Of a stretch of 64,000 nucleotides of DNA, positions 1 to 64,000 are shown piece after piece. How positions within the stretch are numbered: position 1 is the first letter of the stretch; every line of letters begins with the position of its first letter. The stretch is from Bolinopsis microptera (Eukaryota > Ctenophora > Tentaculata > Lobata > Bolinopsidae). Location: the NCBI RefSeq assembly GCF_026151205.1, contig NC_087076.1, positions 7,480,902 through 7,544,901 of the forward strand, in the 5' to 3' direction. Both the position numbers and the translations under genes were made by a program. The notes below the pieces were generated by a model. That model did no database searches. It saw nothing but the letters and a program-made list of their open reading frames with translations, and was not told the origin of the DNA.

Positions 1-1262
1 GTCCACAATACCTCTCGCTATTTCCCCAAGAATCTAAACAGACCACCCGCTGCTATTGCTGCCGTGTCCACAATACCTCTCGCTATTTCCCCAAGAATCT
101 AAACAGACCACCGGCTGCTATTGCTGCCGTGTCCACAATACCTCTCGCTATTTCCCCAAGAATCTAAACAGACCACCCGCTGCTATTGCTGCCGTGTCCA
201 CAATACCTCTCGCTATTTTCCCAAGAATCTAAACAACCCACCCGCTGCTATTGCTGCCGTGTCCACAATACCTCTCGCTATTTCCCCAAGAATCTAAACA
301 ACCCACCCGCTGCTATTGCTGCCGTGTCCACAATACCTCTCGCTATTTCCCCAAGAATCTAAACAGACCACCCGCTGCTATTGCTGCCGTGTCCACAATA
401 CCTCTCGCTATTTCCCCAATAAACTAAACAACCCACCCGCTGCTATTGCTGCCGTGTCCACAATACCTCTCGCTATTTCCCCAAAAATCTAAACAACCCA
501 CCCGCTGCTATTGCTGCCGTGTCCACAATACCTCTCGCTATTTCCCCAAGAATCTAAACAGACCCCCGCTGCTATTGCTGCCGTGTCCACAATACCTCTC
601 GCTATTTCCCCAAGAATCTAAACAACCCACCCGCTGCTATTGCTGCCGTGTCCACAATACCTCTCGCTATTTCCCCAAGAATCTAAACAGACCACCCGCT
701 GCTATTGCTGCCGTGTCCACAATACCTCTCGCTATTTCCCCAAGAATCTAAACAACCCACCCGCTGCTATTGCTGCCGTGTCCACAATACCTCTCGCTAT
801 TTCCCCAAGAATCTAAACAACCCACCCGCTGCTATTGCTGCCGTGTCCACAATACCTCTCGCTATTTCCCCAAGAATCTAAACAGACCACCCGCTGCTAT
901 TGCTGCCGTGTCCACAATACCTCTCGCTATTTCCCCAATAAACTAAACAACCCACCCGCTGCTATTGCTGCCGTGTCCACAATACCTCTCGCTATTTCCC
1001 CAAGAATCTAAACAGATCACCCGCTGCTATTGCTGCCGTGTCCACAATACCTCTCGCTATTTCCCCAAGAATCTAAACAGACCCCCCGCTGCTATTGCTG
1101 CCGTGTCCACAATACCTCTCGCTATTTCCCCAAGAATCTAAACAGACCACCCGCTGCTATTGCTGCCGTGTCCACAATACCTCTCGCTATTTCCCCAAGA
1201 ATCTAAACAGATCACCCGCTGCTATTGCTGCCGTGTCCACAATACCTCTCGCTATTTTCCCA
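1..1262. repeat. 65-bp minisatellite, about 19 copies, cut by the window edge
   Basis: Head-to-tail copies of a 65-bp unit beginning gtccacaatacctctcgc start at positions 1, 66, 131 and so on. The last, slightly diverged unit (ctattttccc instead of ctatttcccc) lies around 1250. Variants differ mainly at two places, acagaccac versus acaacccac and aagaatcta versus aataaacta. The array begins outside the window. Its right edge lies inside the 3' end of the minus-strand gene at 1187-1975, so the unit appears to derive from that coding end. Because 65 is not a multiple of three, successive units shift reading frame. Confidence 0.97.
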
Positions 1263-1975
1263 AGGACTTGACCACCCTCCTCTAACAGAGACGCCGTGTA
1301 ATCTACAAACCCAGTGTTGGACCCGGGAGATGTAGCAAACTCTTTACTTGTCGTAAAATGGAGGGTTGAGTTTTCAGAGTAGGAGACTCTGTTGTTGAGT
1401 TTGTTGTCTTTGGTTTTTCTTATCAAATTTAGGAACTCTTTCACAAAGAGTGACTGTTGGGTAATGAAGGTATTATCAAGATTTTGTTTCTTTAATAAGA
1501 ATGACTTTTCTATCTGCTCCACCTTTCCACTTATTGAGTCTGTGAAGGCCTCTATATCCTTCTCTGCTAAATCCTTATCAAGTCTAATTCGGTACTCCAT
1601 AGACTGTTTCCACTGACGCTTTGCATCTTCAAGTGCAGCCGGAAGTTTCAAGTTAACCAGCCTCGTGAGCTTGTCCAGTTTGTCCGGAGTGGAGAGCAAC
1701 TTGCAGAGAAACCATGTATTCCGGACTTCTGGCTCGTTTGGAATGTTGTGGAGCACATACCGGTTATTCTTTACGCACTGTCTCAGTTTCTGGAGAGTTC
1801 CATGGCAGCGGGTCAGGTCGCGGTCGTTGTGAATAATCCCCTGTATGTCATCAAACAGAGTTTTGTAGTTGTCAGGGTCTACGATATCATTTTCGTAACA
1901 TTGAATTGACTCAGCTGCAATCGATTGAACTACTGATCGCGAAAAAAACATAAAAAGCAAGAAAAGTATGATCAT
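1187..1975 (-). CDS. Secreted coiled-coil-like protein of unknown function, 262 aa
   Basis: A single open exon starts with a hydrophobic signal peptide (MIILFLLFMFFSRSVVQS), followed by a mature part with four cysteines in the first half (QCYEN, TRCHG, RQCVK, FLCKL) and a charged, probably helical middle (residues about 110-190). I do not recognise a family. The final 24 or so residues (GKIARGIVDTAAIAAGDLFR onward) are encoded by the first unit of the flanking 65-bp minisatellite, and the TAG stop comes from the next unit. The start is the first ATG before the signal peptide, preceded directly by AG. It lies on the same strand as LONP1, downstream of its last visible exon, so it is either nested in a Lon intron or follows a truncated Lon. 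It could be a genuine fast-evolving secreted protein; no spliced alternative is apparent. Confidence 0.6.
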   Translation of the reverse strand: MIILFLLFMFFSRSVVQSIAAESIQCYENDIVDPDNYKTLFDDIQGIIHNDRDLTRCHGTLQKLRQCVKNNRYVLHNIPNEPEVRNTWFLCKLLSTPDKLDKLTRLVNLKLPAALEDAKRQWKQSMEYRIRLDKDLAEKDIEAFTDSISGKVEQIEKSFLLKKQNLDNTFITQQSLFVKEFLNLIRKTKDNKLNNRVSYSENSTLHFTTSKEFATSPGSNTGFVDYTASLLEEGGQVLGKIARGIVDTAAIAAGDLFRFLGK

Positions 1976-2470
1976 CTTTTATCGTGTTGGGAAAAATGAT
2001 TATGTACTGCGAGTCGAATCTGCAGATAAGGAATAAGATTCATATAAATAGAAAATTAAATAATCGAAAAATTTTAAGCTTGTGTGTGCATGCTAAGTTT
2101 CCATTACGTATCAACTTTATATTAACTTTATATCAACTTTATATCTACTTTTTACAATTTGATCTATTAGGATCATGTCATATGAATTTAGCAACAAAAT
2201 AAGTTAACTTAAAGCATATTTATTTTAATTAGTGATGGAGGTTTCAAAATGAACTTAGCACAAATTCATCATAATTTGACCACTTTAGGGGGGTGGGGGG
2301 GGGTGGGCTGACATGTCCGCTAAATGTCCTTGTCCAATGTCCTTTTTGGACTCTTTGAGAAAATGGGACATTAGCGGACCTCATTTTTGGGACTTTGGCG
2401 GACATTAAATAACTATTCAAGATGATCCTGCCAATCAGACCTAAGTTTTAACACTTCAGTAAGAGCTCAC
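1976..2470. other. A+T-rich spacer/intron with G-run and small inverted-repeat element
   Basis: No coding exon is visible on either strand. A G-rich stretch lies at about 2287-2308. Positions 2312-2406 carry an inverted pair (catgtccgctaaatgtcc at the left; its near-complement gggactttggcggacatt at the right) with a further internal copy, which looks like a short MITE or its remnant. None of the Lon exons expected after the Walker B exon is found here. Confidence 0.5.
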
Positions 2471-5486
<3,016 letters not shown>

Positions 5487-5909
5487 CAGCTCTGTGCATA
5501 AGAAAGGATTTAACTTAGATTTTACACAGCATGAAATATAATTATCAAGGGTTTAGTCATAAACGAAACCTTGGTATATTACAAGTTCGGCTTATAAATG
5601 TAACAATAATACCCAGAAAAACTCATTGCATTCGGTAAATCAGTAATGCAGAAAGTTTAGCAAAGTCAAAATTTGATGAAATAAATAGCTATGTACAGTA
5701 AATGATTTTAAAAACCTTATCACTGAAATATTTTTAAACTTAAAAACCTTAGAAACAAGTAGTCGATAATGAATAATATAAATAACTGGAACAATTTAAC
5801 TCTTTAAACTCAATTTTTAAATTTCGTAAATGTTTTGACCTTAGTCAAGATAATGAAAATGATCAACTCGAGAAGAAAAAACCATAGCTCCAGAACTAGA
5901 TCACTGCTG
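5487..5909. other. Spacer between LONP1 and the zinc-finger gene
   Basis: About 420 bp, A+T-rich, between the LONP1 start and the zinc-finger stop. It must hold LONP1 5' sequence and the zinc-finger 3' UTR. An acceptor-like CACAG (minus strand, AG at 5492-5493) lies five bases before the LONP1 ATG. I see no further gene. Confidence 0.5.
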
Positions 5910-8900
5910 TCACAACTTAGTTGGCATAAGGTTAACGAACGATATTTTCTTAGAGTGTACACTTCTTTGTTGTCGGTATTTCCTCAGAATTTCTCTTTTT
6001 CTCTTCTCATGCAACTTTTTCTGGGCAGCTCTTGGTCCATGATTGTTTTCGTAGTGAATTCTCAAAGCTAATTCAAGACAAAACGTTTTCAAGCAGATTT
6101 CGCACTTGTGAGGTCGATCCAGATGGACATAGGAGTGCTTCTTCCGAGCATTGCGCTGTTTGAACCCTTTCCCACATTTCCGACACTTAAACGGGCGATC
6201 ACCTGAGTGCACACGTAAATGCTTCAGATAGTTCACATTGTGTTGTGTCTTGTAGTTACACTTTTCGCAGTTGTATCTGTAGTTGTGGAAGTGTACTGTT
6301 TGAATATGTTCCACCAGTTTGTAAGGAATTTTACAAGTAAAGCCGCACTTCTTGAAGCGACAGTTCAAAATATCGTTAGGAATAGTGTGAATTCTCCGTT
6401 TGTGAAGCTCCATAACCTCTTTTCTGTAGAAAGTTTGATCACATACGTCGCATGTGAACTTCCTAACATTGATATGAGTCACAGCGTGTCGCTTCATATT
6501 GCTCTTATCATTAAACCTCTTGTTACAATATGAACAGATGTGAAGTTTCACACCAAGATGTCTGCTGATGTGCCTTTTTAAGCACTGCTTCGTTTTAAAC
6601 TCTTTGTTGCACTGGAGACAAGGAAACATGCGAGGTTTATCTAGAACCAGTGTAAACCTTGAACCGTCCATTGAGGTGCTATCATGCAGCTGAGGGGGCC
6701 TGATATAAGGAGGGGAGTCGAGAGAAGGGCGGTTGCACTTTCTCTTCTTCTGTTCACCTTGCAGTGCTGTTCTTATGTTGTTTTGTGTCAAGAGGCGTTG
6801 CAGTTCTGTTAAGAGTTTTGAGTTTAAAGTGGGGTCTTCCTGGACAGAATGCTGGGATGTGTCTTCAGCCATCTTAGCCATCAGGGTCTGCTCATCAAGT
6901 GATATCATGGGCACTGATTTCTTGCGAGTTTGTTTAGGGGCTCTTGCTTTCTTTGGTTGTGTGCTAGTGGGCATCATGTTGCTAGTTAAAACTCTTTGAA
7001 TATTAGACAGATATTCGGTCTCACCAGGTTGATTTGAGTCTGCATTTGAACATCCAGGTTTTTCGGAGGAAGCTGCAGCTGTAACTGAAACACTGTCTGA
7101 CTTCTTCCTTCTTTTGATTTCTTCTTTTTGAGAGTTGTTCCTTTTTTGCTTCCTTTTCGGTTTGGGTGCACTTATGGGTTCCAACTCTTCAATTGTAAGG
7201 CCCTTAGGACTAGTTGGTTTGCTTTCTGGGGATTCTAAAGAAGGTGAATTTGTGTTCTCTGGATACAGTTCGTCCATCATATGAAACGTGGAAAGTTTCT
7301 CCAAATCACTGGCAACACTTGTTACTTCATCCTCTTTAGGGATTTCTGGTTCAGAATCATTTGAAGCTCCAGTTACTTGAGGTGTTATGGTTGATAACTC
7401 GTTTATCTTATCTCGTATTTCAGTGCTCACCACATCAAGTTGACTATTTAGAGTCTCAATGACAGAGTCCAAATTTTTGTTACTTGAGGATTTGTTCATG
7501 TTAAGTCCCACACAAATTGTGGCCTTATCAACTGGAGCATGTCCGTGGTAAGTAGGGTTACAAGTATTAGTGATGGTCTGACTGACAACACTCCTATCTG
7601 GGGTACAAGACAAATCTGGAAGATGATCAAAAGTGTCAGGCTCCAATATCTGAGCAGCTGGAATATCAGCTTTCAGACAATCTATTTGACTGGTAGACAG
7701 TTCGTGGTGCATTTCTTTGGCTGAAGAATAAGAAGGAAGCTGTTCATAGGAAGGAATATTGTGAGGCATGTTGCTGGGAGTCATGTTGCCCAGAATGTAG
7801 TGCTTTATAGGGGAGTCTAGTTCAGATATATCCAACTGAAATATTAATTATTTAAATATCAATAAATCAATGCATCGAAAAAGAAGTGAACAATTCAGGT
7901 CATATTATATCAATCAAATTCATGTATCAATCAAACTAAGGTATAAAACTGACTTACTTGAGGATAGGTGTAATAAGGTTGAAGAGAGTTAACAAAAGAT
8001 GTGTGAGGAGTGACTGGATTCTCATGGAAGTTGAAACCAGTGATACCCAGAACATCCCTGCCGACCATTACAAGATGCATTAGCCAGTGAGATGGGTGTG
8101 GCATGTCTTCATCTTTAGGCATTAGTTTCATACTGATACTATCAAAACCCCCTGCATTTAACTGACTGAAATAAGAGGCTTTGAGATGTGTTGTTTATTA
8201 CTATCAGGTAAAATATAATTAATGTTGTTAGTATGGCCTGTAAACTGTAAAGTGTACAAATTAGGATATATTACATTATTATATAGGATAAAATATGAAC
8301 AGTATAAAATAATGAATTTAAGGGGGCAGGGGGGGTCTTCATGGAAATTTTCTCAAAATCGACTTTTTAGCTGTTTCTGATAGAGGGGAGTGATATCTAT
8401 CAGATGCTTTTAATCTGATAGAAAAATATTGTTCCTAGCCGAAATTGACGCCGGTAAAAGGTTAGCGCTTGTGTGTAATTGTATTGCGCGAGCGATTTTT
8501 GATCGCGTGCCCTGAAAATCGAGTCTAAAAATCTATCTTCTCCTACATTTTTTGAGCAATCACCCTCAAACTTTAAGGATATGTTCTAAGGATCATTTAG
8601 AAGAGATTGTCCTGGCAAAATTTTGAGATAGGCCTTTAAACATTTTTTATTCGATTTTTAAAATCTTGGACCTGGTTTTTTGACGATTTTTCGAGGTCCA
8701 AGATTTTAAAAATTAAATAAAAATTGTTTAAAGGCCTATTTCAAAATTTTGCCTGGACAATCTCTTTTAAATGATCCTTAGAACATATCCTGAAAGTTTG
8801 AGGGTGATTGCTCAAAAAATGTAGGAGAAGATAGATTTTTAGACTCGATTTTCAGGGCACGCGATCAAAAATCGCTCGCACAATACAATTACACACAAGC

Positions 8901-9152
8901 GCTAACCTTTTACTGGCGATAATTTTGGCTAGGAACAATATTTTTCTATCAGATTAAAAGCATCTGATAGATATCACTCACCTCTATCAGAAACAGCTAA
9001 AAAGTCGATTTTGAGAAAATTTCCATGAAGACCCCCCCTGCCCCCTTAAGTATCCAAACGTCAGTCCTTACCTTGCAATAAGTTTATACAAAATGCTGAA
9101 GTCTTCTTCACTTCCCAAATGTTTCATGTTAAATTCTTGGGTCTCATCAAAT
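5910..9152 (-). CDS. C2H2 zinc-finger protein, seven fingers, about 729 aa
   Basis: Likely nuclear DNA-binding protein. Exons are 9072-9152, 7958-8165 and 5910-7835, with GT-AG borders and consistent phases. The first good Met is at 9127, but an open frame continues to the acceptor at 9152, so an upstream exon may exist. The N-terminal part (SQLNAGGFDSISMKLMPK; WLMHLVMVGRDVLGITGF) resembles no domain I know. A long Ser/Pro/Lys-rich low-complexity region with basic stretches (KPKRKQKRNNSQ; IKRRKKSD) follows, fitting nuclear localisation. The C-terminus has seven consecutive fingers, starting at FPCLQCNKEF, HICSYCNKRF, FTCDVCDQTF, LNCRFKKCGF, YNCEKCNYKT, FKCRKCGKGF and HKCEICLKTF. Finger 4 has a longer Cys spacing, and the linkers only sometimes match the TGEKP type (SGDRP before finger 6). 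A basic tail (KKLHEKRKREILRKYRQQ) follows. The orthologue is not identified. Confidence 0.88.
8318..9049. mobile_element. 724-bp foldback/palindromic element flanked by TTAA
   Basis: Positions 8322-8675 and about 8692-9045 are near-perfect reverse complements around a loop of about 20 bp (roughly 8676-8694). Ends are GGGGGCAGGGGGGG and its complement, each bordered by TTAA (8318-8321 and 9046-9049). Scattered mismatches occur (for example gccgaaattgacgccgg versus actggcgataattttggc), so this is an aged copy. TTAA targets are typical of piggyBac-type transposition. No coding capacity; it sits in an intron of the zinc-finger gene. Confidence 0.88.
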
Positions 9153-9659
9153 CTAAAACGTAAGCTAGGGTAAAGTAAAATCATATTTACTTGAACAGTG
9201 AGCTAACATAACTACACGATACACATGATCTAATTATTGTCGACAATTAATTTGATTTGTAAGAAAACGATACGTAAGCCATCTGAGAGGTTAAATCATA
9301 ATCAAAAATTATGAAAATTAAAAATTTGTGATTCAATTTAGACGAATAAAACGACCAATATAGAGGGATAAAAAGTCGAAAAAATAAAAGTTCGAAGTTG
9401 AATTTACTGTCATAACATTTCATAGAAACATTTAAGATCAAGAACTTGTAGATTGCAAGCTGGTTTACTTTCCTGAGCAATTTACAGTAACATGAAAATG
9501 CCTGGAACAATTTTTAATGACAGGACAGAGATATCTTAGCCCAATTTGCTTTACATGCCCAGCTCAACTTATAGCTAAAAACTTGCTATAAATTGACAAA
9601 CATTGCATTATTTGTGACTGGGACACTTTCAAGCTCAATAAATATTACCATAAAACAGA
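9153..9659. other. Spacer between zinc-finger gene and DNAJC2
   Basis: A+T-rich, no convincing exon. It should contain the DNAJC2 3' UTR (minus strand) and any missing first exon of the zinc-finger gene. The open frame at 9247-9510 (minus) is low-complexity and unsupported. Confidence 0.5.
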
Positions 9660-11477
9660 CTACTGCTTAGCTTTTTTGGCTTTGATTTGCTCAACTAAAT
9701 CTTTATACCTCCGCATACAATCTTTCTTCGACCTTGTAGCCACAAGCTTGGCAATATTGTCCCATCTCTGTGGACCCACTGACTGAGGAAACTTCTTCAA
9801 ACCCTCTTCTAGAAGCTTCTGTTCTTCTGCTGACCAAGCCAATTTCTTCTTCTTTTCTTTGTCTTTTTTATCATCAATGAGAGTTGAGTTCATGGTATCC
9901 TTAGTGCTAAGACCGCCTACAGCATTGACACCATCTCCAATTCTGGACTTCTGAGAGTTTTCAAAGTTATTATATGCTTGTTCATTGGTTTTACTTTTCA
10001 GATCATCACCTTCTCTTGATTGTAAGTTCTTGACCTTCTGTATGATATCCTTGCTAACATATGACGAGCAGACTGTACTGTGCTGATTGAGGTAATCGGC
10101 AATCGTGTTCCATCTGTTCACTGTTCCTGGTGGATGAATTTTCACAGCCTTGACTAAAAGAGCTATGTCCTGAGTTGAAAACTTATCAGAGCTGATGCTT
10201 TGGTCTTTATGAAGATCTTGACTTTGCTTGGCTTTTACTAAATTTTCTTTTGTTTTTGTTTCTTGTGCTTCCAAATGTGAAGTCATGAAAGAGTTGTAAA
10301 GTTTAGTAAACTGATCTACATTCTTGTTTATTGCATTCAGTTTTCTAAAGTCGTCAATGGTAAGAGCCTGAAGTAAGAGATCCAAGTTCTCCATGGATTT
10401 TACAATATTGTCATCTTTTGTACAAAAATAGTTATTGTTCTTTACACAATCTCGAACTTTCTTTCTTTCTCCTTTGAGGAGCTTGTTTTGCTTTTGCCTT
10501 TCTACCTTCTCAGCGTCTGCCTTCTCTTTTTCCAGCTGGATACGTTTCTGTTCTTCTTCCTGTCTAATGCGCTCTTCTTCCTCTTTCTGAAGACGTAAAG
10601 CTTCTTGTTCTTGTTTGTAAGCCTCCTGTTTGGCAAGTTTAGCTTCAATCTTTCGTTTCTTTCTGTCTTCATTGAAAGCTCTAATTCGAGGGTCACAAGC
10701 ATAACAATTATCCACAAGCTGGCGCATTCTAGTCATTTCTTCCTTTTTACGTCGAATACGCTCTTGCTTGTTCAGCTTATCTAAATACCTTCTTTCTTCT
10801 TTACAGTCTGCTTTGTCCCTTTCTTCTTCATCAAGATACGAGTATTCTCTCCAGCTCTTAAAATCGTACCAGAAATTGTAAAAATCATTCACATAGTCAA
10901 TTTCATCTATTTCTGTGCCAAGCGTTGGGACATTTTTGTTCATCGACCACTGTGCATTATTTTCTATGATTATTCCAAACACTTTGTAGAAATTTTGTTT
11001 GTTGTGCTCAGTGACGTTGGGCACATCATCATCAAACTCAGGATCAACACTGTCATAGGCACGCTTTCCATCTATCACACAAAGTTGTTCATATGCTTTC
11101 TGTATACATGTGAATGCTTCTTCATCAACTTTGGTATTACCTTGACTTTTATCTGGATGACACTTAAGGACCATGTACTTGTATGCTTTTTTAACATCCT
11201 TCGTTGAGGCCTTAACCCTAAGATTGGGAATACCTAGAACTCTGTAATGATCCTGATCTTTCCAATCTTTAGCCTCAAGACTTTTAATGTATTTTACATC
11301 AATCACAATGTCACTTTCTGATAAATGCTCTTTTTCATCCTCTGAATCATCACCACCTTCAGCATCAACAAGATTATATCTTGAACATTGGTAATCAAAG
11401 TATGCTGATCCAAAAGGATACACAAATGCTGTGATGGGAGGGGACAATGATCCTCTGATGTCAACGGTGAAAGTCAT
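9660..11477 (-). CDS. DNAJC2: DNAJC2 / zuotin (MPP11) ribosome-associated J-protein, 605 aa
   Basis: Co-chaperone that, with the Hsp70-like partner HSPA14, forms the ribosome-associated complex acting on nascent chains; vertebrate DNAJC2 also has chromatin roles. The N-terminal zuotin-homology segment leads into a J domain (about residues 75-150) with DHYRVLGIP and the catalytic HPD in LKCHPDKSQ. Then follow a highly charged helical region (KQEQEALRLQKEEEERIRQE) typical of ribosome contact, and two SANT/Myb domains: DKFSTQDIALLVKAVKIHPP with VNRWNTIADYL, and AWSAEEQKLLEEGLKKFPQ with RWDNIAKLVATRSKKDCMRR. Length matches the human protein (about 620 aa). The whole CDS is one exon. An acceptor-like TTTTTCCAG lies 25 bases upstream of the ATG (AG at 11502-11503), suggesting a 5' intron or a trans-splice site. 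Confidence 0.95.
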   Translation of the reverse strand: MTFTVDIRGSLSPPITAFVYPFGSAYFDYQCSRYNLVDAEGGDDSEDEKEHLSESDIVIDVKYIKSLEAKDWKDQDHYRVLGIPNLRVKASTKDVKKAYKYMVLKCHPDKSQGNTKVDEEAFTCIQKAYEQLCVIDGKRAYDSVDPEFDDDVPNVTEHNKQNFYKVFGIIIENNAQWSMNKNVPTLGTEIDEIDYVNDFYNFWYDFKSWREYSYLDEEERDKADCKEERRYLDKLNKQERIRRKKEEMTRMRQLVDNCYACDPRIRAFNEDRKKRKIEAKLAKQEAYKQEQEALRLQKEEEERIRQEEEQKRIQLEKEKADAEKVERQKQNKLLKGERKKVRDCVKNNNYFCTKDDNIVKSMENLDLLLQALTIDDFRKLNAINKNVDQFTKLYNSFMTSHLEAQETKTKENLVKAKQSQDLHKDQSISSDKFSTQDIALLVKAVKIHPPGTVNRWNTIADYLNQHSTVCSSYVSKDIIQKVKNLQSREGDDLKSKTNEQAYNNFENSQKSRIGDGVNAVGGLSTKDTMNSTLIDDKKDKEKKKKLAWSAEEQKLLEEGLKKFPQSVGPQRWDNIAKLVATRSKKDCMRRYKDLVEQIKAKKAKQ

Positions 11478-11503
11478 GGCAGATGTCTTACAACTCTACC
11501 CCT

Positions 11504-13604
11504 GGAAAAATATTTTAGTTAATTATGATAATGTTATATATCTTAATTGGAAAAAATAAATCTTCTAATGCATTTATTTACAAAATCAACAAATAAAGAC
11601 TTAAAATTTAAACATGTCTAAAAATAATGTGATTTATAATATCAAGACCAACAATCAGCCATTCATTTTAAGAATTATAATTAGTATAACAGGTCATACA
11701 TGGCAATAATTGGATCTAGAATGGATTCTTGAAAGATAGAAGTATAACAATAGTTTTTTGGTGACGGAAGCTTCAAAAAGACTGTGTTAATCGTTTTCAA
11801 TTTATTTTTAACTTAAAAATTATTCAAACAATGTACACATAATTGTCACATAATTTATGAAATATTTTAAAGTGTCGAAATTTAACAGAGTTTAAAATGT
11901 TCATAACTTAGACAAATTTACAGACAATGGATTTTAACGTTAGATGCTACTTATTATTTATCCAACCTAAGGATGTGTGTGATGATATTTTGTAGACATG
12001 ATGTGATATCATACATTTTACTTTACTTTACTTTACTTTAAGCCTTAAGGCATCCAGAATATGTGGAGTTCTTAACTCAAAACGTTCTCATTCGATGACG
12101 AAACGAGGCCAGATGCACTGTAATGGAGGAAATCTATGAAACTTTCAAGGAATCTAAGTTTGACCCATGTTTGTAACCCATAAAATGTTCACGCAAACGT
12201 TCTCATTTAATGACGTAATGAGGTCAGATCCACTGTCATGTAGGAAATCTATGAAACTTTCCTGCAGATTTCTCAACAATGTGTGGCTGTGTGTGTGGTG
12301 TGCTGTATATATGGTTGAAATTGAAATTGAAACTTGAATTTATTCATGAATATAACATTATGTATAGATTGTTTTGTGGTAAATAAAAATGTTGTCTTTC
12401 TCAAGGAATCTAAGTTTGACCCATGGCCATGTGTGTAACCCATAAAATGTTCGTGGAAATAGATGCAAAAAATGAAGACAAACCAAGATCACATTTGCCA
12501 TCTCTTTACTATATATATCTATACGATGCAGATAAGATGACCGAATACATTCAAGCAAATAAATATCAAATCACTGCACTATGTTCACAGATCACACAAG
12601 AACTATGAAAATTATTATGATAATTTCAGCAATGGTAATTGTCTAGCTGTAAGGATAAACATTAAACACCCTCGAAAAATGAATAAACTAATAAAATAGA
12701 TTCAATTTTATAAAAATGGTACACATTTTTAAAACCGGGGTAAAAAACTCTTTGTAATATATAAATGCAAACGCGATGATTATGGTTACAAAAATGAACA
12801 AACAATGGAAAAAATAAAAGCACCACGATTTTTTTAAAGGTGCTGTTTTTACCAAAAGCTTGATTCACGATGTCAATTTTTTGCAGCTCGGCAAGGCCCT
12901 TCACAGGCAATATAAAATATTGAATAAATTACATTCAATTTTAGCAATGGCCAATTGGCTGACTATAGGTCATGGCCTGAACAAACGGTTTTTTTAAATA
13001 GTCAAGTGATGCTAAAGCAGAGCACAAATGTGTAATAAGTTAATAGATTAAAAACTGATTCATGTGATGCATTACGCAGAGCACAGATAAAAATACTGAT
13101 TCAATGATTAAAATTATAGCTGTGAGTGTCAATAAATTACTGTGTCATAGAAAAGGAACGATGTACACGTGATCTGAGATACCAATATCTCAATATCAAA
13201 AGGATAGTGTCTAGAAACATTCATAGTCCATGGTGGCAGGTATCAAGTTAAACGAAGTTACACTGACTGGCAATGTATACGATTGCCGTCTCCCTCTCTC
13301 ACCCCTGACCGCTATCAGGGTACTCCTGAGGATTGAGAATTTAATCCTGGTGCGCATGTAACACATAATAGCTGCATAGTCTTCTCCCCTCTTCTGGGAT
13401 AGTTTTTCAGCGAGTCTCAGCGTATACACATAGCCATGTGTATACGCGTACTGCGTGACACGCTTGTTTCACAAGTAGAATATATATATTTTTGCTGCCT
13501 TCGGCGGTCGCGCGCTACTGCAAGCGATAAGGGCTCTGGTTAGAGCAAGCAAGGCCCAGGCCCCAGTGGTGCATTTTTCCAATATACTGTGGTTGCAAAA
13601 AACA
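11504..13604. other. Gene-poor spacer with short dispersed repeats
   Basis: No supportable gene. A pentanucleotide (ttact)n tract lies at about 12018-12040. Positions 12050-12460 hold three related copies of a short repeat (shared blocks: aggaaatctatgaaactttc, tcaaggaatctaagtttgac, cccataaaatgttc). The rest is A+T-rich. Short open frames at 12358-12910 have no recognisable content. Confidence 0.5.
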
Positions 13605-13923
13605 TTGTCATACGTATTTATTACGTTGTATGACCCACCGTGCACGATTGCGCGGCTCTTCCTTGGAGGACTTCGCCGCTTCGACGCGCCGCGCAAACTA
13701 GTATTGTAGCATTATTGCATTCTAGCATTTTCCTAGCATTCTTGCTAGCATTGCAAACTAGCATTATTGCTAGCAAACTAGCATTTTTGTATCGTCGTCG
13801 ATCGTTGCTCTGCTTCGCAGCTGAGCAACGATCTCGACGGATTGACATCGTCAATTAAGGCTCTTCCTGTATTGTAAAAACTTTACTATAGTGAAACGAC
13901 ATTGGGGTCACGACGTGATACAA
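13605..13923. mobile_element. Diverged, enlarged relative of the 103-bp MITE at 61853
   Basis: The left end ttgtcatacg, then after nine extra bases cgttgtatgaccc, and the right end ggggtcacgacgtgatacaa match the two ends of the intact 103-bp element at 61853-61955. The interior is different and longer. It includes a TA-rich run of ctagcatt repeats (about 13700-13785) and a strong hairpin at about 13799-13831 (gatcgttgctc / gagcaacgatc, with an inner tgc-ttc-gca). Flanking 8-mers (aaaaaaca, gataagca) do not form a clean target duplication. Confidence 0.6.
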
Positions 13924-14152
13924 GATAAGCATTTTTGATGCGCGGCCCAGTAGTGCATCGCACTACAATGTGTTCAGAATCAAAATATGCATTTATAAAA
14001 ATCATTTAGAATGCTTTTGGAAGAGAACAGCCTGCTCAAAAACGCTATTGACTAATTTCTCTGTGAAAAGTACAATAGTGTAAATAGCTTTTGTTGATTT
14101 ACCTCAAAATTGATGTTCATGTTAAACGATTCCTCGTTTAATATTGATCGCC

Positions 14153-14409
14153 ACTTGACAACTTGTAGCGTAACGGGTGATACTCGTAAAATATTTGTCC
14201 CAGGCCAAGACCGTCCGCGACGAGTTCAACTCGGCGCGCGTCCTGGTTGGTTGTAAACCTACAACTTGTAGTGCGATGCGTTACTGTGCCGCGCCGCGCA
14301 CTCAATGAGGCTTCTCGCAACGACAGACTAGCATCACCCATCGGCGAAATGCGCTACTGTGCCTCGCTGAGCTGCGATGAATTGACATCGTCAATTAACT
14401 TGACAACTT
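14153..14409. mobile_element. Unclassified 233-bp insert flanked by a 12-bp direct repeat
   Basis: The sequence acttgacaactt occurs at 14153-14164 and again at 14398-14409, bordering a relatively GC-rich 233-bp segment. The segment's right end (attgacatcgtcaattaa) also occurs at about 13841-13858, so that end is repeated locally. It is itself an inverted repeat (aattgac-atc-gtcaatt). No coding capacity. Confidence 0.45.
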
Positions 14410-15821
14410 AATGCAGAATCAAGCAAGTTACAAAAATATTTTATACGTATCCAATTGGATGTGTTTTCAGTGGAAATAAAGTGCGCACCTTTTGCTAAAC
14501 CAAAAGCTACAATCTGTTTAAATGGACTTTGCTTTGTTGTTAAAATATCAGAACTAATTTACGTGCGTGCGCGGCTTGAGCCGCGCCGCATAACAATTTA
14601 TGCGTTTAGGGGCTGGAGTACGCGTGTTTACAGATTAATGAATTTTTGCATTGTAAATATTTAAAGTTGACGATATATTATGATTTAATAGTAAATTTTT
14701 CAAAGCTGGCTTTGGACTTAGGTAAAATAATAACGTATTTATTTAAAAGAAAAAACCACGGATAGTTTTAAATTTACATAGTCGTATAACTATAATCAAG
14801 TTAATCCTGTTTTCAAGAATGCGCGGCTTTGGCGGCCAGTTATTGACTTGTACATAAAATTGAATTTTAAATAGAAATGTGAATGTATTAAAATTTAAAA
14901 CTTTCAAAACGGAGGCTTATAAATATTATTATACTATGATTGTAAAATAAAGGATAAAATTTTAAATTTGTTTCACTAAAATTTGTTTCACTAATTTAGA
15001 GCCAATAAATTGAACTAGCTACTTCTACTAATTTAAGGGGTTTTTAAAATTTATTAAGATTTTTTATTGAATTTCATATTGAATTTTTATATAGGGTCAA
15101 TGCTATATTATGTGTATATCATATTGTTTTAATCATTAATGAAAATTATGTTACAAACTTAAGTTTAAATGGACTTTTTCTTTAACTTGAATCAGTCTTT
15201 CAGCAATATTGCCATTAACATCCCCATTTTAAAGCATAAAGGAAATTGGGCGTTTCGAATAAACAGGTTCCACGGAATTTCGCCAAGATATGAAATTGGT
15301 CAGGCTGATTTCTTAATTCCGGTACAGCATACCTCATTACTTACGATGTACGAAGCGAGAAGTTATTTTGTAATTTATGAGGCGGTAAACTACAATTTAT
15401 GTGCACAGCTAGGTACCTTAGCAAGTTAAAAGATTCAAGTACCAATGGCTAGCTCCATCCTAATTGAACCCTTAATCACCAACTCCCGACTATTCAGCTG
15501 GGTCAACTGCAATACATATAATACAAGAGATTACATATACCTAATTAAGTCTATCTCACACTCTTTGACATTAATGGCACAAATTAGTTGCGAACTTGCA
15601 ACATTACCCCCAAAAGGAGACCGATACAGTTTGGGCAAAATCCCTCAGTAGACGGTTCAGTTACTTGCTTTTGTCTTCAAAGTTCATGAGGTTAAGTATT
15701 CCGAACTGATGGAAACTGAACATAGAGCTAAAGTTAGAGAGAACATGCTGCCTGGATCTGGGGTATATCTTTGCCGAGAGCTGTAAAAGTTTCTATGAAA
15801 AAATTATTTATCGAGTTCAAC
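14410..15821. other. A+T-rich gene-poor DNA
   Basis: No recognisable gene. One perfect GC-rich palindrome lies at 14569-14586 (gcgcggct-tg-agccgcgc) and a related half-site at 14820-14828. Open frames at 15169-15429 and 15445-15651 give no recognisable protein and have no supporting splice context. Confidence 0.45.
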
Positions 15822-16185
15822 GGCCAGGTAGCGCAGTTGGTTAGAACGCCTGTCTTACAATCGTTAGATTGCGAGTTCGAATCCCACTGACTGCCTGGTC
15901 GTGGGGTGAGCGTCGTCGACGTTCAGCTAAGGATCATGAGTGGTCTATGCAGCCCCCCGGTCTACTCAGCCGAATACTCGAGAAATCGGGTGTGAGGGTT
16001 AAATGAGGAGCTGCACATTGCAGCAAAGTCTCGGGCGAAGAAAGTATGGTACACACTACCTTAACCGTCACTGGCCAAAAAAAGATCCTTCGGCTTCCTG
16101 TAATTGGCTGGTTACACTTGTGTAACAATGTGGCTGTTGGAATACACCGAAGTAAAATAAGTGTCTTGATAAAAAATAAAAAAAA
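15822..16185 (+). mobile_element. tRNA-derived SINE
   Basis: The head looks like a tRNA, with A box TAGCGCAGTTGG (about 15829-15840) and B box GAGTTCGAATCC (about 15873-15884) at normal spacing for an internal RNA polymerase III promoter. The anticodon arm does not fold (catcg-type stem replaced by caatc-gtta-gattg), so this is not a functional tRNA gene. A non-tRNA body of about 280 bp follows, ending in an A-rich tail (ataaaaaataaaaaaaa, to 16185). No clear target duplication is visible. Confidence 0.75.
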
Positions 16186-16888
16186 GTGTCACTTGTACAA
16201 TGTACACAAGGCTTAGAAAATTTATGACTTCTTTGTGGTCAAAGTAAATGAATAGCTGTTTTATAAGCAAATTATTAATTGCCACTCCTTTTGCTTCAAT
16301 AGACTAATCCCAGATACCAATGCTTTTGGGTTATACCCTAGTTTTGTAGGGTTATACCCTAGTTTTGTAGGGTTGTTGATGTCAAGTGTGAATGCCATTA
16401 TCCATAACTTCCACAGATCGATTCTTTGATTCACCCATGTGGATGTGAGTACTTATGTTATTCTTAATGGAAGTATAAGTGTGGTCTAGGCAGTGACATA
16501 ACGTTGCATTTTGGTGCCCCTTCTTTCAAAATTCAAACTACGATTCGGGGCCTCCCTAAGATGGCCCCCCCCCCACTGCAGGGTCAGCGGGGCCTGGGGA
16601 GGAATGTATGATGAGGAAAAAAATGTATGTAAATGTTTGTTTCGTAAGGATCTTTACCCCTATAATAGCTATATGTGCATATTGATCAAAATGCACCAGT
16701 CAAAAGATCCATAGTTTGCATAAATTTAGTGTTGCTTTTGTTAGAATTAAAGTAATTTAATCTTAATTCTGAAACGTAACTATTTATATTTGGATTCAAT
16801 ATCAAGTTTGTCAATTTGTTTGTGATAAGTGCATTTTGTATGGAATTTTTTATAGACATATTATGTACTTATTCTTTCTTTATTAGAG
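16186..16888. other. Upstream region of Vav
   Basis: No gene is visible. It contains a 20-bp tandem duplicate (gggttataccctagttttgt, about 16328-16370) and a C-run at about 16565. The Vav start lies directly after ttctttctttattag, an acceptor-like sequence. Confidence 0.4.
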
Positions 16889-19800
16889 ATGGCACGCCAT
16901 CTTGATGAAGAGATACAGTGGAGAAAAGCACAAGACTGGCTATACTCTACAGGTATGAAATTAATTTTAGTTTACAGGTATTTAGAATTTTCAGTATCAT
17001 AATGTGCTCGACTTTGTTACTGATCATTTGGTCAGAAGTGCGGCTCTCTCAAAATATCAATTTTCTGAGTTACTTTTGAACAAATTATTACATGTTTAAT
17101 TTGATGAATAGATCAGCCATCACAGTAAGCTCCAAAAGATCTTGTGTTTATATTACTAATTAATTAAGTAGGTAATTAATTGCTTAAACTCTAGTTTAAC
17201 TTCCTTGTCTCTGTTTGCACCTCAACATTTGCTAAACAAGACGTTTGGCTAAAATTTGTTTCTCTAATCTATTTAAATTATTGCAGGAAAGCTATCTCAA
17301 CCATGCAGGGAACTCTTAGACTTTGCCATGAGTCTGGTGGATGGTATTATGTTATGTGAAGTGGCCAATTTTCTACATCCTGGGGCCATCAAATCGTTTA
17401 ACTACAGACCATCAATCCAATTTATGTGTGTCAAAAACATCGACAACTTTTTAAATGCATGCATCAAATTCTTTGGATTCCAGACCCACGAGCTTTTTAC
17501 TGCAACAGAGCTCCTTGAGGTTGAAAACTTTGGAAAGGTAAATGATTGATAGACCACTGTTGGGGATTGGGGGATGGAGCATATTATGTGAAACATAATG
17601 TGACAACATGTGACTTAACACAATGAATATTCAAAATTTGCTACTAAATATCAGTTATCAACTGTCTGCTCCACTTCCCCAGTTCAATCTATACAGTATA
17701 CATTGTACATTATACATTATACATTATACAGTATACATTGCTGCTATTTACCCAATTATTTCAAATATAGAAGTTGTTTGTTTTTGTCATCATTCTGTTT
17801 TGTATCTGTTACATGATACGATCTCATCATTCAGGTCGTTGAAGTTCTCTCTAAGTTATCCCTTACCAACCAAGCGAAGACGGCAGGTTTGCAACCCTTC
17901 AATTGCTACTTCGACGACCAGGAGCTTTATCACACTCTTCAAAGAGATGCGGAATCTAGGAGTGAGGATATCTATAGTAGGATTGAGGATATCTTTCAGT
18001 TTGATCGCACTGTCGACTATTCTTACCAAGAAACCTCGTATCAGCAAGAAAGCATCTACGAGGACATTGTTAAGATTAAACAGTATCGGATGGACAAGCC
18101 TAATGATAAACGAGGCTATATGATCGATGAGCTATTTGAAACAGAGAAAAACTATGTCCAGGTTTTAGAAATCGTCATAACTCATTTTTTAGAAAAACTC
18201 AAAATCATTTTGACTAACGAAGACATTAAAGTCATTTTTCAAAATATCGAGGAGTTGAAAAGGATTCACGAAAAACTCTTACAGAGACTTAAATTAAGTT
18301 TAGACAATGGGGGTCTTACGATTGGGGACTGTTTTATAAAAACGATTGAGCAGTTCTACAAATATGGGAATTATTGTGCATGTCTTGACGCTGCAGCTCA
18401 GAAAATTGACGAACTTATGTCAGACTCAAAAATAGCAAATGTGGTAAATCGCTGTTCTCAGGAATCTCAGCAAAGGTTTTCTCTGAAAGACTTGCTTAAA
18501 GTTCCAGCTCAGAGGATTTTGAAATATCACATGCTTTTAGAAAACCTTCATAAAACAACCCCTGACAATCCGGGACTTCAAGAGGGATTTAGAATCATGA
18601 AGGCATTGGCTTCGTTCATTAACGAGTATAAGAGGAACTTTGAGCAAAAGTTGGCCACAAAATCTATAGAGGAGCGAATTTTAAACAGAGATCTTGAAGA
18701 CTTGTATGCATATGGAAAACTTTTAAAGGATGGCGAAGTTATGCTGAAAAGTTCTAACAAACCGATAAAACGATTCGCATTTCTTTTTGAGAGGTGTGTC
18801 TTAATATGCAAAAAATCGGAACATTCCAATTTAGAAATACAAGTTTCTCTAGACTTTGATACTTATGAAATCGCTGAACAATTTGATCCTCCTGGTGGCG
18901 GTAAATTTAGCTTTGGTTGGTCGATGAAAAACAAAGTGGACATTCTTCAACCTCCTTATCAGATATTTGTCAAAACGGCAGAGCAGTGTGCTGTTTGGTT
19001 AGCAAAGCTTCACGAAGGATACCACATGTTACGTTCCCCCTCACACCTTCAGTGGGAACACAAGTTTTGCTTGTACAACTTTTCCACCTACACAACATGT
19101 GAGGGATGTCAGGAGATCCTAAGTGGAGTCTTTCTCCAGGGCCTACTCTGTCAGTCCTGCAACATAGCGTGTCACCGACACTGCAAAGCCATGATCAGTG
19201 ACTGCAAGAAGTCACGTATGATGAGCCGAGGTTCTAGTTACAGCAACAAGGACCTACCCTCGTTACCCTCCACCGCCTCCCTGGGTAGCATCTCCGGCTA
19301 CAATATCCCGGACCTGAACTCTGACATGAACGCTATCCATGTTGACGGAGCACCTCCTACTCCTAGCACTGTTTCTCCTCCTCCTATCCCTCCCCGAGTG
19401 CCTAGTCTCAAGGTTAGTCTAGTGTCTTAGTGATATAACGCGTGATCACTCATTATCTGTACTGTCAATTGTTTGTTTCAACTGGAGTAGTGATGGTAAT
19501 GATAACACTTCAATTAATATTAAGGTAATTGATAAAGTTGCACTATGCTATGGTTATTTGTTAATGTAGAGGAACTAATTGAATCCCTATTGAGGTGCTG
19601 GTTATTTGTTAATGTAGAGGAACTAATTGAATCCCTATTGAGGTGCTGGTTATTTGTTAATGTAGAGGAACTAATTGAATCCCTATTGAGGTGCTGGCCA
19701 CTTCCGACTCATAAATTCCTTCCCCAGTGCAAGTGATGTCTAGAAACCAAACAGGCTTCACGTAGATTAAGATATAACAAGTCTAAGGGCGCGTGTTAAA

Positions 19801-22800
19801 TATTTAGGGAGTGCATTATTGTAATATACTGGTTTGTATCAAGATACAAGTTAGTGCATTTTATGTACTTCACAATCTTCTCAATTTCAATTTGTTTTGT
19901 GATGTTAAGTCAAGTGGACTTCATAGTTCATAAGTTATCATATTTACGACAAAGGGCATTTGAGTCCTTCTGTTCAACTTAAACGGCTTTATCAATGTAA
20001 TTGAAAACTTGAGAATAAAATTTGCCAATGCAAATACCACAGTATATTTTTAGAATGTTATTTTGAACATTGAAACATACAATCACACTGCTCATTAGAA
20101 TGTATTAAGATTAAAAATACAAAAACAGGAATTTAGTTGCATTGTTGCATTGTTTGTCATAAATCAAGTCTGGCTAAATTTAGTTACTGTATTTCCTTGA
20201 CAGTGTAACCGATGTTGCTCTGGTCTAAATTTAAACGTTCAAGCCCGAAGGTTGTGATATTTGCTTAGATTCTTCAAGGGTTCAGTTTTCAAACAGTCTC
20301 ACTGTTATGTTAGTGTTAGCAACTTCTCAACTCTCATGATCATACCCTCTAATATTGTCGTGGTAGATAAAAGATCCATGTTATACTATTAGTGCCTGTT
20401 AAAATCACTTGTCAGATGATTATCTTACGGTCTCACATTTGGTGTATAAATTATGTCTAATGGGCGGTATAAAAAATGAATGATTGATCATTCCTTGATA
20501 TTCGACCTTGTTTTCATATTTTATGAGTTCTGCTCAACCCTTCTGAAGCTCAACAAGCCGTCTACAGTACAGAGGTACAGTTTTATCTGCCTTAGTTTCG
20601 CTTTACAATTACTGGTAATGCTACTTAAAAATCAACACCTTGAAAATTTCACAGGGCTCGGACCTTAACTTTACTTGCACAGTTTTTAGACAAATTAAGT
20701 AGTACTACGTCTAGTATCACGTGTAAATTCACGATATACTATTCGATACTAACGATATAATACTATTCGATACTAACTGGTAAAGTTATAATGTTTAAAA
20801 CGGTCTAATTTGTCGAGGGAGTTACAGATTCTATAGTTAACACTAGGCAGGTTAGACGGTTGAGCTCACCTTATTCAGAGATATTTCCCGAGGAATTCGT
20901 TATAAGAGGATATATTCTATACAAAATTATAATCTTTCTAGCATTTTAGTCTGCTGATAATCCCTAATCATGTGATCAAGCTAAAAAACCGGAAATGTAT
21001 TTTAATTTTCCAAAAGTTTTAGTGAGATCACTGACATTACACGCAAAACTATCATTTGAGTAGATGCTAAGAGATCATTCTCTCAGATCAGATCATACTG
21101 AGGACTAGTAGAGTTGAAATGATCATTTCTTCTGTCCTCTTTCTGTATAACATGTCACAAATTTATTGTCCGCCTCATCGTTCAGCTGTATTGCTTAATC
21201 CCCAATCTTATTTAATTTTACTGATCTTCCCGAGCCGTGTTCGACAGATAAAAAAAGATAAATCCCGTAACATTTGATGCTGGACATAAATTATGTTCAA
21301 ACAAATTTCGACATTTTTTGTTTCCGGGTTTATTATAGCTGTCAATAACTTCCATGGAAAGTTGCCGCTATAGGTAAGGCCAGCCTATCTGCATATAATA
21401 TTTGTAGATATATACGGTGAGAAGTTGAGTGATCTAGTTTGTAACCAAGGCCAGTAGAAAGTAAACAAGGAAACATGTTGAGGAAGTATAGACTGCACTG
21501 GTGGGTTATTCCACCTTCAGTCTGTTTTACTATTTTTCTGTTCCTGTCGATACTATATAGGCTCGACGCTACTAGATAGGCTTGTCGCTATTAGTCGCTA
21601 TTAGATAGGCTTATCGCTACTAGTCGCTATTAGTCGCTACTATAATAGGCTTGTCGCTATAAGTCGCTACTAGATAGGCTTGTCGCTATTAGTCGCTATT
21701 AGTCGCTACTATATATAGGCTTGTCGCTATTAGTCGCTACTAGATCGGCTTGTCGCTACTAGTCGCTATTAGTCGCTACTATATAGGCTTGTCGCTGTTA
21801 GTCGATATTAGTCGCTACTATATAGGCTTGTCGCTATTAGTCGCTACTAGATTAAGATGACTACAGTTTTGCCGTTCTTATGAAAATCTGGACTCTGATT
21901 ATGGGGGCATATCTTTAGCTGACCATCAATCATGGAATTATATTCTTTTTTGTTTCCAAGCAGCCCGAAAGAGTGAAAGCAGCGGAAAGTAGAACCCAAT
22001 AGAATGATAATGATGATCTGCTGTTAATTTATCATTTTATTCTATCCTTATAGCCATTCCCACACGTTTCTGAATAACCATGTACATTGAAACCCTGACC
22101 TTACAACATTTGAAGATTACCCCTCTCGTCTCTCTGAAGATCAGTTCACGATCTGAACCCTAGCCTATACTAGCCTGTTTTCAATCTTTCATTTCCAAAC
22201 CATTGTATTCACTTTAGTTGACATTTTTAACAACACGAAAATAACATTTGAAAATAACAAATATGTAACATTTTGAAAGTTTATTGATAAACATTTTTAG
22301 AAACGCCAGATTCAAGCTTCTTTTCAGTTAAATGTGTGGTTTGATCCATTTTTGTTCCTTCTTCCCTATCTCAAGCCCGGGCAATTTGAAATTGTTGAGT
22401 AATAACTAGGGATAAATCCAGCAAATGAGTGATCTTACACGCTAATTCATAATGCTACCAACTGTCAGAGGGCATGGTGTTAAAGTTTCATGACATATTC
22501 TAATTAGTTCATCATTAGTTCATTTATTAGTTATCTGACAGCTCCACATACACTGCATACCGGATTCATGTTATTTAGCAATTCGTGCCGCCCTTTTGGA
22601 TTCTTCTTACCGATCTTGTTAGATGTGTTTAACAGACCTAGCTCAATTACATTCCCTGTTTTATTTCCTCTTAATTGCTCACTTTGTCGGTTGTAAATGC
22701 TGACCAGATTAAACGTAATGCTCTTTGGTAGGCCCAGCCGGTCTTTTTTTAACGTTCTAGAATTTTACAAGCCATTAAGCAAGTTCTAGAAATTTGTGGT

Positions 22801-25800
22801 AGTTAATTTTTAGTTAGTGAATACTGAATAGTGGGAGACGCTTGACAGGTTATTTGAAAGTCTTCAGATACTAAGAATTGGGATCATGTGAACCTCTATA
22901 TACCGGGTTCTTTTATACCGTGCACTTTTCGTTTCCCCCGAGGAGCCCAGTATAGAGAAGTTTGATGTTGTTATAGGGATGCAGATGCGATCATAATAGT
23001 TTTTCTTTATAACCCACAACTCTATCTTTAATCTTCACCGTGCAGCTATGATGCTTCTTGCTTATAGTTATGTGTTCAAACCTGTTTTTGTCGCTACGAA
23101 CAATAATATTAAGACAGTATAACATAGATATTCAGCTATGCAAGGCATCATAAAGAATCTTTATCTTTTCCAGCTCAAGTTTTTCAGGAAGTTAAATTGT
23201 ATGCCAGCCTCACCAACGTGACATATTTAATAGTAACTGATCGCAAATTCGTTTAGTTTTGTTAAATATTTGTTACGTGAATTTCTGATTTATGAAGGAG
23301 CACCTGACATTCATTCACCAAACCCAATTTGCTCTCATTTTTAAGTTCTTTCTCTGTTTTTGCCTTCAAATTTTGACAAGTTTCTCTGCTATTAGATTGA
23401 TTTGGAGAGATCAGATTCCGGCTCGAACTCAGAGACAGAAATTTTTTATGAAAATATGACATCTGGAGGATCTTCAAGTTCAAGTTCAGAGCCAGCTAAA
23501 AACTTTTATTCCACGGATCCGCTGGAATGCAACAAAATTTTGGTGGTAAGAAATCAGCCCGAGTGAGATTTCATAAAGTTATGAGAACTTGTTTTACCCA
23601 CAGTCTCCTAATGAAGGTCCTACGGAACCTATGATTTTACCCTGACTCTCATGTGATCCTGACTCTCATGTGATCCTGACTCTCATGTGATCCTCTGATT
23701 TTCTAGCACTGGTCATCAGTACATTTAAATGCGAGTCTCTCTATTGACGTGATAATCTAATATATAATATACAAATCCCAATTTATGTTTTATCTGGTGC
23801 TGAAATACTAGCCCACTTGTTTTTGTACCGCTGTCAACTCTTCAAAACCACTTGAAGACTAGGAAATTAGGAATTATACAGTGCTACAGCTTTTTAACTC
23901 TTTGAATTTTGTCTTCAGTTTTGCTTGAACCACAATAATTTGAGCATCTTGAACTAAATTCCATGAATATTTCAGGACAGCAGACGTTCCATTCCGACTA
24001 CCCCGACCTTCAATTCCCGCTCCCCCTCATTCGACCGAGGTTCTGCTGCTTCACCCCAACACTTCACTATTCAGGGGGACCTGTATGTATGTACTAAGGA
24101 TTACAATGGTGGCAACATATCTGACGTGTTTGAACCCACTATAGTGCTCAACAGGGGAGAATTTGTCGAGGTAAGCGGTGTGATTTACTGTGTTCTCATT
24201 GGGTTTGATGTGGTAATTCTCTACTCGGTTAAATACATACCTTTCTTTGTACTTTAAAACAAAAGCACTATGTATTGGATAGCGGCCAGGATAATCGTCT
24301 AGCACCTTCAAAGTGACCCTCATAGCAGAACAGTAAATACTGCAGGTAATGAAGAAAGATCACCCAATGTATTGGAAAGGGAAGAGCCAAGCCTCAGGGC
24401 AGACGGGATACTTCCCTTCTGAGAACGTGAAGATGTACTCTCAGACTCGAGCAGACTCTATCGGGTCTGCCATCATGCCCAGTCCTACACTGAGGCAGCA
24501 GTGTAACGGACAGATGCTGTACAATTTCCCTTGGTATGTGGGAGAGATGGACCGCAACGGTGGAAGGTCAGTTATAAACTTATTAATTATTATATCTGTT
24601 TTATTTGATTGTATACTGTAAAATTGAGCTTCTGTCTCGTCAATACCGTATAAATATAATCCCGATTTACCGTACAGTTTGGGGGATAAGGAAATAGTAC
24701 GCGTACGGTAAATTTAATCTGGGTACGGTAAATCAGGATCTATAGACTTAATATTATGATTGTTGTTTACAATCAATGATGCTTCGTGACGCTTGTGTCC
24801 GTTGCTTGTGTTGCACACGTGACGCTTGTGTTGCACATGTGACGCTTGTGTCCGTTGCACAAGGTTGTTAAATACGTATTAGGAGGGAATACGTATTGGA
24901 ATACGAATACGTATTAATCCTCGAAAATTGACGTATTACGACGTATTCTTTATTCAAAAAATTCAAAAATTCAAATATGTTGAGGGGACTGAACTTTAGA
25001 AAATGGTCTTAAACTTTGATAATATTAATTGCGAGATCGTTTTAGGAAACGAAATCATTAAATATGTATTAATATGTAATTGATAATTTCGCAAAAAATG
25101 TTAGCTTATTATCCATGAAATTTGATTACAAATTTAAGTTATCATGTATAACTGCACTCCTTTAATGCATGATCAATGATGAGGGTGGCGCGCAGCTGTA
25201 ATGTTTAATTTTGACAAATCAGCGTATTACGGCGTATTATGGCGTATTCGTGGACGTATTTAACAATCCATAGAAATTACCGTATTCCGGCGTATTACGA
25301 CGTATTCTTTATTAGAACCGAATACGTCGTATTCTTTCACGAAAATTTGACGTATTTAACAACCTTGCCGTTGCACACGTGACGCTTGTGTCTGTTGCAC
25401 ACGTAAAATCCCTTTTCACAATTCCTAACATTTTGAGAAATCCTTGAAAGTGCAAGTCCCCACTTACATCCAGTCCTTTCGAATGTTCTAGAAATTGTCT
25501 CTCCCAAAAAACGCCGTAAGGACTGTCATGTGTAAAAGTATCATATGTCATAGAGTGACAACGGTGACACCCTGTCAGTGACATATGCTATTTATCACTA
25601 GATCCGCTGTTTACTATCCCTTCCCTCACACCTTTACCGTGACTTAGCTCACACATCATAATACTATATTAGTTCACATCATTTGTGTTGATAACCGCAC
25701 CCCCAGTAATAGCAGACACGGACCAATCAGTGAAAACACGTACGCAATTACTGTTCAAAACACGACTTGTACATTGTACAACTGAAATGTATTAATACTG

Positions 25801-26900
25801 AAATGTCTGGCATTTACTGACCATGTACAATGTCACACTGCTGTCTTGACCTAGTGCCCTGTGTCCCGTTTGTATCTAGGGACTGGTAAGTAAGAGGGAC
25901 TGCGTATCAAGTCACACACTTAATAGGCCTGCACGAGATTCCAAACATTTCCGGCGAAATGTGAAGCGATACTGAATATCATACCATATATAATATTAGG
26001 TGTGTATTTAGTAAGCTGATATGCGGGGTGCCTGATGTCCCCCGATTTTAGGAATTTGTCAGCTAACACACAAAGTGTAAAGCAACATTGTTTCAAAAAA
26101 TAGTAGTTTTAAAACGATTTGTAATTTCTGAGGCCTCAATTTATCAACAATGCGCGGTAAACATTAAATGATTTGTAGGTAGGACACGTCTCATATGTAA
26201 TAATACCGCAAGCTGCGGCCTTGACAAGTGAGACTGTTAAAAGTGGCATGTGTCGTTGTACTTTGGAGAAGCTGCCTAACTAAGATGTAACTTTTGTAAA
26301 CAAGGAGATGCTGTGCTGTTGTAAGGTTTACCTGTAACCATAGTGTGAAGTGTAGCTGCGTAGCAATGCAGCACAATTGCGAAGTCTTACACTCCACAAT
26401 TTGCTGCTCTCTCATGTGGTTTTGAGACTGTGCCAACTTTTGTCAAAAGTCAGAGCTTACAATCACACCATTAGAAATATTATATACCTTAAAATTTCTT
26501 GGTAATACACAAATTTTCGAACGTTTAAAAGCTATAATACCTCAAATAAACCCCTAATTGATTTACAAAACATGCCCTGCAACCTAACATTTCTATTTTT
26601 AGAACCTGACCCTTTTCTCACAGGATGATGCTGGAACCAGCCACAGTTCCTGACGGCTGCTACCTGGTCAGGGAATCCAAGAACAGAGTCGGCCAGTACT
26701 CCATCGACGTTAAATTCAACTTTCTTGTGAAGCATATAAAAGTGGTGTACTCTGATGGCACCTTTTGTCTGGCCCCCTCCAAGACCTTTAGCTCGATAGT
26801 GGAGTTGGTTACCCACTACCAGCACAGCACCCTGGGTCAAGTCTTCAGGGATCTTCAGACTAAACTCTTGGTGCCTTACCGATGTTTACCTGGATCATGA
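16889..26900 (+). CDS. VAV: Vav-family Rho guanine nucleotide exchange factor, 911 aa
   Basis: Phosphotyrosine-regulated GEF for Rho/Rac GTPases at the plasma membrane. Exons are 16889-16952, 17287-17537, 17835-19412, 23396-23545, 23976-24170, 24346-24566 and 26624-26900; all borders are GT-AG and phases agree. Domains: calponin-homology (about 1-120; LVDGIMLCEVANFL, SIQFMCVKNIDNFL); acidic segment with tyrosines (SEDIYSRIEDIF, QESIYEDIV); DH (about 198-375; YMIDELFETEKNYVQVLEIV, LLKVPAQRILKYHMLLENL); PH (about 390-505); atypical C1 (about 514-563; HKFCLYNFS to HRHCKAMISDC); SH3 (about 714-776; DLYVCTKDYNG to GQTGYFPSENVK); SH2 (about 809-903; WYVGEMDR, GCYLVRESKN with the phosphotyrosine-binding Arg). 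The protein stops at LLVPYRCLPGS just after SH2, so the C-terminal SH3 of vertebrate and fly Vav is missing. A single 1.58-kb exon encodes the acidic region through C1. Confidence 0.95.
19551..19697. repeat. 48-bp tandem repeat, 3 copies
   Basis: Unit gttatttgttaatgtagagg... ends in cctattgaggtgctg; copies start at 19553, 19601 and 19649 and are identical. It lies in Vav intron 3. The in-frame repetition (48 = 16 codons) is probably incidental. Confidence 0.95.
21546..21853. repeat. Irregular tandem repeat of tcgctattag / tcgctactag units
   Basis: About 300 bp built from 10-bp blocks (tcgctattag, tcgctactag) alternating with ataggcttg. It forms a loose higher-order unit of 30-50 bp with many variants. 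It lies in Vav intron 3. Confidence 0.85.
23643..23694. repeat. Short tandem repeat ctgactctcatgtgatc, 3 copies
   Basis: Three near-identical 17-bp copies lie in Vav intron 4, about 100 bp downstream of the exon-4 donor. Confidence 0.9.
24567..26623. other. Vav intron 6
   Basis: A 2.06-kb intron splitting the SH2 domain after WYVGEMDRNGGR. Besides the hAT-like MITE it has a small inverted pair (gatttaccgtac, about 24661-24674, and gtacggtaaatc, about 24726-24738). No other coding exon is visible; the frames at 25312-25584 and 26191-26436 (minus) show no recognisable content. Confidence 0.6.
24852..25375. mobile_element. hAT-like MITE, 508 bp, with 8-bp target duplication
   Basis: Terminal inverted repeats are CAAGGTTGTTAAATACGT (24860-24877) and its complement (25350-25367). 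The 8-bp direct repeat ccgttgca flanks both sides (24852-24859 and 25368-25375). The interior is rich in tacgtatt/gcgtatta motifs and has no coding capacity. The 8-bp duplication fits the hAT superfamily. It inserted into Vav intron 6, within a pre-existing gacgcttgtgtccgttgcac repeat (24780-24860, resumed at 25376). Confidence 0.85.
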
Positions 26901-26980
26901 TGATACTTGTGTGAGAGGAACTTAGACGTTCTCTGTTACATGTCTGTCAGATCGTGCTAGTGATCAGACTGCAATTGGTG

Positions 26981-27217
26981 GAAGTGCTACTTCTGAAATG
27001 GAGGTGCTACTTCTGAAATGGAGGTGCTACTTATGAAATGGAAGTGCTACTTCTGAAATGGAAGTGCTTCTTCTGAAATGGAAGTGCTACTTCTGAAATG
27101 GAAGTGCTACTTCTGAAATGGAAGTGCTACTTCTGAAATGGAAGTGCTACTTCTGAAATGGAAGTGCTACTTCTGAAATGGAAGTGCTACTTCTGAAATG
27201 GAAGTGCTACTTCTGAG
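26981..27217. repeat. 20-bp minisatellite in the Vav 3' UTR region, about 12 copies
   Basis: Unit gaagtgctacttctgaaatg. It starts about 80 bp after the Vav stop codon, so it probably lies in the 3' UTR. Copies are almost identical; the first ones carry gaggtg or ttatg variants. Confidence 0.95.
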
Positions 27218-27218
27218 A

Positions 27219-29507
27219 CGGATAATTAACTTCATGGCCTGTATATTTTACAGTAAGTCTGTCCATAGTTTTGGAGAATTACGCAGGGGCTGTATGAAGC
27301 AGGTCAAGCTCACGATCTGATAGCTTCAGGAGGATAAATAGGGATAATTGGTGCATCGTTTCTTTTTCACGAGATAAAAACGAAATATTATGGAATATTG
27401 ACTTTTGTTATGTGTCGAATATGTTGTGTGCTGCTGTTAAAATATTTTCTGTTATAATTGTTATATCATTACATGTACTTAGTATATCGTGTTTTAACTT
27501 TCAAGGATGTGTAAATTTTAATCCTTCTTCTTTTTCTCGGAGAGTGATATGAAAATCTTGAAAAATATCTGTTAAATTTCCTTTTATAGAGGGTCAAAAA
27601 GTAAATATTTTTATAAATGGGTTTAATGTTTATTTCTTAAACTAATTTGTGGCACTTTGTGGTATTTAGCCACAAAAAGGAATCAACGTATCTGAAACAG
27701 TTCAACAGTGGCTACTTTTGATATCTAATTGCCGTACACATATATCGTTAATTTCTGTTAAATATTTAATAACCCGTCTGCAAAGCTGCAGAATTAGTAA
27801 AATAACACCTCTCACATTTAATGCTACCCGACCAATGTATAGAGCACAGATGCAGCCTCAAACATAATTATTCGCACTGCATAATTAATAATTACCATAC
27901 AAAACTATGAGATGTCGTCAGCAAATTTGGACTGGAGTTGTTTAAAAAGAGGACAGACAGTGCAACCATCTCATCTCATGTCGATGACAAATACAACAAT
28001 ATCTGTTAACAGATACTGCTGCGTTTACCTCCAGTAACCACATTTGTTTTGGCTTTCAGGATACGTTCTTAAATTTCCACAGAATAATAATGTACAGCGC
28101 TGTACTCTTCAAAATAAGTACTGTCCCTTAATACTTATTGTAGCTACCGTGAGAGCAGTTCATTCGTAAAATATTCACTTAAATCGTGCAGTATTTGTTT
28201 AGACTTAAAGCTTAAATTACTTTATTTTAAAATCACGCTTTGGTCCTTAAATGTTATACATGATTACTTAGTTTGATTCACGCGGGACTACCATGATCTA
28301 ATACTTGGAATTTAATTATTTAACTATCAAGATAAACGTCCAAGTTTATAGATAGTCTTTCGTAAGGTATAAAGTTCTAAGGCGGTTATTTGAACCGCGG
28401 CTGAGTCTGGTATAAGTGAGACAAATATTAATTTCAATATTTGTGTCGAATTATAATTGTTAATTTTTGATGATGTTGTTATGTTTAAGTTGCTTATTGT
28501 AGCAACACAATTTGTTCTATGTGAAACAGTTTGTATTATGGCAATTAACGAAGATCGTATTCAGTCGAAGTAACCAAACTTCTACCCGTGCAATATGATG
28601 GTCAGTGACTGAAGGTATTGGTTTTGCAACTTGTTCTAAAAGTTTCGTATTTTGCAGCTTTTAGAACTCCCATATTGGGAAACGCAATAGCTTGTAACGT
28701 TACCGTGACACGTGGTATCACGTGGTGACACACGTGATGAAGTGTCGTCATGGTAACGGGACAAGATTCTTCTTTGTCACGTACTGCGTCAGAAGGTTTC
28801 TTTGTTGATGCTGACTTTTTTGTATAGAATAACTGAATATCTCTTGGCGTTTTACTGCATTCTTGAAATATATTCCGGAATTTTATTTGCCACATTCACG
28901 ATAGTCATTAGTCATACATATTTATCCAAGCACGTCACAGTTGAATAAATACGCCCCACCCAAAAATAGACCACAGAACTGCTGTTTTAAGGAAAAGCCG
29001 ACAATTAGTTTAATTATCCAATTATAAAGCTAATAATATTCCTCCGGAACTATCTTCCAATTTGCATCTCAATATAGAGCAAGGAGTTACCAGTCGAATA
29101 ATAGTGACATCACTAATATCACGACTACTTATTACGAAAGTTACCGGACGTAAAATTTACTTTTCCCAGTATTTACCGCTACAAATTTAGACTTCTGTGA
29201 TACCCTTTGTTATAACAGAGATAAAGTACAATACCCACTACTACTACCACTACGGTACCTCTTAAATCATACTGAAGATGTATTTATTGAAGAGTGTTCT
29301 TAAAAATAAACTGCGCACAAAAGCTAACGGAACTGTCATTGTCTAGCTGCTGCACAGGCTTCTCTCTGCACAGTTACACTTCAGCACTGTCCTTCACATA
29401 AGTCCTTCACAGTAACAGCTCATTACCACAGCTGAAGTGCTCCTGAAGTGAAAGGAATAGCGCTAGGAGCAATGTTCACACAAATAGCGGTGTGTAAAGA
29501 TGTACTT
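27219..29507. other. Region downstream of Vav without recognised gene
   Basis: A+T-rich sequence probably including the rest of the Vav 3' UTR. A minus-strand frame at 28602-28895 has some charged, coding-like composition (KTPRDIQLFYTKKSASTKK) but no family match and no splice support. Short inverted cacgtg-type motifs occur at about 28705-28740. Confidence 0.45.
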
Positions 29508-30046
29508 ACAGCGACTAATAACTGTAGTGGAGAGAGGAGAGGTAAACTTCAGAGCGTGCTGCAGTTTACCAAACTATCCACATTACAGCGACTAATAACT
29601 GTAGTGGGGAGAGGAGAGGTAAACTTCAGAGCGTGCTGCAGTTTACCAAACTATCCACATTACAGCGACTAATAACTGTAGTGGGGAGAGGAGAGGTAAA
29701 CTTCAGAGCGTGCTGCAGTTTACCAAACTATCCACATTACAGCGACTAATAACTGTAGTGGGGAGAGGAGAGGTAAACTTCAGAGCGTGCTGCAGTTTAC
29801 CAAACTATCCACATTACAGCGACTAATAACTGTAGTGGGGAGAGGAGAGGTAAACTTCAGAGCGTGCTGCAGTTTACCAAACTATCCACATTACAGCGAC
29901 TAATAACTGTAGTGGGGAGAGGAGAGGTAAACTTCAGAGCGTGCTGCAGTTTACCAAACTATCCACATTACAGCGACTAATAACTGTAGTGGGGAGAGGA
30001 GAGGTAAACTTCAGAGCATGCTGCAGTTTACCAAACTATCCACATT
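29508..30046. repeat. 77-bp minisatellite, 7 copies, hairpin-forming unit
   Basis: Unit acagcgactaataactgtag..., period 77. Seven nearly identical copies; the first has tggagagagg where the others have tggggagagg. Each unit contains ggtaaact and agttta cc as complementary 8-mers separated by 14 bases, so it can fold. Confidence 0.95.
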
Positions 30047-31440
30047 CCGGTAGGGAGAATTAACGATTAGCTATTGCACAGTTTATTACACAGGGTGTTT
30101 GGTATTATTGTATTTGGGTGATGTAATGCTGTAAGAAAATAATAACTGTAGTTTACACCTTTTACTTGAGCACTTCCTCGAGCGATCAAGTTACTGCTAA
30201 CATTATTGGACAGTCTACCAAACATAATAAATAGTATTTAACACTTATTTATCAACCATAACAACTGATAATAGTCCTAACCATAGATAATACATATTTG
30301 AGATGGTATAGTCATGTTACTATGCATATGGAGTATGGAATTATTAGTGTCGATCTTTACATAGTACATACCTCAAATACCAAAGCGTCCTCGATCCTGC
30401 ACACCCTTTTCGTAGAGAGATTGTGTGTATTTAGAACACTCGTAACCGTCTCTGTGTGATCAACCCTGGCCTTGTTTGTTAAACCTGGAAAGGTTCAAAG
30501 AGACAACATTCTACAGGAAACAGTAGCTTAGCTAGGATTGTGAGGGTTTAGTTAGTAATCAGTAAGTTCAATGAAACTGGGTCAGGTGTGAGTGTCAAAC
30601 TGTCAGTTTAGTCCAGGGTCAATAGGGGGCGAGGCTCCAGGAAGAGAATGTGATGTTATGAAGTTATTTGGCATTCCGGACATAACTTACTTATGTTAAT
30701 CTGACAGTTTTTCCGCTCAAGAGCCATAATAACCGATCTTCCGGCTATATTTCTGAAAAGAATGAACAGAGCTGGTAATACCTGTCTGAAGAAAGTTTTG
30801 TTCCAATTACCACGTGTAAAATACCTGCAAGCTGATTGGTTGTCACATATTATTGAAGATAGTATCGTGTAATGTGTATAATAGCTTCACATCTACCCAC
30901 ATAGCGTGTACCCAACATTAGCCCTGCTGTTCACTATGGAGCATAATATTTGTAGTGTTAAACACATGTACAGTGTATGGTGTTGTGTACAGAGAGGAGA
31001 ATGTTGTAGTAAAGTGAGATTAATTACAGTTATTATAATAAACAGTGGAGTACAAGTCATTGTGCTGTTTCAGCAGTATGTAGAGACAGTAGACACCTAC
31101 TTACGCCTCACGGAGATGTTAGATTAGTAACTATTTTACATTCCACTGTTGATTGGTGTGAATAGTGAAACACGACTCATGATACTGGTATAACAGTGAA
31201 ATTAGAAGCCTCTAAGGATGTACACAGCTGGATCAGATACCCTAACTTGAGACTACTTATTAGTTTAATTGTTTACTGTCCGATGTACTGATACTTTTTG
31301 AAGTTTGGACGTTGTTTTAATAGTTGAAATTATGGTCGTGTGGAGATTAAATAATTTTTACTGCAGATTGTCTCCCAATCTTGCAGTTTAATAGAAGACA
31401 TGTAATCTTCTTGCTCATTGCCAGTCTACAATATGCCCTG
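30047..31440. other. Gene-poor spacer
   Basis: No recognisable gene or repeat family. The open frame at 30906-31127 has no recognisable product. Confidence 0.4.
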
Positions 31441-31447
31441 TTAACAT

Positions 31448-31968
31448 TTGGCAGATCTGTGTGGTTGTCAGATCAGTGTGGTTGTCAGATCTGTGTGGTT
31501 GTCAGATCTGTGTGGTTGTCAGATCTGTGTGGTTGTCAGATCTGTGTGGTTGTCAGATCTGTGTGGTTGTCAGCTCTGTGTAGTTGTCAGATCTGTGTGG
31601 TTGTCAGCTCTGTGTGGTTGTCAGCTCTGTGTGGTTGTCAGATCTGTGTGGTTGTCAGATCTGTGTGGTTGTCAGATCTGTGTGGTTGTCAGATCTGTGT
31701 GGTTGGCAGATCTGTGTGGTTGTCAGATCTGTGTGGTTGTCAGATCTGTGTGGTTGTCAGATCTGTGTGGTTGTCAGATCTGTGTAGTTGTCAGATCTGT
31801 GTGGTTGTCAGATCTGTGTGGTTGTCAGATCTGTGTGGTTGTCAGATCTGTGTGGTTGTCAGATCTGTGTGGTTGTCAGATCTGTGTAGTTGTCAGCTCT
31901 GTGTGGTTGTCAGATCTGTGTGGTTGTCAGATCTGTGTGGTTGTCAGATCTGTGTGGTTGTCAAATCT
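31448..31968. repeat. 17-bp minisatellite, about 30 copies
   Basis: Unit gatctgtgtggttgtca, period 17. Sparse variants (gctctgtg, tagttg, ttggca) recur. Since 17 is prime to 3 and the unit has no stop codon in any forward frame, all three frames stay open across the array and spell the same 17-residue Cys/Val-rich repeat. I treat these long frames as artefacts of the repeat. Confidence 0.95.
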
Positions 31969-33535
31969 GCCCCCTGTTACATTATTACAGTCTTGTGTAG
32001 TGTTACATTTTAATGGGCACCCTTGTGGACAGATGAAACCAGAAAAGTTGGCTTTACTGCAGTGCAGCTGAGATGATTTTAACTTTCAAAACATGAGGTC
32101 ATCTGGTGATATCATAATACCGACATTAACTGTGAAGCCAAAGATTGCTCACATTTAGTTTAGAAACTATTCCTGTTCTACCAATAAAGATTGCTAATTA
32201 GTAATTATATTACAGCTAAACGCGTGGTAAAGACAGCTCTAACTGTGATATTGGCAAACAACACAGCAAGCAATTAAAATACGTGTATTTCAGAGCAGTA
32301 AACACGTACACCCTGGCTTGTAGTGTATTATAGTGTGTGTTACATTTGTGTTAAAGACGCAGTGTGACATGGCAGGATACTGTTGTCACTGCGTGTTATC
32401 ACGTGATTTCACGTGACTTCACCCCTCATTACACAGCTGTAAATGGGGTACGTTTCTACACTGTATATCTCCACATCGTATCTCGTGCAAATAGCTTGAG
32501 CCGAATCTCATTAAATGTATTGTGTCCAATCGGAATGTGCCTGCGCCCTGCAATATCTCTACCTGTGTTTGTAGTATTTGTCTGTATAGCTTTGTTGTTG
32601 TGTATTGTTGTGTATTGTGTATTGTGTGTGTCGTTGTTTGATGGTATCTGTTAATTTCCGGTTTCTAGAATAAGAGATTTATTTTTATCTAGAGCATTAT
32701 TCAACACTGCCTTGTTGTGTGAACGAGCTCATATTATTTACTAATTCTTGGATCTGAGCCAAGTTTCCAGTCTCTAGTAGTCTGCCGGTAAGTACCTTGT
32801 CTTTGAGCAGTTGTTAGTTAACTTGCTGAGAACTTTGAGTTTCTGCTTTGAGTTTACTGTGCTACATTTCTCATCAGATACTATCTGTTTCCGGCGGTCT
32901 TTTCAGGCTCAACTCAGGCTCAACAAACATTACATGTTAATTAGCTGACATATTTGTTAGTCTAACCTTAATTAAAGTTTTAACCAAGTCCACTGAATAT
33001 TGAATATTGAAGATTCAAGAGATTAAATCGGTGGCTGTGGTGAGGGTTGCTTGCGGGGATGTGATGTATAGCTGCGATGATGTTGAATATATTCCGAAAC
33101 CCACTTTGTTGATCTGGCGAGATGTTTAAGGAATGTATCGGTTTAACACGAACCCCCTGGACCCCTCTAATCGATGTATGGCTAAGGTATGAGCCGAGTT
33201 ATTAAATCAATAATGGATGTTTTATCCGACTGCATGTAAATTCAGATTGAATTTCACAGTTTCCGCTGTAAGATGATACGATGCCCGTTAAATAACGTAA
33301 GTTTAAAACTGCTGTCGACGTTGTAACATTGCGGGAATGGCGACTGTAGGCCTTCAACAGTTATGTCAGCATTTATAATTAGACTAAGTTTCCTTGAATA
33401 TTTCTTGAAAATGTTAACAAAGTTTTACTCCTCTTTACCAAGGAAATCCTCTGACCTCTCGCCACCTTGTAGTACCAGTGTTAAGATTTAAAAGGTTTGA
33501 GAGATAGTCGATATAGTCCAACTTAACAACACCGG
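31969..33535. other. Gene-poor spacer
   Basis: A+T-rich, with a tgtattg-type simple repeat at about 32600-32632. No coding region is recognised; the frame at 32364-32654 is unsupported. Confidence 0.4.
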
Positions 33536-33682
33536 TACAATATATTAAATGTTACAATATATTAAATGTATTGGTTACAATATATTAAATGTATTGGTTA
33601 CAATATATTAAATGTATTGGTTACAATATATTAAATGTATTGGTTACAATACATTAAATGTATTGGTTACAATACATTAAAT
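33536..33682. repeat. 23-bp tandem repeat, about 6 copies
   Basis: Unit ttacaatatattaaatgtattgg. The last copies change atatatt to atacatt. Confidence 0.93.
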
Positions 33683-36420
33683 GGTTACGAAGAAATAACT
33701 TGTACACTCTCAGTACCATCCAATATGTTGAACTTACTTTATTTAATCCTTATCGATAAGATAGGCAACTGGTACTGTGGGCTCGCAACAAATATAATTA
33801 TTCTGTTATGTGATTAGTTAATTATTTGAAATTCTATTCAAAATAACAGTTAGTTTGTGTGTTTGTCAGTGCTTTTATACATCACATGTAAACTCAGGTA
33901 ATGTAAGTGTATCAAGTGCCACTTCTGTTGCCAGAGAAGCGCTTTTCTTCAGAGTTCAAAATTACTACACATAAAATGAATAAAGTAGTAAAATGAACGT
34001 AGTAAAGCTTGTAAAACTTCAAAATATATGGAATTACATCCTTTTATTAAATTTGTGGTTAAAACGACGTAAGAACCGTATAATTGGATATCCATGTTAC
34101 TATCTGGTATTGGTTAACATGATAGTGGTCTACAAAGTATTTCTGACGTTTTCAAAAGCTCTCTGTTTTAATTGATTAACAAATAACACAGAATGTACTG
34201 CTTTAAAAAAATTGCCCAACTTTGCTTTACATGTAAAAGTACCCTATCGTCGCCAAACTTGGCAACACGCCAGAAAGTAATTATCACCCTAACAGTTCAC
34301 ACTTCATCAGTTTGCGGTATTTAAATTCTTGTAAGAAGAATGGAGCACACCGAAATGACGGACAGTACCTCATTGGTAAGACACGGAACATGTTGTAATT
34401 ATACCTTGGATTAAATTACTGGATAATAATCCGACTGTTTGTTCAGTGTTGTTGGAATGTTCAGTATGTGATAGTCTGGCGTCTGAGATCCTTGGTCTGG
34501 TGTTCTTTGTGTACTAATCATGATGTGCACTGTGTGCAGACTGCAGTTGTGTACTTGGTGTCTGGGAAGAGGAGTTATTTTGTTATTTTCTGAAACAAAA
34601 CTTTACTTTTTTACTCAACTTTAGTCTTAATGTTGCTCGGTTTACCAATTACTGTGGGGGTCGTTAGTAAGACATAGTACTGTGCAATGTGTGCTCGTTA
34701 ATATGGAGTGTGTTCGTTATACGCGTGTAGTATTTTAGAAGTTAAGCTGCATACTTTTTAAATAGTTACTTGTGTCCGGCCACATTCTTGCAAGTAAGCA
34801 CTTATTAGTTTTCATGTGCGAAATCCGGGAATTATTCAGACAGCTGATTCTGATCTTCACAGATAAAATATCATGGTGGTTTGGGTCTGTCGAGGAACTG
34901 TGTTAATTACAGGGTGTAATTAGGACTGGTGCCATGACTTTACACGTCTCCCATTCAGACTATTATATAATCATGGTATTGTGACACACGGTCTTGACAT
35001 GTTTACCACTGATGCTGGGTATGGAGAATACTCGCTCTCTGTAAAATGTTAGTAAACAGTTTGGAGATTTGAGAAATTCCATATACCATGACAGTGGAAA
35101 TATTAGAGGCTTTCTTGTTTATATCCGTGTACATAGTTTCAAGATTCACGCTTGCTTGTGTGTCTTAGGTGATAAAATAACGTCAATTTAAAATCTACGA
35201 CTTCTTCTGGTTTGGTTATTTTGATCAGAACAGTTTCCAAATTGTAAAAGTAAATAAACAAGTAACTGTGGAACATAACATATTATGAAGGTGATGATTT
35301 CTCGCTCCTGATAGTTTAATCCGTCATCAGGGACCTACTACTATACTGTTAACATACTGAGTGTTGGATGTCTAGTGGGTCGTATATTTCACTAGACATT
35401 TAATTAGACTTCAGGCTCTCCGTTTTAAGAGCAGTAATTCTAACATTTATAACACCTCCCATTTAAGAAGCTGTCCATGTGTGTTCTCCTAAAATATACA
35501 GTGTGTACAATAACAGAAGATGTAATACCATGTGTTGTAATCAGAAGTTAGACCCGGTAATTTTACCAAACGTTACCATCAAATATCAAATAGTCGGAAT
35601 TACGGAAATGCAGTAAATTGTTGCGCTAATTGTGTGCCTTGTATTAAGATGCTTGTGAAAAGTAACTGAAGGGCTACAGTATTTGCTATTATTAGAAAAC
35701 CTCGTTTATGATGAGAAGTGCTTGTTCCAGTTTTCCAGCTTCCTGGTTACGTTGTTTCTTTTTTTCCGGATTACCGACCAGATTTTCTAGTGTTGAGTTC
35801 TTCTTCGTGGTATGACTGATAACTGATTGACAAACTCCAGATTTGTTTGCTCTTTGATGACATAATGAACACAAATGGGTATCCGGTACGCGAAAATTAT
35901 CTGAAAATTTGCTACTGCTTAGAGCGTGCCTGCGCGCGGCCGCCAACGTTACTTTTTACTAGCAAAATTTGGACAAAATTGTATTGCGAGTTAGAAGCTT
36001 CAACATTTACAAGCTCTTAATTGAATTTTAATTGGATAATTAAACTAATTACAGCTGTCATTATACTAAAATGAAATCAAGCTTCATTTTCTTCTTGTTT
36101 TCAACCTCATCAACACCCACACTTGGATCATATCACACTGTTTCGCTATTTTCTCCTCGCAGTTTTCCACCTTCGTCCAGCACGAAGCCATACTTTTGAT
36201 TTTCTCTTGTGAAACCCAAGTTATCTATAATTCTTTTCATCGCCTGCTGTTATTTAACGATGATTATCGACAACAATTGTTATTAAATCGCAATGCATCT
36301 GTCATTGAACTTGTCATCAATGGATTGCAGTACTGTAGATAAGAAATAGGTTCATATTTCTCGCTCGTCCGCAGTCCGCTCCATTTCAATTATCGTTGAA
36401 GGTACAGTTCTTGAGTTCAC
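33683..36420. other. Gene-poor spacer upstream of the WDR44 satellite
   Basis: Mostly featureless A+T-rich DNA. The only candidate coding material is the pair of minus-strand fragments at 35692-36249, given separately. Any WDR44 promoter would lie here or further left, because the array occupies the 6 kb next to exon 1. Confidence 0.4.
35692..36249 (-). other. Possible unidentified minus-strand gene fragments
   Basis: A minus-strand frame at 35692-35946 reads as a basic protein with a CxxC-like pair (THLCSLCHQRANKSGVCQS) and a charged end (GNPEKKKQRNQEAGKLEQAL), but its ATG is absent: the frame opens with TTG after an in-frame stop, so an upstream exon would be needed. Upstream, 36249 down to about 36135 encodes a short frame with coding-like composition (MKRIIDNLGFTRENQKYGFV, LDEGGKLRGENSETV) that ends in TGA. 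I could not join the two with a good donor and acceptor, and I recognise no family. They may be exons of an unknown gene or a decayed copy. Confidence 0.25.
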
Positions 36421-36430
36421 AACTTCCGGG

Positions 36431-36660
36431 CTATACCATGTAATTACCACAGTCTTTGGCTAATTTCTGTTTTGCACTGTTCTGTTTTCTTGATATGTCG
36501 TTAAAATCCAGGACTATAATTTACCAATTGTATCTCCGTTATAGGCTGCATGTCTGGTAGTAATGTAGCCTGTTTAATTTAATAACTATACCATGTAATT
36601 ACCACAGCCTTTGAGCTAATTTCTGTTTTGCACTTTTTTTCGTTAAAATTCAGGACTATA
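36431..36660. repeat. Left border of the WDR44 satellite: two diverged longer units
   Basis: The block ctataccatgtaattaccac to caggactataatttac occurs twice (starting at about 36432 and 36586), each time followed by the tatctcygttataggctgc acceptor module. This longer sequence is absent from the rest of the array. It probably preserves the original DNA upstream of the acceptor before the 58-bp core was amplified. Confidence 0.75.
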
Positions 36661-39600
36661 ATTTACTAATTATATCTCTGTTATAGGCTGCATGTCTGGT
36701 AGTAATGTAGCCTGTTTAATTTACTAACTATATCTCCGTTATAGGCTGCATGTCTAGTAGTAATGTAGCCTGTTTAATTTACTAATTATATCTCCGTTAT
36801 AGGCTGCATGTCCGGTAGTAATGTAGTAGCCTGTTTAATTTACTAATTATATCTCCGTTATAGGCTGCATGTCTGGTAGTAATGTAGCCTGTTTAATTTA
36901 CTAACTATATCTCCGTTATAGGCTGCATGTCTGGTAGTAATGTAGCCTGTTTAATTTACTAATTATATCTCCGTTATAGGCTGCATGTCTGGTAGTAATG
37001 TAACCTGTTTAATTTACTAACTATATCTCCGTTATAGGCTGCATGTCTGGTAGTAATGTAGCCTGTTTAATTTACTAATTATATCTCCGTTATAGGCTGC
37101 ATGTCTGGTAGTAATGTAGCCTGTTTAATTTACTAAATATATCTCCGTTATAGGCTGCATGTCTGGTAGTAATGTAGCCTGTTTAATTTACTAATTATAT
37201 CTCCGTTATAGGCTGCATGTCTGGTAGTAATGTAACCTGTTTAATTTACTAATTATATCTCCGTTATAGGCTGCATGTCTGGTAGTAATGTAGCCTGTTT
37301 AATTTACTAACTATATCTCCGTTATAGGCTGCATGTCTGGTAGTAATGTAGCCTGTTTAATCTACTAATTATATCTCCGTTATAGGCTGCATGTCTGGTA
37401 GTAATGTAGCCTGTTTAATTTACTAACTATATCTCCGTTATAGGCTGCATGTCTGGTAGTAATGTAACCTGTTTAATTTACTAACTATATCTCTGTTATA
37501 GGCTGCATGTCCGGTAGTAATGTAACCTGTTTAATTTACTCATTATATCTCCGTTATAGGCTGCATGTCTGGTAGTAATGTAGTCTGTTTAATTTACTAA
37601 ATATATCTCCGTTATAGGCTGCATGTCTGGTAGTAATGTAACCTGTTTAATTTACTAAATATATCTCCGTTATAGGCTGCATGTCCGGTAGTAATGTAAC
37701 CTGTTTAATTTACTCACTATATCTCCGTTATAGGCTGCATGTCTGGTAGTAATGTAGTCTGTTTAATTTACTAACTATATCTCCGTTATAGGCTGCATGT
37801 CTGGTAGTAATGTAGCCTGTTTAATTTACTAACTATATCTCCGTTATAGGCTGCATGTCTGGTAGTAATGTAGCCTGTTTAATTTACTAAATATATCTCC
37901 GTTATAGGCTGCATGTCTGGTAGTAATGTAACCTGTTTAATTTACTAAATATATCTCCGTTATAGGCTGCATGTCTGGTAGTAATGTAGCCTGTTTAATT
38001 TACTAAATATATCTCCGTTATAGGCTGCATGTCTGGTAGTAATGTAGCCTGTTTAATTTACTAAATATATCTCCGTTATAGGCTGCATGTCTGGTAGTAA
38101 TGTAGCCTGTTTAATTTACTAATTATATCTCCGTTATAGGCTGCATGTCTGGTAGTAATGTAGCCTGTTTAATTTACTAATTATATCTCCGTTATAGGCT
38201 GCATGTCTGGTAGTAATGTAGCCTGTTTAATTTACTAACTATATCTCTGTTATAGGCTGCATGTCTGGTAGTAATGTAGCCTGTTTAATTTACTCACTAT
38301 ATCTCCGTTATAGGCTGCATGTCTGGTAGTAATGTAGCCTGTTTAATTTACTAATTATATCTCCGTTATAGGCTGCATGTCTGGTAGTAATGTAGCCTGT
38401 TTAATTTACTAATTATATCTCCGTTATAGGCTGCATGTCTGGTAGTAATGTAGCCTGTTTAATTTACTCACTATATCTCCGTTATAGGCTGCATGTCTGG
38501 TAGTAATGTAGTCTGTTTAATTTACTAATTATATCTCCGTTATAGGCTGCATGTCTGGTAGTAATGTAGCCTGTTTAATTTACTAACTATATCTCCGTTA
38601 TAGGCTGCATGTCTGGTAGTAATGTAACCTGTTTAATTTACTAACTATATCTCCGTTATAGGCTGCATGTCTGGTAGTAATGTAGCCTGTTTAATTTACT
38701 AACTATATCTCCGTTATAGGCTGCATGTCTGGTAGTAATGTAGCTTGTTTAATTTACTAATTATATCTCCGTTATAGGCTGCATGTCTGGTAGTAATGTA
38801 ACCTGTTTAATTTACTCACTATATCTCCGTTATAGGCTGCATGTCTGGTAGTAATGTAGTCTGTTTAATTTACTCACTATATCTCCGTTATAGGCTGCAT
38901 GTCCGGTAGTAATGTAGTCTGTTTAATTTACTAATTATATCTCCGTTATAGGCTGCATGTCTAGTAGTAATGTAGCCTGTTTAATTTACTCACTATATCT
39001 CCGTTATAGGCTGCATGTCTAGTAGTAATGTAGCCTGTTTAATTTACTAAATATATCTCGTTATAGGCTGCATGTCTGGTAGTAATGTAGCCTGTTTAAT
39101 TTACTAAATATATCTCCGTTATAGGCTGCATGTCTGGTAGTAATGTAGCCTGTTTAATTTACTCACTATATCTCCGTTATAGGCTGCATGTCTGGTAGTA
39201 ATGTAGCCTGTTTAATTTACTAACTATATCTCCGTTATAGGCTGCATGTCTGGTAGTAATGTAGCCTGTTTAATTTACTAATTATATCTCCGTTATAGGC
39301 TGCATGTCTGGTAGTAATGTAGCCTGTTTAATTTACTAACTATATCTCCGTTATAGGCTGCATGTCTGGTAGTAATGTAGCCTGTTTAATTTACTAACTA
39401 TATCTCCGTTATAGGCTGCATGTCTGGTAGTAATGTAGCCTGTTTAATTTACTAACTATATCTCCGTTATAGGCTGCATGTCTGGTAGTAATGTAGCCTG
39501 TTTAATTTACTAACTATATCTCCGTTATAGGCTGCATGTCTGGTAGTAATGTAGCCTGTTTAATTTACTAACTATATCTCCGTTATAGGCTGCATGTCTG

Positions 39601-42600
39601 GTAGTAATGTAGCCTGTTTAATTTACTAACTATATCTCCGTTATAGGCTGCATGTCTGGTAGTAATGTAGCCTGTTTAATTTACTAACTATATCTCCGTT
39701 ATAGGCTGCATGTCTGGTAGTAATGTAGCCTGTTTAATTTACTCACTATATCTCCGTTATAGGCTGCATGTCTGGTAGTAATGTAGCCTGTTTAATTTAC
39801 TAACTATATCTCCGTTATAGGCTGCATGTCCGGTAGTAATGTAGCCTGTTTAATTTACTAACTATATCTCCGTTATAGGCTGCATGTCTGGTAGTAATGT
39901 AGCCTGTTTAATTTACTAACTATATCTCCGTTATAGGCTGCATGTCTGGTAGTAATGTAGCCTGTTTAATTTACTAACTATATCTCCGTTATAGGCTGCA
40001 TGTCTGGTAGTAATGTAGCCTGTTTAATTTACTAACTATATCTCCGTTATAGGCTGCATGTCCGGTAGTAATGTAGCCTGTTTAATTTACTAACTATATC
40101 TCCGTTATAGGCTGCATGTCTGGTAGTAATGTAGCCTGTTTAATTTACTAACTATATCTCCGTTATAGGCTGCATGTCTGGTAGTAATGTAGCCTGTTTA
40201 ATTTACTAACTATATCTCCGTTATAGGCTGCATGTCTGGTAGTAATGTAGCCTGTTTAATTTACTAACTATATCTCCGTTATAGGCTGCATGTCTGGTAG
40301 TAATGTAGCCTGTTTAATTTACTAACTATATCTCCGTTATAGGCTGCATGTCTGGTAGTAATGTAGCCTGTTTAATTTACTAACTATATCTCCGTTATAG
40401 GCTGCATGTCTGGTAGTAATGTAGCCTGTTTAATTTACTAACTATATCTCCGTTATAGGCTGCATGTCTGGTAGTAATGTAGCCTGTTTAATTTACTAAT
40501 TATATCTCCGTTATAGGCTGCATGTCTGGTAGTAATGTAGCCTGTTTAATTTACTAATTATATCTCCGTTATAGGCTGCATGTCTGGTAGTAATGTAGCC
40601 TGTTTAATTTACTAATTATATCTCCGTTATAGGCTGCATGTCCGGTAGTAATGTAGCCTGTTTAATTTACTAATTATATCTCCGTTATAGGCTGCATGTC
40701 TGGTAGTAATGTAGCCTGTTTAATTTACTAATTATATCTCCGTTATAGGCTGCATGTCTGGTAGTAATGTAGCCTGTTTAATTTACTAACTATATCTCCG
40801 TTATAGGCTGCATGTCCGGTAGTAATGTAGCCTGTTTAATTTACTAATTATATCTCCGTTATAGGCTGCATGTCTGGTAGTAATGTAGCCTGTTTAATTT
40901 ACTAATTATATCTCCGTTATAGGCTGCATGTCTGGTAGTAATGTAGCCTGTTTAATTTACTAATTATATCTCCGTTATAGGCTGCATGTCTGGTAGTAAT
41001 GTAGCCTGTTTAATTTACTAATTATATCTCCGTTATAGGCTGCATGTCTGGTAGTAATGTAGCCTGTTTAATTTACTAATTATATCTCCGTTATAGGCTG
41101 CATGTCTGGTAGTAATGTAGCCTGTTTAATTTACTAACTATATCTCCGTTATAGGCTGCATGTCTGGTAGTAATGTAGCCTGTTTAATTTACTAACTATA
41201 TCTCCGTTATAGGCTGCATGTCTGGTAGTAATGTAGCCTGTTTAATTTACTAATTATATCTCCGTTATAGGCTGCATGTCTGGTAGTAATGTAGCCTGTT
41301 TAATTTACTAACTATATCTCCGTTATAGGCTGCATGTCTGGTAGTAATGTAGCCTGTTTAATTTACTAATTATATCTCCGTTATAGGCTGCATGTCTGGT
41401 AGTAATGTAGCCTGTTTAATTTACTAATTATATCTCCGTTATAGGCTGCATGTCTGGTAGTAATGTAGCCTGTTTAATTTACTAATTATATCTCCGTTAT
41501 AGGCTGCATGTCTGGTAGTAATGTAGCCTGTTTAATTTACTAATTATATCTCCGTTATAGGCTGCATGTCTGGTAGTAATGTAGCCTGTTTAATTTACTA
41601 ATTATATCTCCGTTATAGGCTGCATGTCTGGTAGTAATGTAGCCTGTTTAATTTACTAATTATATCTCCGTTATAGGCTGCATGTCTGGTAGTAATGTAG
41701 CCTGTTTAATTTACTAATTATATCTCCGTTATAGGCTGCATGTCTGGTAGTAATGTAGCCTGTTTAATTTACTAACTATATCTCCGTTATAGGCTGCATG
41801 TCTGGTAGTAATGTAGCCTGTTTAATTTACTAATTATATCTCCGTTATAGGCTGCATGTCCGGTAGTAATGTAGCCTGTTTAATTTACTAATTATATCTC
41901 CGTTATAGGCTGCATGTCTGGTAGTAATGTAGCCTGTTTAATTTACTAATTATATCTCCGTTATAGGCTGCATGTCTGGTAGTAATGTAGCCTGTTTAAT
42001 TTACTAATTATATCTCCGTTATAGGCTGCATGTCTGGTAGTAATGTAGCCTGTTTAATTTACTAATTATATCTCCGTTATAGGCTGCATGTCTGGTAGTA
42101 ATGTAGCCTGTTTAATTTACTAATTATATCTCCGTTATAGGCTGCATGTCTGGTAGTAATGTAGCCTGTTTAATTTACTAACTATATCTCCGTTATAGGC
42201 TGCATGTCTGGTAGTAATGTAGCCTGTTTAATTTACTAATTATATCTCCGTTATAGGCTGCATGTCTGGTAGTAATGTAGCCTGTTTAATTTACTAATTA
42301 TATCTCCGTTATAGGCTGCATGTCTGGTAGTAATGTAGCCTGTTTAATTTACTAATTATATCTCCGTTATAGGCTGCATGTCTGGTAGTAATGTAGCCTG
42401 TTTAATTTACTAATTATATCTCCGTTATAGGCTGCATGTCTGGTAGTAATGTAGCCTGTTTAATTTACTAATTATATCTCCGTTATAGGCTGCATGTCTG
42501 GTAGTAATGTAGCCTGTTTAATTTACTAATTATATCTCCGTTATAGGCTGCATGTCTGGTAGTAATGTAGCCTGTTTAATTTACTAATTATATCTCCGTT

Positions 42601-42694
42601 ATAGGCTGCATGTCTGGTAGTAATGTAGCCTGTTTAATTTACTAATTATATCTCCGTTATAGGCTGCATGTCTGGTAGTAATGTAGCCTGTTTG
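36661..42694 (+). repeat. 58-bp satellite built from the WDR44 exon-1 boundary, 104 units
   Basis: From ttataggctg at 36681 to the same motif at 42657 there are 5976 bp, that is 103 periods of 58 plus one 3-bp insertion (gtagtagcctg, about 36825) and one 1-bp deletion (atctcgtt, about 39057). One further unit lies left at about 36539. Each unit reads tactaac/t/a or tactcac, tatatctccgttatag, gctgc, atgtctggtagtaatgtagc, ctgtttaattt. The last unit is the functional WDR44 exon-1 start. Units between about 36700 and 39100 mix several variants (gtagcctg, gtaacctg, gtagtctg). Those from about 39100 rightward are nearly uniform and grouped into actaac-rich then actaat-rich blocks. Confidence 0.97.
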
Positions 42695-45600
42695 ATACCA
42701 GATAGAGATAGCGATAGCTCAGACGATGAGTTCCTAGACGCCTTAGATGCAATCGAAAACGAGCCGGAACTTGAGTATGCGGAAAATGTGAATTCAGGTT
42801 TGTTAGTAGTGTGCAATTTTGCAGCACACTGTGACATACCAATGACATTCTTTTCATTCCATCTCGTTATGTTCAAGGTTAATTTTATTAAAATTCCCGA
42901 ATGTTCTAAAGAATTTAATTTACACAAAAATGAACATATTCATTCCTCCAGACAACAATTCAGTCGAAAGACATAGTATCGCCAGTTCGCGGAGTCAGAC
43001 AGAAGTAGAGGTAGATGGAGGGAGTGTGACGTCACCCAAGTCAGTGACGTCATCACGCTCAGCTACATCCTCACACAGCGCTCAATCCTCTTCCGCTCCA
43101 AGCACTCCATCCAGTCGACATGGGGCCCCTGCTCAGGCGCTGCCTTCAGGCACAGGTTGGTAGTTATTGTGAACACTTAGTATCAGCTGTAGCTGTCTGT
43201 ATTATGACGTGGTGTTAGGGTCTAGGGTCTGGCTTCATATAGGTTACACTTTTAGAATGAGTAGCATTGGTATGGGTAAGTTCAGTCTGGCAAGCTTTTA
43301 AATACTCTATTGTTTTCAATGCTTGTGCTTATTATGCAAGGATTTATTAGATTGACAGAATTGACTATAGGTTTCATTTCAAAATTGGTAAAATTAAAAC
43401 TGATTTTCACATCAAAATATAAACATAATGAAATTAAATAAAGAAGAAATCTTATCAATCATAAAAAGAGTCAGAACTCAGAAGTTGACGATACTCGGTT
43501 CAATACAAAATCTGGTCCCAACCTAAGAAAAGTCATATAAAATTTATCTGAATCAAATTTCTAAAAAAATCATCCCCAACTTTATTCTTCTGAATTAAAA
43601 AACGTGGGCTCATAATTAAACGCCTTCATCATATCGGCACAAACTTTTTCAATAGTTCTCCAATGAGGTTCACTAAGTTTCTTCTTCCATGCATCCAAAA
43701 TTTCACTAGATTGTCTCTCCACCCCGAAATAACCACCATCCTTCCCCCCTCTGTCTTTTACATGAGTTAAATTGTACACATATTCTTGATACTTGGCAGT
43801 GTATTTTACTCCTATGAAATGCAGCAGGTCTCTGGTCACTTGTTGCGGCGATTCTGCTAAATCCTCGAACCTGACCATTTTGTACCGTCCTTTCAGCCAG
43901 GGTGGAGGGTTCATGCCTAGTTTGTAGTTATATAGATGATGAGAACACATCCAATGAGCTGCTTCTGTCATGTACTCTTCACTGAAGCCTGCCTGTCCCT
44001 CTTTATCCGAGATATGTGCTCCTAGGTATTTATTGCCATCATATAACTCATGGAAAACGCTCATACGAGATTTTAATACTGCGCGTGGATCTCTCACTAA
44101 ATGAACAACTTTGAAATTGTCACACCCGAAATCTTGGACTTTGTACATTGTTGATATGTTATAGTATCTTATGGTTTTAGGTACCATCATGGTCTTCTCC
44201 TCCTGGCATTTTGCCATGCTTTCCTTATACTGCATCTTATACTCGGTACCTAACCGTTTGGCTTTATAACCCAAGCCCATAACTGACTGAAAATGTTTAT
44301 CTTTTTTCCCTGGTATCAACACCCCGTGCCAATCACATAAACAAATCCTCGCTAAGTAGACCTCTCTCCAATCCTTATATATTTCTGGGTCGTATCCAGC
44401 TGCAAGTGTTTCCGCTCTTATCTCATCTGAAAGAGCATACATCTTTAGGAAAGGTTGAGTGTTCAGCGGCTCAAAAACAGGGACAGCCTCGTCCCTGTTT
44501 CCCAGTATATCCATCAACCATGTTGAACCATGTCTGCTCTGGGTCAGAACTAGCACCATTTTCGGTTGCTTTGGTCGAGGTGTTGCTGGTCCATCATCAG
44601 GGGCTTCGATGTTCTCAATCGCAACAGATCTTAGCGGTACTTGCTCCGGAACATCCTTCAATGTTGGTTCATGGTTAGCAAGTTGTAATTCAGTCTCCTC
44701 GGATTTAACGTGTAATTGTTGTTGATCTGCTACTTCTGGTATTTCCACATCATCCGGCTTCTCTGGTTCCTCTGCCAGTTCAATGTTTTGTTTCTGTACC
44801 TGGTCGTCTGGAATATTGTCCTGCTGCTCGATACCTACTATCGAAGTTGCAGCTATGGGCACTGTTAAAAATGGATTGTCTTCTTCGTCGTCATCTTGGG
44901 GAACTGTTACAACTCTTCCAGTCTTTGGTTCTTCCTCTTGTTTCAAAGTTATTGAGTCTTCAGAAACTTCGTCAGCAACTTTCCGAGTACTAAACTCGTT
45001 GTAGTCTTCATCTTCACCTGATAATTGTTCGGCAGGTTGAATCATTTTAGGTTGATGTGTAACTTCCTCAGTACTAAACTCGTTGTAACCTTCATCTTCA
45101 CCTGGTATGTGTTCGGCAGGTTGAATCATTATAGGTTGATGTGTAACTTCCTCAGTACTAAACTCGTTGTAGGTATCATCTTCATCTGGTATGTGTTCAG
45201 CAGGTTGAATCATTTTAGGCTGATGTGTAACTTCCTTAGTACTAAACTCGTTGTAACCTTCATCTTCACCTGGTATATGTTCGGCAGGTTGAATCATTTT
45301 AGGCTGATGTGTAACTTCCTCTGTACTAAACTCGTTGTAGGTATCATCTTCATCTGGTATGTGTTCGGCAGGTTGAATTATTTTAGGTTGATGTATAACT
45401 TCCTCAGTACTAAACTCGTTGTAATCTTCATCTTCATCTGGTATGTGTTCGGCAGGTTTACTTATTTCAGGTTGATGTGTAGTTGGTCGAATAACGACCT
45501 CCTGAGTACTGAACTTGTCGGTATCTTCAATTGGTTCCATTTTGGGCATCAGATCCCTCAAAACACTCTGCCTTATTTGTTGACCTGCGAGTTCATCACC

Positions 45601-48600
45601 ATGTTTGTCGTTAAAATCTAGAAGTTGGGGCGTTATAGTATGCATCCTAGCAAATTCAGTAGTAGGACCGGTTTCTTGATCCAAAGTCTCCTCTATATTA
45701 GAAGTTGCAGTGCCCCTGAACAAGTCCACAATTAACTTCTCCTGCCACATTTTCTCTAGCTCCTCTAAGATAGACTGTTGATCACCAACATCGCCCGAAA
45801 CATGAGTAGAGATAGAGATAGAGGTTGAAGAGAGCAACAGTTTGAGATGAATTATCTTGTCGTGGAACATGCAGACAAGAACTAGGGTGTGAATCAGAAA
45901 GAACGCTGAAATACAGAGGAAAATGCAGCGGAAATTCATGTCAGCAGGTGATGTGAATCAGTGAGAATCCTGGAATACTGGAATCCACTCCTCCGTGGAG
46001 TAACAGCGGTAAATGTTTCAAGTCATTCCGATCATTCCATGATCATGAGAATCTGAAAAGATCTTGTTTTCAATGCAAGTAGAATATTTCGCAGTCAATA
46101 TGAAAAGAAACCATGATACAGAAATAGATTATGTTGAAGAAACATACCCCTTTTCAGTTTTCATGTGTAACACGAGTGAAAAGCTTTAAACAACATTAAA
46201 AGTTTACATAAGTGCAACAGCAGCAGGCAACACGCACTGAAGTCTGAATCATCATGCACGCTGTCGGGCTGCAATTTTCTAAATTAAAATAGTGATGTAT
46301 CGTTGGATCTCCCATGGGAAAGTAATGAAGAAGAGTAATTAAGAGCCAAGAATGTGAAGCTCATCAGATTCGTGTACACAGAGCAACTTAGGTCAAATAT
46401 ATAACTTAGACACGTTCCACGTTATGATCGAATGTTAAAATTACAGAATATTTATGACGGCTCCTACATGATACATGCGTTAAGTTAAAGCTTAAATTAT
46501 AAACCGGAAAGAATACGGCATGAACAGCGTTGTAATCAAAACTAGCCTGACTCAGCGTATACTAAGTAACTACAACCAACAATCTAATCGGTTGTTGAAC
46601 TTTGACACTTTCTGTCACTGACAGTTCTTCCCAGAACAATTACATGTTCTCCTTCACCAATCACCAAGTTGTGAACCTGACCCATGCTCAGCATTCTGAC
46701 CGTCAATTTAGCCTTTTATTTAGGTGTGTCTACTGTCTAAGAGGTGTTTTAGCCGCAGACCGCTGTCAAGTGTCAGACTACTCGAGTACTTGTTGGGAAT
46801 GTTTTGGTAATCTGAAATCCAAGTCAATTTCATGGTCTGGACAAAGTACATTCTAGAGACAATGCAAGTGTAGACCTATCTACACCTGTTGTGCAGTGTA
46901 GAATGTAGATGTTCCAGCCTTGTACTGAAGGTTGGAAGTGGTCTGGACATGCAGCTCCATTACATGGAACCTGACTGCAACTTAACAAAACGAACTGTGC
47001 ACTACAAATGTGCGGGCGTGAGGGACCCTAAAGTCTGCAGATGCTTGCCATGTGCACTACAAATGTGCGGGCGTGGGGGACCCTAAAGTCTGCAGATGCT
47101 AGCCATGTGCACTACAAATGTGCGGGCGTGAGGGACCCTAAAGTCTGCAGATGCTTGCCATGTGCACTACAAATGTGCGGGCGTGGGGGACCCTAAAGTC
47201 TGCAGATGCTAGCCATGTGCACTACAAATGTGCGGGCGTGAGGGACCCTAAAGTCTGCAGATGCTAGCCATGTGCACTACAAATGTGCGGGCGTGAGGGA
47301 CCCTAAAGTCTGCAGATGCTAGCCATGTGCACTACAAATGTGCAGGCGTGAAGGACCCTAAAGTCTGCAGATGCTAGCCATGTGCACTACAAATGTGCGG
47401 GCGTGAGGGACCCTAAAGTCTGCAGATGCTAGCCATGTGCACTACAAATGTGCGGGCGTGAGGGACCCTAAAGTCTGCAGATGCTAGCCATGTGCACTAC
47501 AAATGTGCGGGCGTGAGGGACCCTAAAGTCTGCAGATGCTAGCCATGTGCACTACAAATGTGCGGGCGTGAGGGACCCTAAAGTCTGCAGATGCTAGCCA
47601 TGTGCACTACAAATGTGCGGGCGTGAGGGACCCTAAAGTCTGCAGATGCTAGCCATGTGCACTACAAATGTGCGGGCGTGAGGGACCCTAAAGTCTGCAG
47701 ATGCTAGCCATGTGCACTACAAATGTGCGGGCGTGAACGACCCTAAAGTCTGCAGATGCTAGCCATGTGCACTACAAATGTGCGGGCGTGGGGGACCCTA
47801 AAGTCTGCAGATGCTAGCCATGTGCACTACAAATGTGCGGGCGTGGGGGACCCTAAAGTCTGCAGATGCTAGCCATGTGCACTACAAATGTGCGGGCGTG
47901 AGGGACCCTAAAGTCTGCAGATGCTAGCCATGTGCACTACAAATGTGCAGGCGTGAGGGACCCTAAAGTCTGCAGATGCTAGCCATGTGCACTACAAATG
48001 TGCGGGCGTGAACGACCCTAAAGTCTGCAGATGCTAGCCATGTGCACTACAAATGTGCGGGCGTGGGGGACCCTAAAGTCTGCAGATGCTAGCCATGTGC
48101 ACTACAAATGTGCGGGCGTGGGGGACCCTAAATTCTGCAGATGCTAGCCATGTGCACTACAAATGTGCGGGCGTGAGGGACCCTAAAGTCTGCAGATGCT
48201 AGCCATGTGCACTACAAACGTGCGGGCGTGAAGGACCCTAAAGTCTGCAGATGCTAGCCATGTGCACTACAAACGTGCGGGCGTGAGGGACCTTAAAGTC
48301 TGCAAATGCTAGCCATGTCCGACAACTTGGCTCTTACTACTTAGGAAATGATAGCTCAAAGTTCGCTTCATCGATAAAAAAATTCTGACTACGCATCACA
48401 CAAAATTGTTACTCTGACCTCAAACTGAATAAACTAAAAGAATTACTGGATACACAAGATTGCAATGTAAAATGATCGCCCAATACAGGAAGGGTATCGT
48501 GTGTATTATTGATACGTGTCCAGGTATTTTTATAATATCATATTATCCTATTTGAAGAGCGTTCCCTCCTTGGAAACATTAATCGTATTAATATGCCCTC

Positions 48601-51600
48601 TCTGCGGAGAGGGATTTTAGCACCTTAATCTAATGAACTCGGAGTCACGGTATCAAGGTGCAGAGTCTGTGACAGAGTGGTCCGTTTTAATAATTTGCAC
48701 TTTTTGTGTTAATTGAATAGCGATTAGTTCAGACTCAAATGATAATGATTATTTGGTTATTTTTTGATCTAAGGGATAGCCCCTACAATCCTGACAAGAG
48801 ATTCACAAGTATATACTGACAGAAATAACATTCATTATTTATAATAACACTATTATTACCCGAGTAGGTTTATTTGATTATTGGGTACTTGCAACATTAA
48901 CTAAATTTATATAAGCAAAGGAAAGTCAAAACTTAGTACCCAAACACCCTGATCCCTGACTTTCTAACAATTTCCCTCCACAGAACTGTCAACAGACCGT
49001 GAAATGCCCTCCAAGTTCGACCTGAACCTGGAGCTTGAGTCAGACTCGCTAGTCAGCACCCCCTCCCACATGCTCACTCCGTTCAGGACTCCGGACATGA
49101 CACCCCTCAAGGATGGCTCTAGGAATGACTCGTTCGCCTCCGCCAGGACCACCACTATGACCCCGGAGTCAGGTAACGACATGTTTCAGAATTTTAAACT
49201 TTTTAAATGGAATTTCGTTATTTCAGTGCGACATGTTGCATACATGTTGGGAATTTATCTCTACATTCTTCCCACTACCAACCATTCTGGCGTTATTTAC
49301 CTCGGTAATTTGTTATAAATAAATTACCATTCCGTTTCAGACAAGGGGGAGGACTCTAGTGTGAACGAGGTATCAGAACCTACCATCGCTGCGCCATCTC
49401 CCCCACCCAGACCACCTCAACCTTCAAGACCTCCACAACCATCAACACCATCAAGACCTCCTCAACCATCACAACCATCGAAACCACCACAACCATCACC
49501 TAAAAGTAAAACACCGGAGGTGAGGAAAACAATTTACCCATCCTCGTGGCCGGGAATGACTCCGTAATTAAAATGTGTTCCTATTTATAATCTTATAACT
49601 ATGGCAGAAACTTTACGAATAAACATGATGCTGAGAATTTTTTTAAATCAGCTACTTTTTATATCGGTAATCGGAAAATCAGTTTAAAACTGGTTTTCTG
49701 TCCCTGGTATTTCTTTCTATTCTAATATACAGTAGTGGTGAAGTACTCAAATTATTTTTCTTAAATGTGAGTTAAACTTATTGTAAAACAAATCATAACT
49801 AATTTTATTAAATTTCAGATTAGTGAAGAGGAACTACTGGCGATGATGACGATTAAATGTCTCGATACTGGTCAAACAGTAACCATGGACAAAATGGAAG
49901 AGATTCTAAAAGGTTCCTTGGCTAGTATTTAACCGTTTTAGAATTTAGAAGTATAAGTTTCTTGTCAATTTGAATATCTAATAACCAAGAGGTTCGATAA
50001 ACCTAAACTAGACATTTGGTGCTTATCTTTTAGGGCGTTTGCTATCAGATATGTTGTTGGGCATATCGAAACATTATTTGAAGTTTGAAGTTTACACCTG
50101 TAAAACTGCAAAGCCGTCATTCGAGACTGAAAACAAAACTGGTGTGTAAAAGGAATGTAATATTATAAGTGCAGTATATTAACAGGCAGGTATTACTTTT
50201 AAGTGGCCTGAAGAATTTCAATGCTTCTTAACGGGACAGAACATCTAAAATGATGTAGTCAAGTAAGGTAATACTTGTGAGAGTGTTGTCTGCCTGCTCC
50301 CACATTTTGTAAGAGAAGAAATTACATTAAATTTGCACCTTTTTCTGATTAAGTAGGGCTCTATATAATTATTGATATCTGTCATCAGGCATAACACGCA
50401 TAAAAAACTCTACGAGGCCACATATACAGCGGCTTATTTTTCTAAAAGTACTCTATTATATGGAAACCTGATAAGCTCACAGCAGTAAAAAACATATTAC
50501 TCAACTCATTACTCAATAATCAGGTGCATCGGGTGCAAATTTGTCTGAAATAAGCGCCATTTCAAAATATTATAATATTTATTGAAAATGCTATGGTTTA
50601 CTAAAAGAACTGTTAAAAGGTTTGCTGTATTTAATACGATTCTCGTACAAATTGGCACCACAATATGAAAAATAGCAGAACGCTTTCACAGCTGAGTACA
50701 GTTTGACTAAAAATACGTGACGTGCATAACATTTTTCAAGTAAGTGCCCTGTACCATTCTCAACGTGGCAAGTTGGGGTTCTATTTATAACCCGCCCTTT
50801 TAGTGAGACTTGAAATACAAAGAAATACAAAGAAGCAGCATGTAAAGAGATACAACAGAAATACCTGACAAATTCCTGCCATCGTTCAGAGTGTAAAAGC
50901 AGTGAACTCTGGGACCCCCACAGACTGGGAGTGGAGTATTGTAATTTCATGTATAGTTCAGTGGTGGCCGGCTTTCCTCTAATGAAATTTAGTAATATGG
51001 TGGAGATATTCTCTTGGAATGTTCTTGGGATGAAACATTATTTGTAAATAGAGATCATAAACTTATGCACATTAAATGTAGTGAACGTTCTCAAATAATA
51101 TTGTTAGATCAAGAATTAGCAGGCAATGTTAGTGACACAAAGACTAGTTTGCAACAAAAGGTCAAAGGGAAAATGATGGATATGTTGTATGAACCGCTCT
51201 AGACATCGTTCAGCAAGTTTAATGTTTATCATTAGTCTTGAAATCTGCACAAATTGTCCTCTCTAAATTTGTAACCATCTTATCTCGATCCATGGTTCCA
51301 ACCTCTCTGTAAACCAAATAACCCATTACCCAACCCTAAAGCTACAATGTTAACCAATGTTAACGCTACAATTTTAACGCTACAATGTTAACACTACAAT
51401 GTTAACCAATGTTAACGCTACAATGTTAACACTACAATGTTAACCAATGTTAACACTACAATGTTAACCAATGTTAACACTACAATGTTAACCAATGTTA
51501 ACACTACAATGTTAACCAATGTTAACACTACAATGTTAACCAATGTTAACAACTACAATGTTAACCAATGTTAACACTACAATGTTAACCAATGTTAACA

Positions 51601-54600
51601 CTACAATGTTAACCAATGTTAACACTACAATGTTAACCAATGTTAACACTACAATGTTAACCAATGTTAACGCTCTGCCATTTCAGATGCTGATCCTTTA
51701 TCCAAGCATTTGACGGAAGTGTACGGTTACGCAGCAGAGCATGAGAGTGACAGTGACAATAGCTCTTACATTCAAGGATCTCGTTCTACTATCGCCACTT
51801 TAGATGTATGTGAGTCTGACAGTAATGTATACAGTATACGTCATATAATGTATACACTATACATATAATGTATACATATATCTCCCTGTGAAATTGTCTC
51901 TGATTTTACCAGATTCGCACTCCATGATCATATTAATATTCCCCTTCACCTCCAGGACGAACACGGTACCAACAATCCTACAGATACCCCAAAATCCAAA
52001 ACTCGAATGAAAAATTTCGCGAAAAAAGGAATGAAAGGTATGAAAGGGATGGGAAAAGGTGTGAAGAACCTGTCTAAAAGTATGCGAGTACACAAGAAAG
52101 AGAACGAAAGTGCTGCAGAATGGGAGGTGCAAAGTGGTGACATCTCTGTCTACCCCAATTCCTCCTACAAAAACTACAAACTCGAAAATGCAAAGTATGT
52201 CTATTTTAAAGTTTGTTAAAGACCCGGACTGTAATGCATAATCTAGAAAGTTCCATGTTATACCTTGCAAGAGAGATAGCGATATCAGTTGTAAAGATAA
52301 TTAACATACGAAGATTTCGAACCCGTGTTCACAATTAGGGTGTTCATCTTAGATACTGTTTTTCTGTTTTGGTCAATTGGTCTAGAAGGTACAGTAAGAA
52401 TTTAAATTGCCAACGAGGTTAATCTCTTTGCATCAATTCAACCGTTTTCAGGTTTAACGTGATTGAGCTACAGTCAATAAACAAAGCTCACGTGAAAGCT
52501 ATCTGGGTGATGAAGATGTCCCCGGGGGGTAAGGTGCTAGCAAGCGCTGGTGATGATAAGAACATCAACATTTGGGTCCTCAAATCAGTCTGGGACAACT
52601 TCGTCGAGAAATATTATCTCAAGGTACAAAACAACATAATATATCCAATTCCGAACCAAATCATGAGGCTTGTTAACTTCCATTTCATGTTATTTTTAAC
52701 ATTTTAAAATCGTGAACTGCTTATGATCCAAATTCCGACACACAAATATTTATACTTCGGCATGTTACAGTAACATTGTTACCGTTCACTCAAACATGTG
52801 AGAATCCCTTTGAACCCGACCACATTTTACTCAGAACAAACACGACACACCCCCAACTCGCAACTCAGATGACGACGGAGGTTACTTCGAGTCAGTACCT
52901 TTCAGAGTGTTCAGAGGATCAGAGGGTCCCATTATCGATCTGAACTGGAGTAAGAAGATGTATTTCTTACTATCAGCCGGAACAGACAGGAATGTCCGGC
53001 TTTGGCACATAGCTAGGGTGAGTTGTGGTATTTGACTCTTCTTTTTACAATTATTGCATGCCTTTCCGTATATCTCTACGTATGACCGGCATCTCCGTTT
53101 TTAACTTTTTATCACGACAGGAGCTGTCGTTTATTTTAAACACTTGCGTTTTAAACTTTTAAAGATCAAAAATTTGAAACCGACGAATTTGAACGGTCAA
53201 AACTTCTTTCAAACATTCGTTTTTACTGCACACAATCTTTTAATGTCTCTCATTCCGTTGTAGCAAATCCAGATCGCATGTTTCCCCCACCCTGACGTAG
53301 TCCCGACGGTGGTATTCCACCCTCTCAGTGATGTCCTCTTTCTCAGTGGATGTCTGGATGGCCGGGTAAAACTTTGGAACATCCACGCTCGCAAGGTCCA
53401 GTCTCATTACAAGGTATGTGTGAAGAGTTTCCTTGTCTTTCATCTCATTTGCTTTGTTTTTCGGTTTTGCAGGATAAATTACTGCCTCTCTTTTTATGAT
53501 AAATTCCTTTTTCTTACATAAATGCATTTTACTTTGAATTGCTATTTTCTGAAGTCTAATAAACCTCGTCATATTTTGTCTCAATCAGTTGGAGCCCCGA
53601 AACAACAGTGACGCGCTGATAACGGCAGTTAACTTCGTGACGTACGGTAACCGTAAGGTCCGAGCATTTGTTGGAACTTACGACGGTCGAATAACCGTCC
53701 TTGACATCACGGCATCTAATACCCTCGACTATCACACAGCACTTGATATCAGGTCAGTTATATTCATGCCTATTTATTCCTCAACTTTTGGTCAAACGAG
53801 CATGGGCATTGATGTGGTAGCCTCCCGGGGGGGGGGGGGGGGGGAGGGGGGGCCGCACCCTCCCCAAACTGTTTACACATTCCTTATCCCTTGATAACTC
53901 GTCTCACGACTTTGTGCCCCAGATCTTTTACCCCATAGCCAGCTTTTGCCCCTCAATCAGTCTTGCTAAAATTGACTTTAGACTCCTGCCTTTAGTAATG
54001 TAATTATTATGTTCAGGGGAAACAGGAGTAAGAATGCCAGGAAAATCACTAGCATAGAACAGCGGCCAAATAGCACCAACATACTCGTTACCTCCAATGA
54101 TAGCCGTATCAGACTATACGACGTTGATGTTAGTATTGCTATTATTGTTTGTTCTTTAATATCTATTTTAATCTATGAGATGACATGATAATTATTAGAT
54201 GACGAATGTCCTGATTTAGCACTTAGTGCTTGAAAGATTTAGAGCTCACGTGACCCTGTAAAGTGTAAATAATTGATTGTGTTAGTGTTTCTGAAAGGGC
54301 GAGATGCATAATCGGGGGAAAAAGGAACGAATCGGGTAAAGTAGGAGAACCAGTGAGATTTACACTGGTTCAGTGTCCATGAAATTAAAACCAAGGAATT
54401 ACATCAAGTTACAGCATATTTTTATTTGATTTTAAATGATTTAGATAATTTATTTTTTTATACAATTTTTTATTTTTATGTCAAAAACAGCTAGAAAAAT
54501 TCTCAAGAAACAAAAGCATTTGTCGATGATAAGAAACTTCAGGTTGCGTTATCGCTACTCGAAATTTATTCCAAAATTTTAGGATTAACGCCAAAAAAAG

Positions 54601-57600
54601 CGAACATATTTTCCATTTTTTTCGCCATTTTATTCTAAAAGTTCCCAAAATTGAATGACGATAGCGCAACACTTAAAATAATCTAAATTTATTTTTTAAA
54701 AGATTTAAAACCTAAATAAATTTATAAATAAATCAGCAAAATTTTCAAAAATTCAAAAGCAATAATCAAAACAACCCAACTTTATTGACATAGTCAATTC
54801 TCGACGCAAGTTATAAGTGTCCTATCCAAAAGCAGTAAACGTCACCACAACGACGCAAACACCTGACCAGACTGCGACTTTAGCTCTACTTTGCTGGGCA
54901 GCAAACTCTATTCCACTTTCCTGGGCCGCAAACTTGATTCCATAGTGCTCCTTCTTGATCTCCACTCCTCTCAGCACAGTGCCCAAGCCATCGTCACCAG
55001 TTTCAGATTCAGGCTCCGTCTTACCAGGACTGGTTAGAGTGGTAGTGAATGGTGTGGATTCAGTGGAGCTAATGGTCTCCACCCAGGAGGTTGAAGTGGT
55101 TTCTTGGCTGGTGACAGGGGTTGTCCACGTTCCAGTGGTTGAGGTGGTATCTTGGCTGCTAGAGGTGGTATCTTGGCTGCTAGAGGTGGTTTCTTGGCTG
55201 CTAGAGGTGGTATCTTGGCTGGTAGAGGTGGTATCTTGGCTGCTAGAGGTGGTTTCTTGGCTGCTAGAGGTGGTTTCTTGGCTGCTAGAGGTGGTTTCTT
55301 GGCTGCTAGAGGTGGTATCTTGGCTGATGACGGGGGTTGTCCACGTCCCAGTGGTTGAGGTGGTTTCTTGGCTGCTAGAGGTGGTATCTTGGCTGATGAC
55401 GGGTGTTGTCCACGTCCCAGTGGTTGAGGTGGTTTCTTGGCTGCTAGAGGTGGTATCTTGGCTGCTAGAGGTGGTTTCTTGGCTGCTAGAGGTGGTATTT
55501 TGGCTGCTAGAGGTGGTTTCTTGGCTGATGACGGGGGTTGTCCACGTCCCAGTGGTTGAGGTGGTTTCGTGGCTGCTAGAGGTAGTATCTTGGCTGCTAG
55601 AGGTGGTATCTTGGCTGCTAGAGGTGGTTTCTTGGCTGGTGACGGGGGTTGTCCACGTCCCAGTGGTTGATGTGGTATCTTGGCTGCTAGAGGTGGTTGT
55701 ACCGGAGGTTGAGGTGGTTTCTTGGCTGCTGGAATCATTATTGTTCGTAGTCCGGATCGTCTCATCAAAGGCGGTAAAAGCTCTGCTCTTGTTTGAGCTG
55801 CCTGATTTCCATGTTTTGATAATACTGGAACTGGTTGGGGTGTAGGAATTTGAAGAAGTAGGAGGGGTTGAAGTGGGCCATGGAGTGGTAGTTGGGGAAG
55901 GAGTAGAAGGCCATGGAGTGGTAGTTGGGGAAGGAGTAGAAGGCCATGGAGTGGTAGTTTGTGTAGGAGTAGAAGACAATGGAGTGGTAGTTGGGGTTGA
56001 AGTGGGCCATGGAGTGGTAGTTGGGGTAGGAGTAGAAGACAATGGAGTGGTAGTTGGGGTAGGAGTAGAAGGCCATGGAGTGGTAGTTGGGGTAGGAGTA
56101 GAAGACAATGGAGTGGTAGTTGGGGATGGAGTGGTATTTGGTGTAGGACTTGTGGTGGTTGAAGTTTTTGAGGAACTGTTAGGAAGGGTGGCACTGATTT
56201 GGGAACTGGAGCTGGGTTCCGTTTTTATTACCATATGGTTATAACGGAGACCATTTATAAATCCATGGTGACCACAGACTAGCAGAACTGCCATTAACAG
56301 TAGACACACTACTCTGATCATTTATCCTGCTAGGAATATAAAGTGGGTTACATTTAAATTGGATATAATTTTGCGGCAACCATTATAAAATTGGAATTCT
56401 CGAAATGAAAAAAAAAAACAATTTGTGCCCTGTCTTGCAGTATATAGGAAATTAGGCGGTATCCAAGTAACCCGACATTTGTTTCCGAACAGATGTTTTC
56501 GAACAGGGTTTGGGTCAGGGTCAGGGTCAGGGTTAGCCTTCACCCTAACCATAACCATAACCATAACCCTAACCATAACCCGGATATTATTGGATATTTT
56601 TGTTCGATATGAACCAACAAAAGTAAAACCAAAGGTGTCTCAATTTAAAGTACACTATTTACATCCGCTACCTGAACTTAATTGTAAAACACAAGCTTTC
56701 AATATTCTGTCCAGAATTGCCTGAGATGCTCAATTGGCTCTATCATCATCGTACATCCATATACGGAATAATATGTTAATCCTTTCTCTTGGGTTCTGAA
56801 AACAATGACTGCCGACGTTCGACCAGTCACACACGATTCTTCGAAACACTATCGAGAAGATTGACAAAACATTTCAGATTATAAACCTTAAACATATCTG
56901 CTTAAATTTCCTCGTGTATAATTATAGCCTCATATCTCAATAGTAGCACATTCAGCGCCAGTGTGCTCTTGGTAGGTGTGCTATCCGTAAAGCACCGATA
57001 CAACAATGCAGAGGGTAGAAAGAGCAGTAGCTCCAGATCCATTTCCTTGATCGAGCCCGTTCAGGAACGAGCCTCCACGAGGCCGGCGACGTTCCTCAGG
57101 CGAAGTCAGGGTGTAGAAATCTGAGGTAGAAGCAGGGGTGATGACGGTGGTGTCGGGTGTTGTGAAGAAGGAGGTGCTAGTGCTTGCCTTGGAAGTTGAG
57201 GTGGTAATGTTGCTGGTAGTTGGCTTTTGGGTGGTGGTGGTTTTAGTGGTCATGCTGGAGGAGGACGTCTTTGAGGATGTCGTCTCGGAGGTGGTATATG
57301 ATATTTTTAGCTTGTTGACCGGTACTCTAGGAGTAAGGTTGCCGCGACCATTGGCTGATAGAGCTAGCGTCAGAAGGAGGCACACTAACTTTAACATGTG
57401 ATAGCCTGATAGATATTTTGAATTCTTTATTCTTTACGCATTTTGTGAAAACTTGACGGAACTCAGAATGTTTAGAATGATAGAATATAATAGTATATAC
57501 CCTTCATGTTTAAGGAGCAGATTGTAAATTAATAGATTATATCGTTCTCTTGTACAAATCAAGAAAAACATAAAACCCAAGGTGTCGCGATTCGAACAAC

Positions 57601-58975
57601 GAACTTCTACAGACCTACTCGAGCTCCAGATATATGATGAATTGATTCTATTATCAGCCTTCGACTGAATATGGGATAATAGCAGCGGACACTTTTCGTG
57701 GGGTTCTCAAAACAATGATTCAGCTTACGTTTGCCTTGTCACGTGATCATTATCTGGTCACGTGATATGCGATATATCAACATCGCAAAATCGAGTTGGT
57801 GCGATTTGCGTTATCTGACGTAATTTCGATCCAGCACAGCTCAACCCTCTCTTAACTCACCATCGCCGGACAAATAGAAATTTTAATTTTCTGTAAAAAA
57901 TGATTTTTGACCAATGAGTGCTGGCTATGAATTGAATTCTATACGTCATAGAAATAGAATCAAATACTCAATAAAACTTACTTAAAACTTACTTAAATCC
58001 TTTTGCAAGCGTATCGTGCCTAAAATGACTCTGTATGACATAATGTTACCTAATTAACTAATTAATTTGTTTCAGAACTGGCAGCTAACCTGCAAGTACA
58101 AAGGATTCCTAAACGTGTCCTCTCAGATAAAAGCCTCCTTTTCTCACGATGGCAAAATCATTATCAGCGGGGATGAAAAAAATTTCTGCTACTTCTGGGA
58201 AACTGAAACCCACTACAAAATCTTCAGCCATGCCTCCAGCAAAGGTATGTCACGTTCTGTCACGCAGTGTGAAGTTGTGTTTTAGCATTTGGAAGTTCAG
58301 TGTCGATTCATGATTATCCAACATGTTTTGACAGATTTATCTACGATAAAGATTGAACAATTCCACACTAAAATCTCACCTGCAGGACCGTTAAAACGGC
58401 AGTTGCGGCGGGACAAGAACGACTGTTACCACCGCTTCAGATCGCACGCGTCGCGGGTCACGTGCGCTACCTTCGCCCCTGAGGCTCTAACGGATAACGA
58501 GGGATTTGTTAAGGAGGTTTGTTTGTTTGTTTGTTTGTTTGTTTGTTTGTTTGTTTGTTTGTTTGTTTGTTTGTTTGTTTGTTTGTTTGTTTGTTTGTTT
58601 GTTTGTTTGTTTGTTTGTTTGTTTGTTTGTTTGTTTGTTTGTTTGTTTGTTTGTTTGTAGAGGAGGTTTGCGGACAGTCTAATATTTTATTCTCAAACCC
58701 TACCCCAAGTCTTGATTTGATTATTCAGCATGTAAATTTCATCACATATAGCTGATAACGCTGTGATAAAGCTTCATTGACTGTCTTGACTCTCCGATTC
58801 AAAATAAAAAACTCAGCGCCCGGTCATTCACTAAAACAAGTTTTTGTTCTAGCTCATCCAATTATCAAGAGCTTAAAGGTGTAATTTGACTAATGACATT
58901 TTCTACCCGCAGATATTCGTCACATCAGACGCGAAGGGAAACATCAAGTGTTTCCTCAACATTCGTAACCCTTGA
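42668..58975 (+). CDS. WDR44: WDR44 (rabphilin-11-like) WD-repeat Rab11 effector, 765 aa
   Basis: Cytosolic/endosomal Rab11-binding WD40 protein. Exons: 42668-42797, 42952-43155, 48984-49172, 49341-49519, 49819-49912, 51687-51805, 51956-52194, 52452-52623, 52835-53017, 53264-53413, 53589-53752, 54017-54128, 58076-58244, 58386-58516, 58913-58975. All are GT-AG with matching phases, total 2298 bp. The N-terminus is acidic/Ser-rich (DSDSSDDEFLDALDAI), then Ser/Thr-rich, then Pro-rich (PSPPPRPPQPSRPPQPS). The conserved EEELLAMMTIKCLDTGQ block and a basic segment (RMKNFAKKGMKGMKGMGKG) precede WD repeats: HVKAIWVMKMSPGGKVLASA, GPIIDLNWSKKMYFLLSAG, VVPTVVFHPLSDVLFLSGCL, TNILVTSNDSRIRLYDVD, QIKASFSHDGKIIISGDEKN, ending NIKCFLNIRNP. 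It is shorter than human WDR44 (about 913 aa), mainly in the N-terminal half. Exon 1 is the last unit of the 58-bp satellite. Confidence 0.95.
43582..45939 (-). CDS. Golgi-type carbohydrate sulfotransferase with repeat-rich stem, 785 aa
   Basis: Predicted type II membrane enzyme transferring sulfate from PAPS to glycans in the Golgi lumen. It starts with a short tail and signal anchor (CIFLCISAFFLIHTLVLVCM), continues through a long acidic stem, and ends in a catalytic domain (about residues 455-780). PAPS-binding motifs: 5'-phosphosulfate loop TQSRHGSTWLMDIL and 3'-phosphate motif VVHLVRDPRAVLKSR, as in the CHST1/CHST3-type family. The stem (about residues 155-322) has six tandem 28-residue repeats (HQPKMIQPAEHIPDEDDT plus YNEFSTEEVT). 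One coding exon, intronless, on the strand opposite its host WDR44 in intron 2. An acceptor-like TATTCCAG lies about 30 bases before the ATG. The exact glycan substrate cannot be told. Confidence 0.9.
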   Translation of the reverse strand: MNFRCIFLCISAFFLIHTLVLVCMFHDKIIHLKLLLSSTSISISTHVSGDVGDQQSILEELEKMWQEKLIVDLFRGTATSNIEETLDQETGPTTEFARMHTITPQLLDFNDKHGDELAGQQIRQSVLRDLMPKMEPIEDTDKFSTQEVVIRPTTHQPEISKPAEHIPDEDEDYNEFSTEEVIHQPKIIQPAEHIPDEDDTYNEFSTEEVTHQPKMIQPAEHIPGEDEGYNEFSTKEVTHQPKMIQPAEHIPDEDDTYNEFSTEEVTHQPIMIQPAEHIPGEDEGYNEFSTEEVTHQPKMIQPAEQLSGEDEDYNEFSTRKVADEVSEDSITLKQEEEPKTGRVVTVPQDDDEEDNPFLTVPIAATSIVGIEQQDNIPDDQVQKQNIELAEEPEKPDDVEIPEVADQQQLHVKSEETELQLANHEPTLKDVPEQVPLRSVAIENIEAPDDGPATPRPKQPKMVLVLTQSRHGSTWLMDILGNRDEAVPVFEPLNTQPFLKMYALSDEIRAETLAAGYDPEIYKDWREVYLARICLCDWHGVLIPGKKDKHFQSVMGLGYKAKRLGTEYKMQYKESMAKCQEEKTMMVPKTIRYYNISTMYKVQDFGCDNFKVVHLVRDPRAVLKSRMSVFHELYDGNKYLGAHISDKEGQAGFSEEYMTEAAHWMCSHHLYNYKLGMNPPPWLKGRYKMVRFEDLAESPQQVTRDLLHFIGVKYTAKYQEYVYNLTHVKDRGGKDGGYFGVERQSSEILDAWKKKLSEPHWRTIEKVCADMMKAFNYEPTFFNSEE
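44973..45477 (-). repeat. 84-bp coding tandem repeat, 6 copies, in the sulfotransferase stem
   Basis: Six in-frame copies of 28 codons. The acidic box alternates between DEDDT and GEDEG around an invariant YNEFST, so the array seems to have grown as pairs of units. Acidic residues before a Tyr are the usual context for tyrosine sulfation (inference only). Confidence 0.92.
46996..48310. repeat. 55-bp minisatellite, about 24 copies, in WDR44 intron 2
   Basis: Unit gtgcactacaaatgtgcggg... with catg ctagccat ends, period 55. Variants are cgtgaggg / cgtggggg / cgtgaacg and atgcttgcc in the first copies versus atgctagcc later. The blocks gaacgaccc followed by two gggggaccc units recur twice (about 47735-47880 and 48005-48125), which indicates segmental duplication within the array. 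Confidence 0.95.
49913..51686. other. WDR44 intron 5
   Basis: A 1.77-kb intron. Apart from the 24-bp array at its 3' end, no recognised gene. A minus-strand frame at 50591-50950 and a plus-strand frame at 51014-51202 look like chance or decayed transposon sequence. Confidence 0.5.
51345..51672. repeat. 24-bp minisatellite next to the WDR44 exon-6 acceptor
   Basis: Unit ccaatgttaacactacaatgttaa, about 13 copies, each with two gttaac palindromes. The array ends about 15 bp before the exon-6 acceptor (AG at 51685-51686), so the branch-point region probably lies in or beside the last unit. Confidence 0.93.
53827..53853. repeat. Poly-G tract in WDR44 intron 11
   Basis: About eighteen G, an A, then seven G. 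A candidate quadruplex and a sequencing-error-prone site. It lies about 75 bp downstream of the exon-11 donor. Confidence 0.8.
54822..56321 (-). CDS. Mucin-like secreted or GPI-anchored surface protein, 499 aa
   Basis: Signal peptide MIRVVCLLLMAVLLVCG. Two Thr/Ser/Pro repeat zones dense in potential O-glycosylation sites follow: TPTPTTTPWPS / TPTPTTTPLSS units (about residues 50-160), then SSQETT / SSQDTT hexapeptides punctuated by TTGTWTTPV (about 200-430). The protein ends in a hydrophobic tail (AVWSGVCVVVVTFTAFG) with no basic residues after it, as in a GPI-attachment signal; a secreted product with a hydrophobic tail is the alternative. One exon. An acceptor-like TTATATTCCTAG lies eight bases before the ATG. 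It sits antisense in WDR44 intron 12 beside a shorter gene with the same architecture (56981-57397). The repeats leave long frames open in other registers; only this frame has a signal peptide. Confidence 0.8.
   Translation of the reverse strand: MIRVVCLLLMAVLLVCGHHGFINGLRYNHMVIKTEPSSSSQISATLPNSSSKTSTTTSPTPNTTPSPTTTPLSSTPTPTTTPWPSTPTPTTTPLSSTPTPTTTPWPTSTPTTTPLSSTPTQTTTPWPSTPSPTTTPWPSTPSPTTTPWPTSTPPTSSNSYTPTSSSIIKTWKSGSSNKSRAFTAFDETIRTTNNNDSSSQETTSTSGTTTSSSQDTTSTTGTWTTPVTSQETTSSSQDTTSSSQDTTSSSHETTSTTGTWTTPVISQETTSSSQNTTSSSQETTSSSQDTTSSSQETTSTTGTWTTPVISQDTTSSSQETTSTTGTWTTPVISQDTTSSSQETTSSSQETTSSSQETTSSSQDTTSTSQDTTSSSQETTSSSQDTTSSSQDTTSTTGTWTTPVTSQETTSTSWVETISSTESTPFTTTLTSPGKTEPESETGDDGLGTVLRGVEIKKEHYGIKFAAQESGIEFAAQQSRAKVAVWSGVCVVVVTFTAFG
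56515..56582. repeat. Degenerate telomere-like repeats
   Basis: gggtcagggtcagggtcagggttag on one side is followed by ccctaaccataaccataacc on the other, so G-rich and C-rich blocks face each other. They resemble TTAGGG-type repeats but are interspersed with ttatgg variants. Located between the two mucin-like genes. Confidence 0.7.
56981..57397 (-). CDS. Small mucin-like, probably GPI-anchored protein, 138 aa
   Basis: Signal peptide MLKLVCLLLTLALSANG, a Thr/Ser-rich central zone (TTSETTSSKTSSSSMTTKTT), one N-glycosylation-type site (NIT in KPTTSNITTS), a basic patch (EERRRPRGG), then small residues (GNGSGAT) and a hydrophobic C-terminus (ALSTLCIVVSVLYG) as expected for a GPI signal. One exon. 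An acceptor-like ATATCTATCAG lies eight bases before the ATG. Likely a diverged tandem duplicate of the gene at 54822-56321, since the starts, tails and upstream DNA are similar. Family not identified; short, low-complexity proteins like this are hard to trace. Confidence 0.7.
   Translation of the reverse strand: MLKLVCLLLTLALSANGRGNLTPRVPVNKLKISYTTSETTSSKTSSSSMTTKTTTTQKPTTSNITTSTSKASTSTSFFTTPDTTVITPASTSDFYTLTSPEERRRPRGGSFLNGLDQGNGSGATALSTLCIVVSVLYG
58517..58657. repeat. (GTTT)n microsatellite, about 35 copies, starting at the WDR44 exon-14 donor
   Basis: Exon 14 ends ..aaggag and the tetranucleotide begins with the donor GTTTGT itself (58517-58522). It runs unbroken to about 58657, then gtagaggaggtttg repeats the exon end (gaggaggtttg). 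Every repeat offers another GT. Confidence 0.95.
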
Positions 58976-59071
58976 AGAGGATTTTTCTCGGTGACAGTCC
59001 TAGTGACATCGTCAAAAGCGTCACAAAATTAAACCTTAGCTCTTCAACCCTACACAGTTGCGCGGTTAGAG

Positions 59072-59566
59072 ACAGGAGCCTTCAGGAGCCTTCAGCAGCA
59101 CCTGACAGGAACCTTCAGGAGCACCTGACAGGAGCCTTCAGGAGCACCTGACAGGAACCTTCAGGAGCACCTGACAGGAGCCTTCAGGAGCACCTGACAG
59201 GAACCTTCAGCAGCACCTGACAGGAACCTTCAGCAGCACCTGACAGGAGCTTCAGGAGCACCTGACAGGAGCCTTCAGGAGCACCTGACAGGAGCCTTCA
59301 GGAGCACCTGACAGGAGCCTTCAGGAGCACCTGACAGGAGCCTTCGGGAGCACCTGACAGGAGCCTTCAGGAGCACCTGACAGGAGCCTTCAGCAGCACC
59401 TGACAGGAGCCTTCAGGAGCACCTGACAGGAGCCTTCGGGAGCACCTGACAGGAGCCTTCAGGAGCACCTGACAGGAACCTTCAGGAGCACCTGACAGGA
59501 GCCTTCAGGAGCACCTGACAGGAGCCTTCAGGAGCACCTGACAGGAACCTTCGGGAGTACCTGACT
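59072..59566. repeat. 23-bp minisatellite downstream of the WDR44 stop, about 21 copies
   Basis: Unit ccttcaggagcacctgacaggag. It begins about 100 bp after the TGA at 58973-58975, so it probably lies in the 3' UTR. Variants are aaccttc/agccttc, cagcag/caggag and cgggag. Confidence 0.95.
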
Positions 59567-61852
59567 CAAGATGCAGAGCTCAATGCAGGACTCTATTCCT
59601 TCCTGGACCGCCTTCTTAGCGTCCAGATCTGTTTATCTCCGATGGTGATATCTTTTGGCAAATTCTACTGGTCTCTGAATAACCACATCAGTTAAAAACT
59701 TAAAAGACCTGTCCTGTAGCTGCTGGGCGGTATGATCGTGCAGTAATTTTACAAATCATTACTAAACACTAAATAAAGTTGCACGCTGATGCTGCGCGCC
59801 TGCGCAGTCTGCTCAAGTTAAGGTATCCTACAACATGCACTTTTATCATAATAATGTCACTGCTTTTTATTAGACATTAGAACCTTTGAAGGTATTTTGT
59901 ACTGAGAAGTTAATCTCGATACGTTTCTAGCTGTGTTTCTTATCATTCCTAATTTATATTCTATCAAAGGTCACCACTCACCATTCATAAATGATTATTT
60001 ATTTTTGGCTCAGAAGTCTTATCTCCTGCATGCCTAAAGTTTGATGCCAACTGTCCACCATCTCGAATGTGCAATTGGTGTACAATGTAGATGTGCTGTA
60101 ATAGTACTTGAACTGCATAATTGCAATTAACATACGCTGTTCTACGGCCTTGAAGCGCGTCTTATCGTTACACTTACGTCTTACACATTAATAATACCTG
60201 ACAACATCACAGTTTTTGATTTTTCTGATCTTTCTGATTTTAATTCCTAGATAAATTAATCCTCCTTTTCAAATCTGCTATTCTTATTAGAAGATTTACT
60301 GCATCACCTAAATTGTAGGGCAGAATTAAAAACTTTCTTCACAAGTGACAGCCTCACCCTTAAAAACAGCGTTTCTATCAGCACATTTCCTTGAATAATT
60401 TTCTTGGATAATCCTATAATCCTGTCAAGTTTTTGATTTTTTCACACTTACATCTTACTTTTCATCTTAATTTAATCGTGAAATTGATTGATTTAATTCC
60501 TTATGCATAATCTTACCTGTTCATGTCGTATCGGAAAAGTCTAAACATTTTTATAGTTATTGCTAGATTTTACTCAAGGTTTTAACTTGATTTATCTCAT
60601 ATTTTTGATGAAATTTTTACTTTCAAAACCAACTATTTCGACGATTAGGACATTATGAGAAAAGAAGAGTGCGACACTTTTTATCCTTTGATCAACTTTA
60701 GTTCGAACTTGAGAACGACATGTATTACTTTAAAAGCATTAAATAATACATAAGTTTCCTCCTCATATTTATTTATCAAATTTTTCGGGGTTTTGAGAAT
60801 TAGGGCCTGCAACTTCACTAGACGGTCGCTCCTCTGAGCACGAGATCTGGTGAACTTGACAACTATAATGTATTGATTTGTATAACTATTAAGATGTTTT
60901 ATTGTACTGATAAGGGATATTCTATATGTTTGATATTGTTTTTGTTTATTTAAGAGTTATTTTTCTCGTGATAATGTCAGAGTGGATGAGTTGTTTGTGT
61001 ACGTTTGTGCACGAATTACGCGAGGCGCATACCTCTAATCCCAAGGTGAATTCAGTCAATTTGGTGGGATACTTTGGTTCGGTATGGATCAAAATTCAAA
61101 TATGCTATAATTTGGTTCGGTGGAAATGCGCGGCTCAGCACGTGCAACTACTTAGAGCCGCGCAATCCTACCAATGAACTCTGTGAAACTGAGTGAAATT
61201 CATTGTTATTGTGGAATATTCGGTGTTATCGGACATTCGAAATCTTTAATGTTTGTCTGATTGACATGGTAACTATGAGTTCTTTAATTTTGTCAATCTA
61301 CAATGGAATATTCTGTTAGACTAATCAATCGTTTTATTTGGTATAATTCAATTTGGTTAATACATAATAGATATTAGGTAGATGATGAAGTTCAAGTAAG
61401 ATACAACAAGATAAAAAATGCTTAAAATTTGAATCAAAGTATTGCTTATTGGAGGAGGTGTTCTAAGCAAAATTGTTCGTAAAAGTGTACAAATGTCGCC
61501 CCTTGTCGCCCCTACTTTATTCTCAGAATTGTACTAAATCATAAATGTGAGTCGCCCCAGTGGCTTAGCCTTAAGAATTCGGTTTCTTGCACTATTTTGC
61601 GTCCAACCTGTGACCTGGGGCGAAATTTTTAATCATTCTTTGATTTGATCCATGTCGATTGTCGGTGGCTACGAAAATGTATTTATTTAACATTTGGTTG
61701 CTGAAAACATTCCTAACCGGGCCGGCAATAAACAGAAATGCTAATAGTAAGTTTATTGATAATGATAAAATATAAATCGTTTCTATATACGCGTGTATAG
61801 ATTTAAACATTGCATCTTTAGGTATCACCCAACTGTCCTAGCTGGTTAGGCG
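59567..61852. other. Gene-poor DNA after WDR44
   Basis: An aataaa signal at about 59772 could end WDR44 transcripts. A GC-rich inverted pair tgcgcggct / agccgcgca lies at 61127-61135 and 61156-61164. No gene is recognised; the frame at 60926-61177 runs through that inverted pair. Confidence 0.45.
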
Positions 61853-61963
61853 TTGTCATACGTTGTATGACCCGCCGCGCACGAAGTGCGCGGCTCCCCC
61901 TGTAGCGTCGAAGACGCTATAGGGAAGCGACCGTGGGGGTCACCACGTGATACAAGTTAGGCG
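61845..61963. mobile_element. 103-bp MITE with 8-bp target duplication and two GAA-loop hairpins
   Basis: The direct repeat gttaggcg (61845-61852 and 61956-61963) flanks a 103-bp element whose ends ttgtcatacgttgtatgaccc and the complement of ggggtcaccacgtgatacaa form imperfect inverted repeats. Inside are two strong stem-loops, ccgcgcac-gaa-gtgcgcgg and tagcgtc-gaa-gacgcta. The 8-bp duplication fits a hAT-like non-autonomous element. A larger diverged relative lies at 13605-13923. Confidence 0.82.
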
Positions 61964-62126
61964 TAAGACTTCTATTGAAAATTAATCATAATCCGTAGTA
62001 GGTTCGCTTTTCAGAAATAGTGCATCTTCCACTGTTTTTGTAATTACGAATAATTACTGCAGTAATCACTTTACAACTATCAGCAGGGTCACGAAATCCT
62101 CTCCGAACCTCCACGTGGCGTGGCCT

Positions 62127-62514
62127 GGTTGGCACCGCTCCTACTAAATCGCTCGCCCAAATTTTAAGAAAATTCTTGTGAAAAGGCCCTTTAGGCATGA
62201 AAGTGATCTACATAGGTGTATTTTTGAACGCTGATTCCGAATCACCCCCCATGACGTAGGGTTAAAATGCTTCCCTGGAGAGTTATGGGCAAAAAACCGT
62301 TTAGGTCACGTGACAGGCTAGTAAAACGTGAATTCGATTATTTAGGGCTCGGGTTGGGGTTAGGGTTGTGGTTAAGATTATGGATAGCTTCGGGGTTATG
62401 GTTAGGGTTGGAATTAGGGTTTATGTAAAAACCGTTTTGTACGGCTGCAAAACCAAAAAAACCAAAGTCACGTGAAATTTTTGGGCGAGCGATTTAGTAA
62501 GAGCCGGTTGGCAC
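62127..62514. mobile_element. 370-bp element with 9-bp target duplication and telomere-like core
   Basis: The direct repeat ggttggcac (62127-62135 and 62506-62514) flanks 62136-62505. The terminal inverted repeats share tactaaatcgctcgccca (left) and its complement (right). The core at about 62345-62430 consists of ggttagggtt/ggttatgg-type repeats, and tcacgtga motifs flank it. A 9-bp duplication is typical of Mutator-like elements. No coding capacity. Confidence 0.8.
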
Positions 62515-63373
62515 TAACGGGTGGTGTGCTCTCTTGAGTACTAAGGTTGGGACTTGCCAACTCAAAGCTCCCATAGGAACCAGGAATTTAACACTAACAG
62601 CTACCAAGCACCAGGAAATTTCTCTTTCAGATATCAGGTTACAAGATAGTACACACACAAATGACGATACGTTAGACACAGATACCTAGCTCTAACATCT
62701 AAGAGTTATTAAATCACCAGGAAATTCTCTTTCAGCTTTCAGGTCCCATCGAAGTCACCCACCACAGAGCTAGGGATTCCAATTCGCTCAATGAGTAGTC
62801 TTGGCACAATTCTCCCTCCAGTAACCACTTTTCAGGTCTTTTCAGTTAAGACAGCTAATGCGTAAGGGCTGACACACGCTAGACACAGGCTCGTGATAAG
62901 ACAGAATTAGGGATTTCAACTCTGACTACGAGGACACACTGATAACGAGAATTCCTGGCACTTCTTCCTCCAGTAACCACTTTTCAGGGGACCGGGTTAG
63001 CTTTGCCACACGCTTTATTGAAGTGTGACTGGACGCTCTACAATCATCTAGTAGCAGCAGAGTTTGACTGACACCCTTACTGGTTCTATTCAGTTTCTAC
63101 AGCGGAAGATCTCAACGCTCGAAACAGTTCATCTCGGACATCCTGCAGAGATGCTTTATCACAGCCTGCCCCATTACACGGGGAACCCTTAGATCTACAG
63201 TACCCTGGTGGACAGCATAGCTCGCTAAAGCATAGTGGACCTCTTTAGTTCTGAGACGCAAAGCTAACCGGACCAGGAATAAACATCAATGCAATGCTTA
63301 GGGGATGCAAATAGGACATACAACGTTTAACGATTTACTCGAACTTTTGATTCTTTTTTAAGCTCGACGTTAC
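62515..63373. other. Spacer before the LINE remnant
   Basis: Contains the duplicated phrases aaccaggaatttaacac / accaggaaattt and tccagtaaccacttttcagg (about 62819 and 62972). It may be decayed retroelement sequence, but I could not recognise a reverse transcriptase. Confidence 0.35.
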
Positions 63374-64000
63374 ATGGTATCAATTCAGGACAGATATTTC
63401 TTCTTCAGGTTATTGAGGAAATCGTACCCGCTATTTGCGTTATATATGGCAAGTATCTGGACTAATGATAACTTAGGATCTCAATCAATCATAAAATTCC
63501 TCTCAGATTCCCAGGCTGCATTTAAAGCCCTTAACAGCACCAATTTTAACTCCAGGTTCGTTTTGAACATCTTAGACCAACTCAACTCGCTAGGTTTTCT
63601 CATCGAGTAGAACTTTGTTCCAGGACATGAAGGAGTATACGGTAAAGACCTAGTGGACGAATTCGCAAGGGACGTTCAATCCAACAGCATCCCCATAGGA
63701 CCAGAACCCTTCCTCCCAAATAGGCCACACTCAGTGACAAAGGAACATTCCACTTGAGATGTTCCTCGGACACAACTATAAATACAGGAACTTTAATTTT
63801 TCTAGAACACACATCAGATGGCTAACATGGTCGTTTTCAGGATAGGTCACAGCCCACTAGTTTATTTTCAGAACGTGGCAAACAACGTCAACTTCGAGAC
63901 GCAAGATTGTGAACACTTTTCAGGAGAATCAGAAACATCCCAGCACCTCCTCTGCAAGTGCATCCAGATCATGACGTTCAGAATGAGGATAATTGGTAAA
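63374..64000 (+). pseudogene. Decayed 3' end of a non-LTR retrotransposon (RNase H-like)
   Basis: A plus-strand reading gives the RNase H-like segment IIKFLSDSQAAFKALNST with the SDSQAA motif (one catalytic Asp region). After an in-frame TAG at 63608 it continues with FVPGHEGVYGKDLVDEFAR, the usual PGHxGxxGNExAD-type motif. Further on, after other stops and still in the same frame, it ends with HFSGESETSQHLLCKC, like the Cys/His tail (E-T-x-x-H-x-x-C-x-C) of LINE ORF2 proteins. This matches an I/R1/Jockey-like element with an RNase H domain. Several stops make it non-functional. It continues past the window end. Confidence 0.7.

Follow-up and report, generated by a model that had tools for sequence, protein, structure and literature searches.

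A 58-bp tandem array at the first coding exon of a WDR44-like gene in the ctenophore Bolinopsis microptera: probably a very large, tolerated mirage

In amphioxus, tandem repeats that lie across exon borders, on the acceptor side too, have been described as "mirages" in the globin genes BflGb6 and BflGb9, in Adh3, and in TnC (PMC3087553, PMC3902484). According to the first report, the unit of the BflGb6 mirage combines an intron's 3' end with the 5' part of exon 2, the boundaries of the cluster are exempt from homogenization, RT-PCR of BflGb6 together with data on Adh3 suggested that regular splicing is undisturbed, and intron gain was proposed as a model for mirages (PMC3087553). The second report likewise describes Adh and TnC mirages without interference with regular splicing (PMC3902484). 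These mirages contradict the statement, made in the initial annotation of the array described here, that no system of this kind had been reported.

Coordinates are positions in a window of 64,000 nt from B. microptera (NC_087076.1, 7,480,902–7,544,901, forward strand), and the array, its parts, and the exons of the gene are on the plus strand. The array (36539–42693) comprises 105 copies of a 58-bp unit carrying TTATAG|GCTGC ATG, the last copy being the authentic one. TRF delimits it as 36659–42693 (period 58, 104.0 copies, 98% matches, score 11371), and an exact scan of 36501–42720 found 105 copies of TTATAGGCTGCATG, the first at 36539 and the last at 42657, in agreement with the original estimate of about 105; the total includes the authentic copy as well as an outlying, diverged copy at the start. 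The copies are spaced by 58 bp in 101 of the 104 steps and by 142, 61, and 57 bp once each. At the left edge, the 142-bp spacing and comparison of the units define a diverged first unit (36518–36575) with TACCAATTG replacing TACTAATTA, followed by an 84-bp stretch similar to its own upstream flank. Each unit is composed of an intron or outron tail, TATAG, and an exon start, and the final copy, repetitive up to 42693, runs on from there in an open frame that reaches a GT donor at 42797/42798. The proposal that each unit reproduces the acceptor and start-codon border of the gene itself is supported.

The first coding exon (42663–42797) starts with GCTGC and ATG TCT GGT AGT and ends at CAG|GTTTGT. 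Further exons, inferred from open frames and GT/AG borders, extend over 42952–58244 and include a proline-rich stretch (49341–49519) and WD40-like ORFs from 52452 onward; this model is incomplete, since no clear site was seen for the donors of two exons (starts at 51687 and 52452), for either end of an exon near 51960–52200, or for anything after 58244. WD40 repeats lie downstream in the same gene as the array: PF00400 matches four of the eight ORFs scanned (E = 1.8e-05, 3.8e-05, 1.4e-04, and 0.014), all below its curated cut-off of 27 bits, and β-propeller models match the same four, while the other four, including the first coding exon, have no domain match. The gene is putatively WDR44, on the basis of WDR44 motifs such as ILVTSNDSRIRLYD, KASFSHD, and an FFAT-like DEFLDALD near the N terminus.

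A search of the genome returned at least 49 matches to the array, all at this locus (C5:7517418–7523661), so that the occurrence at many unrelated loci that would have spoken against the initial annotation was not seen among them; because the array was found at one locus only, anonymous satellite DNA was rejected. The first coding exon was not found again elsewhere in the genome sequence, for instance as a retrocopy, a 22-base piece of the array had no exact match among viral contigs, and no Rfam family reached its gathering score in the window. Local 30-nt copies with up to 4 mismatches number 103 at the array border and 0 at the other 21 of the 22 inferred gene borders, and a chance origin of the match between border and array is therefore out of the question, in a region repeat-rich enough for 12 of 60 random control windows also to have such a copy.

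At the authentic border, a branch-point-like TACTAAT and the acceptor TTATAG (42640–42662) are followed by GCTGC and the start codon; AG at 42661–42662 and ATG at 42668 are as first annotated. The A at the sixth position of TACTAA, a motif that begins at 42640, is 17 nt upstream of the G of the acceptor AG, against about 18 nt in the initial annotation. TACTAAC/T and TATAG occur within the units. With a splice-site matrix built from 11 acceptors and 10 donors of the gene, picked out by eye with open frames and GT/AG as guides, the acceptor scores 4.1 in 101 units, 3.4 in three, and 5.2 in one, compared with −2.1 to 11.5 (median 4.0, leave-one-out) for the 11 inferred acceptors. Each unit thus retains a usable-looking acceptor, consistent with the earlier view that about 100 are on offer. 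The ATG opens an 11-codon uORF in 93 of the 104 upstream units, and because all 104 upstream ATGs meet a stop after 10–22 codons and none reads beyond the array, an open frame through it was rejected; every unit retains acceptor, ATG, and stop.

The initial annotation had assumed an intron spliced in cis, but the genome carries a ctenophore-type spliced leader: a 29-base piece gave 769 + 869 = 1,638 matches with up to 2 mismatches, and the reversed control gave 0 + 0. This leader ends in AATTTGAG and is of the same kind as that of Hormiphora californensis, in which leader trans-splicing has been published (PMC8527503) and from which we infer its use in trans here. A tunicate origin of the sequence was considered before this ctenophore match and then dropped: there was no GH6 hit, a weak argument by itself because control genomes gave none either, and a Ciona leader had just two matches, each with one mismatch, in near-identical sequence at two places. 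No COX1 was found. The first-exon acceptor may, given the ctenophore-type leader, be a trans-splicing acceptor. The trans junction would read ...AATTTGAG + GCTGCATG and the cis junction ...GTTGAAG (36401) + GCTGCATG. If the gene is cis-spliced, a 143-nt stretch running from AAG|GTACAG to the first unit's AG (36402–36544) is a weak candidate for the original intron, its donor scoring 3.9 versus 5.2–10.3 for the 10 inferred donors.

The interior of the array is homogenized, the left end is diverged, and the exon-side end, including the authentic border, is identical to the consensus. In blocks of 15 units, mean pairwise differences are 2.5, 2.19, and 4.03 for units 0–44, the first and third values each being inflated by a single indel-bearing unit, and 0.51, 0.78, 0.42, and 0.27 for units 45–104; only 3 of 2000 shuffles had neighboring units as alike as those observed. 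The diverse left part and near-uniform remainder indicate recent spread or homogenization on the exon side. All 105 units share an unchanged 14-base core, although the scan itself demanded that core; the spacings allow no missed unit except within the 142-bp step. Selection on the core was dropped as an explanation because the distinct changes among the units, about a dozen, are too few to tell. Around the acceptor, ATAGGCTGCAT and ATGTAGCCTGT (42659–42691) are predicted to form a hairpin of 11 pairs, including G-U, that takes in the AG of the acceptor together with the first two bases (AT) of the start codon. It is predicted with 10–11 pairs in 104 of the 105 units, and 3 of 200 shuffled sequences folded equally well. 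Among 40 sampled array units, 12 had no more than one-tenth of their own 40 shuffles folding as well (about 4 expected) and 13 no more than one-tenth of 40 random genomic stretches; this enrichment is only suggestive because many short units and shuffles have near-zero energies.

We consider it probable that the array is a very large neutral mirage that spans the 5' end of the first coding exon and is tolerated there. A minisatellite would have grown by tandem duplication over this border in a ctenophore genome that appears very rich in such arrays, and would be tolerated rather than selected. In a sample of 263.9 kb (the window and 20 further stretches), 79 TRF arrays make up 13.9%, near the 13% published for Hormiphora, and a second array in the window (1–1264, 65 bp) repeats the final codons, stop included, of a predicted ORF of 263 aa. 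Whether it attaches a spliced leader (in trans) or an upstream 5'UTR exon (in cis), the spliceosome would mostly choose the copy or few copies adjoining the real exon, since no others form a short exon together with the 5' splice site at 42797; the remaining 100 or so copies would be lost as part of the outron or intron. Individuals would be expected to differ in array length, with little effect unless copies far upstream were used. Several points weigh against this reading. Only 1 of the 22 inferred gene borders is affected, so mirages here are not to be taken as general; the predicted hairpin exceeds most shuffles, a feature not called for if the array is purely neutral; the exon-side end is homogenized, unlike the cluster boundaries of BflGb6; and the invariant core could be read as constraint.

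The similarity of every unit's acceptor to the authentic one, the many short uORFs that end within the array, and the presence of a trans-splicing type of leader would also suit an array in which many units accept leaders or a 5'UTR exon, so that mRNAs form a 58-nt ladder with 0 to about 104 uORFs and copy number damps translation. We consider this unlikely, as such mRNAs would yield little WDR44 and amphioxus mirages are reported not to give aberrant mRNAs (PMC3087553, PMC3902484). It is quite unlikely, too, that the array serves as a store of about 105 trans-splicing acceptors and start codons that produces a capped WDR44 mRNA ladder (0 to about 104 uORFs), its length setting output and varying between individuals; in that case the predicted hairpin, whose stem in nearly every unit would contain the acceptor AG and the start of the ATG, could make the choice of site dependent on temperature or helicases. 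Long arrays are readily mis-sized in assembly, and the real array might be shorter or longer than it appears. The B. microptera genome was assembled with wtdbg and annotated with the help of Iso-Seq and RNA-seq reads (PMC10232365), but the array and its two edges are continuous in the assembled sequence and differences among units fall in ordered blocks, as in real arrays, making mis-sizing highly unlikely. A single pre-mRNA with 105 branch-point and acceptor copies might also titrate splicing factors or delay WDR44 splicing, array length tuning expression. We give this scant credence: it goes beyond what sequence alone can support, arrays are so common in the genome that an array as such calls for no function, and nothing in the analysis supports the regulatory role or copy-number control of WDR44 first proposed. 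That splicing takes place between units, with 46- or 51-nt mini-introns or new exons as the outcome, in line with the published model for mirages (PMC3087553), the TACTAAC/T and TATAG of the units, and one passable GT in each (CAT|GTCTGG, 6.0, in 93 units; CAT|GTCCGG, 5.4, in 9; both within the leave-one-out donor range), is scarcely credible, because it would give a 7-nt exon without a complete ATG, the other GTs are poor (CCG|GTAGTA, −2.0; AAT|GTAGCC, 1.2; CTG|GTAGTA, equaled or bettered by 60.8% of 3687 other GTs), and the WDR44-like gene is not known to have introns as short as these.

One pre-mRNA with about 100 near-identical acceptors and start codons amounts to a natural experiment in site choice, whether in cis or in trans, and bears on how much 5' clutter a conserved gene tolerates. 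If ctenophores have mirages like those of amphioxus, border-spanning minisatellites are no lancelet specialty, and through them introns, outrons, and leaders can grow or be altered. Should the array indeed be neutral, the locus is a caution against inferring function from striking repeats near start codons.

Among described systems, a minisatellite that reportedly supplies many copies of a donor splice site in a transcript resembles the array in multiplying splice sites, but those are donors and not an acceptor with a start codon. Leader trans-splicing in Hormiphora is comparable in the type of leader in the genome, and the short AG-to-ATG stretch here would suit such an acceptor. A literature search aimed at tandemly multiplied trans-splice acceptors gave no report of them among the top 10 of 1,422 papers, and the listings of related searches gave none either. 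With the amphioxus mirages the array shares minisatellite-like duplication over an exon-intron border (the acceptor being repeated in BflGb6), splice signals within the units, confinement to one gene, and concerted evolution within the array; the unit spans the inferred border, and its copies are local to it. It differs in copy number (105 units versus 6 and 3 in two BflGb6 haplotypes), in its ctenophore host, in a 58-bp unit that includes the start codon, and in an acceptor that may serve trans-splicing. Its left end is exempt from homogenization and its exon-side end is not, whereas BflGb6 exempts its boundaries. Compared with known mirages, it is unusual in its size, its captured start codon, and its likely trans-splicing setting.

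The first coding exon (42663–42797, + strand) of the WDR44-like gene is preceded by a single array of a 58-bp repeat that copies the acceptor and start-codon border of that exon. TRF placed the array at 36659–42693 with a period of 58, 104.0 copies, and 98% matches, and an exact scan for the core TTATAGGCTGCATG found 105 copies from 36539 to 42657, the authentic exon start being counted as the last. Of the 104 spacings between copies, 101 measure 58, and the other three are 142, 61, and 57. In the unit, TACTAA(T/C)TATATCTCCGTTATAG/GCTGC ATG TCT GGT AGT AAT GTA GCC TGT TTA ATT, a branch-point-like element precedes an acceptor, and five bases separate this acceptor from a start codon, which the first codons follow. 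The authentic copy (AG at 42661–42662, ATG at 42668) leaves the repeat after 42693 and continues as an open frame up to CAG/GTTTGT at 42797/42798, and the inferred exon from 42952 keeps the frame of the 42663–42797 exon. The initial annotation had described tandem copies of the gene's own splice site and start codon; its coordinates are right when checked on the sequence, and the observation is confirmed by TRF and the core scan. Judged from the sequence, the array appears to be a large mirage (a minisatellite-like duplication across an exon-intron border) at the start exon.

WD40 was matched by Pfam in four of the eight ORFs of the WDR44-like gene that were scanned (E-values of 1.8e-05, 3.8e-05, 1.4e-04, and 0.014, all below the curated cut-off), with beta-propeller models matching the same four; the other four scanned ORFs, the first coding exon included, had no Pfam match. 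The putative name WDR44 fits motifs of that protein, namely a proline-rich middle, ILVTSNDSRIRLYD, and KASFSHD. On the opposite strand, two ORFs should sit in introns of this gene, one for a sulfotransferase (43585–45957, −; PF00685, E 5.7e-12; PF13469, E 1.1e-11) and the other rich in Ser/Thr with no Pfam match (54825–56321, −); nested genes of such kind are published as numerous in Hormiphora. The sulfotransferase ORF carries in-frame 84-bp coding repeats, and two ORFs with ends alike to it by eye (3880–5445 and 8448–9998, +, of the stretch L012) are located within 10 kb past the right end of the window; the three probably form a local family. Two uninterrupted long ORFs, 9660–11495 (−) and 5910–7847 (−), presumably DNAJC2-like and zinc-finger-like, have pyrimidine-AG 24 and 51 nt upstream of the ATG, the pattern expected for trans-spliced single-exon genes.

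In successive 15-unit blocks, the mean pairwise differences are 2.5, 2.19, and 4.03 for units 0–44, where blocks one and three are inflated by one indel unit each (a 3-bp insertion and a 1-bp deletion), and 0.51, 0.78, 0.42, and 0.27 for units 45–104. Neighbouring units were as alike in only 3 of 2000 shuffles. Because the left units are varied and the last unit is identical with the array consensus, the array looks oldest at the left, with the latest spread or homogenisation adjoining the exon. A divergent branch region (TACCAATTG) sets the first unit apart, and the 84-bp stretch behind this unit resembles its own upstream flank; together these features appear to mark a rearranged edge.

A splice-site matrix was built from sites of the WDR44-like gene called by eye, 11 acceptors outside the array and 10 donors, and gave the unit acceptor a score of 4.1 in 101 units, 3.4 in 3, and 5.2 in 1. 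The inferred acceptors of the gene score from −2.1 to 11.5 with a median of 4.0 (leave-one-out, n = 11), and 4.1 is reached by 11.4% of the 3293 other AGs in the window. The unit acceptors look ordinary, with signs of neither decay nor particular strength, and almost every one is identical with the authentic acceptor. The upstream ATGs open an 11-codon frame in 93 of 104 units and frames of 10 to 22 codons in the remainder, and none of the 104 extends beyond the array. The mRNAs needed by the gene are those starting in the authentic exon. Preference for the 5'-most acceptor would add ~6.1 kb with 104 small uORFs, so that choice from the exon side would be expected: the 5' splice site at 42797 would pair with the nearest acceptor to give a 135-nt exon, which every further unit would lengthen by 58 nt. 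By analogy with the amphioxus reports and with general exon definition, the array would be discarded with the outron or intron and its length could drift with little effect. Every unit also holds a donor-like site, and this putative donor, CAT/GTCTGG, is passable (score 6.0 in 93 units) and does not favour the reading as a tolerated mirage. Tuning of WDR44 by array copy number, raised in the initial annotation, is possible but unsupported. The copy number also depends on the assembly, which was made with wtdbg (PMC10232365).

In the 263.9-kb sample, consisting of the window and 20 stretches (four adjoining the window, 2,796 N in one stretch), 79 TRF arrays with a score of at least 100 cover 13.9%; the published figure for Hormiphora is 13%. 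The array at 1–1264 (65 bp), with 15 occurrences of TTCTTGGGGAAATAG, repeats the last codons and the stop of a predicted 263-aa ORF (1187–1978, −) whose start is signal-like. The stop falls at the first repeat junction, a 65-bp unit not being a whole number of codons, so that the C-terminus of the predicted ORF was apparently fixed by this array. Since it takes in a gene end, the array at the start exon is no lone case in the window, and a border-swallowing array is no single freak even inside 64 kb. Of the 22 borders inferred for the WDR44-like gene, 1 is affected in this way, 12 of 60 random 30-nt windows have a close local copy, and arrays are simply common in the region. A 77-bp array at 29506–30046 (7 copies, 99%) has a unit (GGTAAACTTCAG...CTGCAGTTTACC) that folds better than 40 of 40 of its own shuffles.

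Within the 58-bp unit, a hairpin can form between ATAGGCTGCAT and ATGTAGCCTGT that contains the AG together with the AT of the start codon. The folding energy of the authentic region is −20.9 kcal/mol for RNA (shuffle mean −13.7) and −6.0 for DNA (−2.35), with 3 of 200 shuffles as good in each case. All 11 pairs are present in 95 of 105 units, one pair is lost in 9, and the unit with the 3-bp insertion retains 7 in the same register. This pairing suggests that the hairpin may drive expansion of the DNA, and it likewise suggests that the acceptor may be hidden in the RNA. In 12 of 40 sample arrays, no more than 10% of shuffles of the unit itself fold as well as it does; this is only a hint that arrays of the genome may be enriched in units with hairpins.

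In Hormiphora (PMC8527503), a leader ending AATTTGAG opens at least 56% of Iso-Seq reads; its sequence CTTTTCAACACTACTTTAAACAAATTAATTTGAG compares with ACTTTCAACACTACTATATAACAAATAATTTGAG in B. microptera. A 14-base pattern from the leader end is modestly enriched in the B. microptera genome (361 + 331 matches versus 250 + 123 for the reversed control). Nine of these 692 matches were chosen by hand, eight being the commonest variant among the matches listed; ACTTTCAACACTACTATATAACAAATAATTTGAG, outside the bases used for choosing, is exact in four (L033, L036, L037, and L038); in the remaining five, the upstream part of this sequence is altered or holds an insertion. A fairer test is the search with a 29-base leader piece at up to two mismatches, which gave 769 + 869 genome matches (1,638) versus 0 + 0 for the reversed control. 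A ctenophore-type spliced leader is present in the genome, and the acceptor five bases upstream of the ATG may therefore be a trans-splice acceptor. A cis acceptor could instead be served by the donor AAG/GTACAG at 36401/36402, with a 143-nt intron up to the first unit; this donor scores just 3.9 versus 5.2–10.3 for the ten inferred donors. A search of the window for the leader yielded no copy: the 14-base pattern has two matches there, both with two mismatches, and 1.5 are expected by chance. We judge it somewhat probable that the array acceptor is used in trans, and use in cis is quite conceivable. At the nine leader places (L031–L039), the sequence downstream of the leader differs, exceptions apart; L037/L038 and L032/L036 have downstream sequence in common that reads by eye as ORFs beginning soon after the leader, and such places may be retro-copied trans-spliced mRNAs or leader-carrying retroelements.

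A 1995 paper concerns, by its title, multiple donor sites that a human minisatellite provides. In amphioxus, tandem duplications spanning exon borders have been named mirages (PMC3087553), and the suggestion of the initial annotation that a system of this kind was undescribed fails because these already span exon borders. So far as literature searches show, what is new is the ctenophore host, the size of the array, its inclusion of the start codon, and the setting, which may be one of trans-splicing.
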